Of a stretch of 64,000 nt of DNA, positions 1 through 64,000 are shown in pieces. The notes beneath the pieces were generated by a model. The model ran no database searches. It was not told the origin of the DNA and was given only the letters and a program-made list of their open reading frames with translations. Every line of letters begins with the position of its first letter. Within the stretch, counting starts at the first letter, position 1. The position numbers were made by a program, and so were the translations under genes. The stretch lies in assembly GCA_902799765.1 (NCBI GenBank), contig CADCBZ010000026.1, positions 1 through 64,000 of the forward strand. The letters are read 5' to 3'. This stretch comes from an uncultured Prevotellaceae bacterium. Its GTDB lineage: Bacteria; Bacteroidota; Bacteroidia; Bacteroidales; Bacteroidaceae.

Positions 1-14
1 GGCAAGCGGGCCGG

Positions 15-31
15 AAAGGAAGCATTCCTTT
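15..31. other. short perfect hairpin
   Basis: A 7-bp perfect inverted repeat with a 3-base loop (AAAGGAA GCA TTCCTTT). It has no proper T-tract and could be the end of a gene outside the window. Little more can be said. Confidence 0.35.
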
Positions 32-33
32 GA

Positions 34-126
34 TGGAGGGAGATAGTCTCCACGGGTCACTCGGATGATCTCCACGGGTGACGGAGATAATCTCCATGAG
101 GGGAAAGGGATTATCTCCATGATGTG
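34..126. repeat. cluster of ATCTCCAyG repeats and near-palindromes
   Basis: Four copies of a tCTCCA(C/T)G core lie within about 90 bases, two of them followed by GGGT. Two sit in near-palindromes, GGAGATAGTCTCC and GGAGATAATCTCC. No reading frame runs through the stretch. The cluster lies about 125-215 bases upstream of the HU-like gene and could be an operator array or degenerate repeat DNA. Confidence 0.5.
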
Positions 127-213
127 TAAAGACTATCCGGATAGCTGGTAGATGATATCTCTTCGAGGCAAAGATGACGTTCCTTTCGCGACCCGCTTCT
201 CAGCCAGTTAGAA

Positions 214-242
214 TTTTAATGTTTAATTTTTAATGTTTAATG
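214..242. repeat. TTTAATGTTTAAT low-complexity repeat
   Basis: Two copies of a TTTTAATGTTTAAT unit lie directly upstream of the HU-like start codon. A similar stretch occurs at 40379-40410 before the RecD-like helicase gene. Such AT-rich iterations are common between genes in Bacteroidota. Confidence 0.6.
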
Positions 243-248
243 TAAGTT

Positions 249-854
249 ATGGCACAGAAGTTTATTAAGTCACAGAACAAGAACAGTAAAAGTATCGCTT
301 TCGGCAAGTACTTCGCTACAGCCGTGTATGACGAGAAGTTCATCACCACCGAGCAGATCGCTGATTTCATCCAGCAGCAGTGCTCCATCAAGAAGAGCGA
401 CATCAAGGCAGCCCTCGACGAACTGGGCGGTGCTATGAAGCACTTCTTCGAACTGGGTCAGAAGATCCGTCTCGACGGTATCGGTATCTTCAAGGTCGGT
501 TTCTCATCCATCGGCGTCAACAAGGTGGAGGATTGCTCAGCAGCCACCATCACCGAGCGCCGTATCCTGTTCCAGCCCGAGACGGAGCGCGTGGTGGTTG
601 GTCAGACCACGAACAAGGATGGTAAGATCGTCCAGAAGTACGTGGTGGCCAAGAGTCTGATCAAAGATGTGCTCTTCGAGGAGACGCACGAGAACACGAT
701 GAAGAAGAGTTCTTCGTCAGGCACTGGCGAGAGCGAGCAGGGTAGTGGCAATGGTGGTAACACTGGTGGCAGCACCAACGGCGGTTCAACCGGCGACAAT
801 GGCGGCTACAATGGTGGCGGCGGCGACGGCGGCGATGACCTCGATAAGGATTAG
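249..854 (+). CDS. HU-like DNA-binding protein with glycine-rich tail
   Basis: This is a 201-residue member of the Bacteroidota HU-related (histone-like) DNA-binding family. Residues 1-125 carry the HU-like fold, with the segment FFELGQKIRLDGIGIFKVGF in the usual position of the HU beta-arm region. Residues from about 153 to the end are almost only Gly, Ser, Asn, Asp and Thr, a flexible acidic tail ending in DDLDKD. The ATG at 249 follows an AT-rich repeat and has no clear Shine-Dalgarno. The gene leads a trio with the smalltalk peptide and an amidase, an arrangement repeated in many Bacteroidales genomes. The family call is firm; the cellular role beyond DNA binding is not known. Confidence 0.88.
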   Translation: MAQKFIKSQNKNSKSIAFGKYFATAVYDEKFITTEQIADFIQQQCSIKKSDIKAALDELGGAMKHFFELGQKIRLDGIGIFKVGFSSIGVNKVEDCSAATITERRILFQPETERVVVGQTTNKDGKIVQKYVVAKSLIKDVLFEETHENTMKKSSSSGTGESEQGSGNGGNTGGSTNGGSTGDNGGYNGGGGDGGDDLDKD

Positions 855-922
855 AGCGCTTGGGGCTTTGGCCCCAACGCTAATCCTTAAATTTTGATTT
901 TAGATTTTAGAATTGAGAGACT

Positions 923-1021
923 ATGAGTAAGAAGGAAGGTATTAAGTTTGTGGTACAGATTATCGTGTCGATTGGGTCGGCGATCCTGACGGCATTGGGT
1001 GCTGTGTCCTGTACCATCTAG
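923..1021 (+). CDS. smalltalk protein (32 aa)
   Basis: This 32-residue ORF starts MSKKEGIKFVVQIIVSIGSA and ends SCTI. It matches the Bacteroidales 'smalltalk' family: a lysine-rich start followed by one hydrophobic segment with a C-terminal Cys. It lies 68 bases after the HU-like gene and 12 bases before the amidase, the usual family context. The hydrophobic stretch suggests a membrane peptide. Function is unknown. Confidence 0.85.
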   Translation: MSKKEGIKFVVQIIVSIGSAILTALGAVSCTI

Positions 1022-1033
1022 TAGGGAGCGAGT

Positions 1034-1412
1034 ATGAGAGTTATCACGTTAATCGTTGTTCATTGTTCGGCAGTGAAGCCCGACCAGCTGTCCTCGGCCG
1101 CTCAGATCGATTCTTGGCACCGTGAAAGAGGTTTTCACCTCGGCATCGGCTACCACTACGTGATCCGTCGTGACGGAACGATTGAGCCAGGTCGCCCGGA
1201 ATGGATGATCGGCGCCCACTGCCACGTCAAAGGGCATCATTACAATTCCCATTCGATTGGCATCTGCTATGAAGGGGGACTTGATGCCCGCGGTGGACCT
1301 CCACCAGCGTTATCCCCGCGCTATGATCGTAGGGCATCGTGACCTCAGTCACGACCGAGACTGTCCATGCTTCGATGCGTATAAAGAGTATGCTGATCTG
1401 CAGCCGAAATGA
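1034..1412 (+). pseudogene. N-acetylmuramoyl-L-alanine amidase, internally deleted and frameshifted
   Basis: The first 87 codons encode a clear amidase_2 (T7 lysozyme-like) N-terminus: IVVHCSA with the zinc His, GYHYVIRRDGTIEPGR, HCHVKGHHYNSHSIGICYEGG. After GGLDA the frame is lost. The proper C-terminus continues in another frame as QRYPRAMIVGHRDLSHDRDC and on to a stop at 1410-1412. Roughly twenty codons that normally separate these parts appear to be missing, which also shifts the frame. Read alone, the first frame would end at 1342 and lack the C-terminal zinc ligands (H and C of GHRDLSHDRDC). The intact enzyme would cleave the MurNAc-L-Ala bond of peptidoglycan. A second remnant of the same C-terminus lies at 47512-47588. 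Confidence 0.85.
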
Positions 1413-1428
1413 TGAGAAGTAAAGTAAT

Positions 1429-1460
1429 CGCCCCCGTTAAGCATCGGCTTAGCGGGGGCG
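1429..1460 (+). terminator. strong intrinsic terminator
   Basis: A 14-bp stem with one G-T pair (CGCCCCCGTTAAGC / GCTTAGCGGGGGCG) and an ATCG loop is followed by TTGACAATTTTTT. It closes the HU-like/smalltalk/amidase unit. Confidence 0.88.
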
Positions 1461-1507
1461 TTGACAATTTTTTCAGGGGGATTTCTTTCTCTTTTAAGTT
1501 TTTTGTG

Positions 1508-1515
1508 TATCTTTG
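1508..1515 (+). promoter_or_regulatory. Bacteroidota -7 box TATCTTTG
   Basis: A consensus TAnnTTTG box upstream of the KilA-N remnant, with a long (about 165 base) leader before the start codon. No clean TTTG -33 element is visible at the usual distance. Confidence 0.6.
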
Positions 1516-1539
1516 CAAGAATTCACATCTTTTTCTTCT

Positions 1540-1614
1540 GAGCTTGCTCATAGCTCATGAAATGAATGTGGTATCTTTTGTGGCACCTGCCAGAAAAGTG
1601 CGTATTAGGCTACG
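1540..1614. repeat. left arm of inverted repeat bounding the accessory island
   Basis: Positions 1591-1613 are the exact reverse complement of 8276-8298 (23 bases). Further matches are a GTGCCACA block and the 12-mer GAGCTTGCTCAT at 1540-1551, which pairs with 8334-8345. The two arms face each other across about 6.7 kb. The left arm lies in the leader of the KilA-N remnant. Confidence 0.75.
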
Positions 1615-1682
1615 TCCTTCTATCGAAATAATATGCAGATTATTCTTATGTTTCGAATTATTTTACTACCTGATATATCACT

Positions 1683-2124
1683 ATGGCAAAGATTAATGTC
1701 CAGAATACAGAGATAACCGTCGTTTCTCATAATGACGATGACTACATATCATTGACAGATATGGCTCGTAGTCAGTTACAGGAGCACATTATCTTTCGTT
1801 GGCTCAGTCTGAAATGCACGATTGAGTACCTTGGTGAATGGGAAATGCTCTACAATCCCAATTTTAATTGTACCGAATTCGGTACATTTAGAAATATGGC
1901 GCGATATTGCCTACCACTTTGGCATGTGGATAAGCCCTAAGTTCCAACTGCTGTTGGTGAAGGAATACCAACGACTGAAAGCCGAAGAGCAGAAGATGTT
2001 GGGCTGGACAGCAAAGAGAGAACTATCCAAGATTAACTACCATATTCATACTGATGCCATCAAGAGCCATCTTATACCTGAAGAAATAACCTCGGCACAG
2101 GCAAATTTGTGCTTTAACCCATGA
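1683..2124 (+). pseudogene. KilA-N domain protein, deleted and frameshifted
   Basis: The N-terminus reads MAKINVQNTEITVVSHNDDD then YISLTDMA, typical of Bacteroidota/phage KilA-N DNA-binding proteins. After GTFRN the frame breaks. The family's later part continues in the next frame as RDIAYHFGMWISPKFQLLLV and AKRELSKINYHIHTDAIK, and stops at 2124. About 45 family residues seem to be lost at the join, and the C-terminal third is missing. KilA-N proteins are usually carried by phages and mobile islands. The 3' end runs directly into another truncated gene. Confidence 0.85.
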
Positions 2125-3034
2125 AGAGTGTGAATTAAAAAAATCACATATCTATCCCAAGTTTATTTGGGATTTCTTAAAAGACAAGGGGGGTAGTAGA
2201 TTCCGTTCTGTAAATGCGCCAACGAAAGTAATGCAAGATGGAGAAAAAGATTATTTGCTGGGCAATCGTGCTGAACAGATGTTTTCATTGCGTGAGAAGT
2301 GGTTTGCAGAGCATATCTTTATGCCCTTTTGTAATAATACAATACTGAAAACGAAAGCAAACTATGATAACAATCTATATTATTTTATCGTATCTGTTTT
2401 ATGGCGCAGATTCTATACTTTGAGGGATTACATCAAAGTTGAGTTAAGAGAGCAGTGTATGTTAGCTTTGGAGGAATGGCGAGAATATTTACTGAACGGA
2501 GTAACACCTCCTAAATTCAATCAAATTTATATGATGCCTATTACACCAGAATTATTCTTTTCGCCATATTTTTCATTTAACAAGGACTTCTATGTCACAA
2601 TAGAAGATTATAAAAGCAACAGAACAGATTTTTATCCTGTAACCTCTTATCTATTTACGGACTTTGATTCGGAAATCTATTGTGCACCAAATAATTATGC
2701 ATTCTTTTGCAAAATTCCACGTTTTTTCTTTTGGGCTGTGATCGAACGTAATGACACAGAACTTAACTTCGGAATACGTGTGAATCCAAAAGGTGGAACA
2801 ATTGATTTTAAGCGGTACAACATTGGAAATGGTGAGATTAAACGGTTTATATTCAAGCGTAGTTATGATGCTGAACAGTTGTATAGAGAGGCTGCAAGCA
2901 AATTGTCTGACAAGACCATAGATAAGATGCTAGAACACATGAAAAGGAAGGAGAATATTGAACATCTCAAAAATTCAGAAATGGGAGAATTGTTATTTGA
3001 AAGAGTTGAATACCAGTCGCAGTTAACAGATTGA
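2105..3034 (+). CDS. zinc/HNH-like protein of unknown function, 5' end lost
   Basis: The open frame extends upstream of its first ATG (2231) to about 2105 and reads CALTHEECELKKSHIYPKF. That resembles the CxxC...SHIIPKF opening of a family of uncharacterised HNH-like proteins. The following FRSVNAPTKVMQDGEKDYLL and FSLREKWFAEHIF also fit that family as remembered. The normal start and first Cys-containing turn are gone, because the sequence is joined to the KilA-N remnant. If translated from 2231 the product has 267 residues and lacks the zinc-like motif. Codon use is AT-rich, as in the rest of the island. It may be non-functional. No function is assigned. Confidence 0.5.
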   Translation: MCALTHEECELKKSHIYPKFIWDFLKDKGGSRFRSVNAPTKVMQDGEKDYLLGNRAEQMFSLREKWFAEHIFMPFCNNTILKTKANYDNNLYYFIVSVLWRRFYTLRDYIKVELREQCMLALEEWREYLLNGVTPPKFNQIYMMPITPELFFSPYFSFNKDFYVTIEDYKSNRTDFYPVTSYLFTDFDSEIYCAPNNYAFFCKIPRFFFWAVIERNDTELNFGIRVNPKGGTIDFKRYNIGNGEIKRFIFKRSYDAEQLYREAASKLSDKTIDKMLEHMKRKENIEHLKNSEMGELLFERVEYQSQLTD

Positions 3035-3180
3035 CTAATTGGGATATACCCGCCAATAGCATAGTAAAGAGCCAGTACTTCCTTGTTTACTAACCGTGCT
3101 GCACGATAGCGACTTTCCAATATCGCTTCCTTGATAGCCTTTACAGCCTCAGCATACGTCGCTGTTATTTGTTTCTACAT
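3035..3180 (-). pseudogene. YhcG/DUF1016-type nuclease N-terminal remnant
   Basis: On the minus strand the sequence from 3180 reads ATG TAG and then KQITATYAEAVKAIKEAILE and SRYRAARLVNKEVLALYYAI. This is the N-terminal (DUF1016_N) part of the YhcG PD-(D/E)XK nuclease family. Codon 2 is a stop (TAG where AAG would be expected), and the homology ends after about 45 codons at the edge of the previous gene. It is a dead fragment. Confidence 0.7.
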
Positions 3181-3219
3181 ATAAATAGCCTATAAAAATC
3201 AAAGACTTATTAATATTTG

Positions 3220-4065
3220 TCAACACGACTTTAGCTTGATACTATCCATGATTAAGCTTGCATTACAATCATTTTTATGTCGTTGATAGTAATCTTTCGC
3301 TTGGGAATTAATATCGCATGATTCTTTTATTTTATTTCTCCTTTTTTGAGGATCAACTATTTGTATTTGAGAAAAAAACATATCTGTCGTTACGCACAGA
3401 GTCCATACTGGAACATTGGTGTTTTCTAAAAGCTTTTCGACAAATACACATTCATCACTTAAACATGAAGTTAAGTAAACAGCCGATATTGTATTGTCTA
3501 TTTCTATTTCACTAATATTGTCACTAACAATTCGGTATTCGTTTTCAACATCCCACACAGTGAATTTTGTAAACATTATGGGTTCTTTGTTACGAAGAAT
3601 ATACCTTCTTATGTCGTTTCTCGTTATTATGCCATTTATAGGAGGAAGTTTGGGTAACTTATCTTTATAACATACAAATCCATCAAACACTTCAGATTTG
3701 TCCTTATAATTAAGATACAATTTGTTAAAATCGAATTCCATGCACACACCTCTCCCTTTGTTTGCATATTGTCCCCACATCATTGGGTTCTTGAATCCTT
3801 CCATCTGATCATCGTCTAGCGTAAAACTTAATTGACGAAAAGACATTCTTACATCATTAAATGCCTCTGTTAATGGGAGACAGCATGGATTGTTAACTTC
3901 AACTGTATGCTTGTACTCCATAAAATCATTAACATTTTCAATTGACCCAAGAAGGATTTTTTGGGAGAGCCAGATTTTTACAAAGCTCTCAAAAGACGTA
4001 AAATGAAATAATTTTCTTCCTCGAAGTGCTTCACAAGGAGGTTTCTGTTTATTTATTGTTTCCAT
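3220..4065 (-). CDS. DUF2971 domain protein
   Basis: This 281-residue protein has the DUF2971 hallmarks: RKLFHFTSFESFVKIWLSQK near the N-terminus, SIENVNDFMEYKH, and NPMMWGQYANKGRGVCMEFD around residues 92-112. No signal peptide or membrane segment is visible. The family is widespread and often found in mobile or defence-rich regions; its biochemical function is unknown. It stands alone on the minus strand, 145 bases downstream of the leucine-rich repeat gene. Confidence 0.8.
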   Translation of the reverse strand: METINKQKPPCEALRGRKLFHFTSFESFVKIWLSQKILLGSIENVNDFMEYKHTVEVNNPCCLPLTEAFNDVRMSFRQLSFTLDDDQMEGFKNPMMWGQYANKGRGVCMEFDFNKLYLNYKDKSEVFDGFVCYKDKLPKLPPINGIITRNDIRRYILRNKEPIMFTKFTVWDVENEYRIVSDNISEIEIDNTISAVYLTSCLSDECVFVEKLLENTNVPVWTLCVTTDMFFSQIQIVDPQKRRNKIKESCDINSQAKDYYQRHKNDCNASLIMDSIKLKSC

Positions 4066-4210
4066 TTTTGTATCATTTCATTGCTATTATTGCTTGCATA
4101 ACACCGTGTCTGCCCCCTTTATTACCTAATTGGAATATTAATTGTGTCTATTCCACCAAAGGATTAAAAAACAACCAATAAAAATTTATTCCTTTTATTT
4201 TCTCATTTAA

Positions 4211-5368
4211 CTATTTCCTTGTTCTAATTATTTTATTTTTGTAGATGATAAAAACAAAAAGAAGTAGAATTAAGGCTCCCAATATGAGAAAAGTGAAATT
4301 ATAATCATTTTCACTCCCAATTGCGATAATATCGTCAAATGAATTTTTCCGATTGTTATCGTTTTTATAATCATCCAAAATGTCTTTTTGAACATGTAAG
4401 ACTGAATGATAATAACAATTCTCAAATGCATCTTCGCCAAAATAAAGCTTATATGGAGAATGAATATATACATCTCTTAATTGGGAGCAATCTGCAAAAG
4501 CCCACTTACCGATATAAGTATCTTTTCCCAAAAAAGTTAAGGATTGTAGAGTGTCACAGGAGGAAAATGCCACCTCGTCGATGACTGTCACACTTTCAGG
4601 AATAGTAACAGATAACAATTGCTCGCAACTTTGAAATGCATATTTACCAATGCGAGTAACGGAATTGGGTATATCAACAGAAGTTAAACCACTCCAGGTA
4701 AATGCTCCTTCGCTAATATTTGTAACACTATTGGGAATAGAAATGTTTGTTAAATCCTTACAGCCACAAAATGCCAAATCGCCAATTACCATAATATCCT
4801 TGGGAATTATAGTGTTTGCACAGCCAATAATCAAAGTATTATTAGAGGAAATGATAACAGCATTACAATCGTTTCTTGAATCATAAACTTTGTTTGCTTT
4901 ATCTACCGTTATGGATCTTAGGCCAGAACACTCTTTAAATGCCCCAACTCCTATTGACAATACATTTAGGGGAATGACCAAAGATTTTAGACTTTCACAG
5001 TATGCGAATGCGCTTACATCAATAGAGGAAAGTTTCTCTGGCAGATTGACCTCGACAAGATTTTTACATCCATTAAAGGCCTCCTTTTTAATCCTTGTAA
5101 GATTACTTGAAAAACGAACATTTTTCAGGTTTTCACAATCACAAAAAGCCCCTCTTTCGATTTGGACAACACTATTAGGTATAACAACAGAAGAAAGGTT
5201 GTCGCACAACCTAAAAGCATCTTCACCAATAGTAGTCACTTTAAATTGTTTACCTCTATATGAAATCATTTCTGGTATAACAATATCACCAGAATATTTG
5301 TCGGGACTCTCTGTTACCTCAGCATCAAAACTACCAGAATAGATATTGTAAAAGATACCGTCTACCAC
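4211..5368 (-). CDS. BspA-type leucine-rich repeat protein with C-terminal membrane anchor
   Basis: About ten LRR_5/BspA repeats (pattern IPNSVTNISEGAFTWSGLTS) fill residues 25-320, followed by a membrane segment (about 358-376, FLILGALILLLFVFIIY) and a basic tail. BspA-like proteins are surface or periplasmic binding proteins. The 5' end is odd. The frame continues upstream of the GTG at 5368 into CLLPISLFAEKIV, which looks like the end of a signal peptide, but meets stops before any ATG. An ATG AAA TTT GTC lies nearby in a different frame. A frameshift or a truncated leader is likely, so export is uncertain. It lies 60 bases after the FtsK-like gene. Confidence 0.78.
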   Translation of the reverse strand: MVDGIFYNIYSGSFDAEVTESPDKYSGDIVIPEMISYRGKQFKVTTIGEDAFRLCDNLSSVVIPNSVVQIERGAFCDCENLKNVRFSSNLTRIKKEAFNGCKNLVEVNLPEKLSSIDVSAFAYCESLKSLVIPLNVLSIGVGAFKECSGLRSITVDKANKVYDSRNDCNAVIISSNNTLIIGCANTIIPKDIMVIGDLAFCGCKDLTNISIPNSVTNISEGAFTWSGLTSVDIPNSVTRIGKYAFQSCEQLLSVTIPESVTVIDEVAFSSCDTLQSLTFLGKDTYIGKWAFADCSQLRDVYIHSPYKLYFGEDAFENCYYHSVLHVQKDILDDYKNDNNRKNSFDDIIAIGSENDYNFTFLILGALILLLFVFIIYKNKIIRTRK

Positions 5369-5428
5369 TATCTTCTCTGCAAATAAAGATATCGGGAGTA
5401 GACAAATTTCATTTGATTACTATTTTTG

Positions 5429-7918
5429 TTATACATATAAACTTGAGAAAAGGTTCTCAAGACTCACTTCGTCTTGGATAAAAACTTCACGAGGCTTGCT
5501 ACCATGAGCAGCACCGACAACACCTGCCTTTTCTAACTGGTCCATTAATCTGCCTGCCCGATTATAGCCAATTGCGAACTTTCTTTGAATTAGACTTGTA
5601 GAGCCCTCTTGGCTAAAGACAATTAGACGTGCTGCATCTTCAAACAATGGGTCTAAATGAGTCATATCAACATCATTCACATAACATTCTTCTTCATCAT
5701 AATATGGATCAGGCAATTCAAAAGAACTGGTATATCCTTCCTGGCAAGAAATAAACTCGGTGATACGTTCCACTTCTGTTGTATCCCAATCAATGCTTTT
5801 ACCCGCTCTAAACAACATATCACCATTCCCTAACAATTCTTCTGCTCCATCACAATCTAGGATGACCTGAGAATCTATCCGTTCTGGCAGTCTAAAAGCA
5901 ATACGTGTAGGGAAATTAGCCTTGATTGCTCCTGTGATAATATCGTTAGTAGGACGTTTCGTTGAAATAATCATGTGAATGCCAACTGCACGAGCATATT
6001 GAGCCAATTGAACTATTGGGGACTCGAAATCTTGTCCCCTTTCTTCAATAAAGTCACCATATTCATCAATAGCAACAACGATATAAGGTATGAATCTATG
6101 CCCAATTTCGGGATTTAACTGACGATTTACAAATTTGTTGTTATATTCTTGGACATTCCTAACACATGCCATTTTCAGCAAATCGTAACGAGCTTCCATC
6201 TCCTTGCATAAACTGTTCAGCGTACTAACTGCCTGACCACTATTAGAAGCTATAACGGGTTCGTTAGGCAACGAAGCAAGGAATTGTTTGGCAATTTGAG
6301 CGTACATGCCAAACTCTACTCCATAAGGATCCATGAGTACAAATTTTAATTCTGCTGGATGTTTCTTATAGAGTAAAGATATAATCATTGCATTTAGTGC
6401 TATTGATTTGCCCTGACCTGTTGAACCTGCAATAAGGATATGAGGTGCTTTGGTTAGGTCAAACATAAAGACCTCATTGGCAATAGTTTTGCCTATCGCA
6501 CAAGGCAGTCCCATCGTTGTTTCTTGGAATTGTTTGGTGTTCAGAATACTATCCAAAGAAACAATAGAGGGACGTATATTGGGAACTTCTATACCGATTG
6601 TCCCTTTACCTGGTATTGGTATTAGAATCTGAACATTATGCGAACACAATGCTAAAGCTAAATCATCTTCTAATCCTCTTAATTTAGAAGCATTCACACC
6701 AGGAGCAAGTATTATCTCATATAAAGTGATTCTTGGACCAACGGTGGCTTTAATAGAAGATATTTCTATGCCAAAGCTTCGCAAAGTTTCCACAATACGA
6801 TTCTTATTGGCTGCTTGTTCTTCCATATTGATGTATGATTTTCCATTAGAATCATACCTCTTCAATAAGTCAAGGGTCGGATAGTGATAGTTTTCCAAAT
6901 CCATTTTTGGGGAGTATGGATATAAAAAATCCTTTTTCCCCTCTTCCTCACTAGACTCTTCCACAAATCCTCCATTGATAGTATTTCTGTTATCGACAGT
7001 ATCCGAGGTAGTACCTGTTCCTTCTTTTGTTGTGCCATCAGTACATTTTGCAACTATATTAGTATTATAATCAATATCTTTTTCTTTTTCACCATCTTCG
7101 CCATAATTAATATCTGTTATGTTAGCACCATCTTTTTCATTAATATGAGTGGTTCTTTGATGTATAATATAGAAAAAGACGACTGCTACTATAGCAAGAA
7201 TTACAGTCAGTCCAAATATACCTATATTATTCTCTAGTACCATTGCGATGTATGCTCCATGGTCTCCTCCTGCATTAAAAACGTTCTTATAAAGAAGCGG
7301 ATTTATAAATTCAGCAAAGAATACGCTTCCCCATACCATGATTAGTATGAACGAGAAGAAACACCTCCATAGGTTCGGCATATGTATTCCGAACATCTTG
7401 AGTGATACTACTAAAAAGAATAATGGTATTAAAAATGCGGGATACCCCAAACATCTAGATATGAAGAACCAAGATGTATATGCCCCCCAACCACCACAAA
7501 TATTATGAAATTCAAGTTTGGAACTAAGAACATCTCCGGCCATCGGACTTTCAATAATACGTTGATCAATATCAGCAGTAAATAAATAGGAGATAAAACT
7601 AATCAATGTGATAATAGAAAGGAATAACAGAACCCCTCCTATAAGTTTTAGTGCATTTTTGTTAAACTTCCCTGCTTCTTCAGTAGTAGAATCTGTATAA
7701 TTTAGAAAAGAATTAGTGTTTTCTTCTTTTTGGGGGATAGAAACTTTATCACGCCTATATAATCCTGTACCAGGAAGTCCAGCATTAACATAGGTTCCTT
7801 TAGGACCAAATGTTACACTAGCTCCTTTTACACCAACATTGGCGCTTATACCACTTTTGCTGATATTAATATGAATACCGGGCAATATCTTAATTCTTTT
7901 TCTATATCTCCAACCCAT
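5429..7918 (-). CDS. DUF4236-FtsK fusion DNA translocase
   Basis: This 829-residue protein begins with a DUF4236 domain (residues 1-56, MGWRYRKRIKILPGIHINIS then KSGISANVGVKGASVTFGPK). Four membrane segments follow (about 91-113, 151-175, 184-205, 232-252), as in FtsK. The RecA-like motor has a Walker A, GSTGQGKS, preceded by HILIA, and a Walker B-like IVVAIDEYGDF. The C-terminus carries an FtsK-gamma winged helix (SLIQRKFAIGYNRAGRLMDQ). So it has a full anchor, motor and DNA-reading domain plus an extra N-terminal module. It is preceded by an XRE regulator (17-base gap) and followed by an LRR protein. It is probably an accessory translocase rather than the cell-division FtsK. The role of DUF4236 is not known. 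Confidence 0.85.
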   Translation of the reverse strand: MGWRYRKRIKILPGIHINISKSGISANVGVKGASVTFGPKGTYVNAGLPGTGLYRRDKVSIPQKEENTNSFLNYTDSTTEEAGKFNKNALKLIGGVLLFLSIITLISFISYLFTADIDQRIIESPMAGDVLSSKLEFHNICGGWGAYTSWFFISRCLGYPAFLIPLFFLVVSLKMFGIHMPNLWRCFFSFILIMVWGSVFFAEFINPLLYKNVFNAGGDHGAYIAMVLENNIGIFGLTVILAIVAVVFFYIIHQRTTHINEKDGANITDINYGEDGEKEKDIDYNTNIVAKCTDGTTKEGTGTTSDTVDNRNTINGGFVEESSEEEGKKDFLYPYSPKMDLENYHYPTLDLLKRYDSNGKSYINMEEQAANKNRIVETLRSFGIEISSIKATVGPRITLYEIILAPGVNASKLRGLEDDLALALCSHNVQILIPIPGKGTIGIEVPNIRPSIVSLDSILNTKQFQETTMGLPCAIGKTIANEVFMFDLTKAPHILIAGSTGQGKSIALNAMIISLLYKKHPAELKFVLMDPYGVEFGMYAQIAKQFLASLPNEPVIASNSGQAVSTLNSLCKEMEARYDLLKMACVRNVQEYNNKFVNRQLNPEIGHRFIPYIVVAIDEYGDFIEERGQDFESPIVQLAQYARAVGIHMIISTKRPTNDIITGAIKANFPTRIAFRLPERIDSQVILDCDGAEELLGNGDMLFRAGKSIDWDTTEVERITEFISCQEGYTSSFELPDPYYDEEECYVNDVDMTHLDPLFEDAARLIVFSQEGSTSLIQRKFAIGYNRAGRLMDQLEKAGVVGAAHGSKPREVFIQDEVSLENLFSSLYV

Positions 7919-7935
7919 AATCCAATATCTTTGTT

Positions 7936-8157
7936 CTAGCTTTTACTTACAGATTCCATGAATTTTTTGTTGTATAATTCTTCTACACCAACTTCCAATA
8001 GTTTTGAGATTTTTGCTAAAGTTTCAATATCAGGTTGGGAAGAATTGGTACACCACTTGGAAACTGTAGATGGACTCACTCCAAGTTCCTCGGATAACCA
8101 TTTACTGGTTTTCTTCTGTTCCACTAACACTAATTTCAGGCGATTAACGTCTTGCAT
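7936..8157 (-). CDS. XRE-family helix-turn-helix regulator
   Basis: This small DNA-binding protein (73 residues from the second ATG) contains a clear HTH: KKTSKWLSEELGVSPSTVSK then QPDIETLAKISKLLEVGVEE. The ATG at 8157 fits the promoter at 8183-8213 better than the ATG at 8166. It lies immediately upstream of the DUF4236-FtsK gene and is probably co-transcribed with it, so autoregulation of the set is a reasonable inference. Confidence 0.85.
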   Translation of the reverse strand: MQDVNRLKLVLVEQKKTSKWLSEELGVSPSTVSKWCTNSSQPDIETLAKISKLLEVGVEELYNKKFMESVSKS

Positions 8158-8182
8158 ACATTTCAAATTTTTAGTTTGGGTG

Positions 8183-8213
8183 TAAAGTTAGTGAAAACTA
8201 TTCATCCTACAAA
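8183..8213 (-). promoter_or_regulatory. promoter of the XRE-FtsK unit
   Basis: Read on the minus strand: TTTG (8213-8210), 19 bases, then TAACTTTA (8190-8183). The last base of the -7 box departs from TAnnTTTG, and the peptide gene promoter at 61331-61361 has the same variant. Confidence 0.65.
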
Positions 8214-8275
8214 GAAGAAAGTTCTTTTTTTAGAGTTTTTTATGAACATATGCCACAATAGCTCCGTTGAAGGGT

Positions 8276-8345
8276 GTAGCCTAATACGCACTTTTCTGTG
8301 AAGTGCCACACAAAGATGCGTGTCTGCTTTCTGATGAGCAAGCTC
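8276..8345. repeat. right arm of inverted repeat bounding the accessory island
   Basis: Positions 8276-8298 pair exactly with 1591-1613, and 8334-8345 pair with 1540-1551. The arm faces inward on the minus strand and lies upstream of the XRE promoter. Confidence 0.75.
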
Positions 8346-8429
8346 GGCAGACATTAGGTTTTTTGTTTCCCTGAATTGTTATTTAACAACAAGACATTTT
8401 CAGAGTGATCTTATCCGGAAATCATGATG

Positions 8430-8437
8430 TACCTTTG
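8430..8437 (+). promoter_or_regulatory. -7 box TACCTTTG
   Basis: A consensus -7 box about 30 bases upstream of the MEVISIER start; it now drives only gene fragments. Confidence 0.55.
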
Positions 8438-8465
8438 TCCGCAGATTATAAAAACGAAACAAGAC

Positions 8466-8519
8466 ATGGAAGTAATTTCAATTGAGCGCAGTACCTACGA
8501 GGAGCTGCTATCCAGCGGC
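8466..8519 (+). pseudogene. 5' fragment of a helix-turn-helix (excisionase-like) gene
   Basis: The start MEVISIERSTYEELLSSG matches the opening of small helix-turn-helix proteins common on Bacteroides mobile elements. Homology ends after about 15 codons, and the frame runs into unrelated sequence. It keeps its own promoter and start codon but nothing of the DNA-binding domain. Confidence 0.55.
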
Positions 8520-8521
8520 AT

Positions 8522-8715
8522 TTTCTCGTTGGCGGCATCGGTCTGCGGCAAATTTGTGACTACTACCTGCTGCTACAAAACTCAACAGCCGAAGTGCGTC
8601 AGGAAGTCGCGGCAAAATTAAAGGCATTCGGCTTACGACACATCGCCGGTGCCCTGATGTGGGTGCTTGCTGAGGTGTTGCACTTAGAAGAGGAAAAGAT
8701 GTACTGCAGGCCGGA
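8522..8715 (+). pseudogene. C-terminal fragment of an NTP_transf_5-like nucleotidyltransferase
   Basis: One frame reads FLVGGIGLRQICDYYLLLQN and then FGLRHIAGALMWVLAEVLHL and EEEKMYC. This resembles the distal part of the uncharacterised nucleotidyltransferase family PF14907 (typical motif GVGLRQLCDW). The N-terminal catalytic part is absent, and the fragment is joined out of frame to the neighbours on both sides. In Bacteroidota this family often sits beside peptide-export ABC transporters (from memory). Confidence 0.6.
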
Positions 8716-8726
8716 TAGCTATCGCG

Positions 8727-8912
8727 GTGCGTGGCCTGCTCCATGGTGGCGACATCCTGCTGCTCGATGAGATCAGCAGTTCATTAGACGAAACAACCGA
8801 ACGAGAACTCTTCACCCGCCTGTTTGCCGCCTATCCCCAAAAGACGATACTCTTTATCACGCATCATCCTACTATACCCACTACGGTTGGATGTAATGTG
8901 CTTTTTCTTTAG
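8727..8912 (+). pseudogene. C-terminal fragment of an ABC transporter ATPase
   Basis: The frame contains RGLLHGGDILLLDEISSSLD (end of the signature helix, Walker B, D-loop) and KTILFITHHPTI (switch His), then stops at 8912. The Walker A half is missing. The fragment follows the nucleotidyltransferase relic without spacing. Two fragments of what may have been one export locus thus survive here. Confidence 0.7.
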
Positions 8913-8928
8913 ATTTTTACTCCAAAAC

Positions 8929-8959
8929 TTGGAAGTTTCAGTATTTGTTTGTACCTTTG
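8929..8959 (+). promoter_or_regulatory. promoter of the HATPase/STAS-like pair
   Basis: TTGG (8929-8932), 19 bases, TACCTTTG (8952-8959). The coding region begins about 60 bases further on. Confidence 0.65.
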
Positions 8960-9022
8960 CAAAGTTGATAAAGAGATAATATTAGAATAAGTCATGAAGG
9001 GACTCAGAACGTCTCAATAGAC

Positions 9023-9613
9023 GTGTTTGATGCACAAAACCTAAATGTTGTGTATCGGGATGTTGTCAATGCTATGACATCTCATTTTGAAATAGAGGTC
9101 AGTGTGCTGCAGGCATTGAGTTATTGTCTTTATGAGATGATGGATAATGTGCATATCCACTCTGGCAAGCCGTTGGGAACGGCTATGACATATTATGATG
9201 ATTCGCGTAAGACGCTGCGCATTTTAATTGCAGACGACGGTATGGGAATCAGAAAGTCGCTCGCAGAGAACGAGAAATACAAAGACATCACTGAAGCTGA
9301 AGCACTTAGGTTATGTCTGGAGGATACCATCACTGATGGTAAAGGAATGGGATTTGGTCTTTATACCACTTCAAGACTTGTTGACCGCATTGGTAAGGAG
9401 TTCATCCTGCATTCAGGAACTCATAAGCTGATCACCAAAGACGGTAGTACAACAGTCATTGAGAATGGCTTTTGGCAGGGCACTCTCATCTATATGGAAA
9501 TAGGAACAGGTGAGGAGATCGATGCCAATCAGGTCGTTGATCATCGTGCAAACGTAGCTGAAGAATATAATGAGGCATTTGTGGAAACGGAAGAATTGGA
9601 ATCGCTATGGTAG
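9023..9613 (+). CDS. HATPase-domain ATP-binding protein
   Basis: This protein of about 196 residues has a GHKL (HATPase_c) fold. It has an N-box like CLYEMMDNVHIHSGK, a G1 box IADDGMGIRK and a G2-like GKGMGFGLYTTSRLVDRIG. It resembles anti-sigma-factor kinases and short histidine-kinase-like ATPases. No ATG is available, so the GTG at 9023 is the likely start, although the frame is open somewhat further upstream. It overlaps the STAS-like gene by 7 bases. The pair is probably a partner-switching regulatory module, with the substrate unknown. Confidence 0.75.
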   Translation: MFDAQNLNVVYRDVVNAMTSHFEIEVSVLQALSYCLYEMMDNVHIHSGKPLGTAMTYYDDSRKTLRILIADDGMGIRKSLAENEKYKDITEAEALRLCLEDTITDGKGMGFGLYTTSRLVDRIGKEFILHSGTHKLITKDGSTTVIENGFWQGTLIYMEIGTGEEIDANQVVDHRANVAEEYNEAFVETEELESLW

Positions 9614-9900
9614 AATTTAAGTTCATAGATTACGGAACGGACTTTGGGACACGTGACATGGGTCAGAAACTCCGAGAGAAACTTCTGCCGTTGATTAACG
9701 GCAATGAGAAGGTAGTGCTTGATTTCACTGGTGTTAACGTGGTATCAAACTCTTTTGCTGATGAATGTATAGCCAAACTTCTTTTGGAGATGCCTTTGTC
9801 AGAATTGAAGCGTCGTACTACGTTTCGTGGATTAAACCCGTTGGCTGAGCGGAGTGTTTTGGTAGCCCTTCAGCGTAGATATAAAGTCATCAATTCCTAA
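9607..9900 (+). CDS. STAS-like DUF4325 protein
   Basis: This 97-residue protein matches the STAS-like DUF4325 family: FGTRDMGQKLREKLLPL, then KVVLDFTGVNVVSNSFADEC and a C-terminal basic helix. The family resembles anti-sigma factor antagonists. The start codon lies inside the end of the ATPase gene, so translational coupling is likely. Known STAS/HATPase pairs work by phosphorylation-dependent partner exchange; this role is inferred here. A conserved Ser in VVSNSFAD could be the phosphoacceptor. Confidence 0.78.
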   Translation: MVEFKFIDYGTDFGTRDMGQKLREKLLPLINGNEKVVLDFTGVNVVSNSFADECIAKLLLEMPLSELKRRTTFRGLNPLAERSVLVALQRRYKVINS

Positions 9901-9919
9901 ACCAAGGGCCGTCTCCGAC

Positions 9920-10189
9920 ATGATTCTCTCCGTCTGCACCGTGCTCATGTTGCTCCATGTGCTGCCGATATGGCGGCGCGTGGCCATCGTCACCGCACTG
10001 GACGACGACTATGCTGACACCGACGACGATACTGACGTCGATGCCCACCACGAGGATCTCATCGCCCAGACCGCCATCGAGATCGAGGCTTACGTGCGCG
10101 ACGGGCAGGCTTATCTCGACCCGCACCTGAAGATCGACGACGTGGTCGAACACTGCCGTCGAGACGCTCGACAACTTTGCCGCGCATAA
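9920..10189 (+). pseudogene. fragment of a membrane-type AraC regulator
   Basis: An open frame of 89 codons holds a hydrophobic segment (SVCTVLMLLHVLPIW), an acidic linker and then IEAYVRDGQAYLDPHLKIDD plus VVEHC. The latter resembles the start of the AraC helix-turn-helix domain of Bacteroidota membrane regulators (usually ...YLDPHLKIDDVVEYCG). It breaks exactly there. Another frame then gives AVETLDNFAAHNDVVCETMK ending LGQEE at 10229, apparently the tail of an unrelated gene that I do not recognise. The stretch is best read as a join of two remnants. Confidence 0.5.
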
Positions 10190-10232
10190 TGACGTGGTTT
10201 GTGAGACCATGAAATTAGGACAAGAAGAATAA

Positions 10233-10262
10233 AAAGAAGCAGGGTAGTCGCCCTGCTTCTTT
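10233..10262. terminator. intrinsic terminator, bidirectional
   Basis: A perfect 12-bp stem AAAGAAGCAGGG / CCCTGCTTCTTT with loop TAGTCG lies between convergent genes. It overlaps the stop codon of the DUF4831 gene on the minus strand. Confidence 0.85.
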
Positions 10263-11334
10263 ATTTGGGTTGTTCTACGTCGATCTTCTCGACGGCGCCG
10301 GAGAGGGGATTGAGCCACAGACGGGTGGTGTAGCGCTTGTTGAAGAGGGCACCACTGAGCAGCTCTACGTTGCCGAACTGTCCTGCTGGGAACTCGGCAG
10401 TGCTGATGACACCCTTGGCATCGCTGATGGTGGAACGTAACTTACCTGGCACGTTCACATAGACGCCCGGTGCCTGCTTGTTTTTCTTCTTCGGGTCGAT
10501 GACTTCCACGGGAGGGACTGTCTTCAGGTCTTCTACCTTATAATAATAAGGTTCGCCCGCGAAATCATCGCTCTCTAATAATCCTAATTTCTGAGAGAAA
10601 CGGAAGAGCACCTGCTGATCGGATGTCTTATTAGGGATGATGGTGATGACATGCTCCGTCGTGTCTTTCTCGGTGATGCCGATGAAGAGACTGGTCATCG
10701 CCTGATCCTGCTTGTCGAGCTGGTTGAGCATCAGTCGCAGCTGTTCGCCGTCCTTGGGCATATTGTCGGCCTGACCACGCACCAAGAGGTTGCGGCTCTC
10801 ACGAATCTCGTAGATGTCTTGTGCGATCAGTTCGGCCATCTTAGCCGTGCTGCCTGCAGCGAGCATTTCCTCGTTCATATATTGGCGAGGATCTATTTTA
10901 GTGGAGAGTGGAGGGTGGGGCGTGGAGAGAGATTTGCTTTGCGGTTGCGGGTCGGTATTGATGCCGAGGAGGATGCCATCGTCGGAGAGTCGGACATTGG
11001 TGGCCGCTGTCTTGGCATCGAACTTGATGGCGTAATGCTTCGAGGTGTCGGCTACGGCATAGGCTTCCTGACGGATGCCCGTGATACGGTAATTAACGGA
11101 CGGGGTGGGTGAGACATCTTTGATACGCAAGTAACGCTCTGCGTATTTACAGAGTTCACCAGGGGTATAGGTGGTCTTCTCTACCTGTATGGAAATTCTG
11201 ATGCCTGTCTTGGGTAGGAGGTAGATGGCCCCTTCAGGTGTGACACCTGGCAGATAAGTGCTGACAGCCGTCTGTGCCAGGGTTGTGAGGAGTGAGCAGT
11301 GGAAAGTGAAAAATACTAAGAGAATCTTTCTCAT
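10261..11334 (-). CDS. DUF4831 family exported protein
   Basis: This 357-residue protein has a signal peptide (MRKILLVFFTFHCSLLTTLA) followed by the DUF4831 features TYLPGVTPEGAIYLLPKTGI, GELCKYAERYL and RQYMNEEMLAAGSTAKMAEL. Function is unknown; it is probably periplasmic or outer-membrane associated. Codons around 10901-10931 (KSLSTPHPPLSTKI) are written by a GTGGAGAG-type DNA repeat also found inside dnaG and the helicase gene. The signal peptide is likewise encoded by a TTTCACTTTCCACTGCTCAC-like run. It lies 5 bases after nnrDE and is probably in the same transcript. Confidence 0.85.
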   Translation of the reverse strand: MRKILLVFFTFHCSLLTTLAQTAVSTYLPGVTPEGAIYLLPKTGIRISIQVEKTTYTPGELCKYAERYLRIKDVSPTPSVNYRITGIRQEAYAVADTSKHYAIKFDAKTAATNVRLSDDGILLGINTDPQPQSKSLSTPHPPLSTKIDPRQYMNEEMLAAGSTAKMAELIAQDIYEIRESRNLLVRGQADNMPKDGEQLRLMLNQLDKQDQAMTSLFIGITEKDTTEHVITIIPNKTSDQQVLFRFSQKLGLLESDDFAGEPYYYKVEDLKTVPPVEVIDPKKKNKQAPGVYVNVPGKLRSTISDAKGVISTAEFPAGQFGNVELLSGALFNKRYTTRLWLNPLSGAVEKIDVEQPK

Positions 11335-11339
11335 GTGAA

Positions 11340-12851
11340 TTATTCTTTCAGTCGTTTAAATGCGGAAGGAAGATATTGGATCAGGTCACCAGCCATGACG
11401 CTCTCTTCGCCCAGCTCACGGGCGGCAGTGTCGCCAGCCAGTCCATGCAGATACATACCCACGATGCAGGCGTCTTCCTGTTTGTAACCTCGTGCCAGCA
11501 GACCGGTGATAATTCCAGTCAGTACATCACCGCTACCAGCGGTAGCCATGCCGGCATTACCGGTGCTGTTGATGAAGATGTGGCCGTCGGGCATGCAGAG
11601 TGTGGTGTAATGGCCCTTCAGCAGAATGTAGGCTTGCAGGCGTTTCGCCATCTCTCGGGCCTTTGACAATCGCTCGTAACTATCGGTGCAATGGACTTCC
11701 AACCGGTCGAACTCCTTGGGGTGTGGTGTCATGATGATACCTTTGGGCAACTGTTGCAGCCAGGCGCGGTGGTTGGCCAAGATGTTGATGGCATCGGCAT
11801 CGGCCACCAACGAGCACTGGGTCCGGCGCAACTGGGCGATGATGGCAATCGCCGTCTGTTCGCTCGTGCCTAATCCAGGACCGATGCCCACGGCGTTGAA
11901 GTCCTCGGTATCGACCGCCTCGGAGAAGGTCGTCTCTTCACGGTCGAACTGGATCACCGCCTCGGGGACACTGATCTGCATGGTGAGGTAGTTGCATCTG
12001 GGCGTGTGGGTCGTCACCTTGCCGGCACCTGAACGCAGGCAGGCCTTGGTGGCGAGGACGGCAGCACCGCCCATGCCGTAGCTACCGGCAATGATCAGGG
12101 CGTTACCCATCTTGCCTTTATGGGCAAAGGGGTCGCGTGGCAACAGCCGTTGACGGATGTCTTTTTCCTCCAACAATGTGTAGTCGGCTGCAATCTTGTC
12201 GATGCCTTCCTGGCTCAGACGGATATCCAGTACCTTGAGTTGTCCGATGAAGATCTGATTCTCGGGGAAGAAGAAGGCGAGCTTCTTCTGCTGGAGCGTC
12301 AGCGTGAGGTCTGCCTTGATGATGTTGGCCCGCACGTTGTTGGAGTTGTCTTCTGTCATCAGACCAGAAGGCATGTCAATGCTGACAATCTTGGCGGGGC
12401 TGGAGTTGATGTATTTCACCAGCGATGCGAAACCGCCAGCCAGGGGTTTGTTGAGTCCGGAACCGAACAGACCATCTACCACCAGCATATTCTCTTTCAG
12501 AAGGGGTGGCTCAAACTCCTGGATGACCTCAATCAGAGCCTTTGCCCGTTTCTCTTCTAAACGCTTTTTGTTGACGGCACAGTCCTCAGAGAGATGGCCG
12601 GATATGTTGAAGAGGTAGGCTGTCACATCGTAATTCCTGTCGATGAGCATTCGGGCAACAGCCAGTGCATCACCGCCGTTATTGCCAGGTCCGGCAAAGA
12701 CGACGACGGGTGTCGTGCTGCTCCAATGGTCGGTAATGGCCTGGGTCAACGCCTTAGCTGCCCGCTCCATCAAATCGATGGATTTTATGGGTTCATGCTC
12801 AATGGTATATTTGTCCAGCTCATGTATCTGAGCACTCGTAAATATCTTCAT
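11340..12851 (-). CDS. nnrDE: bifunctional NAD(P)H-hydrate epimerase / ADP-dependent dehydratase
   Basis: This 503-residue enzyme repairs hydrated NAD(P)H. The N-terminal YjeF_N epimerase domain (about 1-215) has VVVFAGPGNNGGDALAVARM. The C-terminal ribokinase-like dehydratase (about 225-500) has GSYGMGGAAVLATKACLRSG, GIGPGLG, ILLKGHYTTL and NAGMATAGSGDVLTGIITGL. Length and domain order are normal for the bacterial fusion. Start ATG at 12851; a minus-strand -7 box lies at 12857-12864. Confidence 0.95.
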   Translation of the reverse strand: MKIFTSAQIHELDKYTIEHEPIKSIDLMERAAKALTQAITDHWSSTTPVVVFAGPGNNGGDALAVARMLIDRNYDVTAYLFNISGHLSEDCAVNKKRLEEKRAKALIEVIQEFEPPLLKENMLVVDGLFGSGLNKPLAGGFASLVKYINSSPAKIVSIDMPSGLMTEDNSNNVRANIIKADLTLTLQQKKLAFFFPENQIFIGQLKVLDIRLSQEGIDKIAADYTLLEEKDIRQRLLPRDPFAHKGKMGNALIIAGSYGMGGAAVLATKACLRSGAGKVTTHTPRCNYLTMQISVPEAVIQFDREETTFSEAVDTEDFNAVGIGPGLGTSEQTAIAIIAQLRRTQCSLVADADAINILANHRAWLQQLPKGIIMTPHPKEFDRLEVHCTDSYERLSKAREMAKRLQAYILLKGHYTTLCMPDGHIFINSTGNAGMATAGSGDVLTGIITGLLARGYKQEDACIVGMYLHGLAGDTAARELGEESVMAGDLIQYLPSAFKRLKE

Positions 12852-12856
12852 AGGTG

Positions 12857-12864
12857 CAAAAATA
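12857..12864 (-). promoter_or_regulatory. -7 box for nnrDE
   Basis: TATTTTTG on the minus strand, abutting the start codon region (very short leader). The divergent hpt promoter is about 45 bases away. Confidence 0.5.
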
Positions 12865-12907
12865 CGAAAAATATGCTAACGAATAGCAGAGTTTGGCAGA
12901 TTTTTTG

Positions 12908-12915
12908 TAATTTTG
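12908..12915 (+). promoter_or_regulatory. -7 box for hpt-adk-obg
   Basis: TAATTTTG, 25 bases upstream of the hpt ATG. Confidence 0.6.
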
Positions 12916-12940
12916 CAGAAATTTTTAATCTTTTCAGCGT

Positions 12941-13477
12941 ATGAGCATCGTTAGAATTAAAGATAAGACGTTCAAGACATCGATTGCCGAAGCAGAGATC
13001 AAAGAGCGTGTGAAGGCGCTTGCACAGCAGATCAGCAAGGACATGGAGGGCAAGACACCCCTGTTCTTAGGTGTGCTCAACGGGGCGTTTATCTTTGCCG
13101 CTGACCTAATGCGTGAGATGACCATCCCCTGTGAGATATCTTTTGTGAAGCTGGCTTCCTATCAGGGTACCACTTCAACGGGAAAAATCCAGGAAGTGTT
13201 AGGTATCAACGAGAATCTGTCGGGTCGCCACGTCATCATTGTGGAGGATATTGTAGAGAGCGGTCAGACGATGAAGCGTATGATCGAGTCGTTAGGCACG
13301 CGCAATCCTGCTTCCGTACATATTTGTACGCTCTTCTTCAAGCCCGATAAGCTGCAGGAAGAACTGACGCTCGACTATGTGGCCTTCCGCATACCGGATG
13401 ACTTCATCGTGGGCTACGGCTTGGATTACGACCATCAGGGACGTGAGCTGAAAGATATCTATACGATAGTAGAATAA
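12941..13477 (+). CDS. hpt: hypoxanthine phosphoribosyltransferase
   Basis: A 178-residue purine salvage enzyme that makes IMP/GMP from hypoxanthine/guanine and PRPP. The PRPP-binding motif is VIIVEDIVESGQTM. Other family segments are FLGVLNGAFIFAADLMREM, SFVKLASYQGT and DFIVGYGLDYD. It heads a run hpt-adk-obg-pgeF-M23 peptidase with gaps of 24, 3, -20 and 12 bases, a likely operon. Confidence 0.95.
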   Translation: MSIVRIKDKTFKTSIAEAEIKERVKALAQQISKDMEGKTPLFLGVLNGAFIFAADLMREMTIPCEISFVKLASYQGTTSTGKIQEVLGINENLSGRHVIIVEDIVESGQTMKRMIESLGTRNPASVHICTLFFKPDKLQEELTLDYVAFRIPDDFIVGYGLDYDHQGRELKDIYTIVE

Positions 13478-13501
13478 CCAACAACTAAATCATTCAGGAT
13501 A

Positions 13502-14071
13502 ATGAAGAATATCGTGATTTTCGGCGCTCCGGGCTCTGGTAAGGGCACGCAGAGTGACAAGATGATTGAGAAGTACGGACTGAATCACATCTCAACAGGT
13601 GACGTGCTTCGTAGTGAGATTAAAAAGGGTACAGAACTGGGTAAGACCGCAGCGGGCTATATTGACAATGGCCAGTTGATTCCTGACGACTTGATGGTCA
13701 GCATCCTTGCCAGTGTATATGACTCTTTCGGTGACCATAAGGGTGTGATTTTCGATGGCTTCCCCCGTACGATCCCACAGGCAGAGGCCCTGAAGAAGAT
13801 GCTTGATGAGCGTGGCGACAAGGTGGCTGCGATGATTGAGCTCGATGTGCCCGAGGAAGAGCTGATGAAGCGTCTGATCCTCCGTGGTCAGCAGAGTGGT
13901 CGTGCCGACGATAACGAGGAGACCATCAAGAAGCGCCTTGTGGTTTATCACAGTCAGACTCAGCCGCTGATCGAGTGGTATAAGCAGGAAGGCCTGCACT
14001 ATCATATCAACGGCTTGGGTGAACTGGACCGTATTTTCGCGGATATTTGCGAGGTCATTGATAAGATATAA
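13502..14071 (+). CDS. adk: adenylate kinase
   Basis: A 189-residue kinase interconverting ATP+AMP and 2 ADP. It has the P-loop GAPGSGKGTQSDKM, the AMP-binding segment STGDVLRSEI, GFPRTIPQAEAL, and a short LID (LRGQQSGRADDNEETIKKRL) without zinc cysteines. The length is that of the short-LID class. Confidence 0.96.
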   Translation: MKNIVIFGAPGSGKGTQSDKMIEKYGLNHISTGDVLRSEIKKGTELGKTAAGYIDNGQLIPDDLMVSILASVYDSFGDHKGVIFDGFPRTIPQAEALKKMLDERGDKVAAMIELDVPEEELMKRLILRGQQSGRADDNEETIKKRLVVYHSQTQPLIEWYKQEGLHYHINGLGELDRIFADICEVIDKI

Positions 14072-14074
14072 TTT

Positions 14075-15250
14075 ATGCCCGAAAGCAATTTTGTAGATTA
14101 CGTGAAGATCTATTGCCGCTCCGGTAAGGGCGGCAAAGGCTCCATGCACCTGCGCCATGTGAAGTATAACCCCAATGGTGGTCCTGATGGCGGTGACGGC
14201 GGCAAGGGTGGTAGTATCATCCTGCGCGGCAACCATAACTACTGGACCCTTCTGCACCTGAAATATGAGCGTCATATCTTTGCAGAGCATGGTGGCAACG
14301 GCGGCAAGGATAAGTGTCATGGCACCGACGGTAAGGATGTCTATATCGACGTCCCCTGTGGCACGGTAGTCTATAATGCTGAGACCGGCAAATATGTATG
14401 CGATGTCACCTACGACGGACAGGAGGTGATGTTGCTGAAGGGCGGACGAGGTGGTCTCGGTAATTTCCAGTTCCGTACCGCCACCAACCAGGCACCGCGC
14501 TATGCGCAGCCTGGAGAACCGATGCAAGAGATGACCATCATCCTGGAGCTGAAGCTCTTGGCGGATGTCGGTCTGGTGGGCTTCCCCAATGCTGGCAAAT
14601 CCACGTTGGTGTCGGCCCTCTCGAATGCCCGTCCGAAGATTGCCAATTATCCTTTCACAACGATGGAGCCTTCTTTGGGTATCGTGGGCTATCGTGACAA
14701 TAAGTCTTTTGTGATGGCTGACATCCCGGGTATCATCGAGGGCGCATCAGAGGGGCGTGGCTTAGGCTTGCGCTTCCTCCGCCATATTGAACGCAACTCG
14801 TTGCTGCTCTTCATGGTACCTGGCGATACGGACGATATCAAAAGGGAGTACGAGATTTTGTTGAATGAGTTGGCGCAGTTTAATCCTGAACTGCTCGACA
14901 AGCATCGTGTGCTGGCGGTGACCAAGTGTGATTTGTTGGACGAGGAACTGGTGGAGATGCTCCGTGAGACGCTGCCCGATGATCTGCCCGTGGTATTTAT
15001 CTCCGCTGTGACAGGCTATGGTCTTGAGGAACTGAAGGATGTGTTGTGGCGTGAACTCAATGCCGAGAGCAATAAACTGGCGACGATCACGGCAGAAGAC
15101 ACGCTCGTGCACCGTGATAAGGATATGACCCGCTTTGCCCAGGAACTGGCTGACGAGGGTGAAGACGAGGATATCGAGTATATCGACGAAGAGGCTATCG
15201 AGGACATCGAGGATCTTGACGATTTTGAGTATGAGAGCGAAGAGTCCTAA
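14075..15250 (+). CDS. obg: GTPase Obg/CgtA
   Basis: A 391-residue essential ribosome-associated GTPase. The glycine-rich OBG domain (1-158) has [13 protein letters not shown] and GGDGGKGG. The G domain has G1 GFPNAGKS, a switch [13 protein letters not shown]3 [12 protein letters not shown] and G4 TKCD. The C-terminus is an acidic tail ([20 protein letters not shown]). The start is 3 bases after adk. Confidence 0.96.
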
Positions 15251-16028
15251 ACCCGAGCTGACTTACTACGACCTAGCTGAAGGTGTCACGGCCTTCAGTT
15301 CTACCCGTCATGGCGGCTGTAGTGAGGGCCCTCATGGCGAATTTAACGTAAACCTCTATTGTGGCGATGCCCCTGAGGCCATCGCCACCAATCGCAAGGC
15401 CCTTTGCAAGTTGTTGAAGATCAGCGAAAACCGCTTGGTGATGCCTCATCAGGTACATGAGACGGGTGTCGCCCAGATTGGACGTACTTTCTTCCGACTC
15501 TCCGAGGAGGTGCGCCGTCAGGTGTTGGAGGGCATCGATGCCCTGATGACGAATATCCCCGGCGTCTGTATTGGTGTCTCTACCGCCGACTGCATCCCCA
15601 TTATCATCTATGATCCCGAGCATCATGCCGCCAGTGTGGTTCACAGTGGCTGGCGCGGTACGGTGGCTAATATCGCGGGGGTGGCTGTCACCTCCATGCA
15701 GCGTGCCTATCATTCCCGTCCGGAGATGCTCAAAGCCGTCATCGGCCCGGGTATCTCACTGAAGAACTTCGAAGTGGGTGATGAAGTCTATGACCAGTTT
15801 GCCGCTGCCGGCTACCCGATGGAACGGATAGCCCGTCGCTATGAGAAGTGGCACATCGACCTCTGGCAATGTTGTCGTCTGCAACTTGAGGACGTGGGGC
15901 TGAAGCCTGAGAACATTGAGGTTTCTGGTATATGTACCTATGATCGCTGTGACGACTATTTCTCTGCCCGTCGTCTGGGTATCGAGTCTGGTCGTATCCT
16001 GACTGCGATTGTTATTCGTGAATCCTAA
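15231..16028 (+). CDS. pgeF: peptidoglycan editing factor PgeF (laccase-domain)
   Basis: This 265-residue protein of the YfiH/PgeF family removes wrongly incorporated residues from peptidoglycan precursors. The metal-binding residues lie in [18 protein letters not shown] and [13 protein letters not shown]; later motifs are [12 protein letters not shown] and [17 protein letters not shown]. The start [14 protein letters not shown] at 15231 lies inside the end of obg (20-base overlap). A longer in-frame extension to 15135 is only obg read in another frame. Confidence 0.92.
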
Positions 16029-16040
16029 TTTGAGAGAGAT

Positions 16041-16526
16041 ATGAAGCTGTTCCGCCTGTTGTTCCCGTTTCTGATGCTGTGTGTGCTGGCATCCTGTAGC
16101 CATCAGAAGAGTGTTGTGGCTGGTTCTAAAGACGGTTGTTACCCGTTGCCAGGTGCCAAGGTGATCAGTCCCTATAAGAACAACAGGGGCACCCATCGTC
16201 ATACAGGCGTGGATCTGAAGACCAAGCCCAATGATCCTATCTATGCAGTTGCCGATGGTGTGGTCACGATGTCGAAGAATTACTCAGGTTACGGTAAGTG
16301 TATTATCCTCAAACATGCGGATGGTACGGAGACGCTCTATGCGCATAACTCAAAAAACTATGTGAAAGAGGGAGAGAAAGTCAGGGGCGGACAGAAGATC
16401 GCCTTGACGGGAAAGACGGGGCGCGCCACTACCGAGCATCTTCATTTTGAGGTCAGAAAGAACGGAAAACCGGTCAATCCGATGCCTTTGCTTGAGAAGC
16501 TGTGCAAAAAAACGCATATTAAATAA
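16041..16526 (+). CDS. M23 family metallopeptidase lipoprotein
   Basis: A 161-residue lipoprotein (signal MKLFRLLFPFLMLCVLAS with Cys19 as lipid site). The M23 lysostaphin-like domain has HRHTGVDLK, a central HADGTETLYAH and the zinc motif HLHFEV. It probably cuts peptidoglycan cross-bridges in the periplasm. It is last in the hpt run, next to pgeF, which also concerns the cell wall. Confidence 0.9.
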   Translation: MKLFRLLFPFLMLCVLASCSHQKSVVAGSKDGCYPLPGAKVISPYKNNRGTHRHTGVDLKTKPNDPIYAVADGVVTMSKNYSGYGKCIILKHADGTETLYAHNSKNYVKEGEKVRGGQKIALTGKTGRATTEHLHFEVRKNGKPVNPMPLLEKLCKKTHIK

Positions 16527-16567
16527 AAAAATAACGCAAATTAAACATTTATATCGATTTTTTTAAT

Positions 16568-16575
16568 TAATTTTG
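16568..16575 (+). promoter_or_regulatory. -7 box for the TonB-dependent receptor
   Basis: TAATTTTG followed by a 64-base AT-rich leader before the ATG at 16640. Confidence 0.55.
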
Positions 16576-16639
16576 CACCGAAATTTCAAACATTCGGTCA
16601 ATAACCGATTTAATTTTTAATTAAAACATTACTAATTTT

Positions 16640-19600
16640 ATGCAGAAAAGATTGTTTATGCTGGTTGTTACGCTGCTGACGCTTTCGTTGACAGCTGTAG
16701 CACAGGTGACGACATCTGGCATCAATGGTATCGTGACCGCCAATAACGAGGAGGTTATCGGTGCCACGGTTTCTGCCAAGCATGTTCCGTCAGGATCTGT
16801 GTATCGTGCAGTAACCAACGTGAATGGACGTTACACCATTACTGGTATGCGTTCGGGTGGCCCTTACGAGGTCGAGGTATCTTACATTGGCTATCAGACG
16901 AAGAAATTCACTGGTATCCAACTGTCTCTGGGTCAGAACACAGTCGTTGATGTGGTACTTACTGAAGGAAGTGAGATGCTTCAGGAAGTTGAGATTGTCG
17001 CATCTGCCCGTAACACCATGCGCTCTGACCGTTCAGGTGCTGTAACCAACCTGAATAATGACCAGATGGCTGCAGTTCCAACTGTTGGTCGTAGCATGAC
17101 TGATATCATGAAGATGACACCGCAGAGTAGCTCTGCCAGTGGTATGGCCATTGGTGGTGGTAACTATCGTCAGTCAAGTATCACGGTCGATGGTGCTGCT
17201 TTCAACAACGCCTTCGGTCTGGGTTCAAGTCCTCTGCCTGGTGGCGGTACACCTATCTCACTCGATGCTCTGGATCAGATGACCATCTCGATCACCCCGT
17301 ACGACGTTCGTCAGAGCGGATTCACCGGTGGTGGTATCAACGCTGTCACCAAGAGTGGTACTAACGAGTTCAAGGGTAGCCTCTATACCTATATCACCAG
17401 TACTTCACTGAAGGGTAACCGTGTGGGTAACGCCGTATTCAGCGTGGATGATGGTCACAATGATACCTATGGTCTGACCTTTGGTGGTCCAATCATCAAG
17501 GATAAGCTGTTCTTCTTCGTGAACGGTGAGTACGAGGACAATGTGACCACTGGCCCTAACGCCCTCGCCGGTGACGGCTCTACACCTTACACCCCAACCA
17601 ACCGCCGTCCGCAACTCGAGCAGTTGGAGAGTCTCTCTGACTACATGCAGAAAACTTATGGTCTGACCACAGGTCCTTGGCAGGGTTACAACGTGAAGAC
17701 ACCTGCTTACCGTATCCTGGCCCGTGTGGACTGGAACATCAATGACAACCACAAGTTCAATATCCGTTTCACCAAGTCAAACCGTAAGAGTTCAAGTGCT
17801 GCTTCTGCCTCACGTTCTGTCGGTTCTAACAGGTCAAACGATATCTATAATGGTTCAAACAATACCTATGGTAACAACTCGAACTATGGTATGAGTTCAC
17901 TCTCCAGCCGTTACTATGCTGAGTATAAGTTCACATCATTCGCTGCTGAGTTGAACTCTAAGTTCGGTAAGATCAACAACACCCTGCGTGGTACTTACTC
18001 ATTCCAGGATCAGCCCCGTTCTACCGAGTATGGTGACAGTTATCCTGTAGTGGAGATCCTGATGAACGATGGTCAGGACCACTATCCCACATGGGCTTAC
18101 ACCGGCGATATCTTCACCTATGGTAACCTGGCTCAGACCAAGACCACGGTGATCACCGATGAGTTGAACGTGACACTGGGTAAGCACAACCTGTTCGCTG
18201 GTATCCAGTTTGAGCATAACTTCGCAGCTAACGGTTACGCACAGGCTGCTGCCGGTTATTATACCTTCGAGGCTACCCCTGAGGAGGCTGTTGCCGGTAA
18301 CTGGGGTGCTGTCTTCGGACGCGGTCCCCGCACTTTCGGTATGACCTATGGTAACAACGCCAACCACTCTATGTTCACTTCTGAGATGAAGACCAACCAG
18401 TGGTCATTCTATGTTCAGGACAACATCAGCTGGAGCGAGCGTTTCCGCATGTCAGTAGGTTTCCGTTTCGAATTGCCTTCTTATCCCTCACTGGCCGACA
18501 ACTTCAACGAGGACTACTATAAGCTCGACTTCGGTGGCAAGCACTTCCGTACGGACAACGTGCCCGACGCCAGCCTCAGTTTCTCTCCGCGTATCGGTTT
18601 CAACTGGGACATCAATGGCACACGTAAGTACATCCTCCGTGGTGGTACAGGTCTCTTCGTAGGTCGTATGCCGTTCGTATGGCTCGTTTCTGCAGTCGGT
18701 AACTCGGGTATGGGTCAGACCACTTACTGGGCTACACAGGCTAACGGCAAGACCCTTCCTAATTTCACCATGAGTCAGGAGGATATGCTGAAGCAGATCG
18801 GTGCTACCAGCTCTACCACGATTCCTGGTTCTCCCACCATCCTGTCTGAGGACCTCCGTATGCCGAAGACCTGGAAGGCTTCTCTGGCATTCGATGCCAA
18901 GCTACCTTGGGATATCGACTTCACCCTCGAGGGTATCTACAACTGGGATCTGAATCCTGTTGTGGTATCTAACGCCAATGTATATTGGGATGGTGTTTCT
19001 ACCGTTGACCTCGGTCATGGTGATATCCGTCACAAGATGTCAACCTATAACAGCCAGAGTGCTTACGTGCTGGAGAATGCCGGTACAAAGGCTCACTACG
19101 CTTCACTGAGCTTCCAGTTGAACAAGAGCTTCGACTTCGGTCTGAACCTGAATGCTTCTTATACATTGCAGACAGCCAAGTCATATACCGAGGGTATCGG
19201 TGATCAGGTTTCTTCTGCATACAACAACTACCGTAACTCTATCCACGCTGTTAACGACAACGAGACTGGTTATGCTACCTACGTGGCTCCTAACCGTTTC
19301 CTCCTTTCTGCAACCTATAAGCTGAAGGAGAGTAAGAACGTCACCAATACATTCAGTCTCCTGTATGATGCTTATCAGTACGGTTATCTGGGAACATATT
19401 CTTACAGCCGTTACTCTTACATCTTCAACAGCAACATCAACAACGATCCTTCTGCTCCTGGTAACCTGATCTACGTTCCTGCTTCTCGTCAGGAGCTCAA
19501 CAACTGGGACTTCAAGGATGGTAAGATTAATGGTGAGCCATATACTGCAGAGATGCAGCGTGATGACTTCTGGACCTTCATCGAGCAGGATGACTACCTG

Positions 19601-19942
19601 CAGGATCGCAAGGGTCAGTATGCTGAGCGTGGTGGCGCTAAGATGCCTTGGCACCATCAGCTGGACTTCAAGTATCTGCGTGACATGAGCATTAAGTGGG
19701 GTAAGACCAAGCACACCCTGCAGCTCGGTCTGGATATAGAGAACCTGCTCAACTTCCTCTGCAAGGATTGGGGCCTGTACAAGCAGATCACGGGTAACAC
19801 CCTGCTGACTTATGATACAAAGACCAATCAATATACATATAACCTCGTGAACGGTGCCCGTCACCTCTCTACTTCTCAGAACTATGAGAGCACGGCTTCG
19901 ACCTACCGCATCCAGTTCACGATCCGTTATCTGTTCAACTAA
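16640..19942 (+). CDS. Oar-like TonB-dependent receptor
   Basis: This 1100-residue outer-membrane protein has a signal peptide (to about residue 21, AVAQ). A carboxypeptidase-regulatory-like domain follows (about 25-110, GINGIVTANNEEVIGATVSA ... VNGRYTITGMRSGGPYEVEV), then a plug (about 130-240, SITVDGAAFNNAFG, GGINAVTKSGTNEFKG) and a beta-barrel ending IQFTIRYLFN. The terminal Phe-rich strand and domain order match the OmpA-related/Oar TonB receptors. No SusD-like partner gene is adjacent, so it is not a classical SusCD pair. The substrate is unknown. Confidence 0.9.
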   Translation: MQKRLFMLVVTLLTLSLTAVAQVTTSGINGIVTANNEEVIGATVSAKHVPSGSVYRAVTNVNGRYTITGMRSGGPYEVEVSYIGYQTKKFTGIQLSLGQNTVVDVVLTEGSEMLQEVEIVASARNTMRSDRSGAVTNLNNDQMAAVPTVGRSMTDIMKMTPQSSSASGMAIGGGNYRQSSITVDGAAFNNAFGLGSSPLPGGGTPISLDALDQMTISITPYDVRQSGFTGGGINAVTKSGTNEFKGSLYTYITSTSLKGNRVGNAVFSVDDGHNDTYGLTFGGPIIKDKLFFFVNGEYEDNVTTGPNALAGDGSTPYTPTNRRPQLEQLESLSDYMQKTYGLTTGPWQGYNVKTPAYRILARVDWNINDNHKFNIRFTKSNRKSSSAASASRSVGSNRSNDIYNGSNNTYGNNSNYGMSSLSSRYYAEYKFTSFAAELNSKFGKINNTLRGTYSFQDQPRSTEYGDSYPVVEILMNDGQDHYPTWAYTGDIFTYGNLAQTKTTVITDELNVTLGKHNLFAGIQFEHNFAANGYAQAAAGYYTFEATPEEAVAGNWGAVFGRGPRTFGMTYGNNANHSMFTSEMKTNQWSFYVQDNISWSERFRMSVGFRFELPSYPSLADNFNEDYYKLDFGGKHFRTDNVPDASLSFSPRIGFNWDINGTRKYILRGGTGLFVGRMPFVWLVSAVGNSGMGQTTYWATQANGKTLPNFTMSQEDMLKQIGATSSTTIPGSPTILSEDLRMPKTWKASLAFDAKLPWDIDFTLEGIYNWDLNPVVVSNANVYWDGVSTVDLGHGDIRHKMSTYNSQSAYVLENAGTKAHYASLSFQLNKSFDFGLNLNASYTLQTAKSYTEGIGDQVSSAYNNYRNSIHAVNDNETGYATYVAPNRFLLSATYKLKESKNVTNTFSLLYDAYQYGYLGTYSYSRYSYIFNSNINNDPSAPGNLIYVPASRQELNNWDFKDGKINGEPYTAEMQRDDFWTFIEQDDYLQDRKGQYAERGGAKMPWHHQLDFKYLRDMSIKWGKTKHTLQLGLDIENLLNFLCKDWGLYKQITGNTLLTYDTKTNQYTYNLVNGARHLSTSQNYESTASTYRIQFTIRYLFN

Positions 19943-19959
19943 GATTGTTTGTAAGCTAA

Positions 19960-19985
19960 TCCCCGCCAGTCCGGCGGGGATTTTT
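19960..19985 (+). terminator. terminator of the TonB receptor gene
   Basis: An 8-bp GC-rich stem (TCCCCGCC / GGCGGGGA) with 5-base loop and TTTTTA tail, 18 bases after the stop codon. Confidence 0.85.
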
Positions 19986-19996
19986 ATTCACCATAG

Positions 19997-20026
19997 AAAA
20001 ATCCTCGCCAATCGGCGAGGATTTTT
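19997..20026. terminator. bidirectional terminator next to the tRNA
   Basis: A perfect 13-bp stem AAAAATCCTCGCC / GGCGAGGATTTTT with loop AATC. On the minus strand it directly follows the tRNA 3' end. Confidence 0.85.
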
Positions 20027-20029
20027 TGT

Positions 20030-20103
20030 AGGGACACCCGGGCTCGAACCGGGGACCTCTGCAATGTGACTGCAGCGCTCTAAACCAACTGGGCTATGCC
20101 CCT
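20030..20103 (-). tRNA. tRNA-Val (anticodon CAC)
   Basis: The minus strand folds as a 74-nt tRNA. The acceptor stem is AGGGGCA/TGTCCCT with one G-U pair. The D arm is GCCC-AGTTGGTTTA-GAGC with one C-A mismatch, the anticodon arm CTGCA-GTCACAT-TGCAG, the variable region AGGTC, and the T arm CCCGG-TTCGAGC-CCGGG. U33 and A37 flank CAC, which reads the Val codon GUG. Base 32 is G and base 38 U, which is unusual. CCA is not encoded. Confidence 0.75.
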
Positions 20104-20173
20104 ATACTATTGTTAAGCGGATGCAAAGGTACACAATTTTATTGAAAATGCAAAAGATTTCGAAAAAAAGTTG

Positions 20174-20181
20174 TACCTTTG
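20174..20181 (+). promoter_or_regulatory. -7 box for glyS
   Basis: TACCTTTG, 30 bases before the glyS ATG. Confidence 0.6.
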
Positions 20182-20210
20182 CACCATAAATTCGAATTTA
20201 TAGATAAATT

Positions 20211-21752
20211 ATGGCACAAGAAGATGTATTTAAGAAAATCGTAAGCCACTGTAAAGAGTATGGTTTCGTATTCCCCAGCAGTGAGATTTACGATGGTTTG
20301 GGCGCCGTTTATGACTATGGTCAGAACGGTGTGGAGTTGAAGAATAATATTAAGCAGTACTGGTGGAAGGCTATGACGATGCTGCACGAGAACATCGTGG
20401 GTATCGACAGCGCCATCTTTATGCACCCGACGATATGGAAGGCTTCCGGACACGTGGATGCTTTCAACGATCCCCTGATTGATAACCGCGACTCTAAGAA
20501 GCGCTATCGTGCTGACGTGCTGATCGAGGATCAGATTGCCAAGTACGACGAGAAGATCCAGAAGGAAGTGGAGAAGGCTCGCAAGCGTTTTGGCGACAGC
20601 TTTGATGAGGCTAAGTATCTGGAGACATCTGAGCGCGTGAAGGAGACCAAGGAGAAGCGTGACAATCTGCATGCCCGCTATGCGGCTGCTATGCAGGGAC
20701 CGGATCTCGACGAGTTGAAGCAGATTATCCTCGATGAGGAGATCGTTTGTCCTATTAGTGGTACCCGCAACTGGACCGATGTGCGTCAGTTCAATCTGAT
20801 GTTCTCTACTGAGATGGGTGCCAGCGCTGATGCTTCGATGAAGATATACCTGCGTCCTGAGACTGCTCAGGGTATCTTTGTGAACTACCTGAACGTGCAG
20901 AAGACTGGTCGTATGAAGATTCCTTTTGGTATTGCCCAGATCGGTAAGGCTTTCCGTAACGAGATTGTGGCTCGTCAGTTCATCTTCCGTATGCGTGAGT
21001 TCGAGCAGATGGAGATGCAGTTCTTCGTACAGCCTGGTACAGAACTGGAGTGGTTCCCGAAGTGGAAGGAGACCCGTATGAAGTGGCATCAGGCTCTGGG
21101 CTTCGGTGCTGAGAACTACCGTTTCCATGATCATGACAAGCTGGCTCACTATGCCAACGCTGCTACCGATATTGAGTTCAAGATGCCATTCGGCTTCAAG
21201 GAGGTGGAGGGTATCCACTCTCGTACGAACTTCGACCTCTCGCAGCATGAGAAATATTCTGGCAAGTCAATCAAGTACTTCGATCCTCAGACCAACGAGA
21301 GTTATACCCCGTATGTCATCGAGACCTCTATTGGTGTGGATCGTATGTTCCTGAGCATTATGTGTCACGCCTTCGAGGAGGAGAAACTGGAGAATGGTGA
21401 GACCCGCGTGGTGCTGAAGTTGCCCGCAGCTCTGGCACCTGTGAAGTGTGCTGTGATGCCGCTGGTGAAGAAGGACGGTCTGCCTGAGAAAGCACGTGAG
21501 ATCATCGACCAGCTGAAGTTCCACTTCAATTGTCAGTATGATGAGAAGGACTCTATCGGTAAGCGCTATCGTCGTCAGGACGCTATTGGTACACCGTACT
21601 GTGTCACCGTGGATCACGACACGCTGACTGACGGTAAGGTCACCCTGCGTTTCCGCGATACGATGGAGCAGGAGCGTGTGAACATCAGCGACCTGAATGC
21701 GATCATCGAGGATAAGGTGAGCATTGCCAGTCTGCTGAAGAAGCTTCAGTAA
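20211..21752 (+). CDS. glyS: glycyl-tRNA synthetase
   Basis: A 513-residue class II aminoacyl-tRNA synthetase of the dimeric (archaeal/eukaryote-like) type. Motif 2 is seen as FRNEIVARQFIFRMREFEQM, and motif 3 as ETSIGVDRMFLSIM. The N-terminal FPSSEIYDGLGAVYDYGQNG and YLRPETAQGIFVNY are family signatures. The C-terminal anticodon-binding domain begins near residue 405 (PVKCAVMPLVKKDGLPEKAR). Confidence 0.96.
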   Translation: MAQEDVFKKIVSHCKEYGFVFPSSEIYDGLGAVYDYGQNGVELKNNIKQYWWKAMTMLHENIVGIDSAIFMHPTIWKASGHVDAFNDPLIDNRDSKKRYRADVLIEDQIAKYDEKIQKEVEKARKRFGDSFDEAKYLETSERVKETKEKRDNLHARYAAAMQGPDLDELKQIILDEEIVCPISGTRNWTDVRQFNLMFSTEMGASADASMKIYLRPETAQGIFVNYLNVQKTGRMKIPFGIAQIGKAFRNEIVARQFIFRMREFEQMEMQFFVQPGTELEWFPKWKETRMKWHQALGFGAENYRFHDHDKLAHYANAATDIEFKMPFGFKEVEGIHSRTNFDLSQHEKYSGKSIKYFDPQTNESYTPYVIETSIGVDRMFLSIMCHAFEEEKLENGETRVVLKLPAALAPVKCAVMPLVKKDGLPEKAREIIDQLKFHFNCQYDEKDSIGKRYRRQDAIGTPYCVTVDHDTLTDGKVTLRFRDTMEQERVNISDLNAIIEDKVSIASLLKKLQ

Positions 21753-21798
21753 TATAATAAGGTAAAAGCGTTAGAAGATGATAAAGTCTATCGAGCAT

Positions 21799-22404
21799 AT
21801 GGCAACGTCGCTGGTGAAATGGCTGATGCCATTGTGCCTGTTGACCGTCGTGCCTCTGGTTTCTTGTGAGGAAGACGATGATGACGATGATGAGTCTGCC
21901 GATGAGTTCGAAAACTGGCAGCAACGCAATGATGAGATGTTGGAGCTGTGGGCCGCTGATCCAGATCTTCAGAAGTATAAGAACTATGCGTTGAACGAAA
22001 AGGCGACAGCAGGAAACAGCGACTACATCTATGTGAAGGTACTGGAGTCTGCTACATCCGAGTCCATCACACCCTTCCTGACGGATACGGTTCGTATCGC
22101 CTATCGTGGTAGGCTGATTCCTTCAATAACTTATCCTGAAGGCTATGTTTTTGACCAGTCCTATCTGAACGACTTTAATTGGCGGACGGCATATGCCACA
22201 TCGGGTTGCGGCTGGATTGAGGGTCTTCAGACAGCCTTGCTGAAAATGCATGTCGGTGATCGCTGGTTGATTCATATTCCCTATCAGTTGGGTTATGGTA
22301 GCAGCACCACCTCCTCTACGATTCCTGCCTATAGTAATCTGATATTCGACGTGGCGCTCTATGACGTATGGCATCCTGGAGAGACAAGGCCGCCATTTAA
22401 ATAA
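21799..22404 (+). CDS. FKBP-type peptidyl-prolyl isomerase lipoprotein
   Basis: About 201 residues from the ATG at 21799 (MATSLVKWLMPLCLL); an ATG 7 codons earlier is also possible. The signal peptide ends at a lipobox-like PLVSC, followed by an acidic run. The FKBP core is in the C-terminal half: VRIAYRGRLI, GCGWIEGLQTALLKMHVGDR, IPYQLGYGSS, NLIFDVALYDV. It probably acts as a periplasmic or outer-membrane folding helper. It follows glyS by 46 bases. Confidence 0.85.
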   Translation: MATSLVKWLMPLCLLTVVPLVSCEEDDDDDDESADEFENWQQRNDEMLELWAADPDLQKYKNYALNEKATAGNSDYIYVKVLESATSESITPFLTDTVRIAYRGRLIPSITYPEGYVFDQSYLNDFNWRTAYATSGCGWIEGLQTALLKMHVGDRWLIHIPYQLGYGSSTTSSTIPAYSNLIFDVALYDVWHPGETRPPFK

Positions 22405-22411
22405 TTAATAT

Positions 22412-22446
22412 AAAGGGCATCATGTGTGATAGCATGGTGCCCTTTT
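22412..22446 (+). terminator. terminator between the FKBP and AAA genes
   Basis: A 13-bp stem with one G-U pair (AAAGGGCATCATG / CATGGTGCCCTTT) and a TTTTAT tail. Only 16 bases separate it from the next ATG, leaving no room for a promoter. The downstream AAA-DUF4435 pair therefore probably depends on readthrough, or on an unseen promoter within the FKBP gene. Confidence 0.75.
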
Positions 22447-22461
22447 ATAAACAAAAAGCTT

Positions 22462-23298
22462 ATGCAAAAGTATGCTGACTACATCAAACGGATAGAGATC
22501 GATTCTCTATGGAGCGGTAAGAAACATATCGTTTGGGAGTTGAACCGTCAGGTGAATATTCTCAGCGGTAGTAATGGTCAGGGTAAGAGTACGATCCTGA
22601 ACAAGGTGGTGAAGGGACTGGCTGCTGGCGGCGAGTTTCCGAGTCACATGCTCAAGGGCGTGAAACTTGAAGTGGAGCCAGAGGACGCGAAGTGGATCAG
22701 GTATGACATGATTCGTTCACTCGACTCCAACTTACAGAAGACGCTTTCCGAAGGTGATGGCTTCATCAGACAGGCACTCACGGCACTTGCTGGCGTGGGA
22801 GGCGGTTCGCTGCTCGACATCCAGTTGTATAACCTACAGCGAAAGTTCCTTGATTATCAGGTGAAGATCGGTAACCGTATCATCGAGAAACTTCAGACGG
22901 GTGATACGGATGCTGCCCAACAGCTCTCACAAAAGAAAACGCGATTCCAGGATATTGTTGACGACCTGTTCTCTGAGACGGGCAAGCGGATCATCCGTAC
23001 TGAGAACGAGCTTCGTTTCACGCAGATTGGTGAGATGCTGTTGCCCTACCAGCTGTCGAGTGGCGAGAAACAGCTGCTTGTCATCCTGCTGACGGTGCTG
23101 GTAGAGGACAACCAACCCTATGTGCTTTTCATGGACGAGCCTGAGGTGTCGCTTCATATCGAATGGCAGAAGCGACTCATCGATCTCTGTCTGGAATTGA
23201 ATCCAAATGTGCAGATCATTCTGACCACCCATTCGCCCGCCGTCGTCATGAATGGTTGGGTGGACTCCGTCACGGAGGTTTCCGATATCACGAGTTAA
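22462..23298 (+). CDS. AAA ATPase (PARIS AriA-like candidate)
   Basis: A 278-residue ABC-type AAA ATPase. Walker A is GSNGQGKST, the signature LSSGEKQ, Walker B PYVLFMDEPEVSLHIEWQKR, and the switch LTTHSP. The start MQKYADYIKRIEIDSLW at 22462 follows the terminator; an earlier in-frame ATG lies inside the hairpin. The gene is followed 28 bases later by a DUF4435 gene. An AAA ATPase plus DUF4435 (Toprim-like) is the composition of the PARIS anti-phage system, although this ATPase is shorter than typical AriA as I recall it. It could instead be a housekeeping pair. Confidence 0.75.
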   Translation: MQKYADYIKRIEIDSLWSGKKHIVWELNRQVNILSGSNGQGKSTILNKVVKGLAAGGEFPSHMLKGVKLEVEPEDAKWIRYDMIRSLDSNLQKTLSEGDGFIRQALTALAGVGGGSLLDIQLYNLQRKFLDYQVKIGNRIIEKLQTGDTDAAQQLSQKKTRFQDIVDDLFSETGKRIIRTENELRFTQIGEMLLPYQLSSGEKQLLVILLTVLVEDNQPYVLFMDEPEVSLHIEWQKRLIDLCLELNPNVQIILTTHSPAVVMNGWVDSVTEVSDITS

Positions 23299-23326
23299 TA
23301 TTTGCAACGGACTACCGAAAAAGCTG

Positions 23327-24337
23327 ATGGCCTATAAACTAAAAGACAATCTGAATAGCAGGTACTTTGAAGCAGCGAACTCGCTGACTTCAAAGAAAGC
23401 GCGTCGTAGGATCGTTGCCTACGTCGAGAGCTATGATGATATCTACTTTTGGCGGACCGTCCTCAGTGAGTTTGAAAACGAGAAACGTTATTTCGAGGTG
23501 ATGCTCCCCTCCAAGGCTAATCTGACGCGTGGCAAGAAGTCGGTGCTGATGAACTTCCTCGAAGGGGAACCACTCGGACGTGATATGATTGCCTGTGTGG
23601 ATGCCGATTACGACTATCTGTTACAACGTCGAAGTCATCAGTCGCAGAAGGTATTGGACAGTCCTTATGTCTTCCATACCTATGTCTATGCCATCGAGAA
23701 CTTCCAGTGTTATGCGCCCTCGTTGCATAATGTATGTGTGTCGGTGACGCTCAACGACCACCGTATCTTTGATTTCCGAGAGTACTTCCGTCTGTTTAGT
23801 GAGGCTCTCTTCCCGTTGTTCGTGTGGTCGATCATGCTCTATCGCAACGGAAACTATCCCAGGTTCTCTATCACTGATCTGAACCGTATTGCTGACCCGG
23901 GAGGCTTTAATGTACAGAACCCGGGACCTTCGATCGACAATGTCAGACGGAAGGTGCGTACGAAGGTCCATGACCTGCAGCGTCAGTTCCCTGATTCCAA
24001 GGAAGAGTATCTTGCCACCAAGGAGGATATCAAGACGCTGGGTGTGACCCCGCAGACCACCTACCTCTATATCCAGGGTCACCATCTGTTTGATACGGTT
24101 GTCTCACCCATTCTCTCCAAGGTCTGCAACCTGCTTCGTCAGGAGCGTCAGAATGAGATCTATCATGCCTCTGCCCATAAGACACAGAAGCGAAATGAAA
24201 TGTCCTGCTATGAAAACTCATTGCAGGACATCAAAGTGATGCTCAAGAAGAACACGGGTTACATGATTTCAGAGCAGTTCCAACATGTTCAGGCTGACAT
24301 CCGTCATTACCTGGACCAGGACCAGTCTATTCAGTAA
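23327..24337 (+). CDS. DUF4435 protein (PARIS AriB-like candidate)
   Basis: A 336-residue DUF4435 protein. Toprim-like acidic positions are visible: IVAYVESYDDIYFW (Glu and DD) near residue 28 and MIACVDADYDYLL (DxD) near residue 88. A long helical C-terminal part follows. The start MAYKLKDNLNSRYFE at 23327 is preferred over an earlier ATG that lies inside the ATPase gene. The 3' end overlaps the convergent GH97 gene by 11 bases. In PARIS, AriB is the toxic effector nuclease released by AriA; whether that holds here is inference. Confidence 0.78.
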   Translation: MAYKLKDNLNSRYFEAANSLTSKKARRRIVAYVESYDDIYFWRTVLSEFENEKRYFEVMLPSKANLTRGKKSVLMNFLEGEPLGRDMIACVDADYDYLLQRRSHQSQKVLDSPYVFHTYVYAIENFQCYAPSLHNVCVSVTLNDHRIFDFREYFRLFSEALFPLFVWSIMLYRNGNYPRFSITDLNRIADPGGFNVQNPGPSIDNVRRKVRTKVHDLQRQFPDSKEEYLATKEDIKTLGVTPQTTYLYIQGHHLFDTVVSPILSKVCNLLRQERQNEIYHASAHKTQKRNEMSCYENSLQDIKVMLKKNTGYMISEQFQHVQADIRHYLDQDQSIQ

Positions 24338-26294
24338 TAATAATACCGCCCATTGGCTGGATCGTTACCTTCGCTTCACCATTCTTACCGACCTTCATGG
24401 TCTTCAGTTCTGAAGCCGGCAGCAGTTCACCCTTCTTTAGGGGCTTGTCGGTGTAGTAACGCACCGTCTTACCTGCCAGCATAGGCAACTGGAGCGTCAG
24501 GTCTTTCTTCTGCTGGGTTCCGTTCAATCCAGCTACATACCACTTGTCGCCTGTACGACGTGCCAGTACCACATAGTTGGTTGGATAGCCCTCAATAAAC
24601 TGTGTCTCCTCCCAGGTGGTAGGAATCTCCTTCAGGAAATCCAGCTCAAACTGAGGCAGTTCTTCGAGGTTATTGGGATAGATGGCCACGCAGTTCACGC
24701 TCGTCTGGATGACGATGGCTGAAGCCATCTCAAACACATCGCTGGTATAGCGCTGATGACGGCTCTTGTTGTCGCGGCTCATGTGGTGGTTCATCATCAC
24801 ACCGCCCCAGTCGGCAGCAGCCACTGCATTGCGGGAGAAGGGGTGCATGGTCAGCTCGAAACCTTCCTGTTTGGCATGATGCTCTGAGAAGAACACATTC
24901 TCTGAAGCCAGGAAAGCCTCGCTCGCTACATAGTTAGGATACATGCGCTCCCAACCTCGTGGTAGGGTGCAGCCGTGGAAGATGACCTGCAGACCGTGAC
25001 GATTGCCGTCGGCGAGGATATCCTCGTAGAGTTTCATCATCTCCTGTTTGTCGCTGCCGAAGAAATCCACCTTGATACCAGCTACACCAATCTTCTCCAT
25101 CCATGCCATCTCACGCTCACGGGCAATCGAGGTGCTCATGCCGTTGTGGGGTCCCTGAGGGGCATCGTTCCAGGTGCCGTTGGAGTTGTACCAAAGCAAC
25201 AGACGTACGCCCTTGCTTTGGGCGTACTGTGACAATTCCTCGATGCGGTTACGACCAATCTGGGTATCCCAGAGGGCATCCACGAGGGTGTATTCATATC
25301 CCATCTCTGATGCCAGGTCGATCATCTTCACCTGATCCTCGTAGATGGTGGAGTTGTCCTGCCAGATGAGCCAACCCCAGGTGTAACGGCCCGGGCAGTA
25401 TTCCTGTTTGGCTTCGTAGAGCGGCTCCACTACATCGTAGGGGATGGTAGTCTCCACGATGGGTTTCAAGGTAGAGCCGACAGTGATGGTGCGCCATGGG
25501 GTAGAACCTGGCAGGTTGATGCCGGCATAGTTGCTACCCATTCCCTTCATCTCACCCGGGTTCGGGAAGGCGATGGTATAGCCCTTGCCCTGCTCAAAGT
25601 CGCTCAGGTGAGCACCCACGTAGTTGCTGCCTACACCTGTCTCACTGACGAGCACCCAGCCGTCTTCACCGATACGGAAGAGGCAAGGGAAAGTGTAGCC
25701 CTCGCCAAAGGCCGACGGGACGTTCAGCGCTGCGTCAGCTTTATATTCCTCCTCATAAGAAGGTTTGGTCTGTGCGAAACCTACCATCGGCTTGCTCTGC
25801 GGACAGATGAAACTGGTGGCCTGATCGGGGAAGTTGAACCCGGTAGCCTCGCTTTGGATGACGACGCTGTTTGTATCCTTCAGCTTACCCTTCTGTATGG
25901 TGTAACGGAAGGCGATGTCGTTGTCTGACACTACGAAGGTGACCACCATCGGCATATCATCGGCATTGGTCAGGGTGACATCCAACTGATTGGCCACGAA
26001 GTGTGATTGCGATGCTTTCGTGCGGGTCATGGTGTAGGTCTTATCTACACTGCTCTGCTGACTGTCCGTCAACTTCAGTCCTTTAGTGTAATCACCGATG
26101 TCGGTCTTCAGACCTAAGGCAGAAGGCGTCATCATGGTCTTGCCGTCGTAGCTGACGGTATAGGCGGCCTGTCCGTTCTGACAGGTGATATCCACTTTCA
26201 GTTTCCCGTTAGGAGATGACACACTGACAACCTGTGCCATCGCCGTGAGGGCTGACACCAATAACACACTGAATGAAAACAATTTCTTAGTCAT
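24327..26294 (-). CDS. glycoside hydrolase family 97
   Basis: A 655-residue periplasmic enzyme with a signal peptide (MTKKLFSFSVLLVSALTAMA). It has an N-terminal beta-sandwich (VVSVSSPNGKLKVDITCQNG), a (beta/alpha)8 barrel and a C-terminal domain. In the barrel are GVAGIKVDFFGSDKQEMMK, LQVIFHGCTLPRGWERMYPN and EHHAKQEGFELTMHPFSRNA. The Asp in KVDFFGSD is where retaining GH97 enzymes (alpha-galactosidase type) have their nucleophile as I recall, so an alpha-galactosidase activity is possible; this is not certain. No polysaccharide-utilisation genes are adjacent. Confidence 0.9.
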   Translation of the reverse strand: MTKKLFSFSVLLVSALTAMAQVVSVSSPNGKLKVDITCQNGQAAYTVSYDGKTMMTPSALGLKTDIGDYTKGLKLTDSQQSSVDKTYTMTRTKASQSHFVANQLDVTLTNADDMPMVVTFVVSDNDIAFRYTIQKGKLKDTNSVVIQSEATGFNFPDQATSFICPQSKPMVGFAQTKPSYEEEYKADAALNVPSAFGEGYTFPCLFRIGEDGWVLVSETGVGSNYVGAHLSDFEQGKGYTIAFPNPGEMKGMGSNYAGINLPGSTPWRTITVGSTLKPIVETTIPYDVVEPLYEAKQEYCPGRYTWGWLIWQDNSTIYEDQVKMIDLASEMGYEYTLVDALWDTQIGRNRIEELSQYAQSKGVRLLLWYNSNGTWNDAPQGPHNGMSTSIAREREMAWMEKIGVAGIKVDFFGSDKQEMMKLYEDILADGNRHGLQVIFHGCTLPRGWERMYPNYVASEAFLASENVFFSEHHAKQEGFELTMHPFSRNAVAAADWGGVMMNHHMSRDNKSRHQRYTSDVFEMASAIVIQTSVNCVAIYPNNLEELPQFELDFLKEIPTTWEETQFIEGYPTNYVVLARRTGDKWYVAGLNGTQQKKDLTLQLPMLAGKTVRYYTDKPLKKGELLPASELKTMKVGKNGEAKVTIQPMGGIIITE

Positions 26295-26300
26295 AATCTT

Positions 26301-26660
26301 TTATATAAGCGTGACATCCTGGATGTGTCGGATGTCTGGCGTTTGACCGATGGTACCAACGATGGAGATAATGTCGAAGCGGATCGGTTGCCGTATGTGC
26401 TTGTACTTCACATAGTGGTTGATCGCCTGTTGGAGATTCTGCAGCTTATGGAAGTCGATCGCCTCTTCAGGCGCTCCGAAGACACTGTTCTTACGGGTCT
26501 TCACTTCCACGAACACCACGATGTTGCCGTCGCGGGCAATGATGTCGATATCACGCCGTCCTGACTTCCAATCGCGCTCCACAATGGTGTAACCTTTCTG
26601 CTCCAGGTAGGCTGTAGCCAGGTCTTCACCCCATTTCCCCAGTTCGTTGTGTGCAGCCAT
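26301..26660 (-). CDS. YraN/UPF0102 family nuclease-like protein
   Basis: A 119-residue protein with the YraN core: HNELGKWGEDLATAYLEQKG, then the PD-(D/E)XK-like RDIDIIARDGNIVVFVEVKT. Asp and ExK are in the expected places. It abuts the acyl-CoA dehydrogenase gene upstream and the GH97 gene downstream. Biochemical function is not well known. Confidence 0.9.
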   Translation of the reverse strand: MAAHNELGKWGEDLATAYLEQKGYTIVERDWKSGRRDIDIIARDGNIVVFVEVKTRKNSVFGAPEEAIDFHKLQNLQQAINHYVKYKHIRQPIRFDIISIVGTIGQTPDIRHIQDVTLI

Positions 26661-28355
26661 TTATGCCTCTGCAGCCTCGTAGGCCTCAGCAGCCTTAAAC
26701 TGCTCGAGATCCTCTACCTGGAAGGCCTTGATGTAAGCACTCTTACCGAAGACATCCTCTTCCGTCATGCGGACATATACGTTGGCAGACTTCTCGAAGA
26801 GCTCTGGTGCCTTGGTGGCATCGCGGAGGATGAGCAGACTCATCACCAATTCGGCTGTCATGTCATAGAGACGACGGGCGAGGAAGTCCTGAGCGTCCTG
26901 ATTCTCCAGCGCCTTCACGTTGTTCAGTGCCTCCTCATAAACGGGGATCAACTTCTCCACGCGAGCCTTCAGGTTCTTCAGGCTGTCGCTCACCTCGAGA
27001 CCAGCGAGCATATCCTTGATATTGTTCAGCATGGTGCCGTTGGTGATGTAGCGGATAGCGGCTACAACCTGCAGCTGAGTGGTACCCTCGTAGATAGAGA
27101 AGATACGTGCATCGCGGAACAGGCGCTGGCTCTTGTACTCCATGATGAAGCCTGAACCACCATGGATACTGATGGCGTCGTAGGCGTTCTGGTTGGCGTA
27201 CTCAGAGTTCATACCCTTGGCCAGCGGTGTGAAGGCGTCAGCCAAACGCTGATACTTCTTCAACTCCTGCTTCTCCTCAGGTGTGAGCTTACGGTCGCGC
27301 TCGATATCCTCGAGGCACTTGTAGATATCAACATAAGCGGCTGTCTCGTAGAGCAAAGAACGACCGGCATCAAGCTTAGCCTTCATGCGAGAGAGCATAT
27401 CATAGACAGCGGGGAAGTTGATGATCTTGTCACCAAACTGCTGACGCTCCTTGGCGTAAGCCAGACCCTCGTTGTATGCCTCCTGCTCAACACCTACGCT
27501 CTGTGCAGCGATACCCAGACGGGCGCCGTTCATCAGAGCCATTACGTACTTGATCAGACCCAGACGGGTGCTACCGCAGAGCTCAGCCTTCGCGTTCTTA
27601 TAAGTGAGCTCACAGGTTGGTGAACCGTGGATACCCAGCTTGTGCTCGATGTGACGTACGTTCACGCCGCCCTGACGCTTGTCGTAGATGAACATCGACA
27701 GACCACGTCCGTCCTTGGTGCCCTCCTCAGAGCGGGCCAGTACGAGGTGGATGTCGCTGTCACCGTTGGTGATAAAACGCTTCACACCGTTCAGACGCCA
27801 GCAGTTCTCCTTCTCGTCGAAGGTGGCCTTCAGCATTACGCGCTGCAGGTCAGAACCTGCATCGGGCTCAGTCAGGTCCATCGACATACCCTCACCAGCG
27901 CAAACACGGGGGATATACTTCTGGCGCTGCTCCTCGCTACCGAACTCATAAAGGGTATCGATACAGCTCTGCAGGCTCCAGATGTTCTGGAAACCGGCAT
28001 CAGCAGCCGAAATCATCTCAGAGAGCATAGAGAATACGGCGTTAGGCAGGTTCAGACCGCCGTAACGGCGAGGCATCGAGACACCCCACAAACCAGCCTT
28101 ACGGGTGGCGTCGAGGTTCTCATAAGTCTTAGAGGCATAGATCATACGGCCGTTCTCGAGGTGTGGACCTTCGAGGTCAACTGCCTCAGAGTTTGGCTCG
28201 ATGATATTGGCAGCCACGTCGCCAGTGATGTCGAGAATCTGCTTGTAGTTCTCGATGGCATCGCCCAGATCAACGGGGGCGTAGTCATATTCTTTCGCAT
28301 CAGCGAAACCCTTTTCTTTCAGCTCAACGATACGAGCCATCAGGGGGTGGTTCAA
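26661..28355 (-). CDS. acyl-CoA dehydrogenase, N-terminus probably shortened
   Basis: A flavoenzyme of about 560 residues that oxidises acyl-CoA and passes electrons to the ETF encoded next to it. Seen: GMSMDLTEPDAGSDLQRVML, NGVKRFITNGDSDIHLVLAR, IHGGSGFIMEYKSQRLFRDA and YEGTTQLQ. The start is unclear: TTG at 28355 (LNHPLMARIVELKEKG) or ATG at 28340. Upstream in the same frame is HPEIGFY, which in related proteins lies a few residues after the true start. The ATG-bearing first codons seem to have been deleted together with the end of etfA. Confidence 0.9.
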   Translation of the reverse strand: MNHPLMARIVELKEKGFADAKEYDYAPVDLGDAIENYKQILDITGDVAANIIEPNSEAVDLEGPHLENGRMIYASKTYENLDATRKAGLWGVSMPRRYGGLNLPNAVFSMLSEMISAADAGFQNIWSLQSCIDTLYEFGSEEQRQKYIPRVCAGEGMSMDLTEPDAGSDLQRVMLKATFDEKENCWRLNGVKRFITNGDSDIHLVLARSEEGTKDGRGLSMFIYDKRQGGVNVRHIEHKLGIHGSPTCELTYKNAKAELCGSTRLGLIKYVMALMNGARLGIAAQSVGVEQEAYNEGLAYAKERQQFGDKIINFPAVYDMLSRMKAKLDAGRSLLYETAAYVDIYKCLEDIERDRKLTPEEKQELKKYQRLADAFTPLAKGMNSEYANQNAYDAISIHGGSGFIMEYKSQRLFRDARIFSIYEGTTQLQVVAAIRYITNGTMLNNIKDMLAGLEVSDSLKNLKARVEKLIPVYEEALNNVKALENQDAQDFLARRLYDMTAELVMSLLILRDATKAPELFEKSANVYVRMTEEDVFGKSAYIKAFQVEDLEQFKAAEAYEAAEA

Positions 28356-29341
28356 GTAGAACCCGATCTCAGGATGACAACGATCACGTAGTCGGCGATA
28401 CGGTTGATGGGAGCATCGGGATCGCTGTTCACAGAGATGATGATACCAGAGTCCTGCATACCAGCGATGTGCTGAATCTGACCAGAGATACCGCAGGCGA
28501 TATACACCTTCGGATGAACAGTCACACCCGTCTGACCGATCTGACGGTCATGATCCAACCAGCCAGCATCTACGGCAGCACGAGAACCACCCACCTCACC
28601 ATGCAGCACCTTTGCCAGGTCGAACAGCAGGTCAAAGTTCTCCTTCGAGCCCATACCGTAACCACCGGCAACCACGATGGGCGCACCCTTCAGGTTGTGC
28701 TTGGCAGCCTCTACGTGGTGGTCGAGCACTTTCACGACGAAAGCCTCGGGGCTGACATACTTAGACATCTCAGGATAAACCACTTCCTTCTTGCAGGCAC
28801 CCTCGTAGATAGCCTTCTGCATCACGCCTGAGCGGACAGTAGCCATCTGAGGACGGTGGTCGGGGTTCACGATGGTAGCCACGATGTTACCACCGAAGGC
28901 AGGACGAATCTGATAGAGCAGATTGTCATAGTGCTTACCAGCCTTATTGTCGTCGTACGGACCAATCTCCAACTCTGTGCAGTCAGCCGTCAAACCAGAG
29001 GTCAGCGATGACGATACACGGGGACCGAGGTCACGACCGATTACAGTAGCACCCATCAGGCATATTTGAGGCTGTTCCTCCTTGAAGAGGTTCACGAGGA
29101 TATCTGTGTGGGGAGCAGAAGTGTAAGGGAACAGGTCCTTTGCGTCGAACACAAACAGCTTATCGACACCATAAGGCAGAATCTGATCCTCCACCTTGCC
29201 TTTGATGCCTGTACCGGCCACAATGGCGTGGAGCTCCACTTTCAGTTCATTGGCGAGCTTGCGACCTTTGGTCAGCAACTCCTGAGATACTTCCTGTACC
29301 TGAGTACCTTCAATTTCGCAATATACAAATACGTTGTTCAT
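28352..29341 (-). CDS. etfA: electron transfer flavoprotein alpha subunit, C-terminus altered
   Basis: A 329-residue FAD-binding ETF subunit. Seen: VIGRDLGPRVSSSLTSGLTA, VVAGGYGMGSKENF, GGSRAAVDAGWLDHDRQIGQ and ACGISGQIQHIAGMQDSGII. After NRIADYVI the family normally continues with about 20 more residues of helix. Here it ends abruptly as VVILRSGST, running into the acyl-CoA dehydrogenase reading frame. FAD-binding motifs are intact. The subunit pairs with EtfB encoded upstream. Confidence 0.9.
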   Translation of the reverse strand: MNNVFVYCEIEGTQVQEVSQELLTKGRKLANELKVELHAIVAGTGIKGKVEDQILPYGVDKLFVFDAKDLFPYTSAPHTDILVNLFKEEQPQICLMGATVIGRDLGPRVSSSLTSGLTADCTELEIGPYDDNKAGKHYDNLLYQIRPAFGGNIVATIVNPDHRPQMATVRSGVMQKAIYEGACKKEVVYPEMSKYVSPEAFVVKVLDHHVEAAKHNLKGAPIVVAGGYGMGSKENFDLLFDLAKVLHGEVGGSRAAVDAGWLDHDRQIGQTGVTVHPKVYIACGISGQIQHIAGMQDSGIIISVNSDPDAPINRIADYVIVVILRSGST

Positions 29342-29348
29342 ATCTCAA

Positions 29349-30221
29349 TTAACCAATAATCTTTTCTTCCAACAATTCTTTGATCATTCCCTCGATATCA
29401 GCATCAGAAGCCGTCAAAGTCTTCGACTCCTTAGCCTGGAACACGATGTTCTTGATGGCTTTCACCTTGGTGGGTGAGCCATTCAGACCACACTGGTTTA
29501 CATCGCCATCCACATCGGCCACGCTCCACTGGTTCAGTGTGAGCTCAGGACGCTCGTTGTACAGATAGTCGTAGGCGGTACCCTCGGCAGGACGCTCCAT
29601 CGGACAGGTGGCACGCTTGTACTTCATCACCAGTTTGGCGTTCTGGGGACGACAGGGCGCTGCACTTCCATTCACGGTGATGACTACAGGCAGCGGAGCC
29701 TCTACCGTCTCCACACCACCATCGATCACGCGTTTGATGGTAGCCTTACCATCCTTCACAGAGAGAACCTCCTCGGCGTAAGTCACCTGGTTCAGACCCA
29801 GTTTCTGAGCCACCTGAGGACCTACCTGAGCGGTATCACCGTCGATAGCCTGACGACCACCGATCACGATATCCACGTCGCCAATCTTCTTGATGGCAGT
29901 AGCCAGCGCATAAGAAGTAGCGAGGGTATCGGCACCAGCGAAGAGACGGTCTGTCAAGAGCCAACCCGTATCTGCACCGCGGTAAAGTCCCTGACGGATG
30001 ATTTCACCTGCACGTGGAGGACCCATCGTGAGAATTCCTACTGTTGAGCCTGGATTCTGTTCCTTCAGACGAAGGGCCTGCTCCAAGGCATTCAAATCTT
30101 CTGGGTTGAAGATGGCGGGTAGGGCAGCGCGGTTCACCGTACCTTCGGCAGTCATCGCATCCTTACCCACATTTCGGGTGTCTGGCACTTGCTTGGCCAG
30201 CACAACAATCTTTAAAGCCAT
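29349..30221 (-). CDS. etfB: electron transfer flavoprotein beta subunit
   Basis: A 290-residue ETF beta subunit (MALKIVVLAKQVPDTRNVG). Seen: NPEDLNALEQALRLKE, LTMGPPRAGEIIRQGLYRGA and VIGGRQAIDGDTAQVGPQVA (AMP-binding loop). The ATG at 30221 is chosen because it follows the promoter at 30264-30295 and begins the conserved sequence. It is first in the etfB-etfA-acyl-CoA dehydrogenase operon. Confidence 0.93.
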   Translation of the reverse strand: MALKIVVLAKQVPDTRNVGKDAMTAEGTVNRAALPAIFNPEDLNALEQALRLKEQNPGSTVGILTMGPPRAGEIIRQGLYRGADTGWLLTDRLFAGADTLATSYALATAIKKIGDVDIVIGGRQAIDGDTAQVGPQVAQKLGLNQVTYAEEVLSVKDGKATIKRVIDGGVETVEAPLPVVITVNGSAAPCRPQNAKLVMKYKRATCPMERPAEGTAYDYLYNERPELTLNQWSVADVDGDVNQCGLNGSPTKVKAIKNIVFQAKESKTLTASDADIEGMIKELLEEKIIG

Positions 30222-30263
30222 AATATTAATTAATAATGTATTATCCTTTTGCAAAATCGGGTG

Positions 30264-30295
30264 CAAAATTACACAATTTTACGCATACAGCCAAA
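30264..30295 (-). promoter_or_regulatory. promoter of etfBA-acyl-CoA dehydrogenase
   Basis: On the minus strand: TTTG (30295-30292), 20 bases, TAATTTTG (30271-30264), a canonical Bacteroidota promoter. Confidence 0.75.
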
Positions 30296-30299
30296 TAAA

Positions 30300-30346
30300 T
30301 TGCACAAAATCGACCGAAATGTGCACAGAACGACCGATTTGTGCAA
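30300..30346. promoter_or_regulatory. nested direct and inverted TGCACA repeats, probable operator
   Basis: TTGCACAAAATCG (30300-30312) is mirrored by CGATTTGTGCAA (30335-30346). Between them are a central GTGCAC palindrome (30321-30326) and a repeated CGACCGA. The block lies just upstream of the -33 element of the etf promoter, a position suited to an activator. Confidence 0.6.
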
Positions 30347-30379
30347 TGTGTTTATTGTAAATTTGACAATTATCAAGCC

Positions 30380-31558
30380 TCAAGGTGCTTCTTCCTCACC
30401 TTTTTTAATGTCTATCAGACTCCATCTCCAGAGTTTCGACAGGTCGATCCACTCGCCCAGTTCATTGATGATGTCCGTGGTCTCGTCATTACCACCGAAG
30501 CCAGCCGTGACCTTTACTATACGACCTTCGTCGGGATTGTCGAAGTTGGGCAGGTCGCAGACAACGTACTGCACGAGGTTGCCCAACACCACGTTATAGA
30601 ACAGACCGCCCACCATGTCGCGCTGCACCACGATTACCTGGTCCCCGCCGTTATGGTGTTTCGGTCCTCGGAATACGTTGAGCTTCTCGCCTTCTGGCGT
30701 CGCCATACCCAGTGAAACGTGGTCGCCCTTGAACTCGCCGATGAGCATCATCTCGCTGATCTCCCCATTGTTGAAGTTGCAGAAGGCTATTACCGGATTC
30801 CCGTTGCCCGTCAGGTCGAGCACGCAATAGTGTGTCCATGCGTAACCCTCGCTGATGCGTGCCGTAACCTTGGAGCCCACAGCCAACTTATACTCGAAAT
30901 CGGGCATCTCAGTATGGTCGAAGTTAAACTGTTTTCTGTCCCATTTATACACATGCGTGATGGCCGGCATCCCCACGTAGTACTCTGTGATGGTAAAATC
31001 GGTGCCCGTCATCGGCAGGCACCATCCGATGTCCGCATCCTTCACGTTGGGCTCGAACGTCTCTACCGGACTCTTGGCGGGTGTCATCTTCTGCGTCTGC
31101 GGGTCGTAGTCATACCAGCACAACAGGTTCTGCGGCATCACGTGCTGTTCGTAGAGACTCACGGCGAAGATCCTGTGGCCGTTGTCTTTGCGCCACACGC
31201 AGGCCGACATCTGGTTGACGTCCGTCTGCGACTCCAGATCCACGTAGCCGTTTCTGCGATCGATGAGGATGCGGTAGTCGTCCTCTTCCTCACCATCCCA
31301 GATCGAGGCTGTACCGCTCTGGCGCGTCCCCTTGGCAGGGTGGTCTGCCTGTTCCAGCACCTCGCCCACCACCCATGTGGGCATCGCCTCGTTGAAGGCG
31401 CGCAACAGTTTCACCACGTCAGGTGCCTGTCCGCCGTTCTTCACTGGGATAGTGGTCTTGAACCATTGATTATTAACTTCCGAGTTATCCAGGAAATTCT
31501 GTGCTGCCATACTGATGGCGCACACCAGCATCGTGAATGTTATGATAGTCTTTTTCAT
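30380..31558 (-). CDS. exported protein of unknown function
   Basis: A 392-residue protein with a signal peptide (MKKTIITFTMLVCAISMAAQ). I do not recognise a family. The body is rich in short beta-strand-like segments with aromatic residues (for example ISEGYAWTHYCVLDLTGNGN, reminiscent of a repeat-like beta fold). It is followed upstream, at 12 bases, by another exported unknown protein, so the two are probably co-expressed. Confidence 0.7.
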   Translation of the reverse strand: MKKTIITFTMLVCAISMAAQNFLDNSEVNNQWFKTTIPVKNGGQAPDVVKLLRAFNEAMPTWVVGEVLEQADHPAKGTRQSGTASIWDGEEEDDYRILIDRRNGYVDLESQTDVNQMSACVWRKDNGHRIFAVSLYEQHVMPQNLLCWYDYDPQTQKMTPAKSPVETFEPNVKDADIGWCLPMTGTDFTITEYYVGMPAITHVYKWDRKQFNFDHTEMPDFEYKLAVGSKVTARISEGYAWTHYCVLDLTGNGNPVIAFCNFNNGEISEMMLIGEFKGDHVSLGMATPEGEKLNVFRGPKHHNGGDQVIVVQRDMVGGLFYNVVLGNLVQYVVCDLPNFDNPDEGRIVKVTAGFGGNDETTDIINELGEWIDLSKLWRWSLIDIKKGEEEAP

Positions 31559-31570
31559 ATCTCTTAACCA

Positions 31571-32605
31571 TTATTCCTCATGGCCGTTCAGCAGTTCGAA
31601 GATAGCCTGATAGTCGTTGGCAGCCCGTTTGTCGTAGAACCCGTCGTCCGTCTCGTCGGTGTTGTTGGTCTTGGTCTCGATACAGTCGCCGTTCTCGTCG
31701 AAATAGTAGCGCCATTCATACACTTGTCCCTCTTCGCCACCTCGTGAGTAGGAGAAGATTAGATCCTTGGTCTTCGGCTCAAAGAGGTATTCGTTATAGC
31801 CGTCGAGCTGCATCGACTTGCTGGATTGGTTGATGAAGTAGATGCCGTCCTTGTCGAAGTAGATCCTCGTCTTCGTCGTTCTGGGAGGCTGGTTGTCACC
31901 CAGGTCGTGGAGAATGATATGCAGGTCGTTGGGCATCTCTGCCTTGTCGTTGGCTGCCGATTTCGCCTTGGCTTGTGCATAAAGGGCGCGGATGTGTTTC
32001 AGGCGTTCGGCCTTAGGCGTGGTAGGTTTCTTCGGCTTGTCGAGATCCAGTGGGGTGAAATAACCGTTGCAGGTTACCATGTTGAAGAGTCTTATGTAGT
32101 ACTCAGCATTCTCCTTTTCCGTCTCTGGCATCGTCCAGCTGTTTTCTGTGTTGTGCTTCTGCTCGATGCATTGTCCCTTGGTATCGTAGTAGTAGCGTGA
32201 CTCCACCACGAAACCGGCATCGGTCTCACCTCTCATATAACAGAAGATCACCTGATGGTCCTTGGGGTCGAGCAATACCTCGCGGTATCTGATATGTCCA
32301 TGGTTGCCCCAGTTTTCTGCAATGAAGTAGGGCTGCTGCTTGGTTGCCAGACCATCCACCATCTTCTCTTCAAAGAAAAAGTCCAACTGCTCGGTGTCGT
32401 AGAGGGGGATGTCCTCATCTTCCAGCCTGTTCAGGATGATACGCATGTCTTTGGGCGACTGCCCGTTCTTGCCGTTAGCATCAATCTTCTTCTTGGCATC
32501 GGCATAACACTTACGGATATACTTCATCCGTTCTTCCTTTGTCGTCTGCGCCAGGCATGTGCCCAGTGCCATCATACAGATAATTGATAATAAAAACGTT
32601 CTCAT
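31571..32605 (-). CDS. exported protein with internal duplication, unknown function
   Basis: A 344-residue protein with a signal peptide (MRTFLLSIICMMALGTCLAQ). It consists of two related halves. Residues 21-190 start KEERMKYIRKCYADAKKKID ... MRIILNRLED, and residues 203-340 start KAERLKHIRALYAQAKAKSA ... LHIILHDLGD. Both continue through a similar EYLFEPK/DPK...YYxxxGxCIE pattern. No known family is recognised. Confidence 0.7.
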   Translation of the reverse strand: MRTFLLSIICMMALGTCLAQTTKEERMKYIRKCYADAKKKIDANGKNGQSPKDMRIILNRLEDEDIPLYDTEQLDFFFEEKMVDGLATKQQPYFIAENWGNHGHIRYREVLLDPKDHQVIFCYMRGETDAGFVVESRYYYDTKGQCIEQKHNTENSWTMPETEKENAEYYIRLFNMVTCNGYFTPLDLDKPKKPTTPKAERLKHIRALYAQAKAKSAANDKAEMPNDLHIILHDLGDNQPPRTTKTRIYFDKDGIYFINQSSKSMQLDGYNEYLFEPKTKDLIFSYSRGGEEGQVYEWRYYFDENGDCIETKTNNTDETDDGFYDKRAANDYQAIFELLNGHEE

Positions 32606-32606
32606 A

Positions 32607-32638
32607 TTTGGTTATTTTCTCATTTAATCGTACCTTTG
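32607..32638 (+). promoter_or_regulatory. promoter of the DUF486 pseudogene
   Basis: TTTG (32607-32610), 20 bases, TACCTTTG (32631-32638). Confidence 0.65.
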
Positions 32639-32664
32639 CAGCCGTTTTAAGATTTGCTGTCGTT

Positions 32665-32995
32665 ATGGTAAACGGTATTTATACAATCGTACTGCTCATT
32701 CTGAGCAATGTGTTTATGACTTTCGCCTGGTATGGTCATCTGCGCCTGCAGCAGTCCGTGGATGATCGCTTTCTTCGAGTATTGCTGTCAGGTGCCAGCC
32801 AACCGTCTGGGCTTTGTGGGCAACGGTGGCCCGTTCTCGTTGGTGCAGTTGAAGGTCATCCAGGAGTGTATCTCGCTGGTGGTGTTCGCCCTGATTGCCA
32901 ACTTCGCCTTCCAGCATGAGGAGCTTCACTGGAACCATGCCGCTGCGGCCCTCTGCTTGGTGGCTGCCGTTTATTTCGTGTTCATGAAGCCTTGA
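32665..32995 (+). pseudogene. DUF486 (DMT-like) membrane protein, internally deleted
   Basis: The start MVNGIYTIVLLILSNVFMTF then AWYGHLRLQQ is typical of DUF486 small membrane proteins. The frame then shifts, and the proper continuation is read as WMIAFFEYCCQVPANRLGFV and GGPFSLVQLKVIQECISLVV to a stop at 32995. About 15-20 codons between LRLQQ and WMIAFFEY (the second helix) are missing. The promoter is intact. Confidence 0.8.
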
Positions 32996-33007
32996 CGTCG
33001 CCAAGGA

Positions 33008-34774
33008 TCAGAGTGGGATGGTCAGCAGGAACGTGCTGCCCTGACTGCTCGAATCGGCTAAGGTCACGTCGCCGCCCATTCGTCGGGCAAGTGAACGGGA
33101 TACGCAAAGTCCCAGTCCGATACCTTCCTTAAAGCTGTCCACCTTCTCGAAACGCTCAAAGATGCGTTCGCGTGCCTCCTCTGGCACACCGATACCAGTA
33201 TCGATCACGGCAAACATCATCTGTCCTTTCGGCTCGTCGAGTGTCACCCTTAGGGTGATATGACCCTTGTTGGTGAACTTGATGGCATTCTGCAACAGAT
33301 TATTCAGAATCTTCACCACACTGGCGGTGCTCGTCTTGATCAGACGGGTGTCGGGCACTTCGTTCTGAAGTGTGAAACCGACCGTCTCCGTGGATGCGAT
33401 GTTACTCTCGGCAATTGCCTTCTGACAGAGGGCACTGGCGGTGGTTTCGTCGGTCCGTTCAATCACGGTCATACTCTCCGTATCGGCCATCTCCAACAGT
33501 TCATTGACGATCTGCGTGATCTGTTCCGTGTTCTCTGAGATGCGTTGCATCATGTCCTTGCGGTCTTCCTCCGAGGGCTCGTAGCCTGGGGTATTGAGCA
33601 CCTGTGTAAAACCTGTGATGATGTTCAGGGGGGTACGTATCTCATGGCTCACGTGCCGGATGAAGATCGACTTCATCTGGTCGCTTTCCTGGGCACGGTT
33701 TTTGGCAATGGTCAACTCTTCGTTGTGCTGGCGCATCCTTTGGAGTGAGCGGCGGCGGTTGATGACAATTACCGAGAGGCAGACGATAATGATCACTGAG
33801 AGGATGAACATCACCACGAGGAAGATGATCCAGTTGCGGCTCATCTCTCGCTTCGCCTCCACCACCTGCAGGTCGGAGTTCATCTCATTGATGTCGTCCT
33901 CCATGATCAGATTGTTCAGCATCTCCTCTTCCTTTGTCAACTTCTTCAGAATCTCATAGGCTTTCGCCTTGTCGCCGATATAGTCGCAGATCGACAGTTG
34001 GATGGCGTAACGGTCGGTGTTGTCCAGGTCCTTCTTACTCTCAGCCATCGCCTCCTTGGCATGTCCGTTCACCGTCAGTACCGCCAATTCCAGATGCTTC
34101 TCATACATATCGCAGATCTGGTCAGGCGTATTCTGCTTTTTCAGGTCAAGGTACCGGTGGTAGCAGTCGAGTACAGTGGCACCGTCACGCTGGGCGAAGG
34201 CGATCACTCCTTTCATCGTGAGGGCATAGGTCAGTCGGTAGCTGTTGCTGCCACTCTGTTCCAGTGCATGGTTCACCAGGTCCATCGCCTTCTTTGGATC
34301 CTCGTCGGTCATCATGTTGGCATAGTCGGTATAGATGGATGCCAGGTCGATCTTGTTCTCCTTCGGTACCTCCTTGATGGCCTGGTCGAAATATTTCGAG
34401 GCGATGGGGATGTTGTTACGATACCAGTAGATGATGGCCATCAGGTAGCTGGCGTTATAGTATTCCTCCGTGTGCTGCTTCTCCTTCATCTCAGCCACCA
34501 GCTTACGGGCCTTCTGCATGGCACGGTAGTAGTGGCCGTTGTTCATGTCGAACGACACCACGTCGATGAGGGTCGAATAATACAGGTGATGGTCGAACTC
34601 AGGCTGTTTGTTGATATGGTCGATTAGCTCCTGGGCCTTGGCATTTAGTTTTTTCTCGTCGCCGTCGATATACAATCGTCGGAACTCAATGGAGAGTCGG
34701 GCGGCAGTCGTGTCCTTCGCCTGTTTGTCTGCTGCCTGGAGTATGATCGTTATGAAGAGTAAAACACGTTTCAT
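33008..34774 (-). CDS. TPR-containing sensor histidine kinase
   Basis: A 588-residue kinase. The N-terminal half (about 20-300) is a periplasmic TPR-like region (LYYSTLIDVVSFDMNNGHYY, YTDYANMMTDEDPKKAMDLV). A membrane helix follows (about 316-338, WIIFLVVMFILSVIIIVCLS), then a coiled linker, HisKA (FIRHVSHEIRTPLNIITGF, phospho-His in HEIRTP) and HATPase (NNLLQNAIKFTNKG, DTGIGVPEE, GIGLGLCVSRSLARRMGG). No receiver domain or response regulator gene is adjacent. The signal is unknown. Confidence 0.9.
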   Translation of the reverse strand: MKRVLLFITIILQAADKQAKDTTAARLSIEFRRLYIDGDEKKLNAKAQELIDHINKQPEFDHHLYYSTLIDVVSFDMNNGHYYRAMQKARKLVAEMKEKQHTEEYYNASYLMAIIYWYRNNIPIASKYFDQAIKEVPKENKIDLASIYTDYANMMTDEDPKKAMDLVNHALEQSGSNSYRLTYALTMKGVIAFAQRDGATVLDCYHRYLDLKKQNTPDQICDMYEKHLELAVLTVNGHAKEAMAESKKDLDNTDRYAIQLSICDYIGDKAKAYEILKKLTKEEEMLNNLIMEDDINEMNSDLQVVEAKREMSRNWIIFLVVMFILSVIIIVCLSVIVINRRRSLQRMRQHNEELTIAKNRAQESDQMKSIFIRHVSHEIRTPLNIITGFTQVLNTPGYEPSEEDRKDMMQRISENTEQITQIVNELLEMADTESMTVIERTDETTASALCQKAIAESNIASTETVGFTLQNEVPDTRLIKTSTASVVKILNNLLQNAIKFTNKGHITLRVTLDEPKGQMMFAVIDTGIGVPEEARERIFERFEKVDSFKEGIGLGLCVSRSLARRMGGDVTLADSSSQGSTFLLTIPL

Positions 34775-34801
34775 TTACTCATACTTTAATGGTTCTTGCT
34801 G

Positions 34802-34833
34802 CAAAGATAGTGCAAATCGAACAAAATACCAAA
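34802..34833 (-). promoter_or_regulatory. promoter of the histidine kinase gene
   Basis: On the minus strand TTTG (34833-34830), 20 bases, TATCTTTG (34809-34802), 28 bases upstream of the ATG. Confidence 0.7.
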
Positions 34834-34926
34834 TTTATTTGGATATTTTTGAGATGCAGCCTATCTTCGAGCATTGCTCAAAGATAAAAAAATCCGGAAT
34901 CGCATCGCTTTTTAAGAAATAATTCG

Positions 34927-34934
34927 TACTTTTG
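34927..34934 (+). promoter_or_regulatory. -7 box TACTTTTG
   Basis: Lies 21 bases upstream of the cytidylate kinase-like gene, which would have a very short leader. Confidence 0.6.
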
Positions 34935-34954
34935 CAAGCAAAAATGCTACCATT

Positions 34955-35596
34955 ATGAATAAGAACGAGAAATTTGTGATCACCATCAACCGCGAAGCAG
35001 GTTCGGGTGGTCGTACCGTTGGCCGCAAACTGGCTGAGAAATTAGGTGTGAAGTACTGCGACAAGGCCATCGTTGAGGGACTGACGAAGAAATTCGGTCT
35101 CTCTATCGAGCGCATTGAGGAGATCAAGGCACAGAAGAAATCATGGTGGAAAGACATCAACAACTACTACAATACACTGGTCAACAGTGCCAGTCAGCCA
35201 ATGGATGCCCAGGTGAAGCTCGACAATACCTCCATTTTCGAGACCGAGAAGCGCATTCTGCAGGAGCTGGCTGCCCAGTCATCCTGTGTCGTGGCTGGTC
35301 GTACGGGCTTTATGGTGTTCCGCCAGTGGCCTAACCATCTGAACATCTTTATCCAGGCCTCTATGGAGTATCGTGTCAAGCGTATCATGAATAAAGAGAA
35401 TGTCAGTGATGAGAAAGCTCGTAACATCATTGCGAAATTGGATGCTGACCGTGAGACCTACATCAAGAAGTACGAGGACACGTCACGCTATGACACTCGC
35501 AACTACCAATTGGTCATTTCGATGGACGACCTGAGCGAGGATGATGCCGTAGAGGTCATCATGGACTATATCGATCGTACCAGTAAATCGAAATGA
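34955..35596 (+). CDS. cytidylate kinase-like protein
   Basis: A 213-residue member of the cytidylate kinase-like family (PF13189 type). Its P-loop region is ITINREAGSGGRTVGRKLAE, followed by YCDKAIVEGLTKKFGLS and CVVAGRTGFMVFRQWPNHLN. It probably phosphorylates a nucleotide or related small molecule, but the substrate of this family is not settled. It overlaps the start of dnaG by 4 bases. Confidence 0.85.
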   Translation: MNKNEKFVITINREAGSGGRTVGRKLAEKLGVKYCDKAIVEGLTKKFGLSIERIEEIKAQKKSWWKDINNYYNTLVNSASQPMDAQVKLDNTSIFETEKRILQELAAQSSCVVAGRTGFMVFRQWPNHLNIFIQASMEYRVKRIMNKENVSDEKARNIIAKLDADRETYIKKYEDTSRYDTRNYQLVISMDDLSEDDAVEVIMDYIDRTSKSK

Positions 35597-37524
35597 TTGA
35601 CAGGGCGACGATAGATAAGATCATGGACGCCACAAACATCGTGGATGTGGTGGGGGAGTTTGTGACTCTCCGCAAGGCTGGCGTGAACTATAAGGGACTG
35701 TGTCCGTTTCACGATGACAAGACACCGTCGTTTATGGTATCCCCGTCGAAGCAGATTTGTAAGTGCTTTGCCTGTGGTGAGGGCGGTACGGCCATCAACT
35801 TCCTGATGAAGCACGAACAGATCACCTATCCCGAGGCCCTGCGCTGGCTGGCGAAGAAATATAATATCGAGATTCAGGAGAAGGAACTTACCGATGAGGA
35901 GAAGAAGGAGCAGAGCGATCGCGAGTCGATGTTTATCGTCAACGACTGGGCGATGCACTATTTCCAGAAAGTGATGAAAAACGATCCCGACGGCATCGCC
36001 ATCGGTAAGCAATATTTCCGCAGCCGTGGCATTCGCGACGACATCATTGAGAAGTTTAACTTAGGCTATGCGTTACAGAAACGTGACGCCCTGACACTGG
36101 CAGCCCAGAAAGCTGGGTATCAGGCAGAATATCTGGAAAAGACGGGTCTTTGCATCAAGGGCGAAAAGGGCCTACACGACCGCTATGCGGGACGCGTGAT
36201 CTTCCCGTGGTTGAATGTGAGTGGTAGGGTGGTGGCCTTCGGTGGCCGACTGCTCGACTCACGTACAAAGGGCGTGCAGCAGAAATACGTGAACTCGCCC
36301 GACTCAGAGATCTACCATAAGGAGCGTGAGCTCTACGGTCTCTATCAGGCGAAGAAAGCCATCGCGAAGGAGGACCGCGTGTATATGGTGGAGGGCTATA
36401 CTGACGTGATTGCCATGCACCAGTGCGGACTGGAGAACGTGGTGGCCAACTCGGGTACAGCACTCTCAACGCATCAGATCAGGCTCCTGCGCCGTTTCAC
36501 GCAGAACATCACCTTATTATATGACGGCGACGAGGCAGGTATCCATGCCGCCATGCGAGGTACCGACATGCTGTTGGCAGAGGGTATGAACATCAAGGTG
36601 CTGCTTCTGCCAGACGGCGACGACCCCGACTCGTTCAGTAGGAAGCACTCAGCTCAGGAATTGAAGAAGTATATCGAGGATAACCAGACGGACTTTATTT
36701 CATTTAAGACCCGTCTGACGGTAGAGAACGTGGCCGACCCCGTGAAGCGCAGCGAGGCCATCGGTGGCATTGTGAAGAGTATCTCGATGATCCCCGACCA
36801 GATATTGCGTTCGACCTATCTCAGCGAACTCTCACAACGTATGGGCATCAAGGAACAGACGTTGCTGAACTCGATGAACAGCATGATCCGGAAGGATCTT
36901 GAGGAGAAGGAACGTTTAGTGGAGAGAGAAGAACGTTCAGTGGAGAGTGGAGAGAGGAGCGTGGAGAGAGAGATCCCACTCACCTCTGCATCAGCAGAAG
37001 TGGAACGCCTGCTGATCCAGAGTGTGATCCGCGACGGGGAGAAGGTGATCTATGAGAACGTGGAGACAGACAACGGCGAGTTGATCAACCTGACGGTGGC
37101 ACAGTATATCAGTTACGACCTGGGGCAGGACAACCTGACCTTCCACGACGCCCGATACAACCAGATCTTAGAAGAGGCGGTGGCGCATAGCGGTGAGGAG
37201 GGCTTCAAGGCTGAGACCTACTTTATGCAGCATCCTGATGTGAACATCAGTGCACTGGCTGTGGAACTTGCTATCGACCGTCATCAGTTGGGTAAGGGTT
37301 TCCAGTTGAAAGAGCGTGACGGTGGTCTGAAACAGCACGTGCTCCATTTGGTGCTCGACCTCAGACTCGACATCATCGAGCAGCGGATGAAGGAGGTGCA
37401 GCAGCAGCTCCGACAGGTAGGTAACGATATGGAGCGTGCCAACGCCCTGCTCGAAGAATATAAGAAGACCCAACTGATACGCGATGCTCTGGCACGGCAG
37501 TTGGGAAAAGGAGTGGTAAGATAA
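35593..37524 (+). CDS. dnaG: DNA primase
   Basis: A 643-residue primase. The CHC2 zinc finger is at about 40-64 (CPFHDDKTPSFMVSPSKQIC, CFACGEGG). The core has GRVIFPWLNVSGRVVAFGGR and the TOPRIM motifs VYMVEGYTDVIAMHQ and LLYDGDEAG. The C-terminal helicase-binding part is less conserved. A charged linker at about 443-462 (REERSVESGERSVEREI) is encoded by a GTGGAGAG-type DNA repeat at 36911-36973, as in two other genes of the window. Confidence 0.95.
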   Translation: MIDRATIDKIMDATNIVDVVGEFVTLRKAGVNYKGLCPFHDDKTPSFMVSPSKQICKCFACGEGGTAINFLMKHEQITYPEALRWLAKKYNIEIQEKELTDEEKKEQSDRESMFIVNDWAMHYFQKVMKNDPDGIAIGKQYFRSRGIRDDIIEKFNLGYALQKRDALTLAAQKAGYQAEYLEKTGLCIKGEKGLHDRYAGRVIFPWLNVSGRVVAFGGRLLDSRTKGVQQKYVNSPDSEIYHKERELYGLYQAKKAIAKEDRVYMVEGYTDVIAMHQCGLENVVANSGTALSTHQIRLLRRFTQNITLLYDGDEAGIHAAMRGTDMLLAEGMNIKVLLLPDGDDPDSFSRKHSAQELKKYIEDNQTDFISFKTRLTVENVADPVKRSEAIGGIVKSISMIPDQILRSTYLSELSQRMGIKEQTLLNSMNSMIRKDLEEKERLVEREERSVESGERSVEREIPLTSASAEVERLLIQSVIRDGEKVIYENVETDNGELINLTVAQYISYDLGQDNLTFHDARYNQILEEAVAHSGEEGFKAETYFMQHPDVNISALAVELAIDRHQLGKGFQLKERDGGLKQHVLHLVLDLRLDIIEQRMKEVQQQLRQVGNDMERANALLEEYKKTQLIRDALARQLGKGVVR

Positions 37525-37525
37525 T

Positions 37526-38941
37526 ATGCATTGGCTGAACGTCATATTCCTGATCTGGCAGGTGATAGCCATCCTGGCTGTCGTCCACGTGGTCATGGAT
37601 AACCGTCAGCCAGCCAAGACGATGGCCTGGGCACTGGTGATCTGGTTCGTACCAGTGGTAGGACTCGTCTTCTATCTCTTCTTCGGCATCAACACCCGTA
37701 AGGAGCGTTATGTGAGTGAGCGCAGCATGAACTTCCTGACGAAACGCTCGATGCTGGAGTTTGCTGAACAACAGAACCTGTATCTGCCTGAACAGCAGAA
37801 ACCTTTGATCGACCTGTTTGTGAATCAGAACCTGGCGTTGCCGTTCAAGGACAATCAGGTGGAGATCTATACCGACGGCTATGCGTTTTTCCCTGCTTTG
37901 TTGGCTGCCATCCATGAGGCGAAGAGCCATATCCATGTGGATATGTATATCTTTGCCGAAGATGCCTTAGGCTATCTGGTGTCGGATGCCCTGATCGCGA
38001 AGTCGAGAGAGGGCGTGGAGGTCAGGGTGATCTACGACGATGTGGGTTGCTGGAATGTGAGTCATCATTTCTTCGAGCGGATGCGTGAAGAGGGTATCGA
38101 GGTGACCTCGTTCATGCCTGTGCGTTTCCCGTCGTTCACGAGTAAGGTGAACTACCGCAACCACCGTAAGATCATCGTCATTGACGGTCGTGTGGGTTTC
38201 ATCGGCGGCATGAACATCGCCCTGCGCTATGTAAAGGGGACCGATGGACATGCCTGGCGTGACACGATGCTGAAGGTGACGGGCGGTGCCGTGGCTGCGT
38301 TGCAAAGGGCCTTCCTCGTGGATTGGTATTTCGTGGATCGTACACTGCTCTCCGACCGGAAGTTCTATCCGCATGCCGAACTGGAGAACAACTGTCTGGC
38401 ACAGGTGGTGACCAGCGGTCCTGTGACGCCCTATCCAGAGATTATGCAGGGCTTCGTGCGTATAATCATGGGTGCGCGTAAGTATCTCTATTTAGAGACC
38501 CCTTATTTCCTGCCCAACGAGCCGGTGCTCCTTGCCCTGAAGACGATTGCGCTGGCCGGTGTCGATGTGCGGGTGATCTGTCCGCGTTACAGCGATGCGA
38601 AATTCGTGGAGTGGGCGAGTCGCAGTTATCTGCGTGAGGTTGCCGAGGCAGGCGTGAAGGTGAGTCTCTATGAAGCGGGGTTCCTGCATTCGAAACTGAT
38701 GGTGTGCGACGATGTCATCGCCACCTGTGGCTCTACGAACCTCGATTTCCGTAGTTTCGAGAACAATTTCGAGGCCAACATCTTCTTCTACGACGAGGCG
38801 TTTGCCCTCAGGATGAAACAGCTGTTCCTAAAAGACATCGAACAGGCCGTGCCTCTGGAAGAGGTGCCTGAAAGGATGCGCAGGGGATTCTTTGTAAGAT
38901 TGTGGGAAAGCGTTACTCGGATGCTTTCTCCGTTGTTCTGA
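37526..38941 (+). CDS. cls: cardiolipin synthase
   Basis: A 471-residue phospholipase D-type cardiolipin synthase. Two N-terminal membrane segments (about 5-24 and 34-54) precede the HKD motifs HRKIIVIDGRVGFIGGMN and HSKLMVCDDVIATCGSTNLD. It joins two phosphatidylglycerol molecules in the inner membrane. It starts 1 base after dnaG and overlaps the convergent rsmD 3' end by 29 bases. Confidence 0.94.
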   Translation: MHWLNVIFLIWQVIAILAVVHVVMDNRQPAKTMAWALVIWFVPVVGLVFYLFFGINTRKERYVSERSMNFLTKRSMLEFAEQQNLYLPEQQKPLIDLFVNQNLALPFKDNQVEIYTDGYAFFPALLAAIHEAKSHIHVDMYIFAEDALGYLVSDALIAKSREGVEVRVIYDDVGCWNVSHHFFERMREEGIEVTSFMPVRFPSFTSKVNYRNHRKIIVIDGRVGFIGGMNIALRYVKGTDGHAWRDTMLKVTGGAVAALQRAFLVDWYFVDRTLLSDRKFYPHAELENNCLAQVVTSGPVTPYPEIMQGFVRIIMGARKYLYLETPYFLPNEPVLLALKTIALAGVDVRVICPRYSDAKFVEWASRSYLREVAEAGVKVSLYEAGFLHSKLMVCDDVIATCGSTNLDFRSFENNFEANIFFYDEAFALRMKQLFLKDIEQAVPLEEVPERMRRGFFVRLWESVTRMLSPLF

Positions 38942-39464
38942 AAATCGAGAAGTTTACGCTGCCATAACTGCGGTGCTCCACGAAGTGGGGATCACCAGAG
39001 AAGTCATGATCCTTGCCATGCTCGAACACCAGGATACCATCGGGCTTCAACAGACCTTTCTCGAAGATGAGGCCAGGGATTGTGGGCAGTTCCTTGAGGG
39101 CATAGGGCGGGTCGGCGAAGATGAAGTCGAACTGCTGTTTGCATGACTTGATGAAACGGAACACGTCGCCGCGGATGGGTAGCACGTTGGCATCGTCAAG
39201 TTTCTTCAGGCAGTCCTGAATGAAACGGTGGTGATCACGGTCCATCTCCACGCTGATGACATGGGCACAGCCGCGCGAGGCAAGTTCGAGGGTGATGCTG
39301 CCGGTACCAGAGAAGAGATCGAGGGCGGTGGTATCCTCAAAGTCGATATAAGCGTTAAGCACATTGAAGATATTCTCCTTGGCAAAGTCGGTAGTTGGCC
39401 TTGCCTTGAATGACCTGGGGATATCGAAGTGCCGTCCCTTATATCTGCCGGTGATGATTCTCAT
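38913..39464 (-). CDS. rsmD: 16S rRNA (guanine966-N2)-methyltransferase
   Basis: A 183-residue SAM-dependent methyltransferase. It starts MRIITGRYKGRHFDIPRSFK; the SAM motif is DLFSGTGSITLELASRG and the catalytic motif FIFADPPYAL. Overlaps the DUF3822 gene by 4 bases, suggesting coupling. Confidence 0.93.
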   Translation of the reverse strand: MRIITGRYKGRHFDIPRSFKARPTTDFAKENIFNVLNAYIDFEDTTALDLFSGTGSITLELASRGCAHVISVEMDRDHHRFIQDCLKKLDDANVLPIRGDVFRFIKSCKQQFDFIFADPPYALKELPTIPGLIFEKGLLKPDGILVFEHGKDHDFSGDPHFVEHRSYGSVNFSIFRTTEKASE

Positions 39465-40261
39465 CTTCCTTTTACGATTAGTGTCATCAGATCGTAGGGC
39501 ATGCCTGCTATCTCAGTGACTGGTGCCTGCTGGAAATCGGCCGCAGGATTGATCACATAAGCATTCCGGAGATAGCGTTTCAGTTCCTCGACGAGCCATG
39601 CCTGTTCAGGGATGTCGCCCACGATGTGAAGCTCGTCGTGCTCGGCCTCTAAATGGAGCTGTTTCCAGACATAGAGCAGGAAGTAGAGGGCATCGTAGGC
39701 ATGGCTGGCCTCAAACGAGTTGCAGAACTTGAAGCGGTTCTGCTGGAAACTGAAGAGATCGAGGCGCTTGCCGTGGAAATAGCCGTAGAGCTTGTTGCGA
39801 TGCCCCGTAAAACTGCGCTGGTGAAGATGGTGCCAGACGGGCGTCATCGCTTGGATATACTGCACATGGTCGTACTGATCGTTGATCACGTTATTCAGGT
39901 CTTTGTTGATGGCAAAGAGACAAACGGCCTTCAAGTCTGGCAACACGTTATAGCGCACGATACGCTGTTCCTGACCTGTGGGGAAGGCATGGTCGAAGAG
40001 GGTCTTGGTGTCGTCCTCCTCAAACTGCTCAATAGGCACCAACATCTGCGGGGTGTCCAACAGCACATCGGCATGATTGACATCTGCACCAGACAGGAGA
40101 TCACTCTTGAAAGCCTCGCGCAAATTGACAGCCATCGAGATACCGGCCTTTACAACGTAAGGCTCATATACGATGGGCTGCACCGTGTTCGTGGCGTCGA
40201 GCATGGTGAAGGAGAGACTGCTTCTCCCGATACGTATGGTGATTTTCCGCTTGTCAATCAT
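39461..40261 (-). CDS. DUF3822 family protein
   Basis: A 266-residue protein of the Bacteroidota DUF3822 family (actin/ASKHA-like fold has been suggested). Seen: KITIRIGRSSLSFTMLDA, TDFEQ-like linkers and ALYFLLYVWKQLHLEAEHDE. Function unknown. It is tightly linked to rsmD downstream and to a 31-residue membrane peptide upstream. Confidence 0.82.
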   Translation of the reverse strand: MIDKRKITIRIGRSSLSFTMLDATNTVQPIVYEPYVVKAGISMAVNLREAFKSDLLSGADVNHADVLLDTPQMLVPIEQFEEDDTKTLFDHAFPTGQEQRIVRYNVLPDLKAVCLFAINKDLNNVINDQYDHVQYIQAMTPVWHHLHQRSFTGHRNKLYGYFHGKRLDLFSFQQNRFKFCNSFEASHAYDALYFLLYVWKQLHLEAEHDELHIVGDIPEQAWLVEELKRYLRNAYVINPAADFQQAPVTEIAGMPYDLMTLIVKGR

Positions 40262-40353
40262 CTTGCACTCATCACACTGGCCACGCAGACTGCCAACAGT
40301 CCCGCAGCGATAACAGCCAGTATGATATTGATCAGTCGGTTATTGCTTTGCAT
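40258..40353 (-). CDS. 31-residue small membrane protein
   Basis: The ORF MQSNNRLINIILAVIAAGLL then AVCVASVMSAR has one hydrophobic helix. Its stop codon overlaps the DUF3822 start (ATGA), and a minus-strand -7 box TATCTTTG lies at 40369-40362, 9 bases before the ATG. The promoter, the coupling and the hydrophobic pattern support a real gene. Function unknown. Confidence 0.65.
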   Translation of the reverse strand: MQSNNRLINIILAVIAAGLLAVCVASVMSAR

Positions 40354-40361
40354 CTCGGCTG

Positions 40362-40369
40362 CAAAGATA
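40362..40369 (-). promoter_or_regulatory. -7 box of the small ORF-DUF3822-rsmD unit
   Basis: TATCTTTG on the minus strand; divergent from the helicase promoter. Confidence 0.6.
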
Positions 40370-40378
40370 CGATATTTT

Positions 40379-40410
40379 TTTTAATGTTTAGTGTTTAATG
40401 TTTAATTTTT
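40379..40410. repeat. TTTAATGTTT low-complexity repeat
   Basis: Iterated TTTAATGTTTA units, the same type as at 214-242, lie between the two divergent promoters. Confidence 0.6.
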
Positions 40411-40412
40411 CG

Positions 40413-40420
40413 TATCTTTG
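40413..40420 (+). promoter_or_regulatory. -7 box of the RecD-like helicase gene
   Basis: TATCTTTG, 9 bases upstream of the ATG at 40429. Confidence 0.6.
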
Positions 40421-40428
40421 CAAGCAAA

Positions 40429-41850
40429 ATGATACAAGACGAACTGAAATATCGCATCGTTCAGGCCTTGGGACTGCCTCCGACGCCCGAGCAGGGGCAG
40501 GCACTCGACGTGTTCACGCAGTTCATGACCGACCGCTCCGACCAGGTGGTGATGATCCTGCGCGGCTCAGCCGGTACGGGTAAGACCACGCTGGCGGGTG
40601 CCATCGTGAAGGCGATGGCAGCCTTGAAGCAGAAGCTCATCCTGCTTGCACCTACAGGTCGTGCGGCGAAGGTATTTTCCCTCTATGCCGGCCATGCAGC
40701 CTATACGATCCATCGGCGTATCTACCGTCAGAAGTCTGCAGGCGACCTATCGTCCTTCAACTTGAACGATAACCTGAATCGCGATACCCTGTTTGTTGTT
40801 GATGAGGCCTCGATGATCGCTAACCTCGGTCTCGGCGAGTCGGCCTTCGGTTCTGGTTGCTTATTAGACGACCTGATGCAGTTTGTGTATAACGGACAAA
40901 ACTGCAGGTTGTTGCTGATAGGCGATCGGGCTCAGTTGCCACCGGTGGGCGAGACGGAGAGTCCGGCATTGTCGGCACATGTGCTACGTGGCTATGGCAT
41001 GCAGGTGTATGAGACGGATCTGAATCAGGTGCTTCGTCAGAGTGAAGACTCAGGTATCCTGTGGAATGCCACGATGATTAGAGGAGCGTGGAGAGAGGAG
41101 CGTGGAGAGAGAATCGTTTTGCCGAGGATTCGGTTCCAGGGGTTTGCAGATATCCAGGTGGTGACGGGCGATGAACTGATCGAGACGCTCTCCTCGAGTT
41201 ACTACCACGTGGGGATGGACGAGACGATCGTGATCACCCGTAGTAATAAACGGGCGAACATCTATAACCAGGGTATCCGTAACATGGTGCTCGACCGGGA
41301 TGAAGAACTCTGTCGCGGGGACCTCTTGATGATCGTAAAGAATAACTATTTCTGGACGGAGGGGACAAAGGAAATACCGTTCCTTGCCAATGGCGACAGG
41401 GCGGTGGTGCAGCGCGTGCGACATGTGCATGAGCTCTATGGCTTCCGTTTCGCAGAGGTGACGATGACGCTGCCCGACTACGATGACTACGAACTCACGG
41501 CTACCGTCTGTCTGGATACGCTCACCACCGAGGCACCTGCCCTGACACGTGAACAACAGGAGCAGTTGTTTGATGCGGTGATGTCAGACTATGCGGACAT
41601 TCCTCAGAAGACGGAACGCATCAAAAAACTGAAGGGCGACCGTTACTACAACGCCCTTCAGGTGAAGTTCTCCTATGCCGTAACCTGTCACAAGGCCCAA
41701 GGCGGTCAGTGGGCACATGTGTATCTGGATCAGGGGTATATGACGGATGATATGCTCACGCCCGACTATATCCACTGGCTCTACACTGCCTTCACCCGCG
41801 CCACCGAGAAACTCTATCTCGTGAACTGGCCATCGACACAGAAACAATGA
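40429..41850 (+). CDS. RecD-like ATP-dependent DNA helicase
   Basis: A 473-residue superfamily 1 helicase. Walker A is GSAGTGKTTLAGAIV, motif II VVDEASMI, motif III-like LLLIGDRAQLPPVGE, and the C-terminal UvrD_C_2 motif is YAVTCHKAQGGQWAHVYLD. It is shorter than RecD2 of Firmicutes and lacks its N-terminal extension. A GTGGAGAG-type DNA repeat (41081-41112) encodes RGAWREERGER inside the gene. Confidence 0.88.
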   Translation: MIQDELKYRIVQALGLPPTPEQGQALDVFTQFMTDRSDQVVMILRGSAGTGKTTLAGAIVKAMAALKQKLILLAPTGRAAKVFSLYAGHAAYTIHRRIYRQKSAGDLSSFNLNDNLNRDTLFVVDEASMIANLGLGESAFGSGCLLDDLMQFVYNGQNCRLLLIGDRAQLPPVGETESPALSAHVLRGYGMQVYETDLNQVLRQSEDSGILWNATMIRGAWREERGERIVLPRIRFQGFADIQVVTGDELIETLSSSYYHVGMDETIVITRSNKRANIYNQGIRNMVLDRDEELCRGDLLMIVKNNYFWTEGTKEIPFLANGDRAVVQRVRHVHELYGFRFAEVTMTLPDYDDYELTATVCLDTLTTEAPALTREQQEQLFDAVMSDYADIPQKTERIKKLKGDRYYNALQVKFSYAVTCHKAQGGQWAHVYLDQGYMTDDMLTPDYIHWLYTAFTRATEKLYLVNWPSTQKQ

Positions 41851-41874
41851 ATCCCGACGACTGCCGGGATTCAT
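41847..41874. terminator. terminator overlapping the helicase stop codon
   Basis: A perfect 10-bp stem ATGAATCCCG / CGGGATTCAT with 8-base loop, then TTGTCTTTTT. The stop codon TGA is in the left arm. It also serves the convergent DUF4332 gene. Confidence 0.85.
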
Positions 41875-41882
41875 TTGTCTTT

Positions 41883-42290
41883 TTAATAAGTCATTTTCGG
41901 TTCGAGTTCCTTGGCCTGGTCGATCATCTTCTGAATCTCGCTCACGGCAGGCACACGGTTGCAGATGTTCTTCGCTGCGTTGGTCTCCTCCAGCTTCGGC
42001 TGCAGGTTCTCTGCCACGCGATGACGGAACTCCTTCACGGTGTCAACACCGGCAGCTTCGAGCAACTCGGCAAACTGAGGACCTACACCGTTGATGCGGA
42101 ACAGGTCGGCATGGTTGGTCCAGCGCAGGATGAGCTTCTCGCTGATGCCAGTCTCTTCAGCCAGGGCCTTACGTCCCTTCGGCGCAGCACACTTCTCAAG
42201 CAGTTCGCTTACTTTGTTAATACCAGCGGCAATGAGCTTCTCTGCATAAACATCGCCAATACCTTCAATGTCAATAATCTTGTAATCCAT
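41883..42290 (-). CDS. DUF4332 helix-hairpin-helix protein
   Basis: A 135-residue protein with two tandem helix-hairpin-helix-like parts: DIEGIGDVYAEKLIAAGINK and FRINGVGPQFAELLEAAGVD. It ends VSEIQKMIDQAKELEPKMTY. Probably binds DNA. A minus-strand -7 box (TAAATTTG, 42341-42334) precedes it. Confidence 0.85.
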   Translation of the reverse strand: MDYKIIDIEGIGDVYAEKLIAAGINKVSELLEKCAAPKGRKALAEETGISEKLILRWTNHADLFRINGVGPQFAELLEAAGVDTVKEFRHRVAENLQPKLEETNAAKNICNRVPAVSEIQKMIDQAKELEPKMTY

Positions 42291-42333
42291 AATCTAAAAG
42301 TTTTTAGTGATCTGATAAATGGTTATGATGGCG

Positions 42334-42341
42334 CAAATTTA
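42334..42341 (-). promoter_or_regulatory. -7 box of the DUF4332 gene
   Basis: TAAATTTG on the minus strand, 43 bases upstream of the start codon. Confidence 0.55.
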
Positions 42342-42384
42342 CAAAAAAAATAAGTAATCAGCGCATAATTTCAAGGATTTTTTT

Positions 42385-42392
42385 TACTTTTG
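42385..42392 (+). promoter_or_regulatory. -7 box of rmuC
   Basis: TACTTTTG. Its position rules out the upstream TTG at 42390 as the translation start. Confidence 0.6.
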
Positions 42393-42410
42393 CAGAAAAA
42401 TAGTGGTCAG

Positions 42411-43715
42411 ATGATGATTGTTATATATATAATAATAGGTATTGCGGTGGGCGCTGTGGTGGCTTACCTCGTGATGGACAAGCGGATGGATGCGGTGAAC
42501 ATCGCCTCCGGCAAGAAGGATATCGAACTCTCGATGAAGGGGGAACAGCTGAACATTGCCACGAGCCGGGTAAACCATCTGGAAGCGGAAAACAGGGAGC
42601 TTCATGCCAAGGCGGAGAGCCAGGGCAGGGAGTTGGAACTGGTGCGCCAACAGATGGGCGAGGAACTGAAGCGCAACGAGGAGCGGTTTAAGAATATGGC
42701 CCAGCAGCTGATGGAGAGCAGTGCACAGAAACTGAAGGCACAGAACACGGAGGCGATGACGGGTATCACGCAACCGTTGAGAGATGCCATCGACAAGATG
42801 CAGAAAGCCATCTCGGAGAACCAGAAGGAGAGTGCTGCCCATTCGGCTTCTTTCCGTGAGCAAATCCAGCAGATGATGCAACAGACGCAGCAGTTGGGTG
42901 AGCGTGCGGAGAGTCTGACCAACGTGCTCAGGCGTGATAATAAGGTGAGTGGCAACATGGGGGAGATCATCCTGGGTGACCTGCTTGCCAGTCAGGGACT
43001 GACAGAGGGTATCCACTACGAGGTGCAGGCTCGTCTGCGCGATGAGCTGGGGCGCCCGCTGAAAAACGATGAGACAGGACGGGAGATGCAGCCCGACGTG
43101 ATCCTGCATTATCCGCAGGGACAGGATGCGATTGTGGATTCGAAGGTGTCACTCGTGGCGTATGAGAAGTATGTGAATGCCCAAACGCCCGAGGAGAAGG
43201 AGCGTTATCTGCAGGAGCATATCCGTAGCGTGCGCAGTCATGTGAACGAACTGGCGCGTAAGGACTATTCGAAGTATATCAAGAACGGACGTGAGACGGT
43301 GGATTTCGTGATTATGTTCGTGCCCTTCGAGTCGTCGTTGCAGTTGGCATTGGCGAATGATCCCACGCTCTGGCGTGAGGCATTCGAGAAGAAGGTGTTT
43401 GTGACAGGTGAGCAGAACCTGTTGGGTATCCTCCACATGATCCATATCGCATGGGTACAGAACCAGCAGGCGGAGAACCAGGAGAAGGTGTTCGGCCTGG
43501 CCGAGCAGTTGCTCGACCGCTTAGGTGACTTCGTGAAGCGTTATAACGACCTCGGTGAGAAACTCCACAAGACGGTAGAGGCCTACGACAGCGCCAACAA
43601 TAAACTCGTTACGGGTCGTCAGAGTGTGGCACAGAAGGGTCGTGAACTGGTAGATCTCGGTGCCAAGGAAAACCCGAACCGCAAGATCCCCATGCCGGAA
43701 TTAGGACTGGAGTAA
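42411..43715 (+). CDS. rmuC: DNA recombination protein RmuC
   Basis: About 434 residues from the ATG at 42411. An N-terminal membrane segment (IVIYIIIGIAVGAVVAYLVM), a long coiled coil (about 30-185) and the RmuC nuclease-like core are visible. The core has GNMGEIILGDLLASQGLTEG, DVILHYPQGQDAIVDSKVSL and VDFVIMFVPFESSLQLAL. RmuC proteins limit DNA rearrangements. The 3' end overlaps the convergent phosphopantetheinyl transferase gene by 15 bases. Confidence 0.92.
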   Translation: MMIVIYIIIGIAVGAVVAYLVMDKRMDAVNIASGKKDIELSMKGEQLNIATSRVNHLEAENRELHAKAESQGRELELVRQQMGEELKRNEERFKNMAQQLMESSAQKLKAQNTEAMTGITQPLRDAIDKMQKAISENQKESAAHSASFREQIQQMMQQTQQLGERAESLTNVLRRDNKVSGNMGEIILGDLLASQGLTEGIHYEVQARLRDELGRPLKNDETGREMQPDVILHYPQGQDAIVDSKVSLVAYEKYVNAQTPEEKERYLQEHIRSVRSHVNELARKDYSKYIKNGRETVDFVIMFVPFESSLQLALANDPTLWREAFEKKVFVTGEQNLLGILHMIHIAWVQNQQAENQEKVFGLAEQLLDRLGDFVKRYNDLGEKLHKTVEAYDSANNKLVTGRQSVAQKGRELVDLGAKENPNRKIPMPELGLE

Positions 43716-44279
43716 TTTTATATTGGCACAAATAGTATAAATGTATTGCTGACGCTCGACAGTGGTATATTTGTATTTCAGCGTATCTATCACTGTTTTC
43801 ATGTCGTTGCTGATACCTGTACCGATCAGTTTTGTGGTGGCCTCTTTCATCGTCCATAGACGAATAAACGTTGCTGCAGGGTTCTCTGCCGACTTGATTT
43901 GGGCGATCTCTTCGTCGTTCATCGTATAGTTCACCAACGATTCCTTATACCCGCGGATACTCTCCACGTCGATACCCACAGGTTGGTCGCTCACCACACA
44001 GATAGCTGCCTCCTTGCAATGGCTCAAGTTAAAGAATATCTCTGGATGCCCTATTATCAGAGGCTTGCCATGCTCATTGTATTCGAAGATTGGATTCTCT
44101 GTGATGCCGTATTCTTGTCGCAACCCTTCCTTCAGCAGTTGATAGGCCAGCACGCAGAGCCGTTGCCCTTGCTCAAACTTGAACTTGAGCGCCTGTTCCC
44201 TGCGCTGCGCCGAGATCTCCTTCAGCGCTGCCTCAAGATCAAACTCCCAGATATCCTCACTTACCAATACCTTCATCAT
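43701..44279 (-). CDS. 4'-phosphopantetheinyl transferase family protein
   Basis: A 192-residue Sfp/AcpT-type enzyme that attaches phosphopantetheine to carrier proteins. Magnesium-binding motifs are visible: VGIDVESIR (D and E) and WTMKEATTK. FNLSHCKEAAICVVS precedes them. It follows the HerA-like gene by 34 bases, a gap that holds three GGACT repeats spaced 8 bases apart. Confidence 0.88.
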   Translation of the reverse strand: MMKVLVSEDIWEFDLEAALKEISAQRREQALKFKFEQGQRLCVLAYQLLKEGLRQEYGITENPIFEYNEHGKPLIIGHPEIFFNLSHCKEAAICVVSDQPVGIDVESIRGYKESLVNYTMNDEEIAQIKSAENPAATFIRLWTMKEATTKLIGTGISNDMKTVIDTLKYKYTTVERQQYIYTICANIKLLQS

Positions 44280-44280
44280 G

Positions 44281-44303
44281 AAGTCCTTAAGTCCTGTAGT
44301 CCG
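44281..44303. repeat. GGACTTAA-type octamer repeat (3 copies)
   Basis: On the minus strand, GGACT recurs every 8 bases (44302, 44294, 44286 as 5' ends), directly upstream of the phosphopantetheinyl transferase ATG. A change in copy number would alter the translation initiation region. Confidence 0.5.
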
Positions 44304-44313
44304 TTGCTAAGAA

Positions 44314-45903
44314 CTATTTGATAAGATTGCCAAGGATGTCGCGGGTGAGTTCTCTGGTAACTGAACGCGTGGCGGCACTGGTGGCATTCTTGACTACACG
44401 ACCTGTGGCGGAGGTCTTCGACTTCGTCTTCTTACCCGTCACCTTGTCACTGACATACGTGCCGAGGATGGCGGCGAGGGTAGAGGTGATGGCGGTCAGG
44501 ATGGCCTTGCCCACCTTGCCCAAGAGACCAGGCTTCTTCTTCTCAGCCTTGGGTTCTGCTGTAGGCTTCGGGATATCAATCTCAGTCTCCTGCTGCGCCT
44601 GCTCAGCCAACTGACGATCTGCCTCTGCAATCAGCACCTCAAAGGCACTTTCGCGCTCTTTGGTCTCGTCATACTTACCGTAGATGCGGCTCTGTTTGAT
44701 GATGTCGAGACGCTGTCCATCTGTAATGGCACCGATCTGCGACAGGGGGAACAGAATCTTGGCCCGTTCCACCACGCTTGGGGCACCCTTCTCATCGAGG
44801 AACGAGACAAGCGCCTCACCCGTCTCTAGGTTCATGATGGCCTCGTCGGTCTTGAAGGCCGGGTTGGCACGGAAGGTGTCGGCAGCGGTCTTGACGGCCT
44901 TCTGATCCTTCGGCGTATAGGCGCGCAGGGCATGCTGCACACGGTTGCCGAGCTGACCCAGGATGGTCTCAGGAATATCGGTAGGACTCTGCGTGATGAA
45001 GTAGATACCCACGCCCTTCGAGCGGATCAGACGGATCACCTGCTCAATCTTGTCGAGTAATGCCTTTGAAGTATCTGTAAACAACATGTGGGCCTCGTCG
45101 AAGAAGAACACCAGTTTCGGCAGTGGCAGGTCGCCTACCTCGGGCAGGGTGGAGTAGAGCTCGCTCAAGAGCCACAGTAGGAAGGTGGAGTAGAGCTTGG
45201 GCTGTAACATCAGTTTGTCTGCTGCCAAGACATTCATGATGCCTTTACCTGAAGCGTCAGTCTGCAACAGGTCATAGATATCAAATGAGGGTAAGCCGAA
45301 AAACTTCTCCGCTCCCTGGTTCTCCAATTGTAAAAGAGCACGCTGGATGGAACCAATCGACATGCTGGTCACGGTGCCATACTTGGTCCTGTATTCTTTC
45401 GCATGCTGTGACACCCAGTCAAGCATAGACCTGAGATCCTTCAGATCGTCGAGCAACAGGCCACGCTCGTCAGCGATGCGGAACACGATGTTCAGCACAC
45501 CGTCCTGTGTCTCGTTGAGTTGCATCAATCGACTCAGCAGTTGCGGACCCATCTGTGAGATGGTGGCACGCATGGGATGACCCTGTTCGCCGAACACGTC
45601 GAAGAAGCGTACAGGACAACTCTGGAACTCCGGATTCTCAATGCCGAACTCCGGCAGTCGCTTCTCGATGAAGCCGCTCATCTTACCTACCTGGGAGATA
45701 CCAGAAAGGTCACCCTTCATGTCGGCCATGAAACAGGGCACACCTGCCTGACAGAACGTTTCGGCCATCACCTGCAACGTGACGGTCTTACCAGTACCTG
45801 TGGCACCTGCAATCAGTCCGTGGCGGTTGGCCATCTTACCTGTAATACTGAGCGCACCATTGGCGCAATGGGCGATATACAGCCCCCTCTCCTTGTCTAA
45901 CAT
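44314..45903 (-). CDS. HerA-like (DUF853) ATPase
   Basis: About 529 residues from the ATG at 45903 (MLDKERGLYIAHCANGALSI), chosen because a promoter lies at 45930-45937. Walker A is AGATGTGKTVTLQ, with ADMKGDLSG after it, and Walker B is KLVFFFDEAHMLF. GVGIYFITQSPTDIPETILG follows. The C-terminus is a basic, Ala/Thr-rich region with one hydrophobic segment (about 470-487). HerA/DUF853 ATPases are hexameric DNA translocases or related; the partner is not known here. Confidence 0.88.
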   Translation of the reverse strand: MLDKERGLYIAHCANGALSITGKMANRHGLIAGATGTGKTVTLQVMAETFCQAGVPCFMADMKGDLSGISQVGKMSGFIEKRLPEFGIENPEFQSCPVRFFDVFGEQGHPMRATISQMGPQLLSRLMQLNETQDGVLNIVFRIADERGLLLDDLKDLRSMLDWVSQHAKEYRTKYGTVTSMSIGSIQRALLQLENQGAEKFFGLPSFDIYDLLQTDASGKGIMNVLAADKLMLQPKLYSTFLLWLLSELYSTLPEVGDLPLPKLVFFFDEAHMLFTDTSKALLDKIEQVIRLIRSKGVGIYFITQSPTDIPETILGQLGNRVQHALRAYTPKDQKAVKTAADTFRANPAFKTDEAIMNLETGEALVSFLDEKGAPSVVERAKILFPLSQIGAITDGQRLDIIKQSRIYGKYDETKERESAFEVLIAEADRQLAEQAQQETEIDIPKPTAEPKAEKKKPGLLGKVGKAILTAITSTLAAILGTYVSDKVTGKKTKSKTSATGRVVKNATSAATRSVTRELTRDILGNLIK

Positions 45904-45929
45904 ATGATTTATAGTTTTATATTTTTCTG

Positions 45930-45937
45930 CAAAGATA
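45930..45937 (-). promoter_or_regulatory. -7 box of the HerA-like gene
   Basis: TATCTTTG on the minus strand, 26 bases before the ATG. Confidence 0.6.
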
Positions 45938-45981
45938 AGAAATATTTCACAATACACCATTGATAATTACCAATTATTTTG

Positions 45982-45989
45982 TACATTTG
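45982..45989 (+). promoter_or_regulatory. -7 box of the thioredoxin-hydrolase gene
   Basis: TACATTTG, 20 bases before the ATG at 46010. Confidence 0.6.
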
Positions 45990-46009
45990 CAGAAATTTTT
46001 ATCGATATC

Positions 46010-47338
46010 ATGAGATTATCAGTTGTTTTAGCCGCTCTGCTTCTGGTGGGAGCAACGGCAGAAGTAAAGGCGCAGTTTGGTCCTCAGAGGGACATGGACA
46101 CGAAGTATGCAACGGAACTGATCCAGCCCGGTAGTGTGGCACCCGACTTCAAGATGCAGACCATCGATGGTAAGAAGTTCCAGTTCTCTAAGTTTGCGAA
46201 GGGTAAGACGGTGGTGCTCGACTTCTGGGCATCGTGGTGCCCCGACTGTCGTAAAGATGCCCCCGAGGTGGTGCGCATGCAACAGGCATACAAACAGCAC
46301 GGCATCGAGTTCGTCGGTGTGTCGATGGATACCGATGTGGAGGCTTGGAAGAAAGCTGTCGAGCAGTTCGGTATCACCTATACGCAGGTGAGCGAGTTGA
46401 AGAAATTTAAAGAGACCGACATCGCCCAGGCCTATGGCGTGAAGTGGATTCCCTCGATGGTCGTGGTAGGTTCCGATGGTAAGATCCAACTCTCTACTGT
46501 TTTGACCTATAAGGTGGACAAGTATCTGAAGGAGTTGACCACCGGTGCCTATGTGCCTGCCCAGAAGGGTGAGCGCGTGAGCATCGACGGCGATCATGGT
46601 AAACTGGCAGCGCTCATCCAGAAGCCTGAGTTGAAGGCTGGTGAGCAGTGCCCGATGGTAATCTTCTGTCACGGCTTCAGTGGTACGAAAGACGGTCCGA
46701 TGTTCGAACTCATTTGCGACACGCTGCAGGCTCATGGCATTGCCAGCATCCGTTTCGACTTCAACGGTCACGGCCAGAGCGAGGGTGAGTTTAAGGATAT
46801 GACGGTGCCCAATGAGATCGAGGATGCCAAGAAAGTGGTGGAATATGTCAGCAGTCTGCCTTATGTGAACGGTCTGGCTATCGCTGGTCATTCCCAGGGT
46901 GGTGTGGTTGCTGCGATGACCGCCGGTGAACTGAGTGAGGCCTTAGGTAAGCCTGCCTTCAAGGCTGTGGCACTGATGGCGCCTGCTGCCGTACTGCGTG
47001 AGGATGCCATCAAGGGTAACACGATGGGAAAGATGTACGACCCCTTCGATCCGGGTGAGTATATCGAGCTCTTCGGTGGTCTGAAGTTGGGTGGCAACTA
47101 CATCCGTACCGCCTTTACGTTGCCGATCTACGAGACTGCTGCGAAGTATCAGGGTCCTGCCATCATCGTTCACGGCAATGGCGACCGTGTGGTACCCTAC
47201 ACCTACGGTGAGCGTTTCCATCAGATCTGGCCAGGCAGTGAGTATTACATGCAGGAATATTTCGATCACGGCTTCTCACAGAACATCTACCGTTCTACCG
47301 ACCTTGTCGCTCAGTTCCTCATCAAAACACTGAAATAA
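46010..47338 (+). CDS. TlpA-like thioredoxin / alpha-beta hydrolase fusion
   Basis: A 442-residue exported protein (signal peptide to about residue 22). Residues 40-178 form a TlpA/ResA-like thioredoxin domain with active site CPDC (Cys77, Cys80) in VVLDFWASWCPDCRKDAPEV. Residues 190-442 form an alpha/beta hydrolase of the S33/esterase type: oxyanion region FCHGFSGTKDGP, nucleophile GHSQGG (Ser295), Asp392 in GNGDRVVP and His420 in FDHGF. Both active sites look complete. The single frame is continuous, so the fusion is real in this assembly. The role is not known; a periplasmic esterase with a redox partner domain is one reading. Confidence 0.9.
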   Translation: MRLSVVLAALLLVGATAEVKAQFGPQRDMDTKYATELIQPGSVAPDFKMQTIDGKKFQFSKFAKGKTVVLDFWASWCPDCRKDAPEVVRMQQAYKQHGIEFVGVSMDTDVEAWKKAVEQFGITYTQVSELKKFKETDIAQAYGVKWIPSMVVVGSDGKIQLSTVLTYKVDKYLKELTTGAYVPAQKGERVSIDGDHGKLAALIQKPELKAGEQCPMVIFCHGFSGTKDGPMFELICDTLQAHGIASIRFDFNGHGQSEGEFKDMTVPNEIEDAKKVVEYVSSLPYVNGLAIAGHSQGGVVAAMTAGELSEALGKPAFKAVALMAPAAVLREDAIKGNTMGKMYDPFDPGEYIELFGGLKLGGNYIRTAFTLPIYETAAKYQGPAIIVHGNGDRVVPYTYGERFHQIWPGSEYYMQEYFDHGFSQNIYRSTDLVAQFLIKTLK

Positions 47339-47344
47339 ACTCAT

Positions 47345-47377
47345 CAGGGCAGCCGTTGGGCTGCCCTGAGTTATTTT
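47345..47377 (+). terminator. terminator of the thioredoxin-hydrolase gene
   Basis: A perfect 10-bp stem CAGGGCAGCC / GGCTGCCCTG with loop GTTG and a TTATTTTT tail. Confidence 0.85.
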
Positions 47378-47511
47378 TGCGGGCGTTTCCTTGCAAGTTT
47401 AAAATCTTGAAAATTCTCCACCTTCTATTGGTATATCTCCACCCATACTAATTTAGGCAATGCTCATGCTGTAAAAAAGACATTGACGCGGCATGTATAA
47501 TCCCTATCAAG

Positions 47512-47588
47512 ACGCGTTGCATCAGCGTTACCCCCGCGCCCTGATCGTCGGGCATCGCGACCTCAGTCACGACCGCGACTGCCCCTGT
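47512..47588 (+). pseudogene. C-terminal remnant of an N-acetylmuramoyl-L-alanine amidase
   Basis: The frame reads ALHQRYPRALIVGHRDLSHD then RDCPC, almost the same as the amidase C-terminus at about 1290-1370. It is cut immediately before the end of the family, at a GTGATCAC palindrome. Nothing of the N-terminal part, the HU-like gene or smalltalk is seen nearby. The rest of the interval 47378-47689 holds no gene I can support. Confidence 0.75.
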
Positions 47589-47596
47589 GATCACGG
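47582..47596. repeat. REP-like GTGATCAC element, copy 1
   Basis: CCCCTGTGATCACGG. Related to the copies at 49206, 53473 and 61731. Confidence 0.5.
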
Positions 47597-47608
47597 ATTA
47601 TATCTCGA

Positions 47609-47624
47609 TAACCATAGTCTGTGG
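47609..47624. repeat. 16-bp direct repeat TAACCATAGTCTGTGG, copy 1
   Basis: Identical to 51710-51725. The pair flanks the DUF4143 ATPase and C10 protease genes. Confidence 0.7.
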
Positions 47625-47689
47625 TCTATCTTCTGGTAAAAAAGCAACGGAATCTAAAACTTCGTTAGAAAAAAAGCATAAAAATATAT

Positions 47690-47739
47690 AAAAGTCGCTG
47701 GAAAAATGACAGCAACTATTGCAAAAGTCGCTGGAAAAA
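47690..47739 (+). promoter_or_regulatory. two 17-bp direct repeats in the DUF4143 ATPase promoter
   Basis: AAAAGTCGCTGGAAAAA occurs at 47690-47706 and 47723-47739. The second copy lies exactly in the 19-base spacer between TTGC (47719-47722) and the -7 box TATCTTTG (47742-47749). A protein bound there would block RNA polymerase, so this is a likely operator. Confidence 0.65.
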
Positions 47740-47741
47740 CG

Positions 47742-47749
47742 TATCTTTG
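47742..47749 (+). promoter_or_regulatory. -7 box of the DUF4143 ATPase gene
   Basis: TATCTTTG, 20 bases upstream of the ATG at 47770. Confidence 0.7.
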
Positions 47750-47769
47750 TGCACAAAATCCAGTGCATT

Positions 47770-49206
47770 ATGCTTAAAAGAAAGATATCTGAGACATTAA
47801 AGAAATGGAAGGAACAGCCGAACCATTTTCCACTTGTTATCATGGGCATCCGTCAATGCGGAAAGACTTATATCTCCCAATTATTCGCCGAGGAGAATTA
47901 CAAGCATGTGGTATATATCAATTTTATCAAGCAGAAAAGGAGGAAAGAAGCCTTCTATGACTCAAAGGATGTGGATAGTATTATCCTTAACCTTTCTGCT
48001 CAGATGAGGACTGCAAAGTTCGTTCCTGGAGAGACATGCATTATCCTTGATGAAATCCAAGACTGCCCGGAAGCGCGTACCAGTCTGAAGTTCTTCAAGG
48101 AAGACGGACGCTATGACATCATCGCTACAGGGTCGCTGCTTGGAGTGCAAGGCTACGGTCAGGACGAGAAGAAGCAGCGCACAAGAAAACCAACCAGACA
48201 AGAAAAGGGAAGCAATTCTGTGCCTGTAGGCTATGAGCAAATAGTGGAGATGTATCCACTCGACTTTGAAGAGTTTCTGTGGGCGAACAACATGAATGAA
48301 GAAATCATCAATGTGTTGAAGCGCTGCCTTGAGGAAGAGGCACCTGTACCAAGTGGCATCCATGTTGCCATGAAAACTCTCCTGTATCGATATGTAGCTG
48401 TGGGAGGAATGCCTGCAGCTGTCAATGCGCTGATAGAAACCGGAAACATGGGTAAGGTGAATGACGTTTGGAATTCTCTTCTCAAAGAATACCGTTCAGA
48501 CATGGTGAAATATGCCGATGACAAGGACAAGCCTCATATTCGGGCATGTTTTAATGCCATTCCAAAGCAACTGGCCAAAGAAAACAAGAAATACCAGTGG
48601 TCCAAAGTGGAAAGTGGCGGACGTGGTGTGTATTTCAAAGACTCCCTTCAATGGTTAGAAGATGCTGACATCATACGCCGTTGTTATAATTCCAACATTA
48701 CGGGACTGCCGCTGGAAGGCAATGCCATAGACAACGTTTTCAAGGTCTATACTGCTGATATTGGCATGTTGGTTGCTATGCTTGGAGGCACGACAAGAGC
48801 GGATATTCTTCAGGGCAATCTGGGTGGATTCAAAGGGGCAATCTTTGAAAACTTGATGGCAGACACACTTATCAAGAAAGGACAGAGCCTATATTATTTC
48901 CAAAAGGACTCTGGTATGGAGTTGGATTTTCTTATCCGTTATAAAGGGGAGTGTGTTCCAGTGGAGGTGAAAGCAAAAAGTACTCAGGCTAAAAGTATCT
49001 CTACCATCAGAAAACATCCTGATAAGTATGGTGTAAAGCATTTCATCAAGTTTGGAGATTACAACATTGGGCGCGATGGAGACCTGTTGACCCTTCCCAC
49101 CTATATGCAGTTCTTGCTCGATTTGGAGCCAGAGGAAGTGATTTTGGAGGCAATAGACACCGACAAACTTACGCGAATTGCAAGAGAGTTTCTAACCCAG
49201 CACTAG
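47770..49206 (+). CDS. AAA ATPase with DUF4143 domain
   Basis: A 478-residue AAA_14/DUF4143 protein. It has Walker A GIRQCGKTYISQLFAEEN, a Walker B-like CIILDEIQDCPEAR, sensor ATGSLLGV, and the C-terminal DUF4143 nuclease-like part DSGMELDFLIRYKGECVPVE with VEVKAKS. The start at 47770 follows the promoter. Such ATPases are abundant and mobile in Bacteroidota; function is not established. It ends at a REP-like element. Confidence 0.88.
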   Translation: MLKRKISETLKKWKEQPNHFPLVIMGIRQCGKTYISQLFAEENYKHVVYINFIKQKRRKEAFYDSKDVDSIILNLSAQMRTAKFVPGETCIILDEIQDCPEARTSLKFFKEDGRYDIIATGSLLGVQGYGQDEKKQRTRKPTRQEKGSNSVPVGYEQIVEMYPLDFEEFLWANNMNEEIINVLKRCLEEEAPVPSGIHVAMKTLLYRYVAVGGMPAAVNALIETGNMGKVNDVWNSLLKEYRSDMVKYADDKDKPHIRACFNAIPKQLAKENKKYQWSKVESGGRGVYFKDSLQWLEDADIIRRCYNSNITGLPLEGNAIDNVFKVYTADIGMLVAMLGGTTRADILQGNLGGFKGAIFENLMADTLIKKGQSLYYFQKDSGMELDFLIRYKGECVPVEVKAKSTQAKSISTIRKHPDKYGVKHFIKFGDYNIGRDGDLLTLPTYMQFLLDLEPEEVILEAIDTDKLTRIAREFLTQH

Positions 49207-49225
49207 GGTCAGACCCTGTGATCAC
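49206..49225. repeat. REP-like element GGGTCAGACCC-TGTGATCAC, copy 2
   Basis: GGGTCAGACCCTGTGATCAC starts at the last base of the ATPase stop codon and ends 15 bases before the C10 protease start. It holds a GGGTC/GACCC hairpin and a GTGATCAC palindrome. Confidence 0.65.
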
Positions 49226-49240
49226 TATAAATTAGATTAG

Positions 49241-51712
49241 ATGAAAAGACAATTGCTACTGTTAGTGCTTGTGCTGATGACCGTTGGTGTATGGGCACAG
49301 CAGATTTCGGAAGAGCAGGCGCGCGACCGCGCCCTGAAGTTTCTTACCAATAACGCTCCTGCCAAGACCAGAGGGCTGAATGTCGGCATAGACAGGAAGA
49401 CGGTTACGGCTAAGACGGATGCCAAGAGCATCTACGCCTTCAATCTGGATGGCGGTGGCTTTGTGATTGCCTCTGGCGACAGTCGTGCACTGCCCGTGCT
49501 GGGCTACAGCGCCACCGGCAGCATCGACTGGGACAGGATGCCAGACAACATGCGGGCATGGCTGAAGAGCTACGACCAGGCCATGGCAACACTGGGCAAC
49601 ACGAAGGAGTTTTCCGACGGCGTGAACAGACACGGACCGATGACCCGCGCCCCGCGTGAAGCCATCGGCCCGTTGCTCAAGACCCAGTGGGACCAGATGG
49701 AGCCTTACTGGAATGACACGCCTCCCTACGACGGTGCCAATCCCGACTGGAAGGGGCAGCCGTCGCAATCAGGCTGCGTGGCCACCGCGATGGCGATGGT
49801 GATGCACTACTACCAGTGGCCGAAAGATGCCTGCACGGAGATTCCTGCCTATGACCTCACCACGGCCCACGAGAATGTGGAGAAGGTGTGGCATATCGAC
49901 GCACTGCCGCCGACGACCTTCGACTGGGACAACATGCTCGACAATTATGTGACGCCAGAGGGTATTATCATCGGCACTCCCGAACAGCAGGAGGCCGTGG
50001 CCAAGTTGATGCGCTACTGTGGGCAGGGCGTCAGGATGATTTATTCCCCCGTAAGTTCATCATCCTATGAACAGTTGGCTGCGGAGGCCCTTGTCAAATA
50101 TTTCGGCTATCAGAATACGGTGCAGGTTAGCCACCGTATGTACTATAGTATCGACGGCTGGGAGGACCTGATCTACAGCGAACTGGCCAATGGCCGGCCT
50201 GTAGTGTATGGGGGTCGCCGCGATGCCGGTGGACACGCCTTCGTCTGTGACGGCTACGACGGCAACGGTCTCTTCCACATCAACTGGGGGTGGTGTGGCT
50301 ACGGTGATGCCTACTTCTCGCTCTCTGTGCTCAACCCCTATGACACCCCCGGTACGGGAGCCAGCTCCAGCGGCATCGGTTTCAGCATCAATCAGGATGC
50401 CTTCATCAGCGTACAGCCCGACAAGGACGGCACCAGTCCCAAGACGGTTAAGCCTCTCGCATTTCTCTATCCCAATAATCCTGTAAGCGTGGTAGAGCCC
50501 GACTCTGTTTTTTTCAGATACAAATTTAGTTCCAGCATTTATGGCGACGAAGAAGTCCGTGCTGATCACGCCATTGGTACCCGTGCAGATGACGGCACCC
50601 TCACCCCGGTGTTCATGGGTAATCCCGCCGACAGCATTGTCTATAATTACGAAATCAACAACCTCCACAAGGTCAAAGTCGATTCCACCGCTTTCCAGCC
50701 TGAGGAGTGGATGGCGCTCTATCCAATGGTACGTTTCCGCAACATCCCAGGCTGCGACTGGCAGATGCTCGCTTCCGAGGAATATCGTGTGATAGCGGGC
50801 CGCACAACTGGCGGGCAGTTCTATCTCATCAAGGAAATGCCCAATCTGGAGATTACCAAGGCCGAATTTACCAAGGGACCTGGCCGTATGGGTATGGGCA
50901 ACGACCTGACACTGACCATCCGCAACAAGAGCGAGCGCGAGAGTACGATGCCGCTCTATCTGGTTCCCCGCTATTTCGGTAAGGTCAAGCCGGCAGACAT
51001 TACGCAGGAGACGCCGCGCAGCGAGGGCGACCCTATGAAGGCCGGTGCCTATCTGCGGGCTGGTCAGGACACGGAGGTCACCTTCTGTTTCAAGCCGATG
51101 GCCAGCGGAACGGTCGGCTTATTGTTATCCTGGCCTGACGGTACGCCGCTGGCAGATTGCTTCATCGAGGTGAGCGACACCATCGGAAGCTATGACGACT
51201 ATCTCGTCAACCAGAGCACCTACGAGCTGTTGCCTGGGCAGATTGCCTACCACGTCAGCATCGCGGATAATCCCGAGGCTATCGTCCCTCAGGGCGTACC
51301 AGCCGACAACATCTATTTATACGTTTGCATCGCTGATGACAATTGGGAGTTTACTCAAATAGCCAGGTTACGGCAGGAGACCGTCAGCTACCTGACAGCC
51401 CTGCCCGAGAAGGCTGGCAGCGGCAATTATAAGCTGACGACGGAGCTGACGCTCGACGTCCCCCAAAGTGGCTATTACACTGTGGCGTCGTATTTCGTAA
51501 ACGAGCTGAAAGAGAATGCTACGGATGACGATGTTATCTACAGCGTAGAGCATTTCGACAGGTTCTACTTCGACTTGGAAACCGGCATTGTCAGTGTAGC
51601 GCGTGAGGATAACGACAACGGCCCCTATGTTGGTCTGAACGGCGTGGTTACAAACAGCCGTCCCCAGCGCAAGGGCATCTATATCCACAAAGGCCGCAAG
51701 GTTATCCGGTAA
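49241..51712 (+). CDS. C10 family cysteine protease (streptopain/interpain-like)
   Basis: An 823-residue secreted protease. It has a signal peptide (MKRQLLLLVLVLMTVGVWAQ), a Spi/propeptide-like inhibitory region (about 21-135, YAFNLDGGGFVIASGDSRAL) and the peptidase C10 domain. The catalytic Cys179 is in QSGCVATAMAMVMHYY and His332 in GGHAFVCDGYDGNG, followed by FHINWGWCGYGDAYFSLSVL. A long C-terminal part has beta-sandwich-like segments. Relatives in Prevotella degrade host proteins. It has no clear promoter of its own except the short gap after the ATPase gene. It is the first gene before a peptide-export locus, which may be coincidence or may mean a role in maturation. Confidence 0.9.
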   Translation: MKRQLLLLVLVLMTVGVWAQQISEEQARDRALKFLTNNAPAKTRGLNVGIDRKTVTAKTDAKSIYAFNLDGGGFVIASGDSRALPVLGYSATGSIDWDRMPDNMRAWLKSYDQAMATLGNTKEFSDGVNRHGPMTRAPREAIGPLLKTQWDQMEPYWNDTPPYDGANPDWKGQPSQSGCVATAMAMVMHYYQWPKDACTEIPAYDLTTAHENVEKVWHIDALPPTTFDWDNMLDNYVTPEGIIIGTPEQQEAVAKLMRYCGQGVRMIYSPVSSSSYEQLAAEALVKYFGYQNTVQVSHRMYYSIDGWEDLIYSELANGRPVVYGGRRDAGGHAFVCDGYDGNGLFHINWGWCGYGDAYFSLSVLNPYDTPGTGASSSGIGFSINQDAFISVQPDKDGTSPKTVKPLAFLYPNNPVSVVEPDSVFFRYKFSSSIYGDEEVRADHAIGTRADDGTLTPVFMGNPADSIVYNYEINNLHKVKVDSTAFQPEEWMALYPMVRFRNIPGCDWQMLASEEYRVIAGRTTGGQFYLIKEMPNLEITKAEFTKGPGRMGMGNDLTLTIRNKSERESTMPLYLVPRYFGKVKPADITQETPRSEGDPMKAGAYLRAGQDTEVTFCFKPMASGTVGLLLSWPDGTPLADCFIEVSDTIGSYDDYLVNQSTYELLPGQIAYHVSIADNPEAIVPQGVPADNIYLYVCIADDNWEFTQIARLRQETVSYLTALPEKAGSGNYKLTTELTLDVPQSGYYTVASYFVNELKENATDDDVIYSVEHFDRFYFDLETGIVSVAREDNDNGPYVGLNGVVTNSRPQRKGIYIHKGRKVIR

Positions 51713-51725
51713 CCATAGTCTGTGG
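51710..51725. repeat. 16-bp direct repeat TAACCATAGTCTGTGG, copy 2
   Basis: Identical to 47609-47624; it includes the C10 protease stop codon. Confidence 0.7.
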
Positions 51726-51744
51726 GTCAGGTACTCTTGATGAC

Positions 51745-51795
51745 AAAGGAGTGAAAAAACATCGTTTTTCATTTTTATTTCCAATTATTTTTGTA
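51745..51795 (+). repeat. shared promoter-proximal element, copy 1
   Basis: AAAGGAGTGAAAAAACA followed by a T-rich run and AATTATTTTTGTA. It matches 53564-53615 almost base for base. Both copies lie just upstream of -7-like boxes, of the AraC-type gene and the adaptor gene. Confidence 0.65.
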
Positions 51796-51811
51796 GAATT
51801 GCAGCCGTAAT

Positions 51812-52444
51812 ATGAGAAGATTTCCAAAGTTAGTTATCATATCGCTCTTAGCCGTGCCGGTGTTGACGACGGCATGCACGGGTGGCGGGAACGACGTAGA
51901 AGCCAAGACTATCGTCTATCGCATCCTTGCCTTCTCGCTCCTTGCCATCATGCTGGCTATCTTCATGGCACTCTGGAGACTGGCCTTGGCCTATCGTCGT
52001 ATGCTCATCAAGAACCGGGAGCTCTTTGAGCTGATTCACCGTAAGCAGCGGCGCGAGGTTCGCGACATCCAGCGCTTAGCCCGTCAGACCGAACAGGAGC
52101 GCACGCCCAATGAGCAGCTCTTCCTCCGTCTTGTCGAACTGATGAAGAAGCAGCAGCGCTATACCGACGCAGACCTGAACCGTGACATGCTCGCCGCGAT
52201 GCTCGGCACTAATCACCGTTATATCGACGATGCCATCCGCGAGTGCTCCGACAGCCCAAGCACCAAGGCGTTCATCGACGGCTACCGTGTGGATCATGCT
52301 GCCCGTCTGCTCACCAGCACTGACGACCCCATCGCCCTCATCGCCGAGATGAGCGGCTTTGCCAACCGCACAACCTTCAACGAACAGTTCCGCAGCCGTT
52401 ACAAGATGACACCCTCAGAGTACCGACGGGCTTCAAAATCCTAA
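51812..52444 (+). CDS. membrane-anchored AraC-type regulator
   Basis: A 210-residue protein. The N-terminus has two hydrophobic stretches (about 7-20 and 34-58, YRILAFSLLAIMLAIFMALW), then a coiled linker (60-95). A C-terminal AraC helix-turn-helix follows: LNRDMLAAMLGTNHRYIDDA, then DPIALIAEMSGFANRTTFNE and FRSRYKMTPSEYRRASKS. Short membrane AraC regulators of this type occur in Prevotella. It stands directly upstream of a direct-repeat promoter and the peptide genes, so it is the obvious candidate regulator. Confidence 0.85.
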   Translation: MRRFPKLVIISLLAVPVLTTACTGGGNDVEAKTIVYRILAFSLLAIMLAIFMALWRLALAYRRMLIKNRELFELIHRKQRREVRDIQRLARQTEQERTPNEQLFLRLVELMKKQQRYTDADLNRDMLAAMLGTNHRYIDDAIRECSDSPSTKAFIDGYRVDHAARLLTSTDDPIALIAEMSGFANRTTFNEQFRSRYKMTPSEYRRASKS

Positions 52445-52446
52445 GT

Positions 52447-52487
52447 TTTGCGGAATGCTGACAAATATTTGCGGAATGCTGACAAAT
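52447..52487 (+). promoter_or_regulatory. two direct repeats 21 bases apart, probable activator site
   Basis: TTTGCGGAATGCTGACAAAT occurs at 52447-52466 and 52468-52487, two helical turns apart. The second copy ends 17 bases before the -7 box TATCTTTG (52505-52512), where a -33 element would be but no TTTG is seen. This is the layout of an activator-dependent promoter, and an AraC-type regulator is encoded just upstream. Confidence 0.7.
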
Positions 52488-52504
52488 CTATCGGCTATTT
52501 TTTG

Positions 52505-52512
52505 TATCTTTG
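52505..52512 (+). promoter_or_regulatory. -7 box of the coiled-coil protein and peptide genes
   Basis: TATCTTTG, 29 bases upstream of the ATG at 52542. Confidence 0.65.
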
Positions 52513-52541
52513 CCCCAGAAATCAAAACAAGAACAGTAATT

Positions 52542-52817
52542 ATGGATACGACAGTTATCATTTCAATCATCATCTCGACTATTGTGGCGCTGGCCATAGT
52601 GGCATTGGTCGTTGTGCTCTTCTACTACCACTGGCGCAATCAGGAGTTGCTGGTCAACTTCTCTGCTTTCATCCGTGAGAACCTGAAACTGAAAGACGAA
52701 ATCGAGCAGCTTCAGGACGAGAACAACGTACTCAATGAAGAGTTGGAGGTGGTGACGGGCGGCCAGCGCGAGCGGCGCTCGCACCAGCGCAAGGTACAGG
52801 ATCCTACAATCAAATAA
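52542..52817 (+). CDS. small membrane protein with coiled coil
   Basis: A 91-residue protein (MDTTVIISIIISTIVALAIV) with one N-terminal membrane helix (about 4-27), a short basic stretch and a coiled coil (about 45-69, LKDEIEQLQDENNVLNEELE), then a basic tail. The start is set by the promoter at 52505. I recognise no family. It precedes the two peptide genes by 34 bases, so an immunity, anchoring or regulatory role is possible but unproven. Confidence 0.75.
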   Translation: MDTTVIISIIISTIVALAIVALVVVLFYYHWRNQELLVNFSAFIRENLKLKDEIEQLQDENNVLNEELEVVTGGQRERRSHQRKVQDPTIK

Positions 52818-52851
52818 TATAATAAGTATAACCCATTAAATATTTAGCAAT

Positions 52852-53037
52852 ATGGCAAATTTAACAGCAGAACAGATTGAGCAGAAGAAGCAGCAGCTGA
52901 AGCAGCTCTCTGAGGAGATGAATGCAATCATCAAGGAATTGCAGGAGGCCGGCGCATGGCCACTCGACGAGGACGAACTTGACCAGGTGGCTGGCGGGTT
53001 TATTCTTGGGAATTTACCCAAATTCAAAGCACTTTAG
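52852..53037 (+). CDS. double-glycine leader peptide A (secreted peptide precursor)
   Basis: A 61-residue precursor. The leader (1-49) is amphipathic and charged (MANLTAEQIEQKKQQLKQLS ... EAGAWPLDEDELDQVAGG) and ends in GG. The predicted core is FILGNLPKFKAL (12 residues, net basic). It is paralogous to peptide B. The C39 peptidase exporter encoded downstream would cut after GG. No cysteines and no adjacent modification enzyme. It could be a bacteriocin-like or signalling peptide. Confidence 0.85.
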   Translation: MANLTAEQIEQKKQQLKQLSEEMNAIIKELQEAGAWPLDEDELDQVAGGFILGNLPKFKAL

Positions 53038-53057
53038 TTTAAATTTCTTTATAAGTT

Positions 53058-53111
53058 CCTGAGCAACAAAAAGTTCTTGCTGGGGCAAGCGGCAAAGCCG
53101 AGCGGCTCAGG
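53058..53111 (+). other. predicted three-way RNA junction between the peptide genes
   Basis: An outer stem CCTGAGC (53058-53064) / GCTCAGG (53105-53111) encloses two hairpins: CTTGC-TGGG-GCAAG (53076-53089) and CGGC-AAA-GCCG (53090-53100). ATTTT follows. It could be a terminator/attenuator or a processing site that sets the ratio of peptides A and B. Confidence 0.55.
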
Positions 53112-53240
53112 ATTTTGCCATGTCAGATTTTTCACTTACCTTAGTGCTGCAAATGTTAATTTCGATGAACAATTTAAACGGGATTAACTTTCATCTTCAC
53201 CAAGAACAGAAAACGTGTATAACAGTTAAAATTTTTAATT

Positions 53241-53453
53241 ATGGCAACATTAACAGCAGAACAAATCGAGCAGAAGAAGCAGCAGTTGAAGCAACTCTCT
53301 GATGAGATGAATGCAATAGTAAAGGAACTGCAGGAGGCCGGCGCATGGCCACTCGACGAAGCCGACCTCGACAATGCCGCAGGTGGTTCGGGTCAATATC
53401 AAACTCCCAAGCCATTTCACATCTTTCCAAAAGACCAATTTGGAATGGGATGA
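53241..53453 (+). CDS. double-glycine leader peptide B (secreted peptide precursor)
   Basis: A 70-residue precursor whose leader (1-49) is nearly identical to that of peptide A (MATLTAEQIEQKKQQLKQLS ... LDEADLDNAAGG). The core (50-70, SGQYQTPKPF...QFGMG) is unrelated to core A, rich in Pro, Phe, Gln and Gly, and has no cysteines. The strong nucleotide identity over the leader shows recent duplication. It lies 217 bases upstream of the adaptor gene. Confidence 0.85.
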   Translation: MATLTAEQIEQKKQQLKQLSDEMNAIVKELQEAGAWPLDEADLDNAAGGSGQYQTPKPFHIFPKDQFGMG

Positions 53454-53472
53454 CTGCTTGAATAGATCACTG

Positions 53473-53492
53473 GGGTCAGATCCCGTGATCAC
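53473..53492. repeat. REP-like element, copy 3
   Basis: GGGTCAGATCCCGTGATCAC, within a larger imperfect hairpin (GATCAC at 53465-53470 pairs with GTGATC at 53485-53490). The rest of 53493-53560 looks like a short tail of some lost gene and is not assigned. Confidence 0.65.
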
Positions 53493-53563
53493 GGCGCCTA
53501 GCCAGAGGGCATGCAGAAAGAAGTGAGCCGTTTCTATGCAGAACTGGCTGCGTATTAACGAGC

Positions 53564-53621
53564 AAAGGAGTGAAAAAACACACGATTTTCTTTTTTATTT
53601 CTAATTATTTTTGTATTTTTG
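53564..53621 (+). promoter_or_regulatory. shared element copy 2 and -7 box of the export operon
   Basis: AAAGGAGTGAAAAAACA and the following T-rich run match 51745-51795. A TATTTTTG -7 box follows at 53614-53621, 49 bases before the adaptor gene ATG. Confidence 0.6.
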
Positions 53622-53670
53622 CCACCGAAATTAAGACTATACCATTATTGTCACTTTCAAATTTAAGATT

Positions 53671-54507
53671 ATGGCAGAGATATTCAATAAGGAGGCACTG
53701 GAGGCACTCGACGACCATAGCGAAGCCAAGGAGATGGCGCGAGTGGCATCTCCGAGGATTCGGATTGTGATTGCCGCCATGGTGGCGATGATGGTGGTGG
53801 TCATCTATTGGTGCATCTTCGGAACCATCAATTACAAGGTTACAGCGCAGGGCGTGGTATTTCCTTTTGGAGAGGCCACGCCTATTAGTTTGCCCTATGA
53901 TGGAGCCGTTAGCCGTTTGCTGGTGAGTCACGGTGCCACCGTTGCCAATGGTGTGGCAGTGATGGAGATTCGCAATGCCCTTTCGACGACAGCTGTCAGG
54001 GTGCCGCGCGACGGCGTGTTGATACAGACGCTGCCCCTTGGCGCACAGTTCAAGGCAGGCGAACCCGTGGCGTGGCTGCTACCGCAGACGCAGCAGATGG
54101 CAGGCCGCGAGATGCTCTGCTATGTGACCTACAACGATCTGCGCAAACTGAAGATCGGTCAGCAGGTGCAGGCCACGCCCGCCAATTTGGAGCGCGAGAA
54201 CTGGGGATATGCCTACGGACGGGTGGTTGGCATCGAACAGTACCCGACCACGCGACAGGAGATTGTGAGCCGTGTGAAACTCGACCCGCTGGCAGCATTC
54301 ATCAAGGACGGACAGGCGATGTACGAGGTGCGCGTAACGTTTGACGAGCAGAACGGTAATCTGGTATGGAGTCGTGAGAAGAGCCGCCATGTGAAGGTGG
54401 GCAACGGTGCCTTATGCAACATCCAGATTATCACACGGAAGAAGCCCGTCTGGCGAGTCCTTGTCGGCACACTGGACAATTCCATCCAAACGATAGCAGG
54501 CAATTAG
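53671..54507 (+). CDS. HlyD-type membrane fusion protein (NHLM export system)
   Basis: A 278-residue adaptor with one membrane helix (about 28-50, IVIAAMVAMMVVVIYWCIFG), a split biotinyl/lipoyl-like domain (about 56-140, YDGAVSRLLVSHGATVANGV) and a beta-barrel domain. It resembles the secretion protein of NHLM bacteriocin export systems more than long-hairpin HlyD proteins, because the coiled-coil hairpin is nearly absent. It is the first gene of a tight operon: 1 base to the C39 exporter, 2 bases to the next ABC gene. Confidence 0.82.
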   Translation: MAEIFNKEALEALDDHSEAKEMARVASPRIRIVIAAMVAMMVVVIYWCIFGTINYKVTAQGVVFPFGEATPISLPYDGAVSRLLVSHGATVANGVAVMEIRNALSTTAVRVPRDGVLIQTLPLGAQFKAGEPVAWLLPQTQQMAGREMLCYVTYNDLRKLKIGQQVQATPANLERENWGYAYGRVVGIEQYPTTRQEIVSRVKLDPLAAFIKDGQAMYEVRVTFDEQNGNLVWSREKSRHVKVGNGALCNIQIITRKKPVWRVLVGTLDNSIQTIAGN

Positions 54508-54508
54508 T

Positions 54509-56650
54509 ATGGGCAAGAGTAAATTGGCTAAGGTGCCGCAGGTGATGCAGATGGAGGTCGTGGAGTGCGGTGCTGCATCGTTGACGATGATCTTAGCGCA
54601 TTACGGCAAGTGGTTGCCACTGGAAGAGGTACGAGCAGCCTGTGGTGTGTCGCGCGACGGCTCATCGGCGAAGATGATTCTGCAGGCTGCCCGTAACTAC
54701 GGTCTTGATGCCAAGGGCTTCCGTATGTCGCCCGAGGCGCTGGAAGGCAAGCAGCCTGCCATCATCCACTGGAACTTCGAGCACTTCGTCGTGTTCCGGG
54801 GCTTCGACCGTAAGGGGCGCGCCTGCATCAACGATCCTGGCATAGGACCCGTGAAATGGCCGATGGAGGAGTTCCGCAAGCACTACACAGGCGTGTGCCT
54901 GACCTTTGAGCCGACGGAGAAGTTTGAGAAGGGCGGACAGCAGACCAGCATCCTTTCTTATATGAAGAAGAATCTCAACGGTGTGAGTGAGGCTTTCTGG
55001 CTCACCTTCTCCTTTGCGCTGATGGGTGCCTTCGTGGCACTACTGTCGCCGCTGTTCACCCGCATCTTCCTCGACGAGATTCTGTCGGGCAAGAATGCCG
55101 ATTGGGTTAAGTGGTTCTTCATAGGCATGGGCGCACTGGCCGTTTTCCAGTTCTTCGTGGTACTGCTGCAAAGTCGCTATACCAAGCGTGTGGCAGGTGC
55201 GCTGGCATTAAAAAGCAACAAGGACTATCTGCGCCACTTGCTGCGCCTGCCCATGTCGTATTTCGCCATGCGCCATGTGGGCGATTTGCAGCAGCGTATG
55301 CATCTGAACCAGGAGATTACCAACTCCTTGATAGAAGTTCTGGCTCCGCAGGTCATCAATATCGGTCTGTTAGTGCTCTACCTGTTTCTGATGTTCTCGT
55401 ATTCCTTCTGGCTGACAATCATAGGATTCGTGGCTGCGGGTGTCAACCTGGCTATCGTTCATTATTTCGCCAATTTGCGTATTAACCTCATCCGTTCCAT
55501 GGAACAAAGTGAGGGCCAGTACTTCTCTGCCACTATCTCATGCATTGACAACATGGAGAGCATTAAGGCGGCAGGTGCTGAGACGGGCTTCTTCAAATAC
55601 TGGAGCGGACTGTGGGCACATAAGTTCAACGTGAACGCCAACGCCGACAAGCAACAAGCGCAGATGGCTTTGTTGCCTGTGATGGCCAACGCACTTTGCT
55701 CTGTGGCCGTACTCGTGTTAGGTGCCTACCTCATTCTTCAGGGCGATCTGACTGTGGGTATGCTCATGGCCTTCCAAGGCTTCATGGGGTCGTTCCTGGC
55801 ACCTGTGAACGAGCTGGTAAACGGCTCTCAGAAAATTGTGGAGATGCGAAGTCAGATGGAGCGTGTGGAAGATGTGATGAAATATCCCGAAGACCATCGG
55901 GACTCGGAAAAGGAGATCCTTCAAGGGAAACTTGGCGGCCTTTTGGAAATGAAGCATGTCACCTTCGGTTACTCACCTATACAGCCTCCGCTCATTGAGG
56001 ACTTCAACCTCAGGGTGGAGCCTGGTCATTCTGTGGCTCTGGTAGGCCCCAGCGGTTGTGGTAAATCGACACTGGCAAAACTGATCAGCGGTCTCTATAA
56101 GCCGTGGAGTGGGGAAGTTCTTTTCGACGGCAGACCCATCGAAAGCATCCCCAATGAAGAGCTGACGAACTCTGTGGCAGTGATCGACCAGAACGTGGTG
56201 CTCTTTGATGACACCATCGCACAGAATATCCGCATGTGGGACCCCAGCATCGAGGATTTCACGCTGATGATGGCCTGCAACGATGCAGAGATACGTGCTG
56301 ACATCGTGAGTCGTCCAGAAGGCTTTGATACGAAGATTGTCAAGGGTGGACAGAATTTCAGCGGCGGTCAGCGACAGCGCTTTGAAATAGCTACTGCACT
56401 GGCCAGAGAGCCGATCGTGCTCATCATGGATGAGGCTACGAGTGCCTTAGACCCGAAGACCGAGGATGAGGTCATGAAGCGCATCCGGCGTATGGGACCG
56501 ACACAGATTATCGTGGCCCACCGACTGAGTACCATCCGTGACTGCGACGAGATTATCGTCATGGACCAGGGTAAGATCCTACAACGCGGACGACATGAGG
56601 AACTCATGGCGCAGGAAGGATTCTATCAGAAACTGATGAAGAGCGAATAA
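54509..56650 (+). CDS. C39 peptidase-ABC exporter (NHLM/PCAT type)
   Basis: A 713-residue peptidase-containing ABC transporter. The N-terminal C39 peptidase has the full triad Cys20 (VVECGAASLTMILAHYG), His92 (FEHFVVFRGFD) and Asp109 (CINDPGIGPVKW). Six membrane helices follow at about 160-430. The ATPase has Walker A VGPSGCGKSTLAKL, signature NFSGGQRQRFEIATAL, Walker B VLIMDEATSALD and AHRLSTIRDCD. It would cut leaders after GG and export the cores. The two precursors with GG sites are just upstream. Confidence 0.93.
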   Translation: MGKSKLAKVPQVMQMEVVECGAASLTMILAHYGKWLPLEEVRAACGVSRDGSSAKMILQAARNYGLDAKGFRMSPEALEGKQPAIIHWNFEHFVVFRGFDRKGRACINDPGIGPVKWPMEEFRKHYTGVCLTFEPTEKFEKGGQQTSILSYMKKNLNGVSEAFWLTFSFALMGAFVALLSPLFTRIFLDEILSGKNADWVKWFFIGMGALAVFQFFVVLLQSRYTKRVAGALALKSNKDYLRHLLRLPMSYFAMRHVGDLQQRMHLNQEITNSLIEVLAPQVINIGLLVLYLFLMFSYSFWLTIIGFVAAGVNLAIVHYFANLRINLIRSMEQSEGQYFSATISCIDNMESIKAAGAETGFFKYWSGLWAHKFNVNANADKQQAQMALLPVMANALCSVAVLVLGAYLILQGDLTVGMLMAFQGFMGSFLAPVNELVNGSQKIVEMRSQMERVEDVMKYPEDHRDSEKEILQGKLGGLLEMKHVTFGYSPIQPPLIEDFNLRVEPGHSVALVGPSGCGKSTLAKLISGLYKPWSGEVLFDGRPIESIPNEELTNSVAVIDQNVVLFDDTIAQNIRMWDPSIEDFTLMMACNDAEIRADIVSRPEGFDTKIVKGGQNFSGGQRQRFEIATALAREPIVLIMDEATSALDPKTEDEVMKRIRRMGPTQIIVAHRLSTIRDCDEIIVMDQGKILQRGRHEELMAQEGFYQKLMKSE

Positions 56651-56652
56651 CC

Positions 56653-58821
56653 ATGGAAATCTATATTAATCAGATCAATAAGCGCAGGGCAGCTGAGCAA
56701 GCAGCAATGGCCGAGGTGAACGAGAAGACCCATCAGCGTCTGGGACTTCAGGGAGGCAGGCGCGTGGTGCCTCAGAACGACCAAAGTGCGTTGCGACAGG
56801 TGCTTGAGGCACTCGGCATCACAGACTACCAGCTGGATTATGATGATGTGTTATCGGTTGAGGAACAACTGACAGGCATCCTTCGTCCGCGTGGTATCAT
56901 GATGCGCGATATTCATCTGACTGGAGAATGGTGGCGTGAGTGTGTCGGGCCACTGTTGGGCTATACCAAGGGCGGAAGACTGGTGGCGCTGACCCCGACG
57001 AAGACCGGGCTGGGCTACCAATACCGCAAAGAGGACGGTATAGTCAGGCAGGTGGGTAAACGCGAGATGACTGAAGAGCTGGAACCGACGGCCATCACTT
57101 TCACCAAAGCCTTGCCGCTAAGAGCGCTGAAGATGAAGGACCTTGTCAGGTTCACGTGGCGTGTGGTGTCAGGGCCTAATGCCGTGCTGCTCGTGGTGTG
57201 TGCCCTTGTAGTGGTGCTGCTTGGCATGTTTACCCCGATGGCCAACAAACTGATCTTCGACACGGTTATCCCTACCGGCGACGCCTCCGATCTGTTGCCT
57301 ATTACCGGGCTTCTTATCGGTATTACCATAGGCTCTCTATTGCTTACGCTGACAAGAAATCTCTATATCATCCGTTTGCAGCACATCATAGAGCTGCACG
57401 TGCAGAATGCCGTTGTGGCCCGCACGTTCCTCTTGAGTCCCACTTTCTTCAGCCATCATTCCAGTGGTGAACTGACGGCAAAGATACAGAATATAACGAC
57501 AGTGGCCTCGCTCTGCAATGAGAGCATCGTCGGAGCGTTGCTCTCAGCCGTGCTCAGTATCATCTATCTGGTGCAGGTCTATATTTATGGTGGTGCATTG
57601 CTCTGGCCTGCGCTTGGTATCATTGCCCTGCAGGTGCTCGTCATCTTTTTGTACTATCTTCGCATTGTCGGGGTTCAGAAGAAATATACTGAGGAAATGG
57701 CGAAGCTGAGCGGTCTGGAATACAATCTCTTTGCGGGTATCCACAAACTGAAACTTACTGGTAGTGAGAACCGTGCATTTATCCGTTGGCTCGACCACTA
57801 TAGCAAAGCTACCTATCTGGTCTATAATCCAGATTTCGCCCGTCTGCTTTGTCCTGCACTCACTGCCTTACTGGGGCTTGGCGGCACGATGCTCCTCTTC
57901 TGGAGCACATTGTCGAACGGGGTTTCCTCTTCCGACTATATTGCCTTCAGTTCTGCTTTTGGCATGATAACCGCCTCGATAACCCAGCTGAACACTGTGG
58001 TACCGAGTCTGGCACAGATTAAACCGCTGTTGGAGAGCGTAAGGCCTATCTTGGAAGCCGTACCTGAAATGGAAGAGAAAGCACCGCAGGTTAATGCACT
58101 CTTTGGAAGTATCGAACTGAGTGGTGTGTCGTTCCGCTATCAGGAAGACGGGCCAATGGTTATCGACGACCTGTCGCTGAAGATTAAGCCGGGCGAATAT
58201 GTGGGCATTGTGGGTAAGTCGGGCTGCGGCAAATCAACGTTGATGCGCCTGATGCTTGGATTCGAACAACCGCTGACTGGTGGTATCTCCTACGACAACT
58301 ATGACTTGGCGAAGGTGGATAAGGCTTCGCTGCGCAGGAAGATCGGCTGTTGTCTGCAGAGCGGCAGCTTGTTTACGGGCGACCTGTTCCACAACATCAC
58401 CATCACCGCTCCGTGGGCCACCCATGACGATGCGTGGGAGGCCCTGCGCATGGCTTGTCTTGAAGAAGATGTCAGAAAGATGCCGATGGGGCTTCACACC
58501 ATCGTCACAGAAGGTGGCGGTGGCTTCAGTGGCGGACAGAAGCAGCGCATCCTCATCGCTCGTGCCCTCATCTCGAAGCCTAACATCATCTTTTTCGACG
58601 AGGCGACATCGGCACTCGACAATATCTCGCAGAAGGCCGTCAGCGACAACCTCGACCAGCTGAATTGTACCCGCGTGGTGATAGCCCACCGGTTATCGAC
58701 CATCCGCCACTGCGACCGAATCATTGTCCTCGACAAAGGCAAGATAGCTGAGGAGGGTACGTTTGAGGAACTGATGGAGAAAAAAGAACTATTCTTCGAG
58801 ATGGCACAGAGACAGTTGTAA
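56653..58821 (+). CDS. second NHLM-type ABC transporter protein
   Basis: A 722-residue protein with an N-terminal soluble domain (1-150) that lacks C39 catalytic residues, a six-helix membrane domain (about 175-440) and an ATPase domain. The latter has VGKSGCGKSTLMRLML, GFSGGQKQRILIARAL, FFDEATSALD and AHRLSTIRHCD. NHLM loci typically encode such a peptidase-less partner next to the C39 exporter, so the two probably form a heterodimer. The N-terminal part is shorter than the family length I remember. Confidence 0.88.
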   Translation: MEIYINQINKRRAAEQAAMAEVNEKTHQRLGLQGGRRVVPQNDQSALRQVLEALGITDYQLDYDDVLSVEEQLTGILRPRGIMMRDIHLTGEWWRECVGPLLGYTKGGRLVALTPTKTGLGYQYRKEDGIVRQVGKREMTEELEPTAITFTKALPLRALKMKDLVRFTWRVVSGPNAVLLVVCALVVVLLGMFTPMANKLIFDTVIPTGDASDLLPITGLLIGITIGSLLLTLTRNLYIIRLQHIIELHVQNAVVARTFLLSPTFFSHHSSGELTAKIQNITTVASLCNESIVGALLSAVLSIIYLVQVYIYGGALLWPALGIIALQVLVIFLYYLRIVGVQKKYTEEMAKLSGLEYNLFAGIHKLKLTGSENRAFIRWLDHYSKATYLVYNPDFARLLCPALTALLGLGGTMLLFWSTLSNGVSSSDYIAFSSAFGMITASITQLNTVVPSLAQIKPLLESVRPILEAVPEMEEKAPQVNALFGSIELSGVSFRYQEDGPMVIDDLSLKIKPGEYVGIVGKSGCGKSTLMRLMLGFEQPLTGGISYDNYDLAKVDKASLRRKIGCCLQSGSLFTGDLFHNITITAPWATHDDAWEALRMACLEEDVRKMPMGLHTIVTEGGGGFSGGQKQRILIARALISKPNIIFFDEATSALDNISQKAVSDNLDQLNCTRVVIAHRLSTIRHCDRIIVLDKGKIAEEGTFEELMEKKELFFEMAQRQL

Positions 58822-58831
58822 AAATGAAATA

Positions 58832-59707
58832 ATGCAAGATATGAGAAAGATGATCATGATCATAGCTGCTGTTGCAATGCTGACGGCCTGTGGCAGCGGA
58901 CAGACGGGACAGGTGAACCCAGAAGCAGATACCACTGCGACCGTTCCGGTGGAGAAGCTGGCGTTGCCGCTGCCAGAGCCTGGGGTGGTGCAGACCGTGG
59001 GTAAGGTGGTGGCAGAGCGTTATGCCGACCTGGCATTTGAGACGGCACTGCCCATCGAACAGGTGCTCGTCAGGAACGGTCAGAAAGTTCGTAAGGGACA
59101 GGTATTGGCTACGCTCGACCAGTTTAAGCTCCGTAATGACATGACCCAGAAGGAGCGGGCCGTAGAACAGGCGCAGCTCCGGATCGAACAGGCTCACCTG
59201 CAGATGCAGGATGTGATCATCGCCCATGGCTACGATCCCGATAAGGCCGCTCAGATTCCATCGAACGTGACTCGCAACTCAGATTTGAAGTCGGGTTATA
59301 CCTTGTCGAAGAGTCAGCTGGCCACCGCCAAGACCCAGTTAGAGGCAGCCCGTCATGACTTGCAGAGTGGGGTACTGACAGCTCCCTTCGACGGGGTGGT
59401 GGCAAACCTGTCGGTACAGGCCCACCAGCTCGCTGTGGCAGGTAAGACCGTCTGCCGTGTGATTGCCACGGGCGACATGCTGGTGGAGTTCCGAGTGATG
59501 GAGGCCGACCTCCAGAAATATAAGGTTGGCACAAGGGTTCACATCATTCCCGTAGCCGACAAGTCGCAACAATATGAGGCCACCGTCAGTGAGATCAATC
59601 CTATCGTCGATCAGCAGGGTGCCGTCAGCCTCCGTGCCCGTCTGGCCAAGACCGCCGAACTCTTCGATGGCATGAACGTAGAAGTCGTCTTAATGTCTGA
59701 AAAATGA
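58832..59707 (+). CDS. RND-type periplasmic adaptor lipoprotein
   Basis: A 291-residue adaptor with a lipoprotein signal (Cys20, MLTACGSG). It has a lipoyl half (LPIEQVLVRNGQKVRKGQVL), a helical hairpin (about 95-165), the second lipoyl half (GVLTAPFDGVVANLSVQAHQ) and a beta-barrel. The start may be 3 codons later (58841). In this operon it can link the inner-membrane exporter to the TolC-like channel. Confidence 0.88.
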   Translation: MQDMRKMIMIIAAVAMLTACGSGQTGQVNPEADTTATVPVEKLALPLPEPGVVQTVGKVVAERYADLAFETALPIEQVLVRNGQKVRKGQVLATLDQFKLRNDMTQKERAVEQAQLRIEQAHLQMQDVIIAHGYDPDKAAQIPSNVTRNSDLKSGYTLSKSQLATAKTQLEAARHDLQSGVLTAPFDGVVANLSVQAHQLAVAGKTVCRVIATGDMLVEFRVMEADLQKYKVGTRVHIIPVADKSQQYEATVSEINPIVDQQGAVSLRARLAKTAELFDGMNVEVVLMSEK

Positions 59708-61179
59708 AGTTTATGAAAAAGAGTCTGCTGATATTTCTTGTATGTCACCTCTCACTTCTCACTGCTTCTGCCCAGCAGAAGGTGGTGCTCGACCTCGACC
59801 GGACGGTGAGGCTCGCCACCGACAGCTCACTCTCCGTACAGAAATACCAGAATGTGTTTTATGCCTCGCAGTATCGCTATCTCTCATGGATGGCCTCTCG
59901 CAAGCCGCAGCTCTTACTGGAATCGACCCCTGTGAAGTATGAGCGCTACATGACCCAGCGCTATCTCTCTTATGAGGATATCGATGAGTATCGCCAACAG
60001 CGGTTGTTATATTCGCAGGCCGGTATCAATGCCACCCAGACGATGGAACCCTGGGGCGGACAGTTCTATGGCACCACGCAACTGGGCTTTACGCGTACGT
60101 TTGGCGACCAGAACCAGAATCAGTTCATGACCATCCCTATCTCCGTCGGTTATAAGCAGGATCTGCTGTTCTATAACCCCTTGAAGTGGGCTCGACGGAT
60201 AGAACCGCTGAAAATGGCGCGCGCAGAGAAGGAACTGCTGTATGGCATCGAGAGCACCAGCGAGAAGGCCGTAGAGAAGTTCTTCGCCCTCGCCTTGGCA
60301 CAGGATATGGTGCAGATGGCGATGGAGTCGCTCGCATCAAGCGACACCATCTATGCCATCGCCCAGCGCCGCTATAAGATTTCAAGTATCTCCAAGGCTG
60401 AGCTGAGCATCCTGGAACTCGAAAAGACCAACGCCACCACGGCACTCGCCAATGCCCGCATCGCCCGCAAGCGGGCCGTACAGGATCTTGCGACTTATCT
60501 TGGGATGGATCGGCGTACGGAGATCGAACTCGTCATCCCCTCTGTGGTGGGCACGTTGCATATCGAGGCTGACGAAGCCCTCGCCTTTGCCCGTGAGAAT
60601 AATCCTAAGTATCTGGAAACCCGTCAGGCGACCATCGAGGCCCGTCGGGAGGCAGAGCGTACGAAGGTGGAGAAGAACCTCAGCGTGAGTCTCGATGCAA
60701 GCATCGGTCTGAACCAGGTGGCTGAACGCTTTGCGGATGCCTATCGTAATCCGCTCACTCAGGATATGGCTACCGTGAAACTCACGATCCCAATCATGGA
60801 CTGGGGCAAACGGAAAAACACCTACCTCGCCGCCCGTAGCACGGTGGATGCGGCAGAGCGTACAGAACAGGAAGTGGCCCGTGATACCGAGCTTGATGTA
60901 ACGATGACCGTCAACGAGTTCAATGAGCGTCAGGCTATCGTTGAGACGGCCAGCAAGGCACTCTCCATCGCTGAGGATGCCTACGCCCAGACGCTACAGC
61001 GGTTTATCAGGGCTCAGGCTGATGCTTACAGTCTCTCGGTGGCGCAGAGCCACTGGCAGACGGCCCGTCAGAACCAGATCAACTCGCTGAAGAACTACTG
61101 GCTCGCCTATTACCACCTGCGCCGCCTGACTCTTTACGATTATCAGCGTCGCCAGACTATATCCCATAATAAGCAATAA
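59704..61179 (+). CDS. TolC-family outer membrane channel
   Basis: A 491-residue protein with a signal peptide (about 1-23, ending TASAQ), two outer membrane efflux repeats (helical, with SISKAELSILELEKTNATTA and TVKLTIPIMDWGKRKNTYLA) and an IVETASKALSIAEDAYAQTL helix. The start overlaps the adaptor stop (ATGA). It completes the route from cytoplasm to outside. Its signal peptide is encoded by a CACTTCTCACT-type repeat, as in the DUF4831 gene. Confidence 0.9.
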   Translation: MKFMKKSLLIFLVCHLSLLTASAQQKVVLDLDRTVRLATDSSLSVQKYQNVFYASQYRYLSWMASRKPQLLLESTPVKYERYMTQRYLSYEDIDEYRQQRLLYSQAGINATQTMEPWGGQFYGTTQLGFTRTFGDQNQNQFMTIPISVGYKQDLLFYNPLKWARRIEPLKMARAEKELLYGIESTSEKAVEKFFALALAQDMVQMAMESLASSDTIYAIAQRRYKISSISKAELSILELEKTNATTALANARIARKRAVQDLATYLGMDRRTEIELVIPSVVGTLHIEADEALAFARENNPKYLETRQATIEARREAERTKVEKNLSVSLDASIGLNQVAERFADAYRNPLTQDMATVKLTIPIMDWGKRKNTYLAARSTVDAAERTEQEVARDTELDVTMTVNEFNERQAIVETASKALSIAEDAYAQTLQRFIRAQADAYSLSVAQSHWQTARQNQINSLKNYWLAYYHLRRLTLYDYQRRQTISHNKQ

Positions 61180-61330
61180 AAAGGTTACCTTGTCAAATGG
61201 CTGAAGTCTTCGGACCTGATGGTCGCCACGACAGGCTTGGTGTTTTGCGACAGATTTTGAAGGTATTGGCCTGATTTGTCGCCTCTGGGGCGATTGTCGC
61301 AACAAGTGAGAGAAAAAATCGGGAAATATC

Positions 61331-61361
61331 TTGGAAATTAAAATAAATCTCCGTAACTTTA
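61331..61361 (+). promoter_or_regulatory. promoter of the third peptide gene
   Basis: TTGG (61331-61334), 19 bases, TAACTTTA (61354-61361). The expected transcription start is close to 61367, where the tandem repeat begins. The interval 61180-61330 holds no gene I can support. Confidence 0.6.
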
Positions 61362-61366
61362 CATCG

Positions 61367-61522
61367 TCAAAACCTCGATTAAGCGAGTAAAGAGCCGAAT
61401 GCAATTCGAGCTATTTCGAGCGAAAGAGGTTAAGAGCAAAGCTCAAAACCTCGATTAAGCGAGTAAAGAGCCGAATGCAATTCGAGCTATTTCGAGCGAA
61501 AGAGGTTAAGAGCAAAGCTCAA
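61367..61522 (+). repeat. 76-bp perfect tandem duplication in the peptide C leader
   Basis: Unit 61367-61442 is repeated exactly at 61443-61518, and four more matching bases follow. Each unit can fold: AACCTC/GAGGTT as outer stem (61371-61376 with 61426-61431), CGAAT-GCA-ATTCG (61396-61408) and GAGC-AAA-GCTC (61434-61444). It forms most of the 5' untranslated region. The unit length is not a multiple of three, so it is not likely to be coding. Confidence 0.85.
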
Positions 61523-61591
61523 TCAGAACAAACAACATTTGAGCGACAAGAGAATAAAACAGTAAGTTTAACAATTAAAAATTCTAAGATT

Positions 61592-61708
61592 ATGGTAAAG
61601 AAGAATGAAAAAGAGAGTCCACGCGCTCTGAACGAGGAAGAGTTGGAGTCTGTAAACGGCGGCGGCGGTGGTGGTGGCAACCGTAAAAGAAAAAAGAAAG
61701 AAAGCTAA
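61592..61708 (+). CDS. double-glycine leader peptide C with Gly7/basic core
   Basis: A 38-residue precursor: MVKKNEKESPRALNEEELES then VNGG, followed by five more glycines and NRKRKKKES. The leader resembles the short GG-type natural-product leaders of Bacteroidales (acidic LNEEELESVNGG). The core is strongly basic. The cut site is ambiguous because of seven glycines in a row. The start at 61592 is chosen because the longer frame runs through the non-coding tandem repeat. It lies 412 bases after the TolC-like gene with its own promoter. Confidence 0.75.
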   Translation: MVKKNEKESPRALNEEELESVNGGGGGGGNRKRKKKES

Positions 61709-61730
61709 TCAACGCACAGAACTTCATTTA

Positions 61731-61760
61731 GATCACGGGGACAGGTCATTGATCTGATCC
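61731..61760. repeat. REP-like element, copy 4 (degenerate, inverted)
   Basis: GATCACGGGGACAGGTCATT followed by GATCTGATCC; on the minus strand it resembles the GGGTCAGA...GTGATC copies. A GC-rich CGGGGG/CCCCCG hairpin follows at about 61768-61785. Confidence 0.4.
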
Positions 61761-61820
61761 AGGACCCCCGGGGGCCAGCCCCCGAAATGAAATACGCTAT
61801 GCTGGGCGTACAAATATTGA

Positions 61821-61852
61821 AGAGGCATCCGATTAAGGGTGCCTCTCTCTTT
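61821..61852 (+). terminator. terminator of the peptide C unit
   Basis: A 10-bp stem AGAGGCATCC / GGGTGCCTCT with one G-U pair and a CTCTTTCT tail. Confidence 0.75.
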
Positions 61853-62183
61853 CTAGGCTGCTATCCTCCAACTTGACATAATTAGCAGGGTTTTAGCCCA
61901 ACACCCACCCCAGCTTAACCCCTTTATACCGAAGGGATTACAGACGATTTGGGGGGAGTGTTGTAGTATTTTAGCGAGATTACCTTTCGTTGGCAACTTA
62001 AAGTAATCTCATTGCCAACGACACTACGGCTCGTTAGAAGCGTGGACACGCCACCTTTCTCATGCTGTAACATTTCTCCAAAAAGTTCTCTTTGTTATCT
62101 ATTAAGCGATAGAAAAGTAAGGGCCTGTGTGGGACTGCCACGGAAAAACGAGGTAAAGTCTCTGTTAGCTAAAGCCAGTTAGG
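61853..62183. other. non-coding stretch with interleaved inverted repeats
   Basis: No supported gene in about 330 bases. GAGATTAC (61976-61983) pairs with GTAATCTC (62003-62010). CGTTGGCAA (61988-61996) pairs with TTGCCAACG (62012-62020). The order is A-B-A'-B', so the two pairings cross. It may be a protein-binding or recombination site, or an RNA with two alternative folds. Confidence 0.5.
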
Positions 62184-63281
62184 CTAAGAGGCAATGGGCT
62201 TGTATTGGAATACGGTCTCTTCTTCTAAGTCAGGTCTGTTGGTTACTGTTCGAACATATTCATTGATCAGACGGCTCCAGTCTTTCGAATTCATACTAGC
62301 GTATCGTTCTCCAAACATGGCGATGCTTACGGATGTAATATTCTTCATCATCGTACCACCGTCCATCTCCATCATGTTATGAATCAGACGACGTACATCA
62401 TGGTCGTCGTTGACATTTTTTAGAACGGTATTCTCTGATTGGAATCGGATAGTCTGAGCCGTCTGTTTATGATTGCGCTTTGATGCAGCAGGCTTGACTT
62501 CTTCCGTATTCTCTACTGATGATAATATCTCCCTCATCTCCTCGATAGTATAAGGCGGGTCTTTACGATGCAGCATATAGTGGCAGTTCGGGCAGACAGG
62601 AACTAAATCAGTATCTACATTCAGCTCATATTCCTTTCCAACAGATGATATGGGAGTAAGATGGTGCACATGGATAAAGTTCTTGCCAATCTCTCCATAG
62701 GTAGCCTCAAAGTCACGACCACATATTAAGCATTGATAACCTTTCTTCGCTACGCACTCCTTTCGAGCCTTTTGGTTGCGTTCATACTTGTTGGCTTTTA
62801 CCGTAATCAATGCGCCCTCATAGAGTTTCTCGTCATCCTCAGGATAGTCCACATCATACACATCATCATTCACCATCTGATGGGGATGTAGCAGGAAATC
62901 TATTAACCCTTGGTCTTTACATTCCCTGACACTTCTCGGAATACCTTCATACCCATGTTCATGCAGATGATGCAACGACAAGATGTCATCCGTATATTCC
63001 TCAAGCAATTTGAATCTGGCATAGAAGGATGTTATTCCAACATAATATTGATCCTTATCCGTCCAGAAAGGTTCCTGCTCGAAAGCCTCATCGAAAATCA
63101 TCTTCACCTTGATGACCTCCATCTTGTAATGGATACGCTTCTCAGGAATCGTTTTGTAGATGAATACGATATCCCCGACAGAGAACTTATCCGTCCTCCA
63201 GTCTGCCATCCCGTTTTGTGCTGCAATAGCATCGCCAATACGGAAGGTACTGTCATTACTTGGGACTATCCAATACTTCAT
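62184..63281 (-). CDS. EVE-HNH endonuclease, probable modification-dependent restriction enzyme
   Basis: A 365-residue protein. The N-terminal EVE (PUA-like) domain is at about 1-120 (MKYWIVPSNDSTFRIGDAIA, DIVFIYKT). An HNH nuclease domain at about 165-255 has zinc cysteines CLICGRDFEA and CPNCHYMLH and the catalytic HVHHLTPIS. EVE domains read modified cytosine, and EVE-HNH proteins cut modified DNA. A C-terminal helical region (280-365) is not recognised. It follows a broken methyltransferase-like gene by 1 base, in the same direction. Confidence 0.82.
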   Translation of the reverse strand: MKYWIVPSNDSTFRIGDAIAAQNGMADWRTDKFSVGDIVFIYKTIPEKRIHYKMEVIKVKMIFDEAFEQEPFWTDKDQYYVGITSFYARFKLLEEYTDDILSLHHLHEHGYEGIPRSVRECKDQGLIDFLLHPHQMVNDDVYDVDYPEDDEKLYEGALITVKANKYERNQKARKECVAKKGYQCLICGRDFEATYGEIGKNFIHVHHLTPISSVGKEYELNVDTDLVPVCPNCHYMLHRKDPPYTIEEMREILSSVENTEEVKPAASKRNHKQTAQTIRFQSENTVLKNVNDDHDVRRLIHNMMEMDGGTMMKNITSVSIAMFGERYASMNSKDWSRLINEYVRTVTNRPDLEEETVFQYKPIAS

Positions 63282-63282
63282 A

Positions 63283-63861
63283 CTAATCCATTGTCAAAAC
63301 CTTTGTTGATTCCTCGCCAAACTGAGAGACTACACGGACAGCAATCTTCTTACCTTTTTCGTAGTCGATAGGTTCGCTCCTGAAGTCGTAGAGCGTATCC
63401 CATATCTCATCGTTGAATTCCAGACGCAAGGTTCGCTCGGCCTTTTTCTTGGCCAAGTCTTTGGCAACCGTATCGAGACCCTTGCGCCATGCTGAAAAGT
63501 CTTTTTTGTCGCCACCACAGAAGTGGATGCTGCGTACCTTGAAGAGTCCACCCGTATAGTTGTCGTCCATCTCCCAATAGGCGATGTCGTTCACATTGCG
63601 GGCTTTTACCTCATCTTGTATGGGGTCGTACATATCCATTCCGTTAATCTCTACATGACATTTGCCGTCGCCATCATTCACCAAACTGATGTCTGGCTCA
63701 CCGATGATGATAAATGAGCCCGCTTTCTTGTCTTTCTTCAGCAGACCGTCTTGCAGCAGGTCGTCGCTCATACGAACCTTCGACACTTGGAACGTACCGA
63801 AGTTATAGTCTTTGTTCTCGCCACTCTCAATGCTATCCTCAAACGAGAAACCAAGAATCAC
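63283..63861 (-). CDS. C-terminal part of a DNA methyltransferase-like protein
   Basis: A 192-residue frame starting at a GTG. It ends SEPIDYEKGKKIAVRVVSQF GEESTKVLTMD, with FIIIGEPDISL and VRSIHFCGGDKKDFSAWRKG inside. As I remember, this matches the C-terminus of large adenine-specific (type III Mod-like) methyltransferases, but no catalytic DPPY or SAM motif lies in this part. The frame overlaps the stop of the preceding reading frame by 2 bases, so it is probably a severed 3' part of one gene. Confidence 0.5.
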   Translation of the reverse strand: MILGFSFEDSIESGENKDYNFGTFQVSKVRMSDDLLQDGLLKKDKKAGSFIIIGEPDISLVNDGDGKCHVEINGMDMYDPIQDEVKARNVNDIAYWEMDDNYTGGLFKVRSIHFCGGDKKDFSAWRKGLDTVAKDLAKKKAERTLRLEFNDEIWDTLYDFRSEPIDYEKGKKIAVRVVSQFGEESTKVLTMD

Positions 63862-64000
63862 GAGCCAGTTAAGCCCTTTGCATTCAGATAAGGCTCATCC
63901 AGATGCTCCATCGAGTGCATCACGGCCTGTTGCTGCTTCACACCATTACGAATGCCGTTAGCCTTCAGGTTGTTGAAGATACGCTCTGTAAACAACGCAT
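63858..64000 (-). pseudogene. methyltransferase-like gene, upstream frame, runs off the window
   Basis: From the window edge the minus strand reads ALFTERIFNNLKANGIRNGV then KQQQAVMHSMEHLDEPYLNA and stops after KGLTGS. The NNLKANGIRNG part is typical of large restriction-associated methyltransferases. The stop overlaps the GTG of the next frame, consistent with a deletion/frameshift. Only the last 46 codons are inside the window. Confidence 0.45.

Follow-up and report, generated by a model that had tools for sequence, protein, structure and literature searches.

What does a peptide exporter carry when it is surrounded by precursors with double-glycine (GG) leaders and has no visible tailoring enzyme at its side, and what might its cargo do? 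Such a locus lies in the window, the whole 64,000-nucleotide stretch of Prevotellaceae DNA analysed here. Prevotella are abundant in rumens, probably also the source of this one, and to our knowledge little work has been done on peptide signalling in Bacteroidota. All the reading frames named in a preliminary description of the locus are present (Table 1). We propose that an NHLM-type exporter handles unmodified peptides, most likely signals, from genes scattered through the genome, an explanation which taken as a whole we see as evenly poised between right and wrong.

Five forward-strand genes between 53671 and 61179 encode a short HlyD adaptor, a C39-peptidase ABC protein (ABC1), an NHLM-type ABC protein (ABC2), an RND-type adaptor and a TolC-like channel. 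ABC1 passes the TIGR03796 cut-off (886.9 bits vs. 853.3), contains a C39 domain (PF03412, 1.9e-31) and aligns over its full length with PCAT1 (4ry2) and ComA (8hf7). Its catalytic Cys20, His92 and Asp109 are intact at the positions first reported, together with Q14; judged by sequence, these C39 residues fused to an ABC exporter make it a PCAT. The Walker A/B and signature motifs are intact in ABC1 and likewise in ABC2. The family assignments first given to the other four components are supported by matches, two of them below cut-off: ABC2 is just short of TIGR03797 (697.4 vs. 709.4 bits), which is nonetheless its best family by far, and HlyD falls below TIGR03794 (106 vs. 156.2 bits). The structure model of this HlyD (pLDDT 71.6) has no hairpin, and its best PDB match is BesA (E 6e-10). 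The second adaptor exceeds the TIGR01730 cut-off (110.1 vs. 94.9 bits) and also passes Pfam HlyD_3, and the channel passes Pfam OEP.

By sequence, the locus is an NHLM-type, two-membrane exporter of GG peptides, as initially described. It resembles the known NHLM/NHLP systems in its adjacent C39-ABC, second ABC and HlyD genes, and in an ABC1 above the family cut-off. It differs from them in the scores of HlyD and ABC2, in having its own MFP and TolC genes and dispersed precursors, in the lack of a tailoring enzyme at the locus, and in its leaders: at E<=1 neither the three peptides nor the coiled-coil protein matches an NCBIfam model of the Nif11/nitrile-hydratase type, in line with the first reading. 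ABC1 and ABC2 would probably pair as a heterodimer to bind leaders of the helical or minimal kind, and the C39 peptidase of ABC1 would cut after the GG. The short core would then pass through the hairpin-less HlyD, the second adaptor and the TolC-like channel to the outside.

Table 1. Features of the peptide export locus and its surroundings (pepA, pepB and pepC are themselves rows of the leader profiles that score them)
Feature	Position	Strand	Evidence
C10 (streptopain-type) cysteine peptidase with Spi prodomain	49241..51712	+	PF01640 3.9e-58, PF13734 5e-24
58-bp promoter-like region, putative function	51754..51811	+	also occurs (78%) before hlyD, at 53574-53631
AraC-type regulator, compact and anchored in the membrane, with signal/TM segment, coiled region and HTH	51812..52444	+	HTH_18 2.1e-17
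Probable fourth precursor: TM helix, coiled coil, ELEVVTGG, core QRERRSHQRKVQDPTIK	52542..52817	+	GG sites of homologues, KHT3 core
Precursor pepA: 49-aa leader, core FILGNLPKFKAL	52852..53037	+	leader profile E 5.6e-29
Precursor pepB: leader as in pepA, core SGQYQTPKPFHIFPKDQFGMG	53241..53453	+	leader profile E 3.8e-28
HlyD-type adaptor, N-terminal TM helix, apparently without alpha-hairpin	53671..54507	+	TIGR03794
ABC1: C39 peptidase, TMD and ATPase (PCAT)	54509..56650	+	TIGR03796
ABC2: NHLM-type ABC half-transporter without peptidase	56653..58821	+	TIGR03797
RND-type adaptor lipoprotein	58832..59707	+	TIGR01730
TolC-like outer-membrane channel	59704..61179	+	Pfam OEP 3.3e-23
Two perfect tandem copies of a 76-bp repeat	61367..61518	+	repeat search
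Precursor pepC: minimal leader MVKKNEKESPRALNEEELESVNGG, core GGGGGNRKRKKKES	61592..61708	+	tiny-leader profile E 1.7e-9

Three GG precursors had been recognised beside the exporter. These three are real, but the count is four, and at least six more are encoded elsewhere in the genome. Their long and tiny leaders, which co-occur with the exporter, mark them as cognate precursors with GG-type leaders. The start of pepC is most likely the ATG at 61592, giving 38 aa: the longer frame of 77 aa has its first 117 bases in and after the 76-bp repeat, which is also found upstream of two other tiny precursors on another contig (C17). We find it scarcely credible that an ordinary exporter merely has short frames beside it that arose by chance or through annotation error. 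Tiny precursors do frequently measure no more than about 33-50 aa, and exporter-bearing genomes supplied the profile seeds; however, genomes outside the seeds provide independent support by scoring equally well (3.5e-30 for the long leader in G683, 3.4e-12 for the tiny one in G530), none of ten exporter-free control genomes has a tiny-leader match at E<=0.1, leaders are under purifying selection, and an identical core occurs in two leader contexts.

The fourth precursor is, with considerable confidence, the small coiled-coil membrane protein, which starts most likely at the ATG at 52542 (91 aa). Homologues in four related loci (L020, L022, L024 and L026) likewise end in a GG site and a short tail; the membrane coiled-coil relatives in L027, L032 and L077 have no canonical GG. 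The 17-residue core QRERRSHQRKVQDPTIK follows a membrane-anchored leader in the window and in L020, as well as in L022 with 16 of the 17 residues, and the identical core is placed behind an ordinary soluble leader in Prevotella ruminicola KHT3. The DNA match between the window and KHT3 begins at 52737, at the ELEVVTGG codons of the leader/core junction. Through its TM/coiled-coil leader, this class of precursor would be held at the inner membrane. A membrane-tethered precursor combined with a natural leader/core exchange hints at how cores move between leaders.

The repertoire extends well beyond the locus, with at least ten precursor genes in the window's genome and about 30 predicted in the cultured relative KHT3, whose predicted cores include IPLFDIIKRDGE, QRERRSHQRKVQDPTIK and GKAGKVSKKVIK. 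Homologues of the pepB core occur in G584 and KHT3, and pepC-like cores in KHT3 and G570. The conserved synteny for which the preliminary description proposed to search is present: of 21 named loci, 19 have a GG precursor together with the exporter, and otherwise conserved loci do not lack the peptide genes. Within the genus, the tiny leader is found in 21 of the 59 genomes classed as exporter-bearing (HlyD at E<=1e-20, many of these HlyD being distant in type), leaving 38 with no match, vs. 5 of 339 others (P 4.5e-15); when the six seed-row genomes are dropped, the figures are 15/53 vs. 5/339 (P 1.3e-10). The long leader occurs in 6 of the 7 genomes whose HlyD is of the closest type vs. 3 of 391, and in 3/4 vs. 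3/391 (P 7.8e-6) when seed genomes are dropped, G535 with its weak long-leader match (E 9.9e-4) being excluded from the counts. Six genomes have precursors and no detected exporter, and mismatches of this kind may be explained by incompleteness or by other leaders. It is very likely that the locus exports a dispersed repertoire of GG peptides, for which it would serve as a hub, and searches of an open-licence library returned no description of such an exporter. A wide spread in the order was rejected, as the HlyD profile at E<=1e-40 is found in one of 344 genomes, its own, in a draw that covers 194 genera and so holds few genomes of the window's genus. In the taxonomic family, TIGR03796 is matched at E<=1e-180 in 6 of 301 genomes, three of which (G012, G113 and G197) have a more distant ABC1 (46-57% identity). 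Plasmid carriage was rejected as well, as the HlyD gives no tblastn match in 72,556 plasmid records.

Are the exported cores modified? The absence of a tailoring enzyme noted at the outset stands for this locus and leader subtype, as none of the 18 frames scanned across 42384-63861 encodes a modification enzyme, which sets the locus apart from those of glycocin-like RiPPs. It does not stand for the family, since closely related exporters adjoin glycosyltransferases. In relatives whose HlyD and ABC proteins are 81-86% identical, GT8 genes lie between the precursors, and one such relative also has GT2 and UDP-galactopyranose mutase genes. The window's peptides might on these grounds be glycosylated, RiPP-like products, with the enzyme either lost or working in trans. 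However, a linked glycosyltransferase was rejected in the window's genome, whose only GT8 sits on another contig, and in hand-labelled adjacencies GT8 adjoins 0 of 28 window-type leaders vs. 8 of 19 others (P 0.00024). Glycosylation is in our view quite improbable here, and we are reasonably confident that at the window locus the cores most likely leave unmodified. In Bacteroidales PCAT/GG clusters, which share the PCAT and GG precursors and in some cases an MFP and OMP, the available part of the source reports an rSAM enzyme in 8/9, a LanM in the ninth, and TPR genes in 2/9; a dispersed repertoire and a membrane-anchored precursor are not among the features described in that part (PMC10352776).

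The cores themselves are short and evolve fast. Among 115 of them, the median length is 15 aa and the median GRAVY is -0.67; 15 contain any Cys, two contain two or more, and the four window cores have none. Pooled dN/dS is 1.77 for cores (family bootstrap 1.0-4.2) and 0.41 for leaders (0.29-0.52), in families that were hand-chosen for similar cores and where cassette exchange can distort the ratio. Three of the 12 core families have dN/dS <1, and synonymous changes are entirely absent from two of the 12 leader families. Leaders bear the mark of purifying selection, and the diversification of the cores would also fit toxins. The cores could be small unmodified bacteriocins or microcins diversified in an arms race, leaving through an exporter like that of colicin V or bacteroidetocin systems. 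In their classic layout bacteriocins have a GG leader and a C39 exporter, the cassette arrays and scattered copies recall an arsenal, and pepA, alone among the window's peptides, passes the generic bacteriocin signal TIGR01847 (16.2 vs. 15.7). Yet none of the leaders reaches the cut-off of a specific family, in agreement with the idea that they belong to no characterised one; pepC remains below those of Pfam ComC (17.4 vs. 20.4) and of a class IIb bacteriocin model (16.4 vs. 21.5). No immunity-type family is recognised by Pfam among 40 related-locus proteins, a set in which many neighbours matched nothing. Bacteroidetocins, found in Bacteroidetes and among them Prevotella, are likewise GG peptides that come with a C39-type ABC transporter, but as far as the source's available part describes them they have at least two Cys, a 15-16-aa leader, a toxic activity, a gene for a TM protein and in most cases one for a thiol oxidoreductase (PMC6671954). 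The short, hydrophilic, mostly Cys-free cores are unlike these, and none of the ten frames at the locus matches a thiol oxidoreductase. A bacteriocin role appears improbable.

We give a similarly low probability to secreted matrix, adhesion or surface-ligand peptides. The precedent is Synechococcus elongatus, in which several small GG proteins (EbfG1-4) needed for biofilm are efficiently secreted through one C39 transporter, PteB; their biofilm role is tested there, and adjoining regulators or proteases are not among the features described in the source's available part (PMC4997328). Neighbours of the precursors are more often secreted proteins or lipoproteins (24/41 vs. 68/184, P 0.009), but this enrichment uses a home-made signal-peptide rule, and cores so short and so quick to change point to sequence-specific recognition more than to a bulk structural role.

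The cores would most likely be short, rapidly diversifying extracellular signals, a role that we propose tentatively. Membrane-bound AraC regulators might read them. In relatives, TPR-type sensor regulators adjoin the exporter or the precursors. In proximity tests using rounded genome sizes and our own list of precursor places, 8 of 17 TPR/TM-AraC genes lie near precursors (0.34 expected), a partly circular figure as 7 of the 17 are profile seeds; without seeds the association is weak, at 2/10 (P 0.016), one of the two being the window's own AraC gene. TPR proteins without an AraC part have no such association (2/43, 1.0 expected). The window protein matches the TPR-TM-AraC profile only in its C-terminal part (388-565 of 566), so that it is the TM-AraC portion without the TPR part that would bind peptide. 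For the KHT3 TPR-AraC protein, a poor AlphaFold model (pLDDT 52.4, two-sequence alignment), whose PDB matches are TPR superhelices, hints at a helical-repeat part. PlcR-PapR-NprB and other RNPP pheromone systems offer a likeness in their short peptide, TPR-type sensor regulator and secreted maturing protease; in the available part of the source they differ by cytoplasmic Gram-positive sensors, peptide re-import and probable Sec export (PMC4147580). The system described here has membrane-anchored AraC proteins and a C39 exporter instead, and its sensing step would be comparable by analogy only.

A rather unlikely extension of the signalling role is a genome-wide rumen Prevotella network, in which one two-membrane exporter would serve some ten to thirty dispersed, diversifying and unmodified peptides, some from membrane-tethered precursors, with exchangeable leader/core cassettes, maturation by secreted proteases and membrane TPR-AraC readers. 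If true, such a network would be the Gram-negative counterpart to pheromone systems of Gram-positive bacteria, and some relatives would have branches that are glycosylated. ABC1 offers a single knock-out target in cultured KHT3, whose exporter lies on NZ_FRBD01000004.1; its loss should shut off the entire predicted secreted peptidome, and the function is therefore directly testable.

Secreted proteases of the C10, C11 and M13 families are encoded beside some precursors and could possibly trim the cores. By the same proximity test, 7 of 25 C11 genes lie within 5 kb of a precursor (0.5 expected, P 3.7e-7), or 5/23 by locus (P 8e-5), the family having been selected for testing only after it was noticed. 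The window's C10 peptidase lies outside 51812..61708 and probably belongs with the peptide genes: an 88% identical copy is found directly upstream of a related KHT3 peptide array, on a contig without the exporter.

The system in the window is a PCAT peptide exporter with apparently new features, namely a dispersed repertoire of double-glycine (GG) precursors and a probable membrane-tethered precursor. Bacteroidales PCAT/GG clusters on record are centred on tailoring enzymes (PMC10352776), bacteroidetocins are a known GG peptide system (PMC6671954), and a survey of rumen isolates places most clusters in Bacillota (PMC13289728). In the openly licensed literature, we found no description of a dispersed GG repertoire or of membrane-tethered precursors.

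Every reading frame named in the preliminary description was recovered. After a regulator, the forward strand carries a transmembrane (TM)/coiled-coil protein, two paralogous GG precursors, a 278-residue HlyD, a C39-peptidase ABC exporter (ABC1), a second ABC protein (ABC2), an RND-type adaptor lipoprotein, a TolC-like channel, and another GG precursor. In the family scan, ABC1 reached 886.9 bits with TIGR03796 (cut-off 853.3), while ABC2 (697.4 bits, TIGR03797) and HlyD (106 bits, TIGR03794) stayed under their cut-offs of 709.4 and 156.2. The C39 residues said to be intact (C20, H92, and D109), and Q14 as well, are kept in ABC1, which aligns over its full length with the solved exporters PCAT1 and ComA, and the ATPase motifs are intact in both ABC proteins. 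As previously described, the scan of the locus matched no Nif11 or nitrile-hydratase leader, and there is no tailoring enzyme among the 18 scanned frames of 42384-63861. The number of precursors had to be revised from three to four, the coiled-coil protein being one of them.

Coordinates of features in the window and in related loci (L numbers)
Feature	Sequence	Position	Strand	Remarks
Compact membrane-anchored AraC-type regulator	Window	51812-52444	+	First gene of the locus
TM/coiled-coil protein, fourth precursor	Window	Likely start ATG 52542	+	C-terminus ELEVVTGG, then QRERRSHQRKVQDPTIK
Start of DNA homology with KHT3	Window	52737		ELEVVTGG codons
FtsK reading frame	Window	5429-7918	-	N-terminal DUF4236 domain
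Precursor with identical QRERRSHQRKVQDPTIK core	L083 (KHT3)	6965-7165		Ordinary soluble leader
Precursor with two successive GG motifs	L125	1741-1914		...NEANGG...DELDSVCGG
Precursor with two successive GG motifs	L131	9795-9962
Precursor with AQxxxxPxW core	L134	9443-9556
Precursor with AQxxxxPxW core	L137	8923-9042
Precursor with AQxxxxPxW core	L138	6691-6813
Array of 14 tiny precursors	L161 (genome G584, contig C46)	362-6911		Two lipoprotein frames start with a precursor leader (MAEDLNK...)

The core of this fourth precursor is identical in L020 and shares 16 of 17 residues in L022, while in the L024 and L026 homologues a GG site is followed by different short tails at the C-terminus. The same core stands behind a soluble leader in Prevotella ruminicola KHT3, an isolate of the same genus as the window's genome, and DNA homology between the two continues through core and spacer into the next precursor. 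On the simplest reading, this DNA match would reflect leaders having been swapped naturally at the point where leader meets core. Three other coiled-coil relatives (L027, L032, and L077) speak against this in that they have no canonical GG, and the TM/coiled-coil part may therefore have a role of its own.

The two adaptors look like a division of labor. Residues 106-265 of HlyD correspond to positions 253-416 of TIGR03794, and residues 28-98 to positions 2-72 of the related TIGR01843; since these models match only on either side, about 180 model positions have no counterpart. As modeled by AlphaFold (13 sequences, mean pLDDT 71.6), HlyD consists of a helix at its N-terminus and of beta domains, and lacks a long alpha-hairpin; the best match of the model among solved structures is BesA (E 6e-10, TM-score 0.37), a hairpin-less adaptor. 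The hairpin meeting the TolC-like channel would probably be supplied by the second, RND-type adaptor.

A HlyD-alignment scan of an 84,980-species collection bore out the synteny that the preliminary description had raised: there are 21 loci, most with a GG precursor, although this is no census since only two short peptide patterns were looked for. Their titles name Prevotella, Prevotellaceae, Bacteroidaceae, or Bacteroidales throughout; an organ is given in seven of them, always rumen or omasum, and one locus is from the KHT3 isolate. At least one GG precursor accompanies 12 of the 14 long-HlyD loci (L020-L033), the exceptions being L028, which ends at a contig edge, and L033, where none was found. 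Flanking genes differ between most of these loci, and thus the exporter occupies different chromosomal places. The other seven (L034-L040) form a conserved variant whose shortened HlyD has no lipoyl region: each has a single tiny GG frame just 3' of ABC2, no MFP or TolC was found beside them, and STAS and aldo/keto reductase-type genes lie upstream (Pfam check on L034 only). Among 19 exporter stretches from genus genomes, 14 have a GG precursor. None was recognized alongside the distant exporters L127, L129, L132, L135, and L136, some of whose stretches end early; their leaders may be too divergent or located elsewhere, or the contigs may be incomplete. The double-GG precursors of L125 and L131 adjoin a compact AraC protein and lie downstream of TolC. 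Precursors of three distant exporters have the AQxxxxPxW core pattern in common, in contrast with the variable cores elsewhere.

Precursor genes also occur away from the exporter. The long-leader profile (A4) matched 10 of the 398 genus genomes drawn, a sample in which many genomes are incomplete; one weak match (G535) was excluded from subsequent counts. Long-leader genes occur at unlinked places in several genomes, and in 6/7 genomes with the closest HlyD type vs. 3/391 others. At E<=0.1, the minimal-leader profile (A6) matched all ten exporter-bearing genomes chosen, of which six had supplied seeds, and none of ten exporter-free ones. Across the 398-genome draw, tiny leaders were present in 21/59 genomes with a HlyD match at E<=1e-20 vs. 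5/339 without (P 4.5e-15), or 15/53 vs. 5/339 without the six seed genomes (P 1.3e-10). In the window's own genome, A6 revealed two tiny precursors on contig C17, each preceded by its own copy of the 76-bp repeat also present in front of the last precursor of the locus, and four on contig C112; with the four in the window, there are therefore at least ten. KHT3 has 8 long-leader, 23 tiny-leader, and 1 membrane-type precursors, its one close-type exporter is on a different contig from most of them, and a second, distant HlyD-like match is present. Genome G584 has 14 tiny precursors in a single array, where the two lipoprotein frames look like products of recombination joining a leader to a lipoprotein. 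Four contig ends in G570 and G584 (G570:C4 end, G570:C17 start, G584:C13 start, and C44 end) fall within precursor genes; near-identical leader copies thus probably fragment the assemblies, and precursor counts would be lower bounds.

In two related records (L014/L031 and L016/L030, each under two handles), HlyD, ABC1, and ABC2 share 81-86% identity with their counterparts in the window, and precursors with same-family leaders lie among GT8 glycosyltransferases, one record also having GT2 and UDP-galactopyranose mutase. GT8 also adjoins precursors in L027 (a fragment), L029, L074, L081, and L082, possibly yielding sugar-bearing peptides in some relatives. Since GT8 adjacency in this set is 0/28 for window-type leaders (WP motif) vs. 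8/19 for others (P 0.00024), and since the single GT8 of the window's genome is on another contig, its cores are expected to be unmodified.

Among 47 long-leader precursors, leaders have a median pairwise identity of 61%, compared with 14% between cores. The 115 cores are short (median 15 residues, median GRAVY -0.67); 15 contain cysteine, and 2 have two or more. Related cores recur across genomes, such as GEFTxYDxSxRPR in G584, KHT3, and G559, or GKAGKVSKKVIK in the window's own genome and KHT3. Over 12 hand-chosen core families, dN/dS was 1.77 for cores (family bootstrap 95% 1.0-4.2, with 2.6% of resamples <1) and 0.41 for leaders (0.29-0.52); unweighted first-pass values were 2.05 and 0.44, and the 37 pairs whose leaders share at least 70% identity gave 2.27 and 0.41. 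Core families QRERR, GWRPP, and YWDKV stay below 1, and leader families RPKG and LFSSLF have no synonymous change. Overall, these substitution patterns point to diversifying selection on the secreted part.

The neighbors of precursors include TPR-TM-AraC regulators, TPR-TM-SpoIIE phosphatases with RsbW/STAS partners, lipoproteins, and C11, C10, M13, and M6 peptidases. Of 25 C11 peptidases in nine genomes, 7 have a precursor within 5 kb (expected 0.5, P 3.7e-7; by locus 5/23, P 8e-5); this family was picked after the association had been noticed. The same distance holds for 8/17 TPR/TM-AraC proteins, 7/17 being profile seeds; without seeds it is 2/10, one being the window's own gene. This combination of a peptide with a secreted protease and a TPR regulator resembles PlcR-PapR-NprB, in which NprB participates in maturation of the PapR peptide (PMC4147580). 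A signaling role is the reading we tentatively favor. That the peptides are toxins seems unlikely, and a surface or biofilm role appears equally doubtful, although EbfG/PteB counts in its favor as a precedent for GG peptides in biofilms (PMC4997328). Elsewhere in the window, the FtsK frame with its DUF4236 domain may represent a fused gene or a reading frame extended too far upstream.
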